DNA of 49,649 bases from assembly GCA_024278345.1 (NCBI GenBank), contig JAJRTK010000459.1:1-49649 (forward strand), in the 5' to 3' direction. The notes beneath the pieces are model-generated. The model saw nothing but the letters and a program-made list of their open reading frames with translations. It was not told the DNA's origin and ran no database searches. The stretch is from a bacterium (GTDB lineage Bacteria; CSSED10-310; JAJRTK01). Below, piece by piece: positions 1 to 49,649 of this stretch. How positions within the stretch are numbered: position 1 is the first letter of the stretch; the number at the start of each line of letters is the position of its first letter. A program made the translations under genes and the position numbers.

Positions 1-3
1 ATC

Positions 4-342
4 GTGGGCGTGTACATTGGCAGCCGCGACCGGAGTGGAGCTCGTGGTCTGTGGCGGTCTCTGCCGGCGGTCTATCGTCAGTGCGCCACGGCCTACACCG
101 ACTTTTGGTCGTCGTACGAGGCAGTTTTTCCCAGCAGTCGCCATCGCCCAAGCGAGAAGAGGAGCGGCAGAACCAGCCTCATCGAACGCCTGAACAACAC
201 GCTCAGGCAGCGCATCTCGCGACTCGTGCGCAAGACCCTGTCGTTTTCCAAGAAGCTCTCCAACCATATCGGCGCTATCTGGACCTTTGTTCATCACTAC
301 AATGCCACCATCCGAGCCAAAAGCCGTGTCATCACTACCTAA
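4..342 (+). mobile_element. IS1-family transposase, C-terminal part (InsB-like); element is cut by the window start
   Basis: Protein ...TAYTDFWSSYEAVFPSSRHRPSEKRSGRTSLIERLNNTLRQRISRLVRKTLSFSKKLSNHIGAIWTFVHHYN resembles IS1 InsAB transposases (IERLNNTLRQRxSRLVRKTLSFSK). Terminal repeats not identified. Confidence 0.85.
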
Positions 343-710
343 TCAGGACTACCGAAAAATGTTATCGCTGCCGGTTCCGAATCCTCCCTGAAGGAGCCGA
401 AGAGTATTGAGTATCCCCTGCCGGGAAATCCGCATTAATCCCACTTCTCAAATCATGCGACGGACTTTTGGTTCGAAAATTCGGGTGCTTTTTCATACCA
501 CAGGACGTGTTTCCATAACTCCCAAACTGGCCGCTCGGCTCAAGTCATTAATATAACAGGGATTTCCCCACCGGACGAGCTTCGGACTTCGTCCAGAGAA
601 AACAGAGAATCAGGGGGAAAACAGAGAATGAAAGGCTGGAGAATGGTAGAAATGAGGCGGGTGGAGAGGGGGCGGTCGTCGATGTGAAAACCACCCAAAC
701 CCTTTGAATA

Positions 711-765
711 CAAGGAAAAATAGAAAACCCGTCACCCCGTAGAAGACCTGCGGAGAGACGGGTTG
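711..765 (-). terminator. Rho-independent terminator downstream of tmRNA, possibly bidirectional
   Basis: Stem aacccgtc (726-733) / gacgggtt (757-764); minus-strand side continues TTTTCTATTTTTCC, plus-strand side continues GTCTTTTTT. Confidence 0.6.
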
Positions 766-780
766 TCTTTTTTCAGACGA

Positions 781-1140
781 TGGAGGCGGCGGGAATCGAA
801 CCCGCGTCCGAAGACCTTCGGCAAACTGAACGTCTACATGCTTATCCCGCCTTTTAGTGTCTCCGCCGCGGGGCCTGGCGGGCTGGCGCGGCGACGGATG
901 AAGCCCGAAAAAGTTCGCCGTAGGAGCCTCGGGCAGGGCTCCGCGAGCTATCTCGATTTAATAACAGTCGATCCCGATCCGTCGAGAAAAAACCGGGCGA
1001 CCGCGCTGCCTTTATTTAGGCGGCGAGAGCCAATTCAGGTTCGTTGGCACTTATTGTTTTGCCGCTTTTTTACGGGGCCAGCGGCGTCCCCGACATGCAG
1101 TCCAGACCTCAATTATCCCCGTCGAAGCCTTGTCGCCCCC
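781..1140 (-). ncRNA. ssrA: transfer-messenger RNA (tmRNA)
   Basis: Minus strand starts GGGGGCGACAAGGCTTCGACGGGG (typical tmRNA 5' end) and ends GGACGCGGGTTCGATTCCCGCCGCCTCCA; 7-bp acceptor pairing GGGGGCG/CGCCTCC. Tag ORF GCC AAC GAA CCT GAA TTG GCT CTC GCC GCC TAA = ANEPELALAA at complement(1016..1048). Confidence 0.95.
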
Positions 1141-1548
1141 ATTCCTGTAACTATAAAGCACTGACTTAGAACCAACCTGTCCAACAACCCATGGGGTAGC
1201 AAAGTTCCCCGTGACTGGCATCGAACAGCCCGCTGGCGACGAAACAGATGGAATCGGCCATCCATCCAAAGAGGTCTTGACGGTCTCACGTGGAGGCGAT
1301 TTTGACGGCGGGTGGTGGGTTCGCTCCCTTGAACCCGACCCCTTCTTGGGCGGCGAACGGTTTTCCTTGGCTTGTTTTCCCGGCAAACAACCCGCTACAA
1401 TGCTTTTTGACGCGGGCGCCCTGGACAAAGGCGCGGTTGCCCTGGACAGGTGATTTTTGGCGACGCGGAAAGGGCTCTTGGGGCTGGCACTTTTGTGGGA
1501 GGCCGGACAAAAGAGGGCAGAGCTAGGAACGGGGAAAGAGGAGTAACC

Positions 1549-2112
1549 ATGGACGGGGCGAGGTGGCCAAAGTGGGTAGGCGGGGCGGGGATGGTATGGG
1601 GAATCATCGGCGTCCTTGGAGCCGTGCAATCGTTTTTGCTCTCGCCGATGATCGAAGCGCAGCAGAGTGCTTTGGTCAAGGTTCACCGCTCGCTGGAACG
1701 GCGGATTCTCGGCGGCGATTCGGGCTCGGAGGCTGGGAAGGAAGATGGCGGCCCGTCGTTTGACGAACGCCAGCGGCTGAAGCAAGGGATGAAGCTGATT
1801 CGGGAATTCGGACCGGTCCCTCCCTGGATCCATATCTGGATGCCGGGGTTGGGGCTGCTGGGACTCTTGGTGGCGGCCCTTTACATTTATGGATCGATGC
1901 TTTTGCTGCGAAGGGAGTATCAATCGATTTTCTTTTTCTACTTTGCAGCGGGCGCGGGCGCGGTCCTCGGCCTCTTGCGTGCAATGATAGCGGCGCTTTC
2001 GTTTTCTTTTTTGGGGCTTGGGTTATCCATGCAAGGGCTCTTTGCCACCACGGCCAATTTGCTGTTTTTGTACATCGTTACCAACAGCGACAAGAGGAAA
2101 CTGACACGGTAA
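1549..2112 (+). CDS. small integral membrane protein, unknown function
   Basis: Start ATG at 1549 behind gaaagaggag; hydrophobic segments MVWGIIGVLGAVQSFLL, WMPGLGLLGLLVAALYIYG, FFFYFAAGAGAVLGLLRAMIAALSF. Confidence 0.6.
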   Translation: MDGARWPKWVGGAGMVWGIIGVLGAVQSFLLSPMIEAQQSALVKVHRSLERRILGGDSGSEAGKEDGGPSFDERQRLKQGMKLIREFGPVPPWIHIWMPGLGLLGLLVAALYIYGSMLLLRREYQSIFFFYFAAGAGAVLGLLRAMIAALSFSFLGLGLSMQGLFATTANLLFLYIVTNSDKRKLTR

Positions 2113-2185
2113 TCGAGCTCCTGGACAGATGACATCGCGCCGGTGAGGCTGACGCTTTCCGGCACCATCAACATTTTGGAAGACC

Positions 2186-5100
2186 ATGGACATCCGGGGA
2201 AAGAAGATGCTTGAATTTCGGAAGAGGGGCGCCGGAAAGTGGCGCATGGTTCTAGGCGGAATGGGGATTGCGCTGATGGCGCTAAGATTGCCAGCTCCAG
2301 CGGGGGCCGGTTCTTTCGTCATTAACGAGATCGTCGCTGATCCTCAGCAGGATTGGGGGCAGTCGAGCGGTGGGAGCGGAACGCCATTCGACGGTGTCCC
2401 CGGCGACGGAGCCCGGGGGGATACTGACGAGTATATCGAGATCAAGAACATCTCGGGGACAGCAGCGGCCCTTAGCGGTTACACGCTGATCATGGACGAT
2501 GGCACGGCAGCGGAGGACACCTTTGGGGGTTCGGGAAGCAACGCGCTGCATTACCGGATCTTTGACTCCGCCGGCACGTTGGTGGGATCAGATCCAGCCG
2601 TGGCGGTTCCCGCCGGGGGCTATCTGGTGCTGGGAAACCCCAGCGGAGCTCTTGGGGTCAGTGCCGTGCTCACGGTGACTCTCTTTGACACTTCCCAGCA
2701 AGTGGTGGAGATCGTCACGGTCCCGGCCAACGGCGCGAACGCCGGCTCCGTGGCGGACGAGGCCTATTCCCGGTTCCCTGACGGTGATCCCGATCCCAAC
2801 GCCGCATTCGTGCTTCGGAGCGCCACGCTGGGCAGGTCCAACGGGAGCTATTGCCAAATCGCCACGGGAGAAGCGGTGATCAACGAGGTCGTTGGCGATC
2901 CCATGAGTAATTGGGACCGATCAGACGACGCTGGGGTGATTCCCGGTGGAGAGACCCCCTTCAATGGCACCGCGGCGGCGACAGGCAAGATCAGCGAGCC
3001 CGACGAGTATGTGGAGCTGAAAAATGTCTCGGTGGGTTCCCTCGACTTTACGGGCTGCGTGCTGGATATGCTGGACAGCGCCTCTGGATCGGAATCGTTC
3101 CTCATGACCGGAACCGACGCCCCGGCCGACCCGTGGATCCGTGTCTTCGACTCGGCTGGGACCCTGCTTGGCACGGCGCCGAAGCTTGCCAGCGTGCCCG
3201 CTGGCGGGTACGTGCTGGTGGGCAATCCCCCCGGAGGAATGAACCTGGGCTCCAGCTCGTCTCCAACAGTGCTTGTTCTGCGGAATGGACCCGCGGCGGC
3301 CCGGGCGGCGACGGATATTGATCGGGTGAGCTTTGGCTCGGATGCGCCCAACCTCAACGCCAGTGGCCCGGGAGACGAAGCCATCGGGCGATTCCCCGAT
3401 GGGCGGGACACCGGCGTAGGTGCTGACGATTTCATGGCCGGAGCAGGCACGCCTGGCCGCTCCAACGGCGACGGTTCGCCGGCGCTGCCCGGTGAAGTGG
3501 TGATCAACGAAGTCGTGATCGTTCCCGGCAAGGACTACAACCAGAGCGGGGCCATCACGGGATCGGATCAGTTGCTGGAGTTCCTGAACAAGAGCGGCCG
3601 GACGCTGGATCTCACCGGCTGGCGGCTAAAGATGATCGACACGACCCCGGCGAGCCAACCGCTGGACAGCGCCGAAGCCATCACCTTCTCCGACCCGAAC
3701 GATCCCAACGCCAGCAGCTTTACCGCCTGGCGAAACGGCGTCTATATGGTGGTCCTGAACCCGTCGGGGGAGATGAACAGCGATGTTTACGTCCAGCTCT
3801 TGGATCTTGAGGGGACCCTGGTGGACGACGTGGAGATCGGCGGCAACACGCGGAACAAAGACTATGAAGGGGATGGCCCCGGGGACGGCGCACCGGAGAG
3901 CGGGGACAACGCCAAGGCTTACGGACTGGGCGACACGGGGATCGCACGGGAACCCGACGGCGTGGACACAAACAACGACATCGCCGATTTTCTGAAGCAA
4001 GAACCGACGCTGGCCCAGGAATTCCCGCCGGTGGGGGCGTCGAACACCATTGATCGGAGTGGCGACACTACAGGGCCGGGGCTGAACCTTGGAGCCACGA
4101 CGTCCGGAACGGGTTTCCCGGTATCCGGCGAAGCGGTGATTGCTTTCACGGAACCAGTGGCCACGACAGCGGTAAGCGACCTTTTGGTCTACCTCCAGCC
4201 CTCGGGGAGCGGGGGTCCTCCTGAGGGTTTCACGACGATTCTCAGTTTCATTCGGGGAGGAGACGACGATGAGATCCTGCTTCGTCCTCTGGGCGCTCTG
4301 GACTACAGCACGAGCTACGACATCGTAGTGGTGGCCGGCATCACCGACCGAGCTGGAAACGCCGCGACCTTCACCGGCGTCGTGTCGAGCTTTACCACCG
4401 AAGGGCCTCCCACCCAGCCGGGAAGCGTCGTGCTGAACGAAGTGGTCTCCGATCCACAACGAGACTGGAAAGGAACCGGCTTCGCCGATCCCAACGCACC
4501 CCAGGGCAGCAACGCCTCCAGCGACGAGTGGATCGAGCTCTACAACCGAAGCGGTGGAGCCGTCTCCAATCTTTCGGCCTGGACCCTCACCATGCTGGAT
4601 CGATCCAGAGCCGAGACTCTCCTTGGAGATTTCGCGGACGGACACTCGGTGACCTGCTTCAGCTCGGCAGGAGTGCCAGAAGCTGGCACGGGCTGCCTGA
4701 CGACTCTTGCCGCCGGTGCTTACCTGGTCATTGGCGACCCCCCCGGAAGCCTGTCGAACGATATCTACCTGGAACTTCGGGATGGCGCTGGATCGGTGGT
4801 GGACTCGGTGGAGATCGGCGGCAATACAGCCGCCACCGATTTTGGCGGAGACGGAGTGGACAACGGAGCCCCAGGACCCGGAGCCGACGGCGATGCCAAG
4901 GGGCTTTTTGACGAGGTCATGGCACGGGTCCCCAACGGTAGCGACACGGGGCAAGACGCCACGGACTGGGTACAACAGGCGGCGACTCTTGGGAAATCCA
5001 ACGCCGTGGGCCCCGCGCCAAACGATGGCGCCCCGGAATTGGTCTCCTTCGTCCCAAGCCAGACACTGGGCGGCGGGACAGGCCGGTGGCGGGTCGATAC

Positions 5101-6709
5101 CGACCTGGTCCTCACCTTCACTGAACCCATCGACCCCGCCTCGGTGGACAGCACGACCGTCACTTTGGCATCTGGAGGCGACAAGGTGAGCCTTGGCTTC
5201 GATTTCGCCGCCAACGAAACAGAATTGACCCTGAGCTTCGCCCGAGGGCTCCTCTTCGGCCGCATCTACACGCTGACGCTTCTTGGGGGCGCCGGCGGCG
5301 TCGCCGACCGGTCGGGGCAGCCTCTGGATGGCAACACCGTGCGGCAGCTCACCACGGAGACCGCGCCATCGAGCCCGGCAAGCGTCGTCATCAACGAGGT
5401 GGTGACCGACCCACAGCACGACTGGAATGACTCGGTCTACCAGCAGGGAGCCCCCTTCGACGCCGATGCTCGCGACTACATCGCCACCAGCGGTGACGAG
5501 TGGATCGAGCTCTACAACCGGAGTCCTTCGACGGTGGATCTCACCGGTTACGTTCTGGTGATGAAGGACTCAGATTACCAAGGCTACACCATCGCCGGCG
5601 GCCGCGCGGCTTCGGAGCATTATACCGCCGGCAGCGGCTCTGGCGTCCTTGCCAGCGACGGTTACATGGTGTTGGGCGATCCCACGGGGACGCTGTCAGA
5701 TGACATTTTCGTGGCGCTGCGAAGATCGGATGGGACTCTGGTGGATGCGGTTCTTGTGGACGGGGCCGCGGACACCACGGCGGACGAAGCTTTTGCTCGG
5801 CTCCCCAACGGCAGCGATACAGGGGTGGATCGTCAGGACTTCGGAAAGACGACCGCCACGATCCTTGGGGAGAATATCGGCCCTGCGCCGGCGGAACCCG
5901 TCCGGCCTGGGGAAGTCCTCATCACCGAGGTCAACGTCGATCCCAAGAGCGACTGGAACGATTCAACCCAGGACCCGACGAACAACCCCGGGGTCCCGTT
6001 CGACCCCAACGCGGCCACGGGCGCCGATATCGACATCACCAGCAGCGACGAATACGTGGAGATCGCCAATGTCAGCGGCCGGACCCTGGACCTCACGGGC
6101 TGGACACTGGTGATGGTCGATTCCAGTCCGACCCTTTACTCCATCGGCGCCTCTTCCGCGGTGGAATACTTCTTCGGTACGGGATGCACCATCGACGCCT
6201 TTGCCGACGCCTGCATTCTGGTGGTGGGAAACCCGTCCGGGACGCTGAACAACGACGTGTACGTCGCCCTCCTGGACCCGGCGGGAGAAGTCATCGACAA
6301 GGTGGAGATCGGAGGCCGGAGTGCCACGAACAACTACGAGGCCGATGACGACTATGACGGGGAGGTGGACGAGGATCCGGTGGATGGCGAGGATACCGAC
6401 GGCGACGGACTGGTGGACGAAGACCCGGAAAATCCTGACGAGCCGCCTGGCGACGGTATTCCAGCCGGCGGAAACGGAAAGTCCATCGGCATCTTCGACG
6501 AGGCCTTCCTCCGCGTCGCCCGAACCGGTGTGGATCAGCAAGACTGGATTCGGGGCTTCGGAAAACCCGGACAAGCGGATCTTGATCCCATCCGACCGGT
6601 GCCCATGAACGCCGTGCCAAGAATCGTCTGGCTCCTGCTCTTCTTTCTCCTGGCCGGGGGAGCGGTCCTTCGGATCAGAAGGCGATCAACGAGGGGAACA
6701 AGTCCGTAA
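2186..6709 (+). CDS. exported multi-lamin-tail-domain (LTD) surface protein with SbsA/Big_5-like Ig modules, Asp-rich segment and C-terminal TM + RIRRR tail
   Basis: Six repeated LTD starts: VINEIVADPQQDW, VINEVVGDPMSNW, VINEVVIVPGKDY, VLNEVVSDPQRDW, VINEVVTDPQHDW, LITEVNVDPKSDW, each followed by DEYIEIKN/DEWIELYN-type strands. C-terminus NAVPRIVWLLLFFLLAGGAVLRIRRRSTRG. Confidence 0.85.
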   Translation: MDIRGKKMLEFRKRGAGKWRMVLGGMGIALMALRLPAPAGAGSFVINEIVADPQQDWGQSSGGSGTPFDGVPGDGARGDTDEYIEIKNISGTAAALSGYTLIMDDGTAAEDTFGGSGSNALHYRIFDSAGTLVGSDPAVAVPAGGYLVLGNPSGALGVSAVLTVTLFDTSQQVVEIVTVPANGANAGSVADEAYSRFPDGDPDPNAAFVLRSATLGRSNGSYCQIATGEAVINEVVGDPMSNWDRSDDAGVIPGGETPFNGTAAATGKISEPDEYVELKNVSVGSLDFTGCVLDMLDSASGSESFLMTGTDAPADPWIRVFDSAGTLLGTAPKLASVPAGGYVLVGNPPGGMNLGSSSSPTVLVLRNGPAAARAATDIDRVSFGSDAPNLNASGPGDEAIGRFPDGRDTGVGADDFMAGAGTPGRSNGDGSPALPGEVVINEVVIVPGKDYNQSGAITGSDQLLEFLNKSGRTLDLTGWRLKMIDTTPASQPLDSAEAITFSDPNDPNASSFTAWRNGVYMVVLNPSGEMNSDVYVQLLDLEGTLVDDVEIGGNTRNKDYEGDGPGDGAPESGDNAKAYGLGDTGIAREPDGVDTNNDIADFLKQEPTLAQEFPPVGASNTIDRSGDTTGPGLNLGATTSGTGFPVSGEAVIAFTEPVATTAVSDLLVYLQPSGSGGPPEGFTTILSFIRGGDDDEILLRPLGALDYSTSYDIVVVAGITDRAGNAATFTGVVSSFTTEGPPTQPGSVVLNEVVSDPQRDWKGTGFADPNAPQGSNASSDEWIELYNRSGGAVSNLSAWTLTMLDRSRAETLLGDFADGHSVTCFSSAGVPEAGTGCLTTLAAGAYLVIGDPPGSLSNDIYLELRDGAGSVVDSVEIGGNTAATDFGGDGVDNGAPGPGADGDAKGLFDEVMARVPNGSDTGQDATDWVQQAATLGKSNAVGPAPNDGAPELVSFVPSQTLGGGTGRWRVDTDLVLTFTEPIDPASVDSTTVTLASGGDKVSLGFDFAANETELTLSFARGLLFGRIYTLTLLGGAGGVADRSGQPLDGNTVRQLTTETAPSSPASVVINEVVTDPQHDWNDSVYQQGAPFDADARDYIATSGDEWIELYNRSPSTVDLTGYVLVMKDSDYQGYTIAGGRAASEHYTAGSGSGVLASDGYMVLGDPTGTLSDDIFVALRRSDGTLVDAVLVDGAADTTADEAFARLPNGSDTGVDRQDFGKTTATILGENIGPAPAEPVRPGEVLITEVNVDPKSDWNDSTQDPTNNPGVPFDPNAATGADIDITSSDEYVEIANVSGRTLDLTGWTLVMVDSSPTLYSIGASSAVEYFFGTGCTIDAFADACILVVGNPSGTLNNDVYVALLDPAGEVIDKVEIGGRSATNNYEADDDYDGEVDEDPVDGEDTDGDGLVDEDPENPDEPPGDGIPAGGNGKSIGIFDEAFLRVARTGVDQQDWIRGFGKPGQADLDPIRPVPMNAVPRIVWLLLFFLLAGGAVLRIRRRSTRGTSP

Positions 6710-6743
6710 CCCCGGCCGAAGCTTCATCCGGAGGTGGAAACGG

Positions 6744-6826
6744 GGCGAGTGGCGGCGGCCGGGGGGAACTCGCGCCGTAGGCGTGGGTCGTGCCGACGGG
6801 AGCGGACCCCAACACAAAAAAAAGAA
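6744..6826 (+). repeat. copy A of dispersed repeat GGCGAGTGGCG...GGGAGCGGAnnnCAACnCnAAAAA
   Basis: ggcgagtggcggcggcc...gacgggagcggaccccaacacaaaaaaaagaacg; shares both ends with copies at 22692, 35044 and (reverse) 25539. Confidence 0.6.
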
Positions 6827-6967
6827 CGCCTTTTCTTCCCCGGAAAGGGGCCCATGCGCCGGCTTGAACCTTGCTGCTTCGCGGTCCATGGGCTCTGCTT
6901 CCTGAAATGGCTCAGGATCCCTTTTCCGGATCCCGGAGTTTTCATCGAGGAGGCACCCCTGGCAGAG

Positions 6968-7252
6968 TCAAAACATGAGGGAAAGCTCTTCCAACCTGCC
7001 CAACTCTCTGTAAAGCTCTCGCACTTGCGCCGCCGACGCGGCCACGACTTCCAACGTGACACAGAGGTGCCGGCCTTTGGAGCTGGAGCGGGTGCTGAGC
7101 CTTGGGTCTCCCGCAACCCCCGTCACCTGGAGAACCACGGCACGAACCCTTTGAGAAAAAGTCGTCGATGACTTGGAAAAGAGCTTGATAGTGAACTGGC
7201 CCGGGAAAGAATGTGCCGCCTCCAACGCCTCGATGGAGGGAAGGTTGTCCAT
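6968..7252 (-). CDS. DUF493 (YbeD-like) family protein
   Basis: MDNLPSIEALEAAHSFPGQFTIKLFSKSSTTFSQRVRAVVLQVTG...TRSSSKGRHLCVTLEVVAASAAQVRELYRELGRLEELSLMF matches the YbeD/DUF493 pattern (FPxxFxIKxF...SSxGxYxSVTxxxxAxSxxQxxxLYxxL). Confidence 0.75.
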   Translation of the reverse strand: MDNLPSIEALEAAHSFPGQFTIKLFSKSSTTFSQRVRAVVLQVTGVAGDPRLSTRSSSKGRHLCVTLEVVAASAAQVRELYRELGRLEELSLMF

Positions 7253-7363
7253 GTCCGTGTCTCCGGTTATGCTAGTATCGGTAACCACCAGCGGTTTTTT
7301 CTTGCGCCCAAACAGCCAGCATTTTACAGTGGTTCGCAAACAAAGCACAACGGAGCCGGAACC

Positions 7364-10300
7364 ATGAAAAACCGCCAACCGACTCGTTCTACGGGATGCT
7401 CGATTTCTTCGGCCATCTCCTTGACCAGGGACTCCTTCCATTTCTGTTGTCTTCCGCTCCCGTCGGCGGCAATCCGTCCGCCGCCAGTCGCCTGTTTGAT
7501 CTTCGCGATTCTATTCTTCGGAGGCCCGGCAGAGGCGGTTCCCCACAAGGCGCCGAGCAGCGGGCTGGTAGCCCCGGTGACCACCACCTGGGCCGAAGTC
7601 TTTCGGCGGCAGGCCGAACTCCGGGCCCGTCCGGACCGGGAGAGACAGCCCAGTATAAGTCCGTACATCTCCCGTATGGAGTATCAGTATCCCGACCTCA
7701 TCATCGCCGAAAGAAAGAGGATCGCCGACTTCGAAGCGGCCGTGCGGCGGGCCATTGCCAATGGAGAGGAGCCGCCCCGGTTTTGGCAACCGTATGATCC
7801 GGAAGTGGACCAGATGGATGCTTCAGCGGAGGAGGTGCCGCCCGCGGGTTCTTCAGCGGAGGTCGGGCCGCCTGAAGGTTCCCGGTCTGGGCCCATCCTT
7901 GCTCCCAGTCCATACGCGAACTGGTCTGGGTTGAGCGATACAGGGAGGCCGTCCGATTCTCACTTGGCGGTGGGGCCGGCTCATGTTGGAATCATGGTCA
8001 ACAAGGAGCTGGCCTTCTACACCAAGGATGGGACCATGGTCCGGGGGCCGGTCAATTACGAGGCGTGGTGGTCCAGCGCGCCGGTGCCCAACGATCTCTT
8101 CGACCCGAAGATCGTCTACGACAGCCAGAACGGCCACTGGATCATGCTGGCCATCAACGGGCGATCTGGCGATCCCGAAACCTACTTTGCGATCTCCGTC
8201 TCCCAGACGAGTAACCCGGAGGGGGTCTGGTGGACCTGGTATCTCCGATCCGACATGGATGGAGGCACGGACACGGCGTTGTGGGCCGACTACCCGGGGC
8301 TCGGCTTTGACAGCGGCGACATGACCACCAGTACGACCACGGGAGGAGCCGTTTACATCACGTCGAACCAGTTCGATTCCAGCGGAAGCTTCCAATACGC
8401 CAAATTGCGGGTCGTCGCCAAGCACCAGCTTTACACGGGAGGCAATGTGGGCTGGTGGGATTTTTGGGGCTACAGCCACAACTTGATCCCGGTCTTCACC
8501 TGGAAACCGGCGGTCACCATGAGCTCCACGGGAACGAGCCCCACGGAGTATCTCATCAACTCCCTCTCCGCGGGCACCTTTGGAATCGCGAATTACGTGG
8601 TGAAATGGAGGGTGACCCAGCCGCTGTCAGCTTCGGGGCCCACGCTCAGTGGCGGCGACACCGTCAGTACCAATTCCTATAGCGTGCCACCGGCGGCCAA
8701 GCAGCTCGATGGTGGATCGACGATCCTCATTGACAGCAACGATTGCCGGACTCAGGACCTCCAGTACCGCGGCGGCTACCTCTATCTTGCCATCGGCGAT
8801 GCTTCGGACTTCGGCTCGGGAGACGTCGAGGCTGTCATCCACGTCTTCAAGATCAACGCTTCCAGCAACAACGTGGTTTGGGATAACCGGTACGGCGCCA
8901 ACAACCTGTACTACTCCTACCCGAACATCATGGCCGATGCCGATGGCGATGTCATCATCGGTTTTTCAAGGAGTGGCTCCACCATCTATCCGGAAGTCCG
9001 CGTCACGGGTCGTCTGAGCACCGACACCCAGATCCAGGGAAGCGCCCTGGTGAAAGCTGGCGAGGCGATGTACAACCCCACGACGGATCAAGTGGACCGT
9101 TGGGGAGACTACAACGGAGTGGGAGTCGATTGTGCCGGAGACGGGAAGGGCGGTTGGGTCATGAGCCAATACGGTGTCTCCAGCAATACCTGGGCCACCT
9201 GGGTGGGCGGCTCCAGCTTCGGGAGCCCCAACGTGCTCCATCTCAATGAGGGGGACTCCCTCTGGACCAGTACGGCGCCTCGGTACTTCACCTGGAAGAT
9301 CTATTCTTATGACTGGGCGGGAACAGCCATCTACAACAGCTTGGGAGGCGACAATGACCTGGCAGTCTCGGATACCTGCCCGTTCGGAGTACCCTATCAG
9401 TCCTCCACATACGGCACGGACGTCCGGGATTTCGTCGTGGCCAACGGCGCCCAATACGGGACGGTCTACCACCACTCCCGGGTAACGCACTACGGTGGAG
9501 CCTCTGGTTACCGGATCGAAGCACGAAACCAGGCGACGGATCGGAGCGTGGGAAGCACGGCCACCGACAGCCTGGCCTCCTCCGAGCTGATGGATCTCTT
9601 CGAGGTCACCCTCGTCAGTGGCAAGAGCTATGCCGCCGTGGTGGACATTCAAGACGGAACCGCGGACCTCGATCTTTGGGCCTTTAAAGGTACCAGGCAG
9701 AGTGGCCGAAGAGGCGACAACGACGGCAGTTCCCAAACCACGGGGGCGGGGCTGGACGAAACCTTGGCTTTTACAGCCAGCGAGAGCTCCAAGTGGGGAT
9801 TCGTAGTCCTCAACGAAAACTTTGGGAGCAGCAACTACACCTTCCGGGTCTGGCTTGCCCCTATTGTCGCTGCTATCGGTGACGAGACGATCGCCGGCGG
9901 TCTCGCCTATACAGGCCCCACGCCCAGCTTGACCGAGGGAACGCCTTCTGTTGCCTGGAGCCTCAGCACGGGCCCCACCGGCATGACCATCGACTCGGCC
10001 ACGGGCGTGGTCTCCTGGACTTCGCCAACGGCAGGCACCCACACCATCTCCATCCAGGCCGACAACCCCGCTGGCAGCGATAGCGAAAGCTGGCTCCTTA
10101 CCGTCCTGGCCACGCCGACGCCGACTCCTTCGGACACGCCTACCACGACATCGACACCAACCGTCACGGAGACCCCAACCCAAACCTTGACCCCGACAAA
10201 GAGCCCCTCTCCCAGCAACACGCCAACCATGACACTCACGCTGACGGGAACCATCACACCACTGGCCACGGCCACGGAAACCCAACTCTCTCCCACACAG

Positions 10301-10504
10301 ACCGGAACAGCAACGTGGACACCGATGGTCCCGCCATCCGCAACAAAAACCTCTTCACCAACACCAAAGGAACCGCAGGCAACCGCCACGGCCACGTCAA
10401 CTCCTCTGATCCGATCTGTAGACGCACCGCCCTCCACGGGGCTATTGCTCCTCTTGCTACCTCTTTTGGCACTCCCCTTGATCTTCCGGCGTGGGCCGGG
10501 GTAG
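7364..10504 (+). CDS. large exported protein with Ig-like domain, Thr/Pro-rich stalk and C-terminal membrane anchor
   Basis: ATG at 7364; hydrophobic N-terminus; C-terminal Ig-like ...GPTGMTIDSATGVVSWTSPTAGTHTISIQADNPAGSDSESWLL, then TPTPSDTPTTTSTPTVTETPTQTLTPT... stalk, then GLLLLLLPLLALPLIFRRGPG. Confidence 0.75.
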   Translation: MKNRQPTRSTGCSISSAISLTRDSFHFCCLPLPSAAIRPPPVACLIFAILFFGGPAEAVPHKAPSSGLVAPVTTTWAEVFRRQAELRARPDRERQPSISPYISRMEYQYPDLIIAERKRIADFEAAVRRAIANGEEPPRFWQPYDPEVDQMDASAEEVPPAGSSAEVGPPEGSRSGPILAPSPYANWSGLSDTGRPSDSHLAVGPAHVGIMVNKELAFYTKDGTMVRGPVNYEAWWSSAPVPNDLFDPKIVYDSQNGHWIMLAINGRSGDPETYFAISVSQTSNPEGVWWTWYLRSDMDGGTDTALWADYPGLGFDSGDMTTSTTTGGAVYITSNQFDSSGSFQYAKLRVVAKHQLYTGGNVGWWDFWGYSHNLIPVFTWKPAVTMSSTGTSPTEYLINSLSAGTFGIANYVVKWRVTQPLSASGPTLSGGDTVSTNSYSVPPAAKQLDGGSTILIDSNDCRTQDLQYRGGYLYLAIGDASDFGSGDVEAVIHVFKINASSNNVVWDNRYGANNLYYSYPNIMADADGDVIIGFSRSGSTIYPEVRVTGRLSTDTQIQGSALVKAGEAMYNPTTDQVDRWGDYNGVGVDCAGDGKGGWVMSQYGVSSNTWATWVGGSSFGSPNVLHLNEGDSLWTSTAPRYFTWKIYSYDWAGTAIYNSLGGDNDLAVSDTCPFGVPYQSSTYGTDVRDFVVANGAQYGTVYHHSRVTHYGGASGYRIEARNQATDRSVGSTATDSLASSELMDLFEVTLVSGKSYAAVVDIQDGTADLDLWAFKGTRQSGRRGDNDGSSQTTGAGLDETLAFTASESSKWGFVVLNENFGSSNYTFRVWLAPIVAAIGDETIAGGLAYTGPTPSLTEGTPSVAWSLSTGPTGMTIDSATGVVSWTSPTAGTHTISIQADNPAGSDSESWLLTVLATPTPTPSDTPTTTSTPTVTETPTQTLTPTKSPSPSNTPTMTLTLTGTITPLATATETQLSPTQTGTATWTPMVPPSATKTSSPTPKEPQATATATSTPLIRSVDAPPSTGLLLLLLPLLALPLIFRRGPG

Positions 10505-10592
10505 GCCGTGCCTGGCGGAGACGTCGGGGTGAGACTCACCCGGATCTCTCGTGGTTTATCTGCCCCATTAGTTGGATGCAATGGCCTTTTGC

Positions 10593-10857
10593 GGGTATCC
10601 ACGCAAGGCGGGACATTCCCGGGACTGTGGAATCGCAAGCGTCCGGGCAACGCCTCGCTATCGCTCGGCGGGTCACGCCGCGCGTTATCCGAAGGTGGTC
10701 CGGGGATTCCATCCCCTGGCAGGGCTTCGCCCTGCACCCACCAGGGAGCACGCAAGGACCCGTTGCAATGAAAAGCAACGAGTTCCCCACCCACGTTTTT
10801 GTACGCCGCGCGTCTTTTTTTTGGTTTTGTTGCGTGTCCCGGCTTAGGTGGATACCC
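10593..10857 (+). repeat. dispersed repeat R copy 1, bounded by inverted GGGTATCCACGCAAGGCGGGACA ends
   Basis: gggtatccacgcaaggcgggaca at 10593; diverged inverse copy tgtcccggcttaggtggataccc at 10835-10857. Core shared with 27985-28071 (minus) and 49574-49649. Confidence 0.65.
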
Positions 10858-11008
10858 GCCTTTTGCAGAGCCGAGGGCGGCTGTGCCCCCCCTACATGCC
10901 CCCCCCCGCGGGCAGCGCTCTTCGGTTTCGGATTGGAAGCTCAAACGAAAGGCGTGGTAAAGATTGCTGATGGGCAGCTTGACGGCAGGCACCATCTAAA
11001 AACTAGGA

Positions 11009-11061
11009 GGTGGTGGGCGGTACCAACCGAAGGAAGAATCGGCTCCGCTCCGCCCACCACC
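11009..11061. repeat. perfect 12-bp inverted repeat upstream of the 1798-aa gene
   Basis: ggtggtgggcgg (11009-11020) / ccgcccaccacc (11050-11061). Confidence 0.75.
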
Positions 11062-11090
11062 GATGACCCCCGCCGAAAATTTGGAGGCCA

Positions 11091-14000
11091 GTGATGATCC
11101 GGCAACCACGGCAACGGCAAGCCGCGACAGAACCTGCTTACGGGCCGCGAACTTTCTCTTCGGGAGATCTGCGCAAGACCCGGCCTCCAAGGTGGCCTCT
11201 TCTGTTACTCCTGGGGGTTTCGGCGGTTTCTCTGCCGGCATTTGCAGGCGGGCAGCCGGCTTTTCCCATGAATGGCCATGCGACGCTGAAATCGACGCGC
11301 TTAGCGGCCACGGGTCCGGGAGAAACCTTGCTCGATGTCTCGGATTTCGGCAGATACGCCATCACGGCGAAAAGCGCCCAGGGTGTGGCCTTGCAGATCG
11401 TGGACCGGATGAGCGGTCCCGGTAAGCTCCATGGAAAAGCGGGAAGGGAAGATGGTCGGCTGGATCTGTTTCTCGATGGCGGAAGTTACCTGGTGCGGAC
11501 CTTCGCCGCCGCGACGGGATCTGGCCAGGTAGAGCTGGAAGCCGCTGGTTTCCGGGAACGAAACCTTCAGCCTCTGCCCATCCTGGAGAAATACAAGCTG
11601 GTTCGGTCTCACTTGAGGGATCTGGAGCAGCGTTCCTATTGGCTTCAGGTGGGAGGGCGTGGATGGGTGACACTGGAGGGGGCGGGCCGGTATTTGGCGG
11701 ACCTTCGGCTTTGGCGAGATGGGAGCTGGCTGGTGGGCAGCGAGCCCGAAGTCACAAGGCTTGAGTCCGACCCAGAGCGCCCGCTGGTGAATTGTCGCTT
11801 GGCAGCCGAGCTGGAGCCCGGGCTCTACCTGGTGACGTTCTACGGTGGTCCGGGGCTTACCTGGAGCGTCGAAAGCAAGGACTCCCCGCTCTATGTTCGT
11901 TTCGGGATCCCGGAGCTCCCGGCAGAGGGCCGGCGGCGGTTCGAAGTGAGCTCGTTCGGCATCGATCGCTGGCTTGTTCCAGGGCGGAGCGACCATTTCC
12001 GGCTGGAGCTGCCCAAAGCCCGGGAGGCCCGGCTTGGGGTGGGCTGGTATACCACGGAGAACCTGTTCGAAAACGACATCTGGACCGGTGATCTCGACAA
12101 GCGCTCGAATCCCCCACTCATTGAACTGAGCGCGACAGCGGATTCGACGCGAACCCACCTGGTGACGGTTACCGGGCTGGCGGGACAGCCGTACGTCCTG
12201 GAGCATTTTCCCACATCCAAGCCCCCGACACTGGGGGGCGACAGCGGGCGGTTCTGGCTGGAGACTCTCTCATCGGGTGACCCGCGGGATTCCTTGGACT
12301 CTACCTCGCTCATCCTCCGCCGCCGGCAAGATAGGAAAAGAAACTGGAGTCAGGAGGTTGTGGCCCACACGGCCCTGGAGATGGGGGAAAACATAGGTTT
12401 CGTCAGGCGCTTCAACCTGCTGGGCACCAGCACGCTTTTCTTGGAGGTTCTGGATCGCGGGAGCTACGGAGTCTGGGTCGAGGGAAACGGCTCGGCCCTC
12501 GTCCGGATCGAGCCCTACTTTCCTGAGCCTCCGGAGCACTATTCACCGCCACCCTTTCAGGCAGAGGGAGCCGTCTTCGAGCTCGATCCGGGGCTACATG
12601 TCGTGACGCTGAAGGCCATAGAAACGGGAAGCATCGAGCTTGTCGTGGCCACGGCGGCGGGAAAAACCGGCGAAGCCAAGGCACCTGGCAAGGCGGAACG
12701 GAGGCGCATGGAAAGAGAGAATCCACGGCAGGGAGCCTCCATCTACCAGGCATTCGAGGTCGATGGGTCAGCGGATTATCAAATCGTTGGGAATCAGAGG
12801 CCCGGGATCATCCACGGTTTTCTGCAAAGGCCCCTCCCTCTGGACCTTCAAGCCGCCCTTCCCGTGGTTCAGAAAGGAAACAGCACTCTAGAGCTTCCCG
12901 TCCTTGTCCGAGAGGGATCGGTCCTTCACGTCCTGGGAGACCATGGCCAACCGGTGCCCTTCTCTCTCGATGGGACCCCGAAGAGTGGGGAGGCCCTGCT
13001 CTCTCCCGGTGGCTACCAGGTCTCCATTGAGAATCCCGAGAACACGCCTCTTGTCTATTCCCTGTACACCGTCCCTCTCCGCCTCGATCCCAAGACGCCC
13101 CTTTCCACATTGCCGCCTCGGGCCCTGGAGAAGCTCCCGAGCTTCCCGATCCTCCAAGCGGGAAAACCACTGGCGCGGGACCTGGGAGCCAGCCAAGAGG
13201 CGACATTCCTTGTGCGGGCTGACGAACCCCGACTCTACCAGATCCAAAGCACCGGTCTCCTGGCAACCAGTGGAACGCTTCGGACCCGGATGGTCCCCGA
13301 CCTGGCCAGGAAAGCCCGCAACGGAGTGGGCCGCAATTTTCTGCTGCAAGAATACCTTCGGGAAGGCGACTACCAGGTGACGGTAAAAACTCTTGGCCGC
13401 TCCGCGGGCCATCTGGGGTTGGAACTCTTGGAGACTCCCCTGCTCCAAGGCGGGGTCCTGCGTGAGGGAGAGCCATCGAGAATCCGGCTGAATGCCGGTG
13501 AAGCGGTGGAATACTGGTTCACGATCCCGGAACGTGCCTTCTACCGTCTTCGAGGAATCGGCCAGAACCGAAGCTTTCGCTGCCGGCTGGAGGATTCGGA
13601 AGGTTGGCCTCTCCTTCGCCCCGACAGCCCCGCCGACATCACTCGGGAGTTCGAGGCGGGCCGCTATCGCTTCATCCTGCTCCCCGAATCAGTGGAAACG
13701 CGACGCCTGGCACTCCTTGAAAAGAAGCCTGAAGCACCGAAGCTCACGGGCCACGGTCCTCATTCAGTTCCGCTCGGCAAGAAGGTCTCCCACGTGTGGC
13801 GGGAACCCGCGGGACAAGGCGAGCGGCTCCCCGATATTTGGGAGTTCAAGCTTCCAGCCCGAGCGGATTTGAGGATCCTTCCCGGCCGGGAAATGGAAGG
13901 CGAGCTAAAACAGTGGACGGAGAATCATTGGACCGGTCTCCACCAGGTTTCCCCGCGCGGTTGGCACGGGCGCCTCGATGCGGGCCGTTACCGCCTGGAG

Positions 14001-16487
14001 GTAGCCTGCACCCGCGATAACGATTTATGGGACTATGAGATCAAAGTCACGACGGAGCAACTCGTAGCGGAGACCTCGAAACCGTTAACCGCTCCGGGAG
14101 ATTTGGGCATCGCCATGGGAGAGAGCGGTCAGGTGGAGATTAGCTCCCTGTGCGACGACGATGTCAGTGGGACCTTGAGGAAGGAGGATGGCAAGCTCAT
14201 CGCCCAAAATGATGATCGGCCCAACGACTGGAACTTTCTTCTCTCCACCGCCCCGGGACCCGGGATCTATAACCTGACGGTGACGCCGGTGGGAGCGGAC
14301 TCGGCCAACTGTATCATCTCCATGCGCCGGCCTAAATGGACAGCGTTGCCGCCGGTTCAAGCTCCAGGCATCCTTCACGTGACCCCCGGCGACTCGATCT
14401 TGGAAATTCCTCTGGAGCTTCCAAGCACCAAGGAGCTCCTCCTTGCCGTCGCTGATTCCGCGACCCCCGTTGGAATCGCTCTGGAACGCCTCCAAGAAGG
14501 CAATTGGATCGAAGTCACTGGCGAGATGGCCAGGCAAGCGGAAAGCGGAGCCCCGCTGAAGGCCAAAGGTCATCAAGCACGGATCGAAGCCCTACTGGAC
14601 GGTCGTTGGCAACAAACGCGCCTGCGGGTCTGGTCTCCTGATGGAGATGGGTCACCGGTCACGATAGGACTCTACACTGCATCCCCGGAGGCCGTCCCCG
14701 AAGCAGAGCTGGAAAGAGGCCTCACATTGGCTGGAATTGGCGTTGACGCCCCTGTTCTGGCCGTGGCGGCAGTAGACCTGGAAGCACCGGGGATATTCCG
14801 GCTTCAATCGACGGGGAATGACCTGCGTATTTGCCAGCCGGGAATGGCGGTTTGCCAGAGAATCGAGGGGAAGCTGATCTCCCTTGGGAAGGGCAAGAGC
14901 TGGTGGATCCTGCCACCGTCGCCGACTCTTTCGGTGTCCGCGAAGAGGGTTCATCTGGAGAAAGACGAATTGAGTCTCTCCCTTGATGGGCTACCGCGCA
15001 TTGTTTGTGACGTCGCCCCAAAGAAGCCGGGACCATTCCTCGTGCGTGCCATGGCCCAGGTGGGACAGCCCGGCCTCGCGCTTTTGCCGGACCCTGGGGG
15101 AATCCTGCCGGGAAGTGGAAAAAGAGACCGAGAGGGCCAGATGGCCGTCAGCACCAGGAGCGCGGTGGTGGTCAGTCCCGGCGGGGAAAGGGGAGCCCTC
15201 TTGTTGTGGAATGCGGACGAGAGCCAGCCTTTGGGGGATCTGCGCCTCCGGCTGTGGAGTTTCGATCCCCCCACGGAAGAAGCCGTCGAATGGGGTTCAT
15301 GGAGCCGTCGTCTAGAGGCTGGCACAGCCCACCGCCTGGAACTGCCGGAGGGACTTAAACAGGTTCGCCTGGCTCTAGACGCGGAGGTCGCCGCGGCATT
15401 CTCCCAGAGCGGAAAGATCCTCAGCACGCATGTTGTGGCGAGCTCTCCTTCCCAAGAACTCCTGGAGACGACGGCCAGAACCGTGACGTTTCTCAACCCG
15501 TCCGAGACAGGCCGATTCTACTCTTTGGAGCTGCTGCCCCAAAACGACGGCCGCCAGTTGGTCGTCTCGCCCGCCAAGCCGTTTGAAGGAGGCTCCTGGA
15601 CCGGGGAAAAAGTTCGGCTGGAGGTCTCCGCGCCTAAGGCCAACAAGGGGAAAACGCGGCTTCGCATGGGAGGCTGCGCGGAGAATGCGCTTCTTGTGGG
15701 AGCTAATGGAACGGTAGCGAGAGGAATGGAAATGACCATCACGAGCTCCCTTTCCACCCTGCTTTTCCAAAGAAAAAAATGCCAAGTCATGGCTTGGATT
15801 GAAGAGGGGCAAATCGGGAGCTCTGGCCCCTGGCCAACAACCGCCGCGCCCATTGGGGCATCGGCGCCAGCAACGGGCCAACTGGAGCTGCGCTCCCAAG
15901 CCATGGCGATAGAGTTCGCGCCTCCCCGGGGAGCAACCGGTGCAACGCTGGTACTCTTCCGGACGGCAACCGCGGTTGCCTGCCGCCAAGGCTCCGGCCT
16001 CGCACCGATGATCACCTCCCATCCGGAGGGAGCCTGGCTTCCCATGTTCTTTCCCTCTGGCCGCGGGACTCTTGAGCTTCGGCCCCTGGAGGGCAAGAAT
16101 CTCTGGGGGTTCGGGAGCTTTTTGACGGTGCTGCCCGAAAGCCTGGGCGAAGGGCCCAACGGGGAGCTTTTTTTGGGCAGGGGCGAGGCACGTCTCTTTT
16201 CTTTCGAAGTCCAAAGGGCCGGCCCGGTAGGAATCGGAATTCAAAGTTCCTCTGGCACCGTAGAGGCCGATCTCTACGACCACCAAGGCAATTTGTTGGC
16301 AAAGGGTCTAGCCATGATGCCAAAACTGGAACCGGGCCTTCACTACATCGTCGTTTCTGTCCCCCCTGAAGGAGCTCCCGGCAACGCCCGAATTGCCATC
16401 GTGGGCCTTGAGCAGCCCGGTAGTGGGCCACCTCCAGATGTAGTCCACAACTATTTGGAAGCCGAACAGAGGAGGGGTGAACAATGA
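11091..16487 (+). CDS. giant exported repeat protein (array of beta-sandwich/PPC-like repeats), unknown function, upstream of A2M
   Basis: N-terminal hydrophobic PRWPLLLLLGVSAVSLPAFAGG; recurrent repeat-ending strands PGLYLVTFYGG, PGLHVVTLKA, PGGYQVSIEN, EGDYQVTVKT, AGRYRFILLP, AGRYRLEVAC, PGIYNLTVTP, PGLHYIVVSV. Confidence 0.7.
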   Translation: MMIRQPRQRQAATEPAYGPRTFSSGDLRKTRPPRWPLLLLLGVSAVSLPAFAGGQPAFPMNGHATLKSTRLAATGPGETLLDVSDFGRYAITAKSAQGVALQIVDRMSGPGKLHGKAGREDGRLDLFLDGGSYLVRTFAAATGSGQVELEAAGFRERNLQPLPILEKYKLVRSHLRDLEQRSYWLQVGGRGWVTLEGAGRYLADLRLWRDGSWLVGSEPEVTRLESDPERPLVNCRLAAELEPGLYLVTFYGGPGLTWSVESKDSPLYVRFGIPELPAEGRRRFEVSSFGIDRWLVPGRSDHFRLELPKAREARLGVGWYTTENLFENDIWTGDLDKRSNPPLIELSATADSTRTHLVTVTGLAGQPYVLEHFPTSKPPTLGGDSGRFWLETLSSGDPRDSLDSTSLILRRRQDRKRNWSQEVVAHTALEMGENIGFVRRFNLLGTSTLFLEVLDRGSYGVWVEGNGSALVRIEPYFPEPPEHYSPPPFQAEGAVFELDPGLHVVTLKAIETGSIELVVATAAGKTGEAKAPGKAERRRMERENPRQGASIYQAFEVDGSADYQIVGNQRPGIIHGFLQRPLPLDLQAALPVVQKGNSTLELPVLVREGSVLHVLGDHGQPVPFSLDGTPKSGEALLSPGGYQVSIENPENTPLVYSLYTVPLRLDPKTPLSTLPPRALEKLPSFPILQAGKPLARDLGASQEATFLVRADEPRLYQIQSTGLLATSGTLRTRMVPDLARKARNGVGRNFLLQEYLREGDYQVTVKTLGRSAGHLGLELLETPLLQGGVLREGEPSRIRLNAGEAVEYWFTIPERAFYRLRGIGQNRSFRCRLEDSEGWPLLRPDSPADITREFEAGRYRFILLPESVETRRLALLEKKPEAPKLTGHGPHSVPLGKKVSHVWREPAGQGERLPDIWEFKLPARADLRILPGREMEGELKQWTENHWTGLHQVSPRGWHGRLDAGRYRLEVACTRDNDLWDYEIKVTTEQLVAETSKPLTAPGDLGIAMGESGQVEISSLCDDDVSGTLRKEDGKLIAQNDDRPNDWNFLLSTAPGPGIYNLTVTPVGADSANCIISMRRPKWTALPPVQAPGILHVTPGDSILEIPLELPSTKELLLAVADSATPVGIALERLQEGNWIEVTGEMARQAESGAPLKAKGHQARIEALLDGRWQQTRLRVWSPDGDGSPVTIGLYTASPEAVPEAELERGLTLAGIGVDAPVLAVAAVDLEAPGIFRLQSTGNDLRICQPGMAVCQRIEGKLISLGKGKSWWILPPSPTLSVSAKRVHLEKDELSLSLDGLPRIVCDVAPKKPGPFLVRAMAQVGQPGLALLPDPGGILPGSGKRDREGQMAVSTRSAVVVSPGGERGALLLWNADESQPLGDLRLRLWSFDPPTEEAVEWGSWSRRLEAGTAHRLELPEGLKQVRLALDAEVAAAFSQSGKILSTHVVASSPSQELLETTARTVTFLNPSETGRFYSLELLPQNDGRQLVVSPAKPFEGGSWTGEKVRLEVSAPKANKGKTRLRMGGCAENALLVGANGTVARGMEMTITSSLSTLLFQRKKCQVMAWIEEGQIGSSGPWPTTAAPIGASAPATGQLELRSQAMAIEFAPPRGATGATLVLFRTATAVACRQGSGLAPMITSHPEGAWLPMFFPSGRGTLELRPLEGKNLWGFGSFLTVLPESLGEGPNGELFLGRGEARLFSFEVQRAGPVGIGIQSSSGTVEADLYDHQGNLLAKGLAMMPKLEPGLHYIVVSVPPEGAPGNARIAIVGLEQPGSGPPPDVVHNYLEAEQRRGEQ

Positions 16488-16753
16488 TTGGGAAACTTAC
16501 CAACAAAGTGGACCGCAGACCGTCCTTCCCCAAAAATCAGGGGTGTCCAGATAAGGTGGAACTTACGAAAAAGCAAGAAAACGCACGGCGCCCAACCGGG
16601 CAAAGCGAGAGTCGTTCAAGGCGATCCGTCCATCACCAGATCTCCCGCCCTGTTCCGGGCTGGGAGAAGCTGGGAAGAGGCTGCCAGAACGAATTGTCCC
16701 GCCTTGGATGGAACCCCCAAAGAGAGGCCGGCACCGGGATTTAGGGCCAATGG

Positions 16754-19700
16754 ATGGGGACAGGGGTGAAAGGTGCGAGCAGCGGGCGACGGACTGCGCC
16801 CGATGTGAGCGGAACACAACTCTCCAAGCTCCCATTGGTTGCCCTGACAACCTTATTCCTTGCTGTTTCCAGCGGGACTTTTGTCATGGCGGCGCCAGTT
16901 GAAGCTCAGGGACCCGGCGCGAAAGCCACGGCCACCATCGTTCCCGACAACTTCCTGCGGCGCTGGGATCCCATCACGATCTTTTTCCCGGAAGAGCTTG
17001 GACCGGCAACGGGTGGACCGGAAGATGAGCCCCATCGCTTCGTATCACTGACTCCGGCGCATCCCGGTGCATACCGGTGGCTCGATTCTAGGACGTTACA
17101 GTTTCGCCCGGTCGAGCCTTGGCCTCCATTGGAGCAGTTCACCGTGGAAGGCGGCAACCGGAAGCTCTCTTTAGAGACACTGATGTCGCCGCCGGTTCGG
17201 ATGTTGCCCAGAAATGGCACGACCACCGGTCTTGCGCCCGTTGAGCGGATCACCTTGGAGTTTTCTGAGCCTCTTGATCCCGCGGATCTGGCCAAGATTC
17301 TCCGGATCGAGCTCCGCCCGTCGCCCGGGGTGATCTCTGCCGATTCCCGCTGGCTGGACGAGCGAGATTTCGAGATCAAGGTCCAGGAACGGAGCTCACG
17401 CTCTTCTCTGGCCAAATTCGTCATTCTCCTGCGCCACGCGATCCCCACGGCCACAAAGGTCGTTTGCCATTTTCGCCTATCCTTGGCCGATAGCGGCGAT
17501 GAATCTTTCATGAGCCTCTGGTTTAGGACTCCCGGGTCTTTCCAAGCCACGCGGCTCGGGTGCAAGGGCAGCATGCTTCCGCTCTCGCCGGGAGGCATTC
17601 GATACACAAGAGACCAGGCTATCTCCTGCGCCCCAAGCGACCGCGCCATCCGGGTCCGTTTCTCCGCGCCATGCCAGCTCGGCCCGGTGGAGGCCAGAAA
17701 CTTCGTGCGAATCAGCCCGGCCGTGGAGGGGCTTGAAGTGGCGGGCAAGGGCAAGGTATTGGAGCTACGCGGCAAATTCCACTCCGAGCAGCTTTATCGG
17801 GTGACTCTCCGCCCAACGAAGCTCACGGATGCGGCAGGCCGGTCGCTAGAGATGTCGGGTTCGAACGAGGTCTACCTCTTTTTTCCCAGGGAGGACCCGT
17901 ATCTCCGCTGGCTCAAGGCGAACGGAATCGCCGAGCGCTTTGGCCCGCAAATGGTCCCCTTGGAAGGTCGCGGCTTTGCCAAGGGCGATCTGAGGATCCA
18001 CAAAATCGATCCCCTTGACCGCTCTTTTTGGCCGATGCCAGGCCGCCGTGTGACCGTAGACGAGTCAAATCGCCCGCCCGGGCCCGGCGAAGAGCCCGCT
18101 CCCTTCAAGGAACCCGCGAGATCCATCTACACCAGCGAGATTTCGAAGCAGATTGCAGCCCTGGGTTCCCCCGCACTCTCGACGATTGTCTCTCTTCCCC
18201 TGGCCTCTACGGATCGAGCGGCCAGCTTCGGCCTTGACCTCAAGCCCTATCTTTCTAGGATTTCTGGAAAAGAGAAACCGGGAGCTTATCTTCTTGGCCT
18301 GAGGAAGCTCGACAAGTCAAGTCAACGTTCCTGGATGCGCCTTCAGGTCACCGATCTCAGCTTGACCACCGTGGAAGAAGCAAAGCGCGTCGTCTTCGTG
18401 GTGACCTCCCTCTCCACGGGTCGCCCGGTCGCCAAGGCCATCCTTCGCCTGGAAGGCGCAAAGCGTGATCGCCAGAGAAAGTATAGGTGGAAGACCCTTT
18501 TTTATGGAACGACCGATGCCCAAGGGCGCTGCGTCTGGCAGGCTCCGGGCAAAGAGCGGCGAAGCTCCTGGAAGATCAAGAGGCTTGTGGTCCGAAAAAG
18601 CGTTGATACGCTGGTTCTCAACACAACCGAGCCCCCCGAGGCCTATCATGACAATGTCTGGTCCAGGGACTACAGTACGTGGCTCCAGTGGACGACAAAC
18701 CAGCTTGTCTGGCGAGGCCCTCAACCGAAACCGATGGTTCATATTTTTACCGAACGTCCTCTGTACCGCCCCGAAGAGGCGGTACATATCCGGGGCTATG
18801 TTCGGCAATTCGACGCCGGGCGCCTCACGCCCATCGTTCCCGATGCAAAGCTAGTCGTTGAAGGTCCGGGCGAACTCAAATGGACGAACCCTGTCCAGTG
18901 GACTTCAAAGGGCAATTTCTACTTTCGTTTTCAGGAAAAGAAACTGCCCACGGGGCGGTACAGAGCCTACCTGGAAATGCCACGGGGCTACAGATACGAC
19001 TCCGTGACCTTCAGGATGGAAGCTTATCGCCTGCCGCGCTTCGAGGTGGAGCTTCACGCCCCCGACACAGTTCCCATGGACCGTGAGTTCAAGGTTCGCC
19101 TCACGGCGCGCTACTATGCCGGAGGCAGCGCAGCCAAGCTCCCGGTGAAGTGGCGGATCTCGCAGTTCCCCTACACTTGGACCCCCGACAAAAGAGAAGG
19201 CTACGCATTCTCTTCCGACAGCCGCTACTCCCGCACGAATAGATTCGAGGGGGGCAGTGTTGTAGAGCAAAGCACCACTGACGAAGGTGGTTCCGACCTC
19301 CTGAGCCTGAATCCCGCTGGCGAAGCGACGGCGCAACCCCGAAGCTACATCGTCGAAGCTACGGTAACGGGCGCCGATGAACAGACCGTCACCAGCACGC
19401 GGCGCATCCTGGCCCTTCCGCCATTCGTTCTTGGCATGAAGGTGGCGCGCTACCTGGAAGAAGGAACCGAGCTCAAACCCGAGATCATCGTCGTTGGACA
19501 CGATGAAAAACTCATTGCCGCCAAGAAGTTCACTCTCCGCCTTTACCACCGGCAGTGGCACTCTTATCTCGAAGCCTCGGACTTTGCCGATGGAGTCCCC
19601 CACTATCGGACCGATGTCGTGGACAAGCTCGTCCTGGAAAAGAGCCTCATCAGCTCTTCAAAGCCCCTGGAAGTTCCCCTAGAGATCGCGGAAGCCGGGG

Positions 19701-22618
19701 TCTATCTTGTGGAGTTGGAAGCAGCGGATCGCCTGGGCCGAACCCAGACCCTGAAGGTCGATCTCTTCGCAGGCGGCAAGGGCCCCGTTGCATGGAAACG
19801 CCCCGCGACCAAGAGCCTCACGGTCACTCCCCACCAAGGCAGTTACAAACCCGGGCAGCTTGCTCATCTCATCGTCCAAAGCCCCTTCCAAAAAGCCGAG
19901 CTTCTGGTCATCGTCGAGGCCCCCGAAGGCAATCGATACCAGTGGGTGCCCGTTCGCGGCGGCACCGCGAACTTCCAGCTCGAACTCCTCCCCACCTGGG
20001 CTCCGCGTCTCCCCATCCACTTAGTGCTCATGCGCCCGCGCCTCCCCAAGACCCACCCCGCCCAAAAGAGCGGTACCGATCTCGGCAAACCAACGACTCT
20101 CGCTTCCACCATTTGGCTCGATGTCGAGCCAATGGCGAATCGCATCGACATCGACCTGGACTACCCGGAAAAAGCCATGCCAGGGGAAACCGTGGAGTTC
20201 CGTATCCACCTCAGCACCCCTGACAAAACCCCGCTCTCCGGGGAGGTCACGCTCTGGCTCGTGGACCGCGCCGTCCTGGCCTTGGCCAAGGAGCAGCGCC
20301 TCGACCCAGTTCCGGATTTCCTGAGCCGAGTCGTTTCCTATCTCACTCTCCACGATACCCGGGGCCTGACCTTCGGCTGGCTCCCCTTGGCCCTCAAAAC
20401 CGGCGGTGGCTTCGGAAAGCGGAAACAAGAGCTCCTTGACCGAGTCACCGTGCGCAAACGCTTTAAGACCGTTCCTTACTACAACCCCACAATCCAGGTG
20501 GGCTCCGACGGAAGGGCTCTGGTCACGGTTCAGCTCCCGGATAACCTCACGACTTTCGCCGTTCGAGCCAAAGCGACGAGCGGGGCTCAGCGTTTCGGCT
20601 ATGCCGCGGGAGATATCGCCGTCCGCCTCCCGCTCATCGTCCAGCCTGCCCTGCCAAGATTCGTGCGGCCGGGAGATCGTTTCACCGCCACTGCTATGGG
20701 GCGCGTGGTGGATGGGCCGGGAGGCCCGGGAAACGTCCAAATCCAAACCCTGGGTGCCGGCGTCCTGGGAGAGCGCCAGAAACAGGTCAGTTGGAGACCC
20801 GACGAACCCCAGCGCCTGGAATTCCCGGTGGTGGTGGGAACGCCGCCGCTGACCGACGACGGAAAACTCCTCTATCAAGAGGTCGTCTTCCAGGTTGCCG
20901 TGGAGCGAATGGCCGATGGCGCCAAGGACGCCTTCGAGATCAAGCTTCCCATCCTCGAGGATCGTCAACCTGTCCGAACTAGCCTCTTCAAGAAACTCAA
21001 GCCCGGCAAATCCCTCAAATTGCCAAGGCTCAAAGAAAAAGCCAGACCGGGAACCCTGAGCCGGTCTCTCATGATCGCCAGCCGCCCTGCCCTGCTTTCC
21101 ATGCTTGGCGGCCTTGACTTCTTTCAGCGCTATCCCTACGGCTGTACCGAGCAACGGGCCAGCCGTCTCCGGACACAACTTGCGGTCCAGAAACTCCAAG
21201 GCCTCCTCCAGCGCAAAACCGCCGACAAGGAACTGGAACGTGCATTCCGTCAAACGCAGGACTGGATCATCTCCGCCACGGATGAAGACGGCCTTTGCGC
21301 CTACTGGCCCGGCTCCGGAAGCTCGGTCTTCCTCACCTCCTGGGTCGTTCTCACCTTGCTGGAGGCGGCACAAGAGGGCCTGCCGGTGGATCAAGAGCTT
21401 CAGGATCGCCTTCTCAAAGGCCTGGAGCGCTCCCTGAGATCGGACTCCCAACATCTCCTGAGCGGAGCCGTGGAATTCGAGAAGGCCTGGGCCCTGGCCG
21501 CCCTGGCCGCGGCGGGCCGCTTCCAGAGCGCCTATGCCGCCGAGCTCGCCCGGAAAGCCCGATACCTCGATACCGAAGGCACGGCCCAGCTCCTCCTGGC
21601 ACTGAGTGACGGCGGAGCCACCGACTCGCCCAGAATCCCCGGCCTCCTGGAGCAGCTCTGGCGTGACATCGAGATTCGCCTTCACCAAGGAAAAGAAGCC
21701 TACTCTGGCCTCCGCCGGGAGTGGAGCCCCGATGGCCGCATCCTCTCCAGTGAAGCCCGAGTCCTCGCCACCACTGCCCAGGCGCTGCTGCGCGTCGATC
21801 CAAAGAATCCCAGACTGCCCATGCTCACCAATGCCCTCATCACCCTGGGCCAAGACGATGGCTGGGGCTCCACCAATGCCAATGCCGCCGCCCTTCGGGC
21901 TCTCACCGAGCTTCTAAAGCCGCCCTTCGGCCCGCCAAACCCCCTTGCCATCAAGCTTCGGATCGGCGACTTCACTGAAGCTGTCACTCTCGATGAAAAA
22001 ACGCCACTCCTGCTACGAACCTTCAATGTCCGTGACAAGGGGAAGCTCACGCTTTCTAAGACAGCCCGCAACCCCATCGCCGTGAAGCTCGAAACCGAAT
22101 ACACACCGGCGAAACCCGGCTCGGAGGCATCTCCAAAGGCCAACGGCTTCGTCGTCCAACGAACGCAGTTTCGAATCCTTGAGGAGGGCGACCCTCCCGA
22201 GCGGCAGGACCTGAAAAAGGGCGGACGGACCATCAACTACACCATGGGCACCATCATCGAAGAACAGGTTCAGGTGGTCAACCCCAAGACACGCAACTAC
22301 GTCGCCATCGTGGTTCCCTTGGCCGCCGGCATGGAGCCACTCAACCCACGCCTGGCCACGGCACCTCCCGAGGCCAAACCCAGCCACGAACTCACCCTGG
22401 AACCTAGCTCCAGCGCCTATCTCGACCACCAGGTCGCCTTCTACTACGACACGCTTCCCAAGGGAACCTTCAATTTCTATTTCCGTACCAGGGCCACCAC
22501 TGAGGGGACTTTCATCCAACCACCGGCCCTGGCCGAAATGATGTACGATGCCTCGACCCGAGGCAATTCCGCTGGCGCCTCGATCCAGGTCACTCCACAG
22601 GAAGGGCCACCTCAATAG
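16754..22618 (+). CDS. bacterial alpha-2-macroglobulin family protein with thioester motif
   Basis: MG-domain motif FTERPLYRPEEAVHIRGYVR; thioester YPYGCTEQRASRL encoded at 21131-21154; alpha-alpha toroid segments and C-terminal receptor-type domain. Start codon uncertain. Confidence 0.93.
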   Translation: MGTGVKGASSGRRTAPDVSGTQLSKLPLVALTTLFLAVSSGTFVMAAPVEAQGPGAKATATIVPDNFLRRWDPITIFFPEELGPATGGPEDEPHRFVSLTPAHPGAYRWLDSRTLQFRPVEPWPPLEQFTVEGGNRKLSLETLMSPPVRMLPRNGTTTGLAPVERITLEFSEPLDPADLAKILRIELRPSPGVISADSRWLDERDFEIKVQERSSRSSLAKFVILLRHAIPTATKVVCHFRLSLADSGDESFMSLWFRTPGSFQATRLGCKGSMLPLSPGGIRYTRDQAISCAPSDRAIRVRFSAPCQLGPVEARNFVRISPAVEGLEVAGKGKVLELRGKFHSEQLYRVTLRPTKLTDAAGRSLEMSGSNEVYLFFPREDPYLRWLKANGIAERFGPQMVPLEGRGFAKGDLRIHKIDPLDRSFWPMPGRRVTVDESNRPPGPGEEPAPFKEPARSIYTSEISKQIAALGSPALSTIVSLPLASTDRAASFGLDLKPYLSRISGKEKPGAYLLGLRKLDKSSQRSWMRLQVTDLSLTTVEEAKRVVFVVTSLSTGRPVAKAILRLEGAKRDRQRKYRWKTLFYGTTDAQGRCVWQAPGKERRSSWKIKRLVVRKSVDTLVLNTTEPPEAYHDNVWSRDYSTWLQWTTNQLVWRGPQPKPMVHIFTERPLYRPEEAVHIRGYVRQFDAGRLTPIVPDAKLVVEGPGELKWTNPVQWTSKGNFYFRFQEKKLPTGRYRAYLEMPRGYRYDSVTFRMEAYRLPRFEVELHAPDTVPMDREFKVRLTARYYAGGSAAKLPVKWRISQFPYTWTPDKREGYAFSSDSRYSRTNRFEGGSVVEQSTTDEGGSDLLSLNPAGEATAQPRSYIVEATVTGADEQTVTSTRRILALPPFVLGMKVARYLEEGTELKPEIIVVGHDEKLIAAKKFTLRLYHRQWHSYLEASDFADGVPHYRTDVVDKLVLEKSLISSSKPLEVPLEIAEAGVYLVELEAADRLGRTQTLKVDLFAGGKGPVAWKRPATKSLTVTPHQGSYKPGQLAHLIVQSPFQKAELLVIVEAPEGNRYQWVPVRGGTANFQLELLPTWAPRLPIHLVLMRPRLPKTHPAQKSGTDLGKPTTLASTIWLDVEPMANRIDIDLDYPEKAMPGETVEFRIHLSTPDKTPLSGEVTLWLVDRAVLALAKEQRLDPVPDFLSRVVSYLTLHDTRGLTFGWLPLALKTGGGFGKRKQELLDRVTVRKRFKTVPYYNPTIQVGSDGRALVTVQLPDNLTTFAVRAKATSGAQRFGYAAGDIAVRLPLIVQPALPRFVRPGDRFTATAMGRVVDGPGGPGNVQIQTLGAGVLGERQKQVSWRPDEPQRLEFPVVVGTPPLTDDGKLLYQEVVFQVAVERMADGAKDAFEIKLPILEDRQPVRTSLFKKLKPGKSLKLPRLKEKARPGTLSRSLMIASRPALLSMLGGLDFFQRYPYGCTEQRASRLRTQLAVQKLQGLLQRKTADKELERAFRQTQDWIISATDEDGLCAYWPGSGSSVFLTSWVVLTLLEAAQEGLPVDQELQDRLLKGLERSLRSDSQHLLSGAVEFEKAWALAALAAAGRFQSAYAAELARKARYLDTEGTAQLLLALSDGGATDSPRIPGLLEQLWRDIEIRLHQGKEAYSGLRREWSPDGRILSSEARVLATTAQALLRVDPKNPRLPMLTNALITLGQDDGWGSTNANAAALRALTELLKPPFGPPNPLAIKLRIGDFTEAVTLDEKTPLLLRTFNVRDKGKLTLSKTARNPIAVKLETEYTPAKPGSEASPKANGFVVQRTQFRILEEGDPPERQDLKKGGRTINYTMGTIIEEQVQVVNPKTRNYVAIVVPLAAGMEPLNPRLATAPPEAKPSHELTLEPSSSAYLDHQVAFYYDTLPKGTFNFYFRTRATTEGTFIQPPALAEMMYDASTRGNSAGASIQVTPQEGPPQ

Positions 22619-22691
22619 ACCCACCAGCTTCCACAAGATTCGGGCGTGGATCGCCTTCAGAGCAACGAGCCCGCTCCCATGGGTGCTCATG

Positions 22692-22750
22692 GGCGAGTGG
22701 CGGCGGCCGGACTGCCGCCGCCGCGAGCGGAACCCAACCCAAAGAAAAGA
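22692..22750 (+). repeat. copy B of dispersed GGCGAG...AAAA repeat
   Basis: ggcgagtggcggcggccggactgccgccgccgcgagcggaacccaacccaaagaaaag. Confidence 0.6.
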
Positions 22751-22830
22751 GCATCAGCCACTTTCCAGGAACGTGGTCGCTCCCGACGCAGCAGGACGGC
22801 TCTCCAATCACGCAGCGAGGAGGATAAACC

Positions 22831-24291
22831 GTGTCGATTCCCTACTTCGAACGCCTGTCAGGACTCGATTCCTCGTTTCTGCTCATGGAAAACCGGACCA
22901 TGCCGATGCACGTCTCGGCAACTCTTCTTTTCGATGGAACAAACCTCCTCCGGCCAGATGGCGGGCTGGACTTCCCGAGAATCCGGGATTATATAGCGTC
23001 CCGTCTCCACCTGGTGCCCCGGTACCGCCAACGGCTGGCCTTCACTCCCATCGAGGGCCATCCTGTATGGATCGACGACGATCAGTTCGACCTCGATTAC
23101 CACCTCCGCCACTCGGCACTTCCCAAGCCGGGCAACGAATCCGCCCTCCAAGAGCTCTCCTCCAGGATCATGTCGCAACCTTTGGACCGGAGTCGCCCTC
23201 TCTGGGAAATGTGGCTGGTGGAGGGGCTCCAGGACCGCCAAATCGCCCTGATCAGCAAGACGCATCACTGCATGATCGACGGGATTTCCGGGGTCGATTT
23301 GCTCCAGGCGATACTCCGCCCCTCCACTGAGCCGGTGGACGGTGACGACCCGCCAACCTGGACGCCGAGACCGGCCCCCTCGGCTCTCACTCTCCTGGAA
23401 GACACCGTTTGGCGCTGGAGCCGGCTCCCGCTCGATCTGACGAGGAGCGCCCTCCGCACAGCCTCTTCCTTGATCGCTCCCCGGGCCGCCCGACTCGACA
23501 AATCGGCTCCCGGCTTCTTCGGAGCCGGCCAACTTCTGAATCGAGGCAAAGCTCTCTGGCGCCTGCTGGGCCTCGGCCTGCTGCCCACGGCACGGACCCC
23601 GCTGAACCGTCCCATCAGCCCCCACCGCCGCTTCATCTGGCTCCAGACCGATCTCGACGTCGCCAGGCGGATCAAATCGGCTCTTGGGGGCAGCGTCAAC
23701 GACGTGGTCCTGGCTATCGTCACCGGCGCCCTCATCCGCTATTTCGAGGCCCGAGGATACCGAAGGCTTTGGACCCGCGACTTCCGAGTCCTGGCTCCCG
23801 TCAGCATGCACACCGACGAAGAGAAAGGCACCTTGGGCAACGACGTTTCCGGGTGGCTGGTCCGCCTGCCCCTGGGGGAAGCCAACCCACGAGAACGGCT
23901 GCGGATGATCCACCAGCAGACCCACAGGTTCAAGGAAACCAACCACGCCCTGGGTGCCGAATCCCTGACCAAAGCCTCGGACTGGTCGGGCTCGACCCTC
24001 TTGTCGCTGGCGATCCAACTCACGGCCCGCGTCCGCCCCTTCAATCTGGTGGTCACCAACGTTCCCGGCCCCAGCCTCCAGCTCTACCTTGCCGATGCCG
24101 CCCTCCTGGCCACATTCCCCCAAGTTCCCCTCTTCGAGAACCTCGGCCTCGGCATCGCCCTCTTCAGTTATGCCGGAAAACTCAACTGGGGTTTCACCGC
24201 CGACTGGGATCTGGTCCCGGACCTCGAAAAGTTCAAGTGCGCCCTCCTGGATGCCGTCCGCGAGCTGGAAGCCGAGGCCAAAAAGAAGTAA
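22831..24291 (+). CDS. wax ester synthase / diacylglycerol acyltransferase (WS/DGAT) family
   Basis: GTG start behind gcgaggagg; MSIPYFERLSGLDSSFLLMENRTMPMHV; catalytic HHxxxDG as KTHHCMIDGISG; NVPGP motif. Confidence 0.92.
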   Translation: MSIPYFERLSGLDSSFLLMENRTMPMHVSATLLFDGTNLLRPDGGLDFPRIRDYIASRLHLVPRYRQRLAFTPIEGHPVWIDDDQFDLDYHLRHSALPKPGNESALQELSSRIMSQPLDRSRPLWEMWLVEGLQDRQIALISKTHHCMIDGISGVDLLQAILRPSTEPVDGDDPPTWTPRPAPSALTLLEDTVWRWSRLPLDLTRSALRTASSLIAPRAARLDKSAPGFFGAGQLLNRGKALWRLLGLGLLPTARTPLNRPISPHRRFIWLQTDLDVARRIKSALGGSVNDVVLAIVTGALIRYFEARGYRRLWTRDFRVLAPVSMHTDEEKGTLGNDVSGWLVRLPLGEANPRERLRMIHQQTHRFKETNHALGAESLTKASDWSGSTLLSLAIQLTARVRPFNLVVTNVPGPSLQLYLADAALLATFPQVPLFENLGLGIALFSYAGKLNWGFTADWDLVPDLEKFKCALLDAVRELEAEAKKK

Positions 24292-24361
24292 CTCGGTCAC
24301 CGCACCGACTTCTCTTTTCCAACGATAACCAGGCAGACTCAGAAGCTCAGGAGCCCCTCCC

Positions 24362-24760
24362 ATGGCCTATCGCAATCCCATCCCCACAGTCGATATCATC
24401 CTGGAATTCGAAGGGCAAGGCATTCTGCTCATCGAAAGAAAAAACGAACCCCACGGCTGGGCGCTTCCCGGTGGTTACGTGGATTACGGCGAAAGCCTCG
24501 AACAGGCGGCCATCCGGGAAGCCAAGGAAGAAATCGGCCTCGACGTCAAGATCACCCGACAGTTCCACACTTATTCAGAACCGACCCGCGATCCCAGGCA
24601 GCACACGGTCTCCACGGTCTTCATCGTCCAGGCCCGGGGGCGGCCCAGGAGCGGAGACGACGCCGCCAAGGTGGCGTTCTTCCCCAGGGACTCGCTGCCG
24701 ACGCCTCTCTGCTTCGATCATGGACAGATTCTCGAAGATTACATCCGGGGCCGTTACTGA
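24362..24760 (+). CDS. NUDIX hydrolase
   Basis: Nudix box [24 protein letters not shown]. Confidence 0.95.
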
Positions 24761-24826
24761 TACTCTGATTCTGAACTGCTTTCAGGGCAGCAAACCCGGT
24801 GTGGGCCGATGAAAAACCGGTCCACT

Positions 24827-25438
24827 CTACTGGAGCTCCGCCAACGCCTGCTTCGCGCTGTTTTGGATGAGCGTGTCCGGATCGGATATCGCCTCCTTGA
24901 GTCCGGCCATCACTTCGGGCGTCGAGATTCCAACCTGCCCCAAAGCCCAAATCGCCCTCCAACGCACAGCGGAATCCTCATCCCTACATAGCTCCAGCAG
25001 CTTGGGAGCCGCCTCCCCCGCCACGGGGCCCAAGAGCCCCAAAGCCTTGGCGACCCAGTATCTCACGTTGGGATCACCGTCGCCAAGGGCTCCAGCCAAA
25101 TCAGGCACCAACGGCTCGGCCTTCTGGCCTAGCAGCCCAAGAGTCCGAGCGGCGGCACTTCGCACCGTGGTCACCTCATCTTTCAACAGCTTTCCGATAG
25201 CCCTCACCAGCGCGGGACTCGAAGGATTGAGTTCCGCCATCCGGTGCAAGACCCGCTCCCGGACATAGGGATCGGGATCTTTCAAGGCCCTCTGTAAAAC
25301 GGGAAACGCCTTTCCTTTGTGACCATTCACAAGCCAGGTACCGATCGACTCCTCCTCGTAGAGTTTCACATCTTGCCGATCACAGGCTCCGAAGGCGAGC
25401 CCAAGCAATAACGAAACGATCCCAAGCCTCCGAAACAT
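24827..25438 (-). CDS. HEAT-repeat lipoprotein
   Basis: Lipobox-like LGLAFGAC at N-terminus; tandem HEAT repeats (VRERVLHRMAEL, VRSAAARTLGLLG, VRYWVAKALGLLG, VRWRAIWALGQVG). Confidence 0.85.
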   Translation of the reverse strand: MFRRLGIVSLLLGLAFGACDRQDVKLYEEESIGTWLVNGHKGKAFPVLQRALKDPDPYVRERVLHRMAELNPSSPALVRAIGKLLKDEVTTVRSAAARTLGLLGQKAEPLVPDLAGALGDGDPNVRYWVAKALGLLGPVAGEAAPKLLELCRDEDSAVRWRAIWALGQVGISTPEVMAGLKEAISDPDTLIQNSAKQALAELQ

Positions 25439-25538
25439 CCCAATTTCCTCCTGGAGTTTCCCAACAATTCAGCCACCCCATGAGAGCCCGCAAGACTATT
25501 CGACCGTGCTCCTCGCCCAGGGCATTAATCTTGGTAAA

Positions 25539-25601
25539 CCTTTTTTTTCTTAGCGTTGCGCTCCGCTCCCATCGGGCGCCGTCCGACACCCGCTTCTCGC
25601 C
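25539..25601 (-). repeat. copy D of dispersed GGCGAG...AAAA repeat (minus orientation)
   Basis: Reverse complement GGCGAGAAGCGGGTGTCGGACGGCGCCCGATGGGAGCGGAGCGCAACGCTAAGAAAAAAAAGG. Confidence 0.55.
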
Positions 25602-25901
25602 ATTGTCACCGCTGCTCTGGGCTCTTGCCCAGCTACCGGTCTTCTCCTAGTCTTACCATGACAACGGTCTACCATCCCACCGTGGATCTGGATTCCTCAC
25701 GGTGAATCTAACCGTGACAACCTGATTGTTCATTCCCGCTGTGGTCCTCGGCGGGAGCAGCTCCGTAACGATCAGCGGCAAGAAATCCGGGCTGGAATGT
25801 CAGACCCACAAACTTTCTGCTATCGGTAGGCAGGTGAAACAGGAATTTGCATCAGGCGACCTCACACGCCCGGCAAGAGAACCGGGTCAAGGAGCAAAGG
25901 G

Positions 25902-26099
25902 ATGTTTTCCATCGGATTTCCAGAGCTTGCATTGATTCTAGCCATCGTGCTCATCGTCTTCGGAGCTGGCAAGTTGCCCAACGCCCTGGCTCAGCTCAAG
26001 AAAGGACTGTCGGAATTCCAAAAAGGCGCACAAACTCCACCTGCCATCGAAGGAACGCAAAATCACGCCGCGCCACCGCAAGAGAATGAAAGCTCGTGA
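25902..26099 (+). CDS. tatA: Sec-independent translocase subunit TatA/TatE family
   Basis: [45 protein letters not shown] motif, TM, FGxxKLP, amphipathic helix. Confidence 0.93.
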
Positions 26100-26135
26100 A
26101 ACGGGACTTCCCGGCGAGTCTTCCGCAACCGCCAA

Positions 26136-27449
26136 TCACAGGTCAGAGGGCGCGGTCACACTGCCGCCCCGGTCGCCTAGCGAGGACGCCTGGAGCTGAG
26201 CGCTGGTTTCCGCGATGCCTTGCCGCACCAACGGGTTGATATTCGTGACCGACGTGTAGGCATCCAGCGCCTCAGCCCAACGCGCTTCCTTGGTATACCC
26301 CTCGGCCTCGACAATCCTTGAGATATCTCTTGAATAGGAATCCACCGACAGTTTCGCTTCGGACATTTTCAGGACTCCGTCCAACTGCCTAAGAACGCGT
26401 TGAACCGCCCAAAACCCCTGCTGGGCCACATCGAGCTCTCCTTCACCATAAGCCTTGATGGCGCGGCCCATCCGTTCCAGCACCGACGCCTGGACACGCT
26501 GGACCAGGAATTCCCGGGACCGAAGGTAGGCATCAACTTTCGTCTGGGTCCCTTCCGGTAGCTCTTGCCCTTCGCGCCACAACTCCGGGTCGGAAAGAAC
26601 GGCTTCGTACTCCATGAGAGCAGCCGTATAGCGCCGCCTGATCATGAAGTCGAGGGCAAACCCGAGGCGCTGCTCAAGGATTGAGTTACGGCTTCTCAAC
26701 ACACTTTCGAGTTGCTTCTGAGGATTGAGCTTCCGCCCCCCAAAACGCACGGTCACGGCATCAGTGGTTCCCGTGAGCGACTGGATCAGACCGGCAACGC
26801 GTCGCAAAAGCACAAGCGCTGAATTATAGCTCCCTCGGCGGAGCTGGCTCATGGCGCGAAGCTCAAGCAACCCACGAGCAAACCCCTCCCGGTATCTGGA
26901 AAGCCGTTCTTCCATCTCTTGGGACTTTCCGGCCACTTCCTCCTGCAGGCCCGCTAACACCTCTACCGCACCGTCAAACTCCCCCCGCCGTATCAGTCTC
27001 TCCAGGTAACCAACTCGCCTCTCGAAACTCTGCTCCGCCGCCGTCAGCCTCAGAACGCCGGAAAAACTATCCTTGCCTACCTCCAGCAACAAGGGCCCGG
27101 ATGTTTCAAAAAAGACGATTGTCCCCCCTTGGACCACGGGCAACGATGCCGTCACCCAATAATAGCCCGCCAAAAGACGAAAACGGGCATGCCCCCTAGG
27201 GTCCGTCAGCTTCTGAGCTAGCAGCCCGCCATTCCGGTCCGCCACGGCGACTTCCGCCTCTCCAGCCTTCCGAATCCAGGCCGACAGCCGATCTTCCGAC
27301 ACACCTTCCACGGAAATGGCCAAATCGACACGGTAAATCCGGCTCAGGTAGTTGATGGGGGATAGCGGGAAGTTCCAGTAATCCAACCCCGCGATCCCCA
27401 TGGCCAGCCCCAAAAAGACCACCGAATAACGAAGGAGAATCTGCTTCAT
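26136..27449 (-). CDS. membrane-anchored protein with helical/TPR-like C-terminal half, unknown function
   Basis: N-terminal TM (LLRYSVVFLGLAMGIAGLDYW), long open frame with helical repeats (GAVEVLAGLQEEVAG, SALVLLRRVAGLI, WAEALDAYTSVTNINPLVRQGI). Confidence 0.6.
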   Translation of the reverse strand: MKQILLRYSVVFLGLAMGIAGLDYWNFPLSPINYLSRIYRVDLAISVEGVSEDRLSAWIRKAGEAEVAVADRNGGLLAQKLTDPRGHARFRLLAGYYWVTASLPVVQGGTIVFFETSGPLLLEVGKDSFSGVLRLTAAEQSFERRVGYLERLIRRGEFDGAVEVLAGLQEEVAGKSQEMEERLSRYREGFARGLLELRAMSQLRRGSYNSALVLLRRVAGLIQSLTGTTDAVTVRFGGRKLNPQKQLESVLRSRNSILEQRLGFALDFMIRRRYTAALMEYEAVLSDPELWREGQELPEGTQTKVDAYLRSREFLVQRVQASVLERMGRAIKAYGEGELDVAQQGFWAVQRVLRQLDGVLKMSEAKLSVDSYSRDISRIVEAEGYTKEARWAEALDAYTSVTNINPLVRQGIAETSAQLQASSLGDRGGSVTAPSDL

Positions 27450-27550
27450 CAGTCCAACGCTTCCAGGCGATTCTGCACCAGAGAATCAAAGCCACTGAGA
27501 AACGCCCCTCCAAGCCCGGCATTCAGGTCAATTTCATCCCGGCAGATCAA
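27449..27550 (-). CDS. possible 33-aa micro-ORF (TTG start) overlapping both neighbours
   Basis: TTG at 27550 overlaps the TGA of the 45-aa ORF (TTGA); its TGA overlaps the ATG of the 437-aa gene (TGATG). Peptide (M)ICRDEIDLNAGLGGAFLSGFDSLVQNRLEALD. Confidence 0.35.
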   Translation of the reverse strand: MICRDEIDLNAGLGGAFLSGFDSLVQNRLEALD

Positions 27551-27684
27551 GCCTTCTCCACACGAGCTGGCTTCGGTGCCGCCATCAGGACCAACCGCAA
27601 CGCGGCACGAAGGGTGATAGACGCCGCACCAACTCCAACCGCGACCGTTACACAACCAGCCAGCAATACGAGCAATCCCTCCAT
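27547..27684 (-). CDS. possible 45-aa small membrane protein
   Basis: ATG at 27684 behind ggaggg; MEGLLVLLAGCVTVAVGVGAASITLRAALRLVLMAAPKPARVEKA. Confidence 0.45.
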   Translation of the reverse strand: MEGLLVLLAGCVTVAVGVGAASITLRAALRLVLMAAPKPARVEKA

Positions 27685-27813
27685 GATTCCCTCCGCCGTT
27701 CAAGTGGTTTTTGGCTGAAAGAGAACTCGTCTCACAATTCGTCACTCGCAAAAGTCGCGCCACCTTGCTCTTCCTGGCCACAAAACCCAACGAACCGCGG
27801 ACCAGCGGGCCAG

Positions 27814-27928
27814 GAGACCCGCCCGCAACGAAAGGGCACGGAGCGCCTGCGACCGCTGATTCCGGTTCTCCCCGAAGAAGGGCGTACGGGCCGAGAGACC
27901 CGCCCGCAACGAAAGGGCACGGAGCGCC
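27814..27928. repeat. 34-bp direct repeat with 81-bp period
   Basis: gagacccgcccgcaacgaaagggcacggagcgcc at 27814-27847 and again at 27895-27928. Confidence 0.85.
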
Positions 27929-27984
27929 GTGACGTTGCCGGGGACGGGTGCCGGAGGCCCCGGACGACCTTCGAGTCACGCAAA

Positions 27985-28071
27985 CGTGACCCGCCGAGCG
28001 GCAGCGAGGCGTAGCCCGACCCCTTGCCACTTCACAATCCTCGAAGTGTCCCGCTTTGCGTGGATGCCCTC
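27985..28071 (-). repeat. dispersed repeat R copy 2 (minus orientation)
   Basis: Reverse complement GAGGGCATCCACGCAAAGCGGGACACTTCGAGGATTGTGAAGTGGCAAGGGGTCGGGCTACGCCTCGCTGCCGCTCGGCGGGTCACG matches 10591-10677. Confidence 0.7.
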
Positions 28072-28246
28072 TCATGGAAACCGACCTTGGCTACGTTCCG
28101 CTTCCATCGGTATCGACCCGTGCCTTTGGCACGAGTTCCCCGCGGCACCCGCTACTCGATCTTCGCCCCTCTTGCTCCACCGCCTTGAGCCCGGAGCGCC
28201 ACCGCTTGTGTCTGGTTTGACCTTGTTCGTGTTCGATTTGACACGA

Positions 28247-29050
28247 TCACCGAAACCGCTTGACGAGGCGGACGCGGTTCCCCGCAGGATTATAGATCAA
28301 CTCATCGGCAAACTGTCTCACCAGAAAAATTCCCCTTCCGGACGGAACGAGGAGGCGACCGGGGCTTGTGGGATCTGGAAGTGCATCAGGATCAAATCCC
28401 GGTCCTTCGTCTTCGATGCTGACACTCACTCCGCCAGCTTCCACCCGATAATTCACGGCTACCGTTTTGGTCGTGTCCCCGGCATTCCCATGCTGGAGAG
28501 CATTGGCCCCCAACTCTCCCAAACAAAGCTTCAGATCCACGAGTTCCTCGTCGGTGGCACGAGTGGAGTGGCGCAACATATCCATGAGAGTGTTGACCAT
28601 CCGAAAAAACTCGATGGAGGTGCGCAGGCAGACTGATCCTTCATGGGGGAGCCGCAATCCGGCAAAACGTCGAGCCTCCTGATCCAGCTCAGACACGAGG
28701 CCGGTAAGCTCCATCGGGGGGTGGATCGTGAGGTTCGCCCCCGCCCTGAGCACCTCACGAATTCTTGGATGCTCGGCATCGCCAAAGGCAACCACCATGA
28801 AAGGAAAGTAGAGAACCGGATCTCGTTTCCAACGCCGGATGAACTGGACGAGATCAAACTCGGCAAGCTCCCCGTCAAGAAGAACGAGCCGAGGAAATGG
28901 CGTCCGTCGGCCACGGGCTTCCAGCTCGGCCCCAGATGAGAAGAGCTTCACCTCAATTCCGATTTTCTCGAGGATTGCGAAGACATCTCGAAAAAAACGG
29001 TGCCTTCCCATTGCCATGAGATGCCAACAGTCTCTCACTGACTCACCCAC
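28247..29050 (-). CDS. receiver-like domain fused to RsbW/HATPase_c_2 anti-sigma-type kinase domain
   Basis: C-terminal LKLCLGELGANALQHGNAG...VSIEDEGPGFDPDALPDPTSPGRLLVPSGRGIFLVRQFADEL (N and G boxes of GHKL/RsbW). N-terminal part PRLVLLDGELAEFDLVQFIRRW resembles a receiver. Start may be 29017. Confidence 0.8.
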   Translation of the reverse strand: MGESVRDCWHLMAMGRHRFFRDVFAILEKIGIEVKLFSSGAELEARGRRTPFPRLVLLDGELAEFDLVQFIRRWKRDPVLYFPFMVVAFGDAEHPRIREVLRAGANLTIHPPMELTGLVSELDQEARRFAGLRLPHEGSVCLRTSIEFFRMVNTLMDMLRHSTRATDEELVDLKLCLGELGANALQHGNAGDTTKTVAVNYRVEAGGVSVSIEDEGPGFDPDALPDPTSPGRLLVPSGRGIFLVRQFADELIYNPAGNRVRLVKRFR

Positions 29051-29931
29051 AGCGCTCTCTCTATACCGGCCAAGTCGTGGAGGACCTCGACATTGCCAAA
29101 ACCGCGACCGCGCGCGAGGGCTACCAAGTCCCCCATGAGCCCTCGGCCAGTTTCGAGAACGAGGACGCCATTTGGATCCAAAACCCGGGCAGCGTCAGCA
29201 AGAACTCTCTCCGTTACTTCGAGGCCGGATGGCCCACCGTCCAGAGCCAGGGAAGGCTCGTAAAGAGCCACTTCTGGCATGGTCTCCAAGACCTTCCTAC
29301 TGGGAATGTACGGTGGATTACAGACGATGAGATCCACCTTCTGAAGGGAAGGGCCCCAACAAGAAAGAAGATCGGCTGCCACAAACCGCACCCTGTCGCC
29401 CAGGCCATGGTCCAGAACGTTTTTCCTGGCATACGCCAGTGCTGGGAGGCTGCAGTCCACGGCAATCATTCTATCAAGCTGGAGCTCCATGGCCAGGGCA
29501 ACCGCCAGCGGGGCCGCCCCGCAGCAAAGGTCGATCACCGTCCGCAAGCGCCGAGTTCCAAGGCGCCGGCAAACAGAACTCACCAGCAGCTCCGTTTCAG
29601 GCCTAGGAATCAAGACACCAGGCCCAATACCCAGCTCCACGGACCAAAACGCTTTTCTACCGATGAGATAGGCCATAGGCTCACGACGGCAACGACGCTC
29701 CAACAGCCGATGATAGCGGTAGCGTGCTTCCGGTGGAACTTCTTTGTGCCACTGCGCGTAAAGGTGCTCCCTTGGCCCCTCCAACACCTTGGCAAGAAGC
29801 AAATCCGCATCGAGTCCCGGACTGGCGATGCCGTGCTTTCTCAATTCCCGGCGGCCAACCTGGAGAAGATCCGCGATAGAAGTCCCTGCCCCCGGAGCGG
29901 CGTTTCTGCACTCAAAGGCAGCCATACCCAT
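29035..29931 (-). CDS. prmC: peptide chain release factor N5-glutamine methyltransferase
   Basis: NPPY catalytic motif (DLIVCNPPYIPS), SAM motif TVIDLCCGAAPLAVALA, PRPETELLV. Confidence 0.95.
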   Translation of the reverse strand: MGMAAFECRNAAPGAGTSIADLLQVGRRELRKHGIASPGLDADLLLAKVLEGPREHLYAQWHKEVPPEARYRYHRLLERRCRREPMAYLIGRKAFWSVELGIGPGVLIPRPETELLVSSVCRRLGTRRLRTVIDLCCGAAPLAVALAMELQLDRMIAVDCSLPALAYARKNVLDHGLGDRVRFVAADLLSCWGPSLQKVDLIVCNPPYIPSRKVLETMPEVALYEPSLALDGGPSGLEVTERVLADAARVLDPNGVLVLETGRGLMGDLVALARGRGFGNVEVLHDLAGIERALWVSQ

Positions 29932-29997
29932 TCAGACGCCCTCCACGAATTGTAGCCCGAGGTTTTCACGCCCCACACGCGCGGCTCGCCCAACGAT

Positions 29998-31098
29998 TCA
30001 AGAGGCTCTGGCCTCTTCCTCCGCGAGCCGCTCTTCAAACGCCCTGGACAGGAGGATGGAAGAAACTTCGCCCAAAAAAGAAGCAAGCCCACCCTGAAGA
30101 ATGGAATCGAGTTTGTAAACCGTCACTCCCGCCCGATGATCAGTGACCCGGCCTTGGGAGAAGTTGTAGGTTCTGATCTTCGCACTCCGGTCGCCAGTTC
30201 CCACCTGACTCCGCCGCTGCGCGGAAATCTTCGCCTGCTGTTCGCGGCGAATCCGGTCCATCAAACGAGATCGTAGGATTTTGAGGGCCTTGGCCTTGTT
30301 TTTGTGCTGCGATTTCTCATCCTGGCACGTCACCACCAACCCCGTGGGCTTGTGAGTGATTCGAACCGCGGAATCCGTCGTGTTGACGGACTGGCCTCCA
30401 GGCCCGGAAGAGCGATAGAAATCGATTCTCAGCTCGTTGGGATCGATATCGACATCCACCTCTTCTGCCTCGGGAAGTACGGCAACCGTCACGGCGGAAG
30501 TGTGGATTCGGCCACTGGATTCCGTCGCCGGAACGCGCTGCACTCGATGGACGCCACTCTCGAACTTGAGGCGCTGGTAAACATTCTTGCCAGAAAGAAG
30601 AAGAATCCCTTCCTTGAGGCCACCGGATTCCGATTCGTTGAGGCTCATCATCTGAACACGCCACCCCGAAGTCTCAGCAAACCGGCTGTACATTCGCAGG
30701 AGCTCCATGGCGAACAAGGAAGCCTCTTCCCCGCCTGTGCCAGCCCGGATCTCCAACAAAACGTTCTTTCCGTCATTGGGGTCTTTGGGCAACAAGAAAA
30801 ACTTGAGCTTGGATTCCAGGAGATCACGCCGGGCCCTCGCTTCCTCCAATTCCTGGCCCGCCCATTGGGCAAGCTCTTCATCGCCTGCGCTGTCGGCAAG
30901 CATGGAGGAAGCCTCTTCTTCGGTTTTCACAACGGAGCGGTATTCCTGGAGGGTGCGATAAACGTCCCTCAGCTCGGCAAACTGCATCGCCAGCTCACGG
31001 TACCTAGAGGGAGTCCCGGCCACTTGGGGATCTCCGAGCGATGCTTCGAGCTCCTTGTATTTCCGTTCCACAGTGCTCAAATGGCGAAGAAGATCCAT
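29998..31098 (-). CDS. prfA: peptide chain release factor 1
   Basis: GGQ motif SSGPGGQSVNTTDSAVRITHKPTGLVVTCQDEKSQHKNKAKAL; RTYNFSQGRVTDHR. Confidence 0.97.
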   Translation of the reverse strand: MDLLRHLSTVERKYKELEASLGDPQVAGTPSRYRELAMQFAELRDVYRTLQEYRSVVKTEEEASSMLADSAGDEELAQWAGQELEEARARRDLLESKLKFFLLPKDPNDGKNVLLEIRAGTGGEEASLFAMELLRMYSRFAETSGWRVQMMSLNESESGGLKEGILLLSGKNVYQRLKFESGVHRVQRVPATESSGRIHTSAVTVAVLPEAEEVDVDIDPNELRIDFYRSSGPGGQSVNTTDSAVRITHKPTGLVVTCQDEKSQHKNKAKALKILRSRLMDRIRREQQAKISAQRRSQVGTGDRSAKIRTYNFSQGRVTDHRAGVTVYKLDSILQGGLASFLGEVSSILLSRAFEERLAEEEARAS

Positions 31099-31334
31099 AT
31101 TCCTCCCCCAGGATTCTTGGGGTGTCGATTCTTACCCGGAACTCTCATCAGGGATCGTAACGAGGCAGGCTGAGGGGTAGTTCCACCAAGGACAAGGAGA
31201 GGCGAACACCGGCGGCATAGTCTTTTGCTACGTCGAGGATCCGACCGACGAGGACGCCGGTGAAAACGACGGGCAAGGCACCGCGGTAGAGTCGTGATGA
31301 GATATTCGGGCCTGCGCCCCACAAGGGCGGTTTT

Positions 31335-31556
31335 CTATTCTGTCTTGCTTTTCTCTTGGAACTTTCCGTATTTCTTGGCAAATTTTTCGATGCGGCCCGC
31401 CCTGTCGATAAACTTCTGGCGGCCAGTAAAAAATGGGTGGCAGGTGGAGCAGATTTCGATTTTGATTTCGGGAAGCGTCGATCTCGTTTCGACGACATTT
31501 CCACAAGCACAAGTGATGACACACTTCACGTAATCTGGATGAATGGACTTTTTCAT
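31335..31556 (-). CDS. rpmE: 50S ribosomal protein L31
   Basis: [59 protein letters not shown]; zinc-binding Cys pattern. Confidence 0.96.
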
Positions 31557-31617
31557 ACTGGTTTCCTCATATTCCACCAAGCGCCCCAGAAGCGCTTTCC
31601 TCAACAGCTGAACCATG

Positions 31618-31707
31618 GAGCGGCTCCGGTACCGTGAGGAGCTAGCACATTTCGAGGGTTGTATTACTGCTCGTAAACGAGCGGCTCCGGTACCGTGAGG
31701 AGCTAGC
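31618..31707. repeat. 29-bp direct repeat (palindromic core CGGTACCG) between rpmE and rho
   Basis: gagcggctccggtaccgtgaggagctagc at 31618-31646 and 31679-31707; second copy contains the rho stop codon. Confidence 0.9.
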
Positions 31708-32971
31708 TGTTCATGGTCTCGATAAATTCATCGTTCGTTCGTGTCTTACTCAGACGATCAAGAATAAAAGTCATGGATTCCTCCGTATCCATCGTACTGA
31801 GGAACTTCCTGAGAATCCAAGACCGATTCAATTTCTCCGGACTGGTGAGGAGCTCTTCCCGGCGGGTTCCGGAACGGCAAATATCGATGGCGGGCCAAAC
31901 CCGTTTGTCCGCCAGCCTTCTGTCCAGATGCAGCTCCATGTTGCCAGTTCCCTTGAACTCCTCGAAGATAACATCGTCCATTCGGCTACCGGTATCGATG
32001 AGGGCTGTGGCGATGATTGTCAAGCTGCCCCCATTTTCGATGTTTCTGGCCGCCCCAAAAAATCGCTTTGGCCCCCGCAAGGCGTTCGTGTCGATCCCAC
32101 CGGTCATCACTCTTCCACTGGCAGGCTGAAGCGTGTTGTGGGCACGAGCCAAGCGGGTGAGGCTGTCGAGCAGAATCACAACGTCCCGACCGCATTCTAC
32201 CATGCGCTTTGCCTTCTCGATCACCATGTCCGACACAGCGACGGAGCGGTCCGCTGGCTCGTCAAAGGTTGAAGAAATCACCTCCCCGCGCACGGAGCGC
32301 CGCATGTCCGTGACTTCCTCCGGCCGTTCATCGACGAGAAGAACCAGAAGTACGACTTCTGGATGATTCAAAGCGATGGCGTGAGCTATCGCCTGAAGAA
32401 GCATCGTTTTCCCGGTCCTTGGCGGCGAGACAATCAGACCGCGCTGTCCCTTTCCCACCGGGATGAAAAGATCCATAACCCGCGTCGATAGCCGATCCGG
32501 CGCACACTCCATGACCAGTCGCTCTTCGGGGTAGAGAGGCACGAGGTTGTCGAACTTCACCTGCTTGCCACGTCTTTGTTGCGGTTCCTCGAGATTGACA
32601 TTCTCCACGCGGAGCAGGGCAAAATATCGTTCATTCTCCTTTGGAGGACGCACCAAGCCCGCGATGGTGTCTCCAGTCCGCAACCCGAACTTCCCAATCT
32701 GAGACGGAGAGACATAGATATCGTCTGCTCCCGGCAGATAGTTGGAATGGGAATTGCGAAGAAAACCATATCCCTCGGGGAGCTTTTCCAGGACACCATC
32801 GGCGTAGATCTGGCCGTTGCTGTCGCTCTGGGCCTGAAGGATCTGGAAAACGAGCTCTTGCTTCCGCAAGTCACCGATCCCCTCGAGCTCAAACGAATGA
32901 GCGATCTCCGTAAGCACGGCGATACTCTTGGATTCCAAGTCCGAAATCCGCAGTACGTTCGTCTTTTCCAT
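31703..32971 (-). CDS. rho: transcription termination factor Rho
   Basis: [29 protein letters not shown] (cold-shock domain), Walker [37 protein letters not shown]. Confidence 0.97.
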
Positions 32972-33276
32972 GGCAAATGAACTCGTGGGGAATGGCGCAA
33001 AGACATTCTGCGCAAAAAACTGGCAATTTCTGGGCGACCATCGCAGAACGACAAGGCGCCAGGCGGGTTTCGGCGGGAAGGGGCCAAGCTGAGCTTGAGC
33101 ACGCTAACAGGCCAAGGAACCGGTGTCAAGAATCGGTCGATCTTGCGGAGCCGACAAATCGAAGCAGTCGTATTGCTAGACGACCGGAGGCACTCTATGC
33201 TAAAGCCCCTTCGCCAGGAAGCCAATCATCAGGTCGCCCGTGGTCACATCCTAGACTCGCCGGAGGTTGCCCGAAT

Positions 33277-34191
33277 ATGAAGTCAGCGGTTCTCGATGGC
33301 CGAACAATCGCCGCCTAAGTCCGAACGGAAATCGCATCGCGGATCCGCGACAGCGGTCTTCGTCCGAGGCTAGCGGCCGTCATCGTCGGAGACGATCCAG
33401 CGAGCATGCTCTATGTCTCAAACAAGCGCAAGGCCTGCGCCGAAGTTGGGATTGACTCCGAGACCCTGCACTTCCCAACGGGGACGACAAAAGAGGAGCT
33501 GATCTCCCGGATTAGGATCCTTGGCGCCGATGCCAGAACCCATGGCATACTCGTGCAACTTCCCCTCCCCGCTCACCTGAAAACTGAGGATATCATTGAG
33601 GAGATCCCCCCATCCAAGGATGTCGATGGCCTCCATTCCAGCAACGTTGCAAATCTGACTTTGGGGCGGCCTGGTTTTGTCCCATGCACCCCGGCGGGTG
33701 TCATGGAAATCCTCCACAGATCCGCCGTGCATCTCGAGGGAATGCACGCAGTGGTCGTCGGCCGTAGCAACCTCGTGGGGCGGCCCCTCCTGCAACTGCT
33801 CTTGCGGGAAAACTGTACCGTCAGTGTGTGTCACTCCAAGACCCGCGACCTTGGAGCCATCACCAAGCAAGCGGACCTCCTTGTGGCGGCTATGGGCCGA
33901 CCGGCGGCTCTCGGCTTCCGACAGATAAAAAAAGGTTCCATCGTCATCGACGTGGGTATCAATCGCCTTTCAAAAGAGGAGGCTCCGGCCCATTTTTTTA
34001 CCCGCGGCTCCCGAACCGCACGGATTTTGGAGAAGAGAGGGAAGGTTCTGGTGGGCGATGTCGATCCGTTTGCCGCGAAGGAGCTTGCGTCAGCTTACAC
34101 ACCGGTTCCCGGGGGCGTCGGTCCCATGACCATCGCCATGTTGCTAAATAACACTTATCTTGCCGCGAAAATGGCAGCGGAGCTCTCGTGA
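33277..34191 (+). CDS. folD: bifunctional methylene-THF dehydrogenase/cyclohydrolase FolD, with an in-frame TAA at codon 14 (33316-33318)
   Basis: RBS ggagg then ATG 33277: MKSAVLDGRTIAA*VRTEIASRIRDSGLRPRLAAVIVGDDPASMLYVSNKRKACAEVGI...ILVQLPLP...VVGRSNLVGRP...PVPGGVGPMTIAML. Only 33406-34191 is an uninterrupted ATG ORF. Confidence 0.9.
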
Positions 34192-34988
34192 ATGACCGAA
34201 CTCTGCGTAAACTCCTAGAGCAAGTGGCCTCCGGTTCCGTCGCTCCGGAGACAGCCGCCCGAAATCTTGTGGATCTTCCCTTTTCCGATCTCGGTTACGC
34301 CAAGCTCGATCACCACCGGGAGCTGCGACACGGTTTACCGGAGGTCGTTTTTGGTCAGGGAAAAGAACCGCACCAGATTGCCGCGATAGCAGCGGCGCTA
34401 CAAGAAAAAGGGCAAAACCTCCTGGTCACTCGTGCAGATTTAGCAGCATTCGAAGCTGTTCTGGAGCAGGTTCAGACAGCCGAATTCAATGCCACGGCCA
34501 AAACGATCACGGCTCAGGCCAGTCCTCCGCTCCAGCTCCCTGGAAACCTCCTCATCGCGGCAGCCGGCACGAGTGATCTTTTCGTCGCTGAGGAGGCTCG
34601 GGTTTGCGCAGCCGCTTTTGGGCTTCAAACCGAACTTTTGTGCGACGTGGGTGTGGCGGGAATACATCGCCTTTTCCGCCACCAAAAGGAGCTCAAACAG
34701 GCCGCCGTGGTCATCGTCGTTGCGGGTATGGATGGAGCTCTTCCAAGCGTTCTTGCGGGACTCGTTGGAACTCCAATCATCGCGGTTCCCACCAGCGTCG
34801 GATATGGCGCGAGCTTTGGGGGGATCGCGGCGCTTCTGGCCATGCTTAACTCCTGCGCCGCCGGAGTCACCGTGACGAACATCGACAACGGGTTTGGAGC
34901 GGCCTTTGCCGCCTACAGGATTCTCCGCGGGGCAAAGAAAGATGGAACAGCGCCTCGAACCGGCCCCCAACCGCCGCCATCTGGCTGA
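34188..34988 (+). CDS. larB: LarB-like (nickel pincer cofactor biosynthesis, AIR carboxylase-like domain)
   Basis: GTG start overlapping folD TGA; DLPFSDLGYAKLDHHRELRHGLPEVVFGQGK, IAAAGTSDLFVAEEA, VVAGMDGALPSVLAGLVGTPIIAVPTSVGYGASFGGIAALLAMLNSCAAGVTVTNIDNGFGAA. Confidence 0.92.
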   Translation: MNDRTLRKLLEQVASGSVAPETAARNLVDLPFSDLGYAKLDHHRELRHGLPEVVFGQGKEPHQIAAIAAALQEKGQNLLVTRADLAAFEAVLEQVQTAEFNATAKTITAQASPPLQLPGNLLIAAAGTSDLFVAEEARVCAAAFGLQTELLCDVGVAGIHRLFRHQKELKQAAVVIVVAGMDGALPSVLAGLVGTPIIAVPTSVGYGASFGGIAALLAMLNSCAAGVTVTNIDNGFGAAFAAYRILRGAKKDGTAPRTGPQPPPSG

Positions 34989-35043
34989 ACCGATGGCCAA
35001 GGAGTGGCCCTGTGACGGAAGCCTGAAAACAATGGAAGAACAA

Positions 35044-35100
35044 GGCGAGTAGCGCGAACGGCCGTGAGCGATGGGAGCGGAAGTCAACCCGAAAGAAAAA
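35044..35100 (+). repeat. copy C of dispersed GGCGAG...AAAA repeat
   Basis: ggcgagtagcgcgaacggccgtgagcgatgggagcggaagtcaacccgaaagaaaaa. Confidence 0.55.
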
Positions 35101-35182
35101 CGTCAATTTCAACACGACTCTCCCGTTGGAGAGTTGGTCGAAGCCCTTAGCCATCTGACCGGTGGCGAATCAGAGGAGAGTT

Positions 35183-35875
35183 ATGAAACCCCAGACACCG
35201 TCACTTCGCGAGATCCTGCTCAAAACTCTTGAGGACGGCAAGATCTCCAGAGGCGAAAAAAAGGCACTTCGGGAGCTGCTTGTAGACGAGTCACCGGACA
35301 AGAGGTCCGCCGACTTGAACCGGCACCTTGCCTTCGAACTTGCTCAGGATGCCTTGAAACATCCCCATGATCGGCGCGTCGTGCAGTGGCTCGAAGATGT
35401 AGTGAAACTGCTGGACAGGAAGAACGAACGCCAGAGTTCATTTCATTCCGAGGCTCTTTTCAGTCCGAGCCCCGCCTGTCCGAAGCGTATCGTAGAATTC
35501 CTTGAAAGCGCCAGGAGTTCTGTGGACATCTGTGTTTTTACTATCACAGACAATGATATTGCCCGCGGCGTCATGAAGATTTTTCAAAGAGGCATCGCGG
35601 TTCGGATCATCACGGACGATGACAAAGCTCACGATATGGGCTCCGACGTGAACCGCTTCCGCGAAGCTGGGATTCCCACGGCAGTGGACCAAAGCTCGTA
35701 CCATATGCACCACAAATTCGCCGTTGTCGATGAGCGGCTTCTGCTGACGGGCAGCTACAATTGGACCCGCGGCGCCGCACGGCAGAACGAGGAGAATATC
35801 GTCATTACAGAGGATCGCCGCCTCGTCCGGGCCTTTGTCCAGGAATTCGAGCGGCTGTGGAGCGAATTCGCCTAA
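35183..35875 (+). CDS. phospholipase D-like nuclease domain protein (single HKD)
   Basis: HHKFAVVDERLLLTGSYNWTRGAARQNEENIVI is a PLD/Nuc-type HxKxxxxD motif; start ATG 35183 behind gaggag. Confidence 0.9.
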   Translation: MKPQTPSLREILLKTLEDGKISRGEKKALRELLVDESPDKRSADLNRHLAFELAQDALKHPHDRRVVQWLEDVVKLLDRKNERQSSFHSEALFSPSPACPKRIVEFLESARSSVDICVFTITDNDIARGVMKIFQRGIAVRIITDDDKAHDMGSDVNRFREAGIPTAVDQSSYHMHHKFAVVDERLLLTGSYNWTRGAARQNEENIVITEDRRLVRAFVQEFERLWSEFA

Positions 35876-35992
35876 ACTCGGGTCCAAAAAAGAGTGCCCA
35901 GAGATCACGCCATGGGCACAGAACTTGAATGTTATGGAACAAGGGGGAATAATGGCGTCTCTTTCCGGTTCCAGCAAGAGGGAAACTGAGTC

Positions 35993-37333
35993 ATGAGACC
36001 TTTGACTCCGAAGGAAATCGTTCGCGAGCTCGACAAGTACATCATTGGTCAGTCCGCGGCCAAGCGGGCAGCCGCCGTGGCTCTGAGAAATCGTTGGAGA
36101 CGCCAGCAGGTTTCGCCGGAGCTACGGGAGGAGATTTACCCCAAGAATATCCTGATGATCGGTCCCACTGGTGTGGGAAAGACCGAAATTGCCCGGCGCT
36201 TGGCGAAACTAGCAAACTCGCCTTTCCTCAAGATCGAGGCTTCGAAGTTTACGGAAGTCGGTTACGTCGGTCGGGATGTTGAATCCATGATCCGAGATCT
36301 CACCGAGCTCGCCGTGAGTATGGTGCGAAAAGAAAAACAGAGCCAGGTGGAGCGAAGGGCGTCCGAGCTCGCTGAGGAGCGGCTCCTCGATCTTCTTCTC
36401 CCACCATCGCCCCCTATGGCCGACGAGGGATTGGAGAGCCGGGGAGGGGGAAGTGCGACGCGGGAAAAGCTTCGTGAGTCCTTCCGCAGGGGTGGCCTCG
36501 ACGACCGGTTTGTGGAGCTTGATGTTCCGGAAGGCCCGCCATCGACGAATTTTCAGGTGTTCAGTTCATCGGGGATCGAAGAAATCGGCATGCAGTTCTC
36601 CAAGCTATTGCCAGGGCTCTTTCCCAACCGAGTCGCGAAAAAGAAGGTCAAGGTGGGCGAAGCTTTTCGGCGTTTGACTCAAGAAGAAGCACAAAAACTC
36701 ATCGACAACGACGCAGTCATTCGCGAAGCGATCGAGCGGACCGAACAATCGGGGATTGTCTTTCTGGACGAGCTCGACAAGATTGCCGGGCCGCGAGCGA
36801 CTCAGGGGCCAGATATATCGAGAGAGGGAGTCCAGCGGGATCTTCTGCCGATCATTGAAGGAACCACCGTGACGACCAAATATGGGATGGTGAAGACTGA
36901 TCATGTTTTGTTCTTGTCAGCGGGAGCATTCCATGTGTCGCGCCCATCAGATCTCATCCCCGAGCTCCAAGGCCGTTTCCCCATTCGCGTGGAGCTCCGA
37001 TCTTTGACGGAAGATGATTTTTTCCGGATCATGACCGAGCCTAAGAACGCGTTGATCCGGCAATACCAGGCACTACTGGAGACCGAAGAGGTCGAGCTCA
37101 TCTACCGGGATGATGCCCTTCGCGCCCTGGCCAAGCTAGCCCAAAGAGTCAACGAAGAAACCGAAAACATCGGTGCGCGGCGACTCCACACTCTTCTCGA
37201 AAAGCTTCTTTCCGAGATTTCCTTCAACGCGCCTGACCTTGCTGGCAAGACGATTGTCATCGACTCAGAAATGGTGGAACGGGAGCTTGGCGGTATCATC
37301 GAGGATCAAGAACTCTCACGTTACATCTTGTAG
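35993..37333 (+). CDS. hslU: ATP-dependent protease ATPase subunit HslU
   Basis: [76 protein letters not shown]-terminal ELSRYIL. Confidence 0.97.
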
Positions 37334-37373
37334 GCTTGGGCTAAGGTGGATCACCTGGGTCGCGTGCAATTAC

Positions 37374-37422
37374 CATGAAAGTACACGCAAAGCAGACATC
37401 CGTCTTGCCGTGAAAGTACACG
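37374..37422 (+). repeat. two direct copies of CCRTGAAAGTACACG downstream of hslU
   Basis: ccatgaaagtacacg and ccgtgaaagtacacg in ttaccatgaaagtacacgcaaagcagacatccgtcttgccgtgaaagtacacgcc; related in reverse complement to repeats at 46861 and 47052. Confidence 0.7.
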
Positions 37423-37558
37423 CCGGCATGGAGACCGGAAGGCCTCCACGCGAAAAGATTAGGTGGCTAAAACACCGGAGGCTTCGGCGTCCTGCCTTTC
37501 ATCTTCCGGGGTGTTGGCCAGCCCTACATGATTGTTAAGTGAGTGCAAGGATGAAGAG

Positions 37559-38752
37559 TTGAATAGAGGGAAGACAAGGGTGCTACTTCTAGTTTTGCTT
37601 GTCACCACGGCCCGCTGTGGGAACAAGGATAATCCCGTGGCTCCGCTGAGTTCCGCGCCGAGCAATGTCCGCTCCCTGAAAGCTAGGCTGAGCTGCCAGG
37701 CCATCGTGCTGACATTTGAGGCACCGTCACAAAAGACGGATGGGAGTGAGCTGCCCTTGCCTTTATCTTTCGAGGTCTACCGGCGGCACTACATGCCACC
37801 GGCGAAGCCGACTCCGGCACCGACGCTTCAGGCCTCCCCTGTTCCGAGCGCTCTTCCCGCCAATGGACCGGAGGCTCCCCAAATACCCGCCGCCACAACC
37901 TCCAAACCGCCTGTACCCGCTCCCTTACCGAAGGGTGATTTTGGAAAAATTGCTTCTTTCACACTGGAGGCAGCGGAAGAGGCATCGGACAAGAGGCGAG
38001 AAAGTAAGAGTGTCCAGTGGATCGACGACGGAAAGACCGGGAGTTTTCAGCCAGGCCTGGTCTATCTTTACCAGGTGATTGTCGTCGATGCCGAGGGAGA
38101 AACGAGTAGCCCCTCAAACACGGCCCAAATCGAGTACGAAATGGTACCCGCGCCCCCGGAAAACCTCGAGGTTTCGTCGGAGTCCGAGGGAATCGCCCTC
38201 CGTTGGCATCCACGGCTTGCCGACTGTCTAGGCAACCGGCTGCAAAACCAGGACATTGCCGGCTACAACGTTTACCGATCAGTGGGAGAAACGCCAGGGA
38301 CAGAGGCAAGCATGGTCAATTCGGCTCCGGTAACCGAGTCCCATTACACCGATCCATCGATTCGGCTCGACGAAACTTACCATTATCGGGTACGAGCGCT
38401 GCTTGTCGGTTCATCCATCGAGAGTGACGATTCGGAAGTTGCCGCGATCAAGGTCCGCGATCTTTTTCCTCCAGATCCACCGGACGGGCTCTTGGCGACG
38501 CGATCTCGGCGAGCGGTGCGGCTACTTTGGAATCCGTCGCAGGCAAGTGACGTGGAGGGATACCACGTCTACCGCCGGGAATCACGGGGTCCGTGGGTAC
38601 GTTTGACGACGGAGCCGATCCAGCATTCAAGCTACCGAGATAGTGATGTGCGACCAAATCGTGCGTACGAGTATCATATCACTGCGGTGGATCAGTCAAA
38701 GCAGCATAACGAAAGCCAACCTACAACACCGGTGAAAGTCGATGGATTCTAG
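37559..38752 (+). CDS. fibronectin type III lipoprotein
   Basis: Lipobox-like LLVTTARC; FN3 strands APPENLEVSSESEGIALRWHP...IAGYNVYRS...YHYRVRAL...DPPDGLLATRSRRAVRLLWNPS...VEGYHVYRRE...YEYHITAVDQS. Start codon (TTG) uncertain. Confidence 0.8.
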   Translation: MNRGKTRVLLLVLLVTTARCGNKDNPVAPLSSAPSNVRSLKARLSCQAIVLTFEAPSQKTDGSELPLPLSFEVYRRHYMPPAKPTPAPTLQASPVPSALPANGPEAPQIPAATTSKPPVPAPLPKGDFGKIASFTLEAAEEASDKRRESKSVQWIDDGKTGSFQPGLVYLYQVIVVDAEGETSSPSNTAQIEYEMVPAPPENLEVSSESEGIALRWHPRLADCLGNRLQNQDIAGYNVYRSVGETPGTEASMVNSAPVTESHYTDPSIRLDETYHYRVRALLVGSSIESDDSEVAAIKVRDLFPPDPPDGLLATRSRRAVRLLWNPSQASDVEGYHVYRRESRGPWVRLTTEPIQHSSYRDSDVRPNRAYEYHITAVDQSKQHNESQPTTPVKVDGF

Positions 38753-39524
38753 AGAATCCCCCCCGCTTGTCCTGTGGGGAGCCAGCGGTCGGATGGGGCT
38801 GGAACTCCAACGCCTCCTTTGCTCTAAGAGCCTTGGGAAATTGAAACAACTGGTGGTTTCTCCGGGATCGAAAAACCTGGGTTGCAGCGCATCGGGCGGT
38901 CAATTTTATGAGGCTCCAGGCCCTCTTGATCCCAGTGTTGAAGCCGCCATCGACTTTTCGAGTCCAGAGGGTCTTTTGGGTCTCCTGAGAGAGGCGCAAA
39001 CGGCAGGAATCCCCGTCGTCAGTGGAACGACAGGACTACAGGAACAGCACAGGCAGGCTCTAGTGGAAGCTGCGCTCACCATCCCCGTGTGCTGGGCTTC
39101 CAATTTTAGCCTGGGGATGCTGGCCGTGCATCGGGGCGTTCGTCTGTTCAAACGACTGTTGAAAGGGTTTGATATCGAGCTCGTAGAGTGTCATCATGGC
39201 GCAAAGAAAGATGCTCCCTCGGGAACTGCCCTGTCGTTGCTCTCGAGCTTGGATGCCGAAGAGCTTGAGTTTGGTCGCCACGGCAATAGAAGGAGACGCC
39301 CTGGAGAGGTAGGCGTACATTCGCTTCGAGGCGGATCCAATCCCGGCAGCCATTCGATTCATTTCCTTGGCGCCGGAGAAGATATTGTCCTGACTCATCA
39401 GTGCTGGAGCAGGGAGGTTTTTGCTCGCGGAGCCATCGCGACGGTGAACACCCTGCTTCGCAAAAAGGCTGGATTGTACGAAATGGCCGATCTTTTCACC
39501 AGCGACTCGCCCCTGTTTTTGTAG
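38742..39524 (+). CDS. dapB: 4-hydroxy-tetrahydrodipicolinate reductase
   Basis: LWGASGRMGLELQRLL, AIDFSSPEGLLGLL, VSGTTGL, ELVECHHGAKKDAPSGTAL. Confidence 0.94.
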   Translation: MDSRESPPLVLWGASGRMGLELQRLLCSKSLGKLKQLVVSPGSKNLGCSASGGQFYEAPGPLDPSVEAAIDFSSPEGLLGLLREAQTAGIPVVSGTTGLQEQHRQALVEAALTIPVCWASNFSLGMLAVHRGVRLFKRLLKGFDIELVECHHGAKKDAPSGTALSLLSSLDAEELEFGRHGNRRRRPGEVGVHSLRGGSNPGSHSIHFLGAGEDIVLTHQCWSREVFARGAIATVNTLLRKKAGLYEMADLFTSDSPLFL

Positions 39525-39601
39525 GTAGGGGCGTGGGCAAGTGGCGATCTTTGGCTGAAACACGCTTGGATCCAGGCACGGACCAAGACGGAAGGAAAGC
39601 A

Positions 39602-40462
39602 ATGAAGCAAAAGAAGAAAACGGTTCCTGACATCGTTGGACGCAAGGGGGATTCGCAGCCTCTTGTCATGGTCACGGGCTATGATTACACGTCGGCGCGA
39701 CTCCTTGACATGGCTGGAGTCGATATCATTCTCGTGGGTGATTCGGCCTCGATGGTGATGCTAGGAGAAGAATCGACCCTACCTATTTCCCTTGACGAGA
39801 TCCTGGTTTTCACGCGCGGTGTCACAAGGGCGGCGGAACACGCCCTGGTGGTTGCGGATTTGCCGTTTTTGTCCTACGGGTTGGACAGCTCGGAAAGCGT
39901 TCGCAACGCCGGCAGGCTACTCAAAGAAGGAGGCGCCGCAGCCGTGAAACTCGAGGGAGGCGAAGAGCTTGTGGACCATGTCCGGCATTTGACACGGTGC
40001 AATATCCCGGTCATGGGGCATCTTGGGCTGACGCCCCAGTCTTTTCACCAGATGGGAGGACATCGGCTTCAAGGGCGAGACATCAAAGCGGCCAAAAAAC
40101 TGTTCAAAGATGCCCAATGCCTTGTAGAAGCAGGAGTTTTCGCTATTGTCCTGGAAGGGATTCCCGCCCTTGTAGCCGAAGCTGTCACTGGCTCGGTAGA
40201 GGTTCCTACAATTGGGATTGGAGCAGGCCCTGGGTGTGATGGGCAAGTCCTGGTCTGGCAGGATCTCCTTGGGATGAACTTGTCATTTCGGCCCCGATTC
40301 GTGAAACAGTATGCTCGTTTGGAAGAAACAATTTTGGACGCACTTGGCGGGTTTTGCCAAGAGGTGAGAGACGGCGGATTTCCGGTTGAACAACACTGCT
40401 ACCCCCTTCGGGACAAAGAGCTGGCAAGCTGGCTCGCCGCTCGTGCTCGGGACGACCGGTGA
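39602..40462 (+). CDS. panB: 3-methyl-2-oxobutanoate hydroxymethyltransferase
   Basis: VMVTGYDYTSARLLDMAGVDIILVGDSASMVMLGEESTLPISLDEI; VMGHLGLTPQS; TIGIGAGPGCDGQVLVWQDLLGM. Confidence 0.96.
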   Translation: MKQKKKTVPDIVGRKGDSQPLVMVTGYDYTSARLLDMAGVDIILVGDSASMVMLGEESTLPISLDEILVFTRGVTRAAEHALVVADLPFLSYGLDSSESVRNAGRLLKEGGAAAVKLEGGEELVDHVRHLTRCNIPVMGHLGLTPQSFHQMGGHRLQGRDIKAAKKLFKDAQCLVEAGVFAIVLEGIPALVAEAVTGSVEVPTIGIGAGPGCDGQVLVWQDLLGMNLSFRPRFVKQYARLEETILDALGGFCQEVRDGGFPVEQHCYPLRDKELASWLAARARDDR

Positions 40463-40606
40463 AGATCCGAATGAGGTGTCCGGGTTTTGGTGACACCGCC
40501 CGATCCGCCTGGGGCCTGGCTCTTTCTTGACTTCATGGCTTCCAGCCCCTAGAGTTTGGTTGGCGAAAAAGACGGGTCTACGATTTCAACATAAGGAACT
40601 TTCGCT

Positions 40607-42439
40607 ATGGCCGTTCGTCTTGGTGAGCTTCTCCTCAAAGCGAATTTGATTACCAAAGATCAACTTCAGCAGGCAGTTCGAGAGAAAAAGCGAACGAAGG
40701 GGCCGCTGAGTGCCATCCTGGTTCTCAATGGTTTCGTCGATGAGGCGGACATCACAAACCTTCTAAGTCGGCAATACGGGATGCCATCAGTCGATCTCAC
40801 GCAGTTTGAAATCGACCCGAAAGTAACCAAGTTGGTGCCAGCTGCCGTGGCCCGCAAGCATCGCATCGTTCCATTCAGCAAGACCGGTTCGACGCTAACT
40901 ATCGCTCTGGCGGATCCCTCGAACATCTCGGCCATCGATGACATCAACTTTCTAACCGGCCTCAACGTCGAGGCCGTGCTTGCCTCTGAAATGGCGATTC
41001 TTCAGGCGATCGACAAGTACTATCGTGGTGGCAAAGGCCTTGCTCTTTACTCCAAGGCCGGCGAGGAGGGTGCGGCTTCTTATGCAGACGACGATTCCGA
41101 GTCGGATTCTTATGCTTCTCTTTTGGAGGAGGAGGGGGATGCCGAACCGGATGAAGTGCTCTTCACGGAAAGCGATTATGCTGATTTTACTGGTCTCATC
41201 GGGGACGCGGTAGAAGAAATCGAATTCGTTTCCGGAACGGATGACATCGACACGGATCTAACGGGCGCTGAAGAGGCGCCGATCATCCGGCTGGTCAACG
41301 GGATTCTTCTCAAGGCCGTGAAATTAGGAGTCAGCGACATTCATATCGAGCCTTATGAAAAGGTTTTTCGAATTCGCTACCGACTAGATGGAAACCTCTA
41401 CAAAGAGCTTCAACTTCCATTGGAGATCAAGAACGCCATCACCTCGCGCCTCAAGATTATGAGTGCCCTGGACATCGCCGAACGGCGCCTCCCTCAGGAT
41501 GGCCGGATCAAGCTCAAGCTGTCGAAGAAGAGGGATATCGATTTCCGAGTCTCAACTCTTCCCGTGTTGTTCGGGGAGAAAGTCGTTCTTCGCCTTCTGG
41601 ACAAGTCCAACTTGCAGCTCGACATGACGAAGCTGGGTTTTGACGAATACCAGTTGGATCGGTTTGGTGACGCGCTGGAGCAACCTTTCGGGATGATTCT
41701 GGTTACGGGTCCCACGGGGAGTGGTAAGTCCACGACTCTCTACAGTGCGCTGGCTCGGCTCAACAAGGACTCGACCAATATTTCCACGGCGGAAGATCCT
41801 GTCGAGTTCAGCATGTATGGCATCAACCAAGTCCAGATGCGTGAAGAAGTCGGGTTGAACTTTGCAGCGTCGTTGCGGTCGTTTCTGAGGCAAGACCCTG
41901 ACATCATCATGGTGGGCGAGATCCGGGACTTCGAAACAGCGGAGATTGCCATCAAGGCGGCACTTACAGGACACTTGGTGCTATCGACTCTCCACACCAA
42001 CGATGCGCCAAGCACTATCAACCGTATGTTAAACATGGGGATTGAGCCGTTCTTGGTTTCCTCGTCAGTGATCCTCATCGTTGCCCAGCGCTTGGCCCGG
42101 AAAGTTTGCCAGAATTGCAAGGAACCCCATGAAGTAGATATCGACACCCTCCTGGATTTTGGATTTAGTGAGGAAGAGGCGGAGAATTGCGTTCCTTACA
42201 AAGGGAAGGGTTGCAAAGTTTGTGCTGGAAAGGGCTATAAAGGCCGGATCGCGCTTTACGAAGTGATGAAGGTTGGCGATGATATGCGCGAGCTCATTGT
42301 CCGTGGAGCGACAAACCTCGAGCTGAGAGAGCTGGCCATCGAGGAGAAGATGGATACTCTCCGGAGAAGCGGGATTAAGAAGGTACTGCAGGGCCAGACG
42401 ACCCTGGAGGAAGTCGGGGCCGTCACTTTCTCCACGTAA
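40607..42439 (+). CDS. pilB: type IV pilus assembly ATPase PilB/GspE family
   Basis: N-terminal MshEN domain; GPTGSGKSTTLYSAL; EDPVEFSMYGINQVQ; GEIRDFETAEIAIKAALTGHLVLSTLHTNDAPSTINR; zinc Cys motifs CQNCKEP, CKVCAGKGYKGRIALYEVM. Confidence 0.95.
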   Translation: MAVRLGELLLKANLITKDQLQQAVREKKRTKGPLSAILVLNGFVDEADITNLLSRQYGMPSVDLTQFEIDPKVTKLVPAAVARKHRIVPFSKTGSTLTIALADPSNISAIDDINFLTGLNVEAVLASEMAILQAIDKYYRGGKGLALYSKAGEEGAASYADDDSESDSYASLLEEEGDAEPDEVLFTESDYADFTGLIGDAVEEIEFVSGTDDIDTDLTGAEEAPIIRLVNGILLKAVKLGVSDIHIEPYEKVFRIRYRLDGNLYKELQLPLEIKNAITSRLKIMSALDIAERRLPQDGRIKLKLSKKRDIDFRVSTLPVLFGEKVVLRLLDKSNLQLDMTKLGFDEYQLDRFGDALEQPFGMILVTGPTGSGKSTTLYSALARLNKDSTNISTAEDPVEFSMYGINQVQMREEVGLNFAASLRSFLRQDPDIIMVGEIRDFETAEIAIKAALTGHLVLSTLHTNDAPSTINRMLNMGIEPFLVSSSVILIVAQRLARKVCQNCKEPHEVDIDTLLDFGFSEEEAENCVPYKGKGCKVCAGKGYKGRIALYEVMKVGDDMRELIVRGATNLELRELAIEEKMDTLRRSGIKKVLQGQTTLEEVGAVTFST

Positions 42440-42582
42440 TGAGCTCACGGCAGAATTTTCTTAGCCAATTGGGAACGATCCCGTTATGCTCAGGGCCAAT
42501 GGAAATATCAGCCTGGCCTTGGGTCCACTGTCTTCGGCAGGCCTGGGGCTGCGACAAGACAAAACGGGAAGTCAGATTTTTG

Positions 42583-42606
42583 CAGGCCCTTAGGCTGAAG
42601 GGCCTG
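42583..42606. promoter_or_regulatory. 9-bp stem-loop between pilB and pilT
   Basis: caggccctt-aggctg-aagggcctg, followed by ttgttg; attenuator/processing candidate. Confidence 0.5.
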
Positions 42607-42648
42607 TTGTTGATACAGCCAATTGCTTTCGGCTGGAGGAGATGAACA

Positions 42649-43758
42649 TTGGCGACGATGCCTCAGCTACTCAAAATACTGATCGAACGAGGGGCGACCG
42701 ATCTTCATCTCACGACAGGATCCCCGCCGCAAATTAGGATCGACGGAAGGCTGTACCCATTGGAGATGGATCCGCTCACCGCCAAGGAGACAAAGCAACT
42801 TGGCTACAGCGTGCTGACCGATGCCCAGAAGCACCAGTTCGAAGAAAACAAGGAGCTTGACTTCTCGTTCGGCGTCAGGAATCTTGCCCGCTTCCGGGCA
42901 AATATTTACAACCAGCGCGGTGCCACCGCTCTGGCAATTCGGACAATTCCTTACGAAATCCGCAGTTTTGAGCAACTTGGCCTCCCGAAGGTTATCGCGG
43001 AGTTCGCCCACTACCCCAAGGGGTTAGTCCTGGTTACTGGTCCCACGGGAAGCGGAAAATCGACGACACTGGCGGCGATCATAAATAAGATCAACGAGGA
43101 GAGACACGACCACATCGTCACCATCGAGGATCCTATCGAGTATCTCCACCAGCACAAGAACTGCGTGGTGAACCAAAGGGAAGTGGGATCCGATACGAAA
43201 AGCTTTGCTGCTGCCCTTCGCTCCGTCCTCAGGCAAGACCCGGACGTTATTCTGGTGGGCGAAATGCGAGATTTGGAGACGATCGAAATGGCGGTTCGGG
43301 CTTCAGAAACGGGTCACTTGACCTTCGCAACTCTCCACACCAATTCGTCAGCCGAAACGATCAACCGCATCATAGATGTCTTCCCAGCCAGCCAACAACC
43401 CCAGATTCGAGCCCAGCTTTCTTTCGTGCTCCAGGGAGTCGTTTGCCAATCGCTTCTTCCAAAGTTAGGAGGAAAAGGCCGAGTGTTGGCCATGGAAGTG
43501 ATGGTGCCAAACAATGCGATCCGGAACCTCATCCGCGAAGACAAAATCCACCAGATCTATTCTTCCATGCAAGCTGGGCAAGGAAAGACGGGGATGGTGA
43601 CCTTCAACCAATCGCTCTACGATCTGGCGGTCCGCCGGCAGATATCGATTCAAGAAGCTATGGCACGCTCCCACAAGCCAGAGGAGCTCGAGCAAATGTT
43701 CAACCGCCTCGACGGGGGAACGATGGCCCAGAGCAGCCCCTCGCGATCAAGAAGGTAG
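42649..43758 (+). CDS. pilT: twitching motility ATPase PilT
   Basis: LLKILIERGATDLHLTTGSPPQIRIDGRL; GPTGSGKSTTLAAIINKIN; GEMRDLETIEMAVRASETGHLTFATLHTNSSAETINRIIDVFP. Confidence 0.96.
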   Translation: MATMPQLLKILIERGATDLHLTTGSPPQIRIDGRLYPLEMDPLTAKETKQLGYSVLTDAQKHQFEENKELDFSFGVRNLARFRANIYNQRGATALAIRTIPYEIRSFEQLGLPKVIAEFAHYPKGLVLVTGPTGSGKSTTLAAIINKINEERHDHIVTIEDPIEYLHQHKNCVVNQREVGSDTKSFAAALRSVLRQDPDVILVGEMRDLETIEMAVRASETGHLTFATLHTNSSAETINRIIDVFPASQQPQIRAQLSFVLQGVVCQSLLPKLGGKGRVLAMEVMVPNNAIRNLIREDKIHQIYSSMQAGQGKTGMVTFNQSLYDLAVRRQISIQEAMARSHKPEELEQMFNRLDGGTMAQSSPSRSRR

Positions 43759-43778
43759 TCTGGACAGGAGGGAAAAGT

Positions 43779-44990
43779 ATGGCGATCTATAAATGGAAAG
43801 GGAAAAACCGTGCAGGCAAGGAACAACAGGGTGAAATCGAAGCTGACAACGACGCCCAAGTACGAGAACACCTAGAAAATGCGGGTTTCTCCCAACTTAA
43901 GATCAAGAAAAAGCCTAAAGAATACGAGCTCGTCATCCCCGGCATTACCGGTGGAGTAAGCCTGAAGGACATCGTGGTTTTTACTCGGACTTTTTCGACG
44001 ATGGTCGATGCGGGTCTCCCTTTGATTCAGTGCCTTGAGATTCTGGGAGACCAGACTGAAAACCCATCCTTTGCCCGCACGATCAAGGACATCAAGGGCG
44101 ATGTAGAAGGCGGATCGACATTCGCGGATGCCCTTCGAAAGCACCCGAAGGTCTTCGACCGGCTCTACTGCAATATGATTGAAGCAGGAGAGACCGGAGG
44201 TATCCTCGACATCATCATGCAGCGGCTCTCAGTGTACATGGAAAAGAACATGGCCATCCGGCGAAAAGTCAAAGGTGCCATGATCTATCCGGCGGTGGTG
44301 GTCATGATTGCTCTGACCGTCGTGACCTTTCTAATGATCTACGTTATCCCCACATTCGCCGAGATCTTCGTCGGGCTTGGCACGACGCTGCCAGTTCCGA
44401 CCCAGATCATCATGGGCATCAGCGAGTGGATGCAGCACAATTTTATGACGATGTTCATTGGAGTCATCGTCATTGTCGTGGCCATCCGCCTTTTCTACAA
44501 AACGGAATTTGGCAAACGTCTATTGGATGGAATGATGCTCAAGGCCCCAGTCTTCGGGCCTCTTCTGCGAAAAGTCGCCGTGGCCCGTTTTACTCGAACT
44601 CTTGGGACACTGATCTCCTCGGGAGTGCCGATCCTGGATGGACTGGACATCACGGCACGAACCGCGGGAAACAAGGTGGTGGAAGAGGCAGTTCTTGAAA
44701 CCAGAGTTGCCATCTCGGAAGGCCGGTCCATTAGTGAGCCACTGTCGGAGACCGATGTTTTTCCTCCCATGGTGGTGCAAATGATTGCCATCGGCGAGCA
44801 GACAGGGGCCTTGGACTCAATGCTCAACAAGATCGCCGACTTTTACGATGATGAGGTGGATCAGGCGGTTTCCAACCTCACGCAGTTGATCGAGCCGATG
44901 ATGATCGTGGTTCTCGGTGTGATCATTGGCGGCATTGTCATCGCAATGTACCTGCCGATGTTCAAGCTCATTGGAGAACTCAACAAATAA
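43779..44990 (+). CDS. pilC: type IV pilus inner membrane platform protein PilC/GspF
   Basis: ATG 43779 behind aggaggg; FTRTFSTMVDAGLPLIQCLEIL; MIEAGETGGILDIIMQRL; FTRTLGTLISSGVPILDGLDI; GEQTGALDSMLNKIADFYDDEVD. Confidence 0.95.
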   Translation: MAIYKWKGKNRAGKEQQGEIEADNDAQVREHLENAGFSQLKIKKKPKEYELVIPGITGGVSLKDIVVFTRTFSTMVDAGLPLIQCLEILGDQTENPSFARTIKDIKGDVEGGSTFADALRKHPKVFDRLYCNMIEAGETGGILDIIMQRLSVYMEKNMAIRRKVKGAMIYPAVVVMIALTVVTFLMIYVIPTFAEIFVGLGTTLPVPTQIIMGISEWMQHNFMTMFIGVIVIVVAIRLFYKTEFGKRLLDGMMLKAPVFGPLLRKVAVARFTRTLGTLISSGVPILDGLDITARTAGNKVVEEAVLETRVAISEGRSISEPLSETDVFPPMVVQMIAIGEQTGALDSMLNKIADFYDDEVDQAVSNLTQLIEPMMIVVLGVIIGGIVIAMYLPMFKLIGELNK

Positions 44991-45078
44991 GGCTCTGGGA
45001 AATGGTGAGGGTCCGGCGAGTTTTCCCCAAGGCTCGCCTTCCGTCCGGGGTCGCTGGACTCCCCCAAAAAGAGTAAGA

Positions 45079-46764
45079 ATGGAACCGCGATACGAGCTGC
45101 GATCCCGACTCCGGAGCCTCATGTTTATCCGAGCAGTTTTGGTAACCATTCTGCTTGGAACGACGACTCTACTTTACATCCGGACACAAGAAACGCCGAA
45201 CTTGGCGGCGTTTTGGCTTATCGCTCTCATCTATCTACTGACATTTTTCTATTCCCTTCTTCTGGACAAAGTCTCGAGACTCTCCCTCTTTGCTCTGCTG
45301 CAAATCCTGGGGGATCTCCTGCTGATCTCGGCGGTGCTGGTGCTGTCCGGGGGCACGGATAGTCCCATGTCCATCCTCTACTCGGTGAGCATCGTCACCG
45401 GGAGCATTCTCTTGGAAAAGCCCGGTGGCTATGCCACCGCCGCTCTGAGCTGTATTTTGCTGGGGTCTTTGGCACTCCTGGAATCGCAAGGAATGATCCC
45501 GGACGCGCAAATATACCCGTTCCCTCGGTACATTCTCTCTCTTAGTGATCGACTCTCGCAACTTTTTTCCAGTTTTTTCGGCTTCTTTATCATCGGTTCT
45601 CTCTCAGGGCATCTGGCAGAAAGACTTCGCAAAAGCAACGAGCTCTTGGAAGAGCGAAGCCAAAACCTCCTGGACCTGAAGCAGTTCCATTCCCTGGTTT
45701 TGCAGTCCATTGATTCGGGACTTGTCACCACGGATCTCCAAGGCAAAATCACGTCAGCAAACCGGGCTGCCCTGAACCTTGTGGGCTGTGATTTCCGGGG
45801 GCTAATGGGCAAGTCCATCGCCGATCTTTTTCCAGCATTGGGAAACGTGGAACTTGCCCCGTACCGGACCAAGCACCGGTTCTTCCAAGTCGTCCATTCC
45901 CTTCCAGATGGCAGGACTCGCCACATCGAGATAGCGCCAAGCTCCCTGGCCGATTCAACAGGGAAACTCGATGGCTCTATTCTCGTCCTCCGGGACGTCA
46001 CGGAACTTAAGAAGCTCGAAACCATAAAAAAGGAATGGGAGAAACTGTCGGCATTTGCAAAAATGGCGGCGACCATCGCCCATGAAATTCGCAATCCACT
46101 GGCATCGATGCGTGGCTCAATCGAGCTCCTCTCCCGGGAGCTCAAGCTGAGCGGCACGGAAAAGAGATTGATGGCCATAGTGTTGCGAGAATCCGACCGC
46201 CTCAATTGCCTGGTCAACGATTTTCTCAATGCACATCATTTGAAGCCTCCGAAACTCGAACTCGTCAACCTAGCCTATCAGGTCCAAGACATTCTTTTGA
46301 TATTGAGGAACGACGAATCCTGCCACAATATCGAGATCAAGATCGATCTCCATGCTCAGTCCATTCCGGTGCGTCTCGATGCCGGGCAGTTCAGGCAAGT
46401 CATGTGGAACTTGGTGCAAAACAGTGTGAGAGCCATGGCTTCCGGGGGCACTTTGACTATTTCGACTCGTCGCTGCCCGTGGCCACAGCGTTCAGGCCAC
46501 GAGGCGCATTCAGGGCGCGAGGCGATATGCTTGACGGTCCACGACAACGGACATGGGATCGATCCTGAAACCCTGATCAATTTGCTGGAACCTTCTTCCA
46601 GGAAATTCAAACGGTTATCGGGACTTGGCCTCTCGGTCATCCGAAGAATCGTCGCCGGTCATCAAGGGCACATCGAAATCGCCAGTGTACCTGGCCAGGA
46701 AACAGAGGTAAAGATCTTCTTTCCGCTCTCCAAGCTGTCTGAAAACGAAGCAACTGCCAAATGA
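45079..46764 (+). CDS. pilS: membrane sensor histidine kinase, PilS-like, with PAS domain
   Basis: Six hydrophobic N-terminal segments, PAS, H-box MAATIAHEIRNPLASMRGSIELLS, G-box DNGHGIDPETL. Confidence 0.88.
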   Translation: MEPRYELRSRLRSLMFIRAVLVTILLGTTTLLYIRTQETPNLAAFWLIALIYLLTFFYSLLLDKVSRLSLFALLQILGDLLLISAVLVLSGGTDSPMSILYSVSIVTGSILLEKPGGYATAALSCILLGSLALLESQGMIPDAQIYPFPRYILSLSDRLSQLFSSFFGFFIIGSLSGHLAERLRKSNELLEERSQNLLDLKQFHSLVLQSIDSGLVTTDLQGKITSANRAALNLVGCDFRGLMGKSIADLFPALGNVELAPYRTKHRFFQVVHSLPDGRTRHIEIAPSSLADSTGKLDGSILVLRDVTELKKLETIKKEWEKLSAFAKMAATIAHEIRNPLASMRGSIELLSRELKLSGTEKRLMAIVLRESDRLNCLVNDFLNAHHLKPPKLELVNLAYQVQDILLILRNDESCHNIEIKIDLHAQSIPVRLDAGQFRQVMWNLVQNSVRAMASGGTLTISTRRCPWPQRSGHEAHSGREAICLTVHDNGHGIDPETLINLLEPSSRKFKRLSGLGLSVIRRIVAGHQGHIEIASVPGQETEVKIFFPLSKLSENEATAK

Positions 46765-46847
46765 TACCGCAATAACGAGCATGATCCCGGCGACCACACG
46801 CCGGAAGATGAAAGTGAATGGCGCTGAGCGCCATAACCACGCCGTCG

Positions 46848-47069
46848 AAGATGGATTCAACCATGTACTTTCATGGTAAGATGGATTTAACGGAACCTAT
46901 CAGATCCGGTTTACAAGTCCACGCCCTACAGGAACCCACTGTTCAAGTGCGTGAATCCCGTCCGGCACGCCACCGGCAAGATGCCGGTGCCACCAGTGCG
47001 GCCCCGCAGAGTGTAAAGCAAAGACACGACAATTTGATAGGTGCCGATTTAACCATGTACTTTCATGGT
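46848..47069 (+). repeat. two-copy 30-bp tandem repeat, second copy split by the 154-bp element
   Basis: Unit 1 AAGATGGATTCAACCATGTACTTTCATGGT (46848-46877); unit 2 AAGATGGATTTAAC (46878-46891) + CATGTACTTTCATGGT (47054-47069). Confidence 0.9.
46892..47045 (+). mobile_element. MITE-like element copy 1 (154 bp), TSD GATTTAAC
   Basis: Starts GGAACCTATCA, ends TGATAGGTGCC (10/11 TIR); flanked by gatttaac at 46884-46891 and 47046-47053; internal hairpin CACCGGC-AAGAT-GCCGGTG. Confidence 0.9.
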
Positions 47070-47255
47070 AAGGTGCCACAGCATCTGCCACAAGACTCCG
47101 TCGTGAGTGGTCCATGTGGAACAGGCCCTTTTTTTTTCTTCCGGGTTTCCCGTAGACTGGTGATGCTGCCGAGTATGCACGCCTATTCCAAGTGCTCAGG
47201 GTATTCTGACTGGCAAAGAGCGGTCCTTTCTTCTGGCTCACACACTGGATGTTCC

Positions 47256-48647
47256 ATGTCTAAGGCCACCCATTCCACCAAGCGTGTCCCGTCCATTCTG
47301 GTCGTGGACGACGAGCCAAGCATGCGTGAGTTCTTGAGCATTCTATTGGAAAAGGACGGCTATACGGTCCACACGGCGGCGGGAGGACGCCAGGCGCTGA
47401 GCCTTCTTGGGAAGCAAGCCATCGACCTCGTGATCACGGATATCCAAATGGAAGACATGGATGGCCTCGAGCTCATTGCTCAAGTCCAAGCCACGAATCC
47501 TCATTGTGGACTCCTGGCCATTACGGCTTATGGTTCGAGCCAGATTGGCCTCGACGCAATGAAGCTAGGCGCCTACGACTACGTCACCAAGCCGTTCCAG
47601 GTGGATGAGATCCGGATCATCGTCATCAAGGCATTGGAGAATATCAAGCTTCGTACAGGGAACGCGAACCTCAAGACCGAATTGGCCAGCCGCAGCCACC
47701 TTTACGACATTGTGGGAACGTCCGATGCGATGCAGCAAGTGTATCAGATCATCACTCGCGTGGCCGATCTGGACTCCACCGTCCTGCTGACAGGGGAGAG
47801 TGGAACAGGAAAAGAGCTCGTGGCTCGGGCGATCCATTTTTGGGGTCGGCGCCGTTCAGAACCGTTCGTGTCAGTCAATTGTGGGGCACTTCCCGAGACA
47901 CTGCTAGAAAGCGAACTCTTTGGGCATCAGAAAGGCGCGTTTACTGGTGCGTTCCGCCAAAAGCCAGGGCTCCTGGAAGCTGCGGACGGAGGCACTTTCT
48001 TTCTAGACGAGATCGGAGATACTCCACCTCTCATCCAAGTCAAACTTCTCCAAGCACTCCAAACGAAACGGTTCAAGCGAGTGGGTGGAGAAGCCGAATT
48101 ATCGGTGGATGTCCGCTTCATCGCGGCAACGAACAGAGATCTCCACAACTTGGTCCGGGAGGGACAGTTTCGAGAAGACCTTTACTACCGCCTCAACGTG
48201 ATCCCCGTTCATCTTGCTCCCTTGCGAGATCGCCGCGAAGACATCCCCCTCTTGGTGGGTCATTTTCTCAAGAGGTATGCCGAAAAGTGCAAGACCCACC
48301 CCAAAACTGTCTCCCCCACTGCGCTTGAAAGACTCCTCCGACATGACTGGCCCGGCAATGCCAGAGAATTGGAAAACACGATAGAAAGGGCCGTCGCCCT
48401 TACTGCTGGAGATGTCCTGGACATCCCGAGCCTCTCCCTTATCCACAACTCTCCACACGCGATGACGCTCCCCGTTCCAGAACTGGGCGACACTCCATTT
48501 AACCTCGAGGAATACTTGGCATCCATTGAGAAAAAGCTTATACGCCAAGCTCTTGAAAAGAGCTATGGCAAAAAGACCCAGGCCGCCAAGCTTCTTGGTC
48601 TCACTTTTCGGTCCCTTCGCTATCGGATCGAAAAGCTGGGAATCTAA
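47256..48647 (+). CDS. pilR: sigma-54-dependent response regulator, PilR-like
   Basis: REC domain SILVVDDEPSMREFLSILLEKDGY; GESGTGKELVARAIHFWGRR; GAFTGAFRQKPGLLEAADGGTFFLDEIGD; Fis-type HTH KKTQAAKLLGLTFRSLRYRIEKLGI. Confidence 0.95.
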   Translation: MSKATHSTKRVPSILVVDDEPSMREFLSILLEKDGYTVHTAAGGRQALSLLGKQAIDLVITDIQMEDMDGLELIAQVQATNPHCGLLAITAYGSSQIGLDAMKLGAYDYVTKPFQVDEIRIIVIKALENIKLRTGNANLKTELASRSHLYDIVGTSDAMQQVYQIITRVADLDSTVLLTGESGTGKELVARAIHFWGRRRSEPFVSVNCGALPETLLESELFGHQKGAFTGAFRQKPGLLEAADGGTFFLDEIGDTPPLIQVKLLQALQTKRFKRVGGEAELSVDVRFIAATNRDLHNLVREGQFREDLYYRLNVIPVHLAPLRDRREDIPLLVGHFLKRYAEKCKTHPKTVSPTALERLLRHDWPGNARELENTIERAVALTAGDVLDIPSLSLIHNSPHAMTLPVPELGDTPFNLEEYLASIEKKLIRQALEKSYGKKTQAAKLLGLTFRSLRYRIEKLGI

Positions 48648-48668
48648 CAGGAATCCACGGAGACGACG

Positions 48669-49157
48669 ATGCATACACGAAACCTTCGATCCCAGCTCGC
48701 GGGCTGCGCCGGCAAAGCAGACTCCAAAGTGCCCGCCTACCTAAGCCTGTTGGTCCTGAGCGTCGGGCTTTATGTCGGCTGGCTCTACTTTGCGCCCTAT
48801 TGGAACCACAGGACGCTCCTTGATCACGTCAAGAACCAGGGTGTTCTCGATGCCTTCGTCAAGCGGCGCCCAAGCCCAGAGTCCGTAAGGAATAAGATTC
48901 TCAATGAAGTTCGGCGGCTAGGTATAGCGTTCGACCCCGAGCGGCACAAAGATTTCCTCCAGGTGACAAGAGTGTCCGGACTCACCTTCAAGATCGAGCT
49001 AAAATACCGCCAAACGATTACAGTACCAGGGTTCGAGCCCCAAACTTACGCCTACGAAATCATCTTTGACGGCAAAGACATCACCCGTGATATGACGAAG
49101 CTCCTTGGCGACAAGGAGGCCGCAGGCAAGGAGGATGACGAGGACGAGGATTTTTGA
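48669..49157 (+). CDS. small membrane-anchored protein downstream of pilR, unknown function
   Basis: One N-terminal TM (YLSLLVLSVGLYVGWLYFAPYW), acidic C-terminus GKEDDEDEDF; RBS-like ggagacgacg before ATG. Confidence 0.65.
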   Translation: MHTRNLRSQLAGCAGKADSKVPAYLSLLVLSVGLYVGWLYFAPYWNHRTLLDHVKNQGVLDAFVKRRPSPESVRNKILNEVRRLGIAFDPERHKDFLQVTRVSGLTFKIELKYRQTITVPGFEPQTYAYEIIFDGKDITRDMTKLLGDKEAAGKEDDEDEDF

Positions 49158-49162
49158 CGGAT

Positions 49163-49316
49163 GGAACCTATCAGATCCGGTTGACAAGTCCACGCACGAA
49201 AGGAACCCACCGTTCAATTCCGTGAATCCCGTCCAGCCCGCCACCGGCAAGATGCCGGTGCCACCAAGGCGGCGCTGCGGAGTGTAAAGCAAAAACGCGG
49301 GGATTTGATAGGTCCC
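49163..49316 (+). mobile_element. MITE-like element copy 2 (154 bp), TSD TGACGGAT
   Basis: Starts GGAACCTATCA, ends TGATAGGTCCC; flanked by tgacggat at 49155-49162 and 49317-49324; same length and internal hairpin as copy 1. Confidence 0.92.
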
Positions 49317-49573
49317 TGACGGATCGGCTCCTCCACGGGATTCTCCCAGTTCGGTCACGAATCAGTTTCAACGAATGGGGCATCCCGGGAGGCTCCCTGG
49401 TAAGCCGACCCATTGACAGACCGAAAGATGACCAAAGCCCCACAAGAGTGATGAAACGGTAGTGTACGGCAGAGTCGATTGCTGGCAGAATAACGGGCTG
49501 AGGCGGAACATGCAGGAAGCAACCGTGAAGAGAAGAGCCTCCTTGTGGGTGGGACATCTTCAACGCATCGTGA

Positions 49574-49649
49574 GGGTATCCACGCAAAGCGGGACAATGG
49601 GTCGCGGAAAAAAACTTGGCATCGGGCAGCGCCGCGCTCCGCTCGGCGG
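49574..49649 (+). repeat. dispersed repeat R copy 3, cut by window end
   Basis: gggtatccacgcaaagcgggacaatgggtcgcggaaaaaaacttggcatcgggcagcgccgcgctccgctcggcgg. Confidence 0.6.

Follow-up and report, generated by a model that had tools for sequence, protein, structure and literature searches.

Bacterial type I alpha-2-macroglobulins (A2Ms) often share an operon with pbpC, an association that is common but not strictly defining. The window analyzed here, a stretch of 49,649 nucleotides from a bacterium of the CSSED10-310 lineage, contains an A2M gene directly downstream of a gene encoding a giant exported protein, here called X, and pbpC is not beside them. The first-pass annotation suggested that X could be a dedicated partner of the A2M and implied that it takes the place of PBP1C. 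The locus thus raises the question of whether X belongs with the A2M, and of what has become of pbpC. The features on which our analysis is based are collected in Table 1.

Table 1. Positions of the X, A2M and flanking features in the window
Feature	Position	Strand	Evidence
X: giant exported protein with tandem PPC/CUB-like beta-sandwich domains	11094..16487	+	ORF, RBS, 13-member family alignment, AlphaFold model
X signal peptide: hydrophobic core and AFA-GG cleavage region	11190..11258	+	Sequence
Two N-terminal beta-sandwich domains of X, residues 56-285	11256..11945	+	Conservation; hhalign kinship with later repeats
Four related PPC-like domains of X, residues ~690-1095	13158..14375	+	Segment-wise hhalign, best E 2.6e-10
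C-terminal PPC-like domain of X, residues ~1680-1775	16128..16415	+	hhalign to other X domains
Dispersed genomic repeat over annotated A2M start, first ~22 codons	16740..16820	+	At least 40 matches, 262 first-look candidates in the genome
Type I (thioester) A2M without lipobox, X-linked clade	16754..22618	+	Pfam, profile, tree
Bait-like stretch, short and variable, residues ~1096-1110, flanked by conserved RPR and DLGKP	20039..20083	+	Alignment of 35 A2Ms
Thioester motif YPYGCTEQ, residues 1460-1467, Cys1464 and Gln1467	21131..21154	+	Sequence
Dispersed repeat (REP-like hairpin) at the place of pbpC in relatives	22692..22750	+	At least 40 further matches, 399 first-look candidates
WS/DGAT acyltransferase, next gene 3' of A2M	22831-24291		

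With a GTG start, the X reading frame covers positions 11091-16487 and encodes 1798 aa; from the ATG at 11094, it encodes 1797 aa. This ATG stands six bases after GGAGG (11083-11087), the putative ribosome-binding site of X, and is the likelier start judging from these signals. An exported 1798-aa protein directly 5' of the A2M had been annotated here, and both the reading frames and the signal peptide agree with that description. No lipobox was found in X with the start codons as predicted, and a scan of the family sequences revealed no consistent transmembrane segment beyond the signal peptide.

Neither Pfam nor NCBIfam gave a significant match to X of the window, no full-length model was found, and searching the PDB by sequence yielded no fitting family label. 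The PPC model PF04151 had no match in this protein at E 0.1, and the Pfam gathering score was not reached. The best PPC E-value within the X family was 2.8e-5, and the match in L050, which was inspected in detail, lay under the cut-off. Other members showed weak matches to PPC, Y_Y_Y and DVUA0089, and those inspected in detail were also under the cut-off, with the exception of one short FxLYD match in L058. The domains of X are beta-sandwiches with the DD...N...LxxGxYxLxV pattern of PPC (PF04151) and DVUA0089 (NF038127), whereas the inspected matches to these models stay below the curated cut-offs and the full length of X is left uncovered. X is a distinct family of its own, without a Pfam or NCBIfam entry.

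The architecture of X was examined by comparing the protein with itself. Profile-profile comparison joined many segments of ~100 residues, with E-values down to 2.6e-10, and the C-terminal domain matched the domains at residues 780-890 (E 5e-9) and 1000-1095 (E 1.2e-8) in hhalign. Residues 56-285 were among the best conserved (mean pairwise identity 0.37-0.44, against ~0.2-0.3 in residues 1100-1670), and the repeats at 690-1095 were likewise better conserved than residues 1100-1670. Within the 690-1095 run, the segment QNDDRPNDWNF...GPGIYNLTV is the counterpart of the weak PPC/DVUA0089 matches in other members. AlphaFold models based on the 13-sequence alignment consisted of tandem beta-sandwiches, both for residues 56-1085 (mean pLDDT 88.0, pTM 0.74) and for residues 672-1798 (mean pLDDT 80.9, pTM 0.53). 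Foldseek related parts of the modeled chain to the CUB regions of cubilin and neuropilin and to the collagen-binding (PPC) domains of ColG with a probability of 1.00; whole-length TM-scores were low because only parts align. The models therefore show a tandem beta-sandwich fold resembling PPC and CUB domains, folds that frequently serve binding. These results uphold the many beta repeats that the first-pass annotation had read in X, and the HMM search and structure prediction that it had suggested as checks returned predicted PPC/CUB-like beta-sandwiches and no significant family model. Complement C5 and A2M were considered as homologs of X and rejected, as their full-length Foldseek matches were weak (probability mostly <0.85, TM <0.1). 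PPC-rich proteins encoded elsewhere in relatives of G134 (e.g., G145:C450) scored <190 bits and were set aside as superfamily relatives only.

The window A2M is a protein of 1954 aa with matches to PF07703 (6.4e-17), PF00207 (2.5e-11), PF01835 (MG2; 4.4e-10) and PF17973 (bMG10; 8e-24), and a profile search matched it to the solved structures of E. coli YfhM and Salmonella A2M. It has the bait-region and macroglobulin domains and the CXEQ motif of type I A2Ms, the GCTEQ thioester of the first-pass annotation being borne out, and across the A2M alignment the bait-like stretch is flanked by conserved Arg-x-Arg and DLGKP. Protease trapping by bait cleavage and thioester chemistry has been shown for the E. 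coli A2M (PMC4498604), and by analogy the window A2M most likely traps proteases in this way. The repeat at its annotated start covers the first ~22 codons, so translation may in fact begin 3' of 16754. As residue 238 is the first Cys in the reading frame, however, no start codon can give this A2M a lipobox; the earlier remark that the lipobox Cys is missing holds even if the start is corrected. A lipobox and an inner-membrane lipid anchor such as that of YfhM are not universal in type I A2Ms. The same genome encodes two further A2Ms. The first has CVEQ and lies next to a PBP1C gene, without X (L047, on contig C515); the other has CSEQ, and neither PBP1C nor X was seen in the stretch inspected (L048, on contig C446).

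To survey the distribution of X, genome contigs were scanned. A single-sequence scan with X gave no match, and an alignment-based scan gave 13 loci. The X-based searches found relatives in the phylum of the window, Acidobacteriota (Thermoanaerobaculia), Desulfuromonadales, a Deltaproteobacteria record, Gammaproteobacteria and Myxococcota. Counting once the loci that were reached twice (L038/L056, L042/L060, L045/L062 and probably G145/L061), X lies directly 5' of an A2M gene in at least 30 distinct genomes from several phyla, and 18 loci are complete X-A2M-pbpC triads. The X and A2M genes mostly overlap or nearly do so, a 4-base overlap being frequent. X and, in relatives of the window, pbpC are the only recurrent neighbors of the X-linked A2M. 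An X-type protein away from A2M was not found wherever the contig extends far enough; this survey of gene neighborhoods had been proposed as a way of refuting the pairing, and it met no such case.

Searches from the A2M side gave the same picture. Among 297 Acidobacteriota genomes queried with the A2M alone, the clade (>1500 bits) was present in 12, and one other A2M scored 356 bits; an independent search of the 297 genomes with an X profile returned the same 12 and no others. In nine of the 12, the region upstream of the A2M is on the same contig, and X is present there in all nine; for G353 and G399, the contig carrying the A2M breaks off and X is on a different one, and G152 is the seed (L053). 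Four of 399 Proteobacteria genomes, including the seed, contained the A2M clade, and all four had X. A lower-scoring outgroup A2M (L123) is accompanied by pbpC and lacks X, as in E. coli yfhM-pbpC. The idea of a dedicated A2M partner is thus retained in the one-to-one linkage of the genes and the lack of orphan X, and the part that made X a stand-in for PBP1C is not.

We further constructed a tree of the A2Ms by a quick method, with midpoint rooting and long outgroup branches. In this tree, the 29 X-linked A2Ms, including those of G353 and G399 with X on a separate contig, formed one clade with a support of 100, separated from X-less A2Ms by 3.12 changes per site. At plausible signal-peptide positions, none of the 29 had a clear lipobox, the start codons being predictions, and 28 retained C-x-E-Q. 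The exception is the Myxococcota A2M of L058 (14917-20667), in which PHGSTAS replaces PYGCTEQ and X is still adjacent; because this A2M keeps X without a thioester, covalent trapping is not what matters in every case. Pairwise distances of X correlated with those of A2M at 0.977 and with those of PbpC at 0.955, values that are uncorrected for the species tree.

The neighborhood of the pair differs in the window: pbpC does not adjoin it, and the gene 3' of the A2M encodes a WS/DGAT acyltransferase, by which a frameshifted pbpC at this position was rejected. When a PbpC of the clade was used as a query against the window genome, however, an 829-bit match was found on another contig (L093; G000:C464:1776-4172). 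This PbpC has PF00912, PF00905 and PF06832 (transglycosylase, transpeptidase and BiPBP_C) all above the cut-off, has its SxxK as STLK, and is placed among the X-linked PbpC proteins at a support of 100/100. Loss of pbpC from the genome was accordingly rejected. The statement that the pair lacks PBP1C is correct for its immediate surroundings and not for the genome, and the view of X as a replacement for PBP1C fails, since relatives have X-A2M-pbpC and the window genome still has the pbpC of the clade. X and A2M are kept together with pbpC apart in four genomes, namely the window genome and those of L058, L061 and L045, indicating that pbpC is less tightly linked to the pair than X and A2M are to each other. 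In one Acidobacteriota locus (L119 in G178, 7004-13084), the 3.9 kb after the X-A2M pair contain no pbpC.

The arrangement in the window is derived: pbpC has moved away from an X-A2M-pbpC set, and the gene appears to have been relocated rather than lost. Dispersed repeats immediately flank the window A2M on both sides, and copies also lie beside the relocated pbpC on C464; rearrangement between such repeats is a plausible cause of the relocation. Further copies of the short hairpin-forming (REP-like) repeat occur in the window at 7446-7492, 25545-25614 and 6743-6825. Other genes of the window include one for a 1507-aa protein (2186-6709) with six lamin-tail (LTD) and two Big_5 domains, which ends in a hydrophobic segment and an arginine-rich tail, resembling a sorting signal. 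Another encodes a large exported protein (7211-10504) with a Thr-Pro-rich linker, a C-terminal hydrophobic segment and arginines near its end, and a 437-aa protein encoded on the minus strand (26136-27449) weakly resembles bMG3 and carboxypeptidase-regulatory domains.

As X stands beside one A2M branch in at least 30 genomes, usually with pbpC next, it seems to be a third component, so far overlooked, of some of the bacterial A2M-PBP1C envelope-protection gene sets. In the literature searched, the coverage of which is incomplete, we found no paper on a third gene at the A2M-pbpC locus. A2M-PBP1C pairs were earlier proposed to be a joint defense and repair set (PMC5764988). The best explanation, to which we give an even chance, is that X serves a non-lipidated type I A2M as a dedicated scaffold or stabilizer in the periplasm and acts with PBP1C in envelope defense or repair. 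X would be exported into the periplasm together with the A2M, neither being lipid-anchored, and would bind it as a large multidomain scaffold or stabilizer. The A2M would trap proteases entering the envelope, and PBP1C, the membrane-embedded third member, would repair peptidoglycan. This is the most economical reading because the lipid anchor is missing from the X-linked clade and the additional gene that is always present is X.

Another possibility is that PBP1C is the main partner of X, and that X serves as its elongated periplasmic activator or sensor, comparable to LpoA and LpoB, with the A2M as a protease-triggered switch by which a breach is sensed and wall repair follows. We consider this unlikely. 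It would fit the position of pbpC as the next gene in most loci and its retention in trans where it has moved, including in the window genome. It would also fit a review according to which no role of PBP1C is known under standard laboratory conditions, whereas PBP1A and PBP1B have LpoA and LpoB (PMC7554673), and the protection that Pseudomonas MagD gives against some peptidoglycan-targeting T6SS effectors (PMC12663445). However, the fixed neighbor of X is the A2M and not pbpC, the X-A2M pair being intact in the four genomes with pbpC elsewhere, and X lacks the lipobox of the Lpo lipoproteins. A more specific form, in which X physically couples the protease-triggered A2M to PBP1C so that bait cleavage switches on local wall repair, is improbable. 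If true, it would explain why A2M and PBP1C genes travel together and would represent a bacterial breach-sensing and repair machine in several phyla.

PPC-type domains are common in secreted proteins, and their presence in X, together with type I signal peptides and the missing lipobox in both proteins, might suggest an external protease-trapping coat made of X and A2M that are either secreted across the outer membrane or exposed on the cell surface, in line with the secretion and surface defense suggested by the first-pass annotation. With no sorting signal or outer-membrane anchor seen in either protein, and with the linkage to pbpC and the periplasmic MagD and YfhM all indicating the periplasm, such a coat has a slim chance of being real. 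The tie between X and A2M consists of genomic linkage and sequence, and the two genes could also be inherited together as an operon that serves their shared expression under envelope stress, with no direct contact of the proteins. However, the two co-occur one to one in several phyla, no orphan having been found, and a long branch splits the X-linked A2Ms from X-less ones, which makes this explanation rather doubtful. As a third protein fixed next to one thioester A2M clade in several phyla, X offers a concrete handle on the roles of bacterial A2Ms and PBP1C and on why their genes adjoin.

E. coli YfhM (ECAM) and PbpC resemble the X-linked loci in having a thioester A2M with bait and MG domains and in the A2M-pbpC order seen in relatives of the window. 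In contrast, no X gene adjoins yfhM, YfhM is anchored in the inner membrane as a lipoprotein whereas no clear lipobox is seen in the X-linked clade, and yfhM adjoins pbpC whereas the X-A2M pair of the window has no adjacent pbpC. The MagD of Pseudomonas, a type II A2M encoded in magABCDEF, is likewise non-lipidated and needs partners from its own operon, above all MagB, on which its stability and location depend (PMC5764988). MagD lacks the CXEQ thioester that the X-linked clade carries, so the window A2M does not fall into type II, and the six-gene mag operon is absent at X loci. MagB is a protein of 589 aa with a transmembrane helix, whereas X has ~1800 aa and none; the likeness drawn here is one of proposed role. 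X may hold or position its A2M, the job done by MagB for MagD and by the lipid anchor for YfhM, but without a transmembrane helix it cannot anchor the A2M in the manner of MagB unless it binds something else, and would therefore act as a soluble or wall-bound scaffold. The X-linked clade thus presents a thioester A2M without a lipid anchor and with a giant partner, a parallel to MagD and MagB among type II A2Ms.
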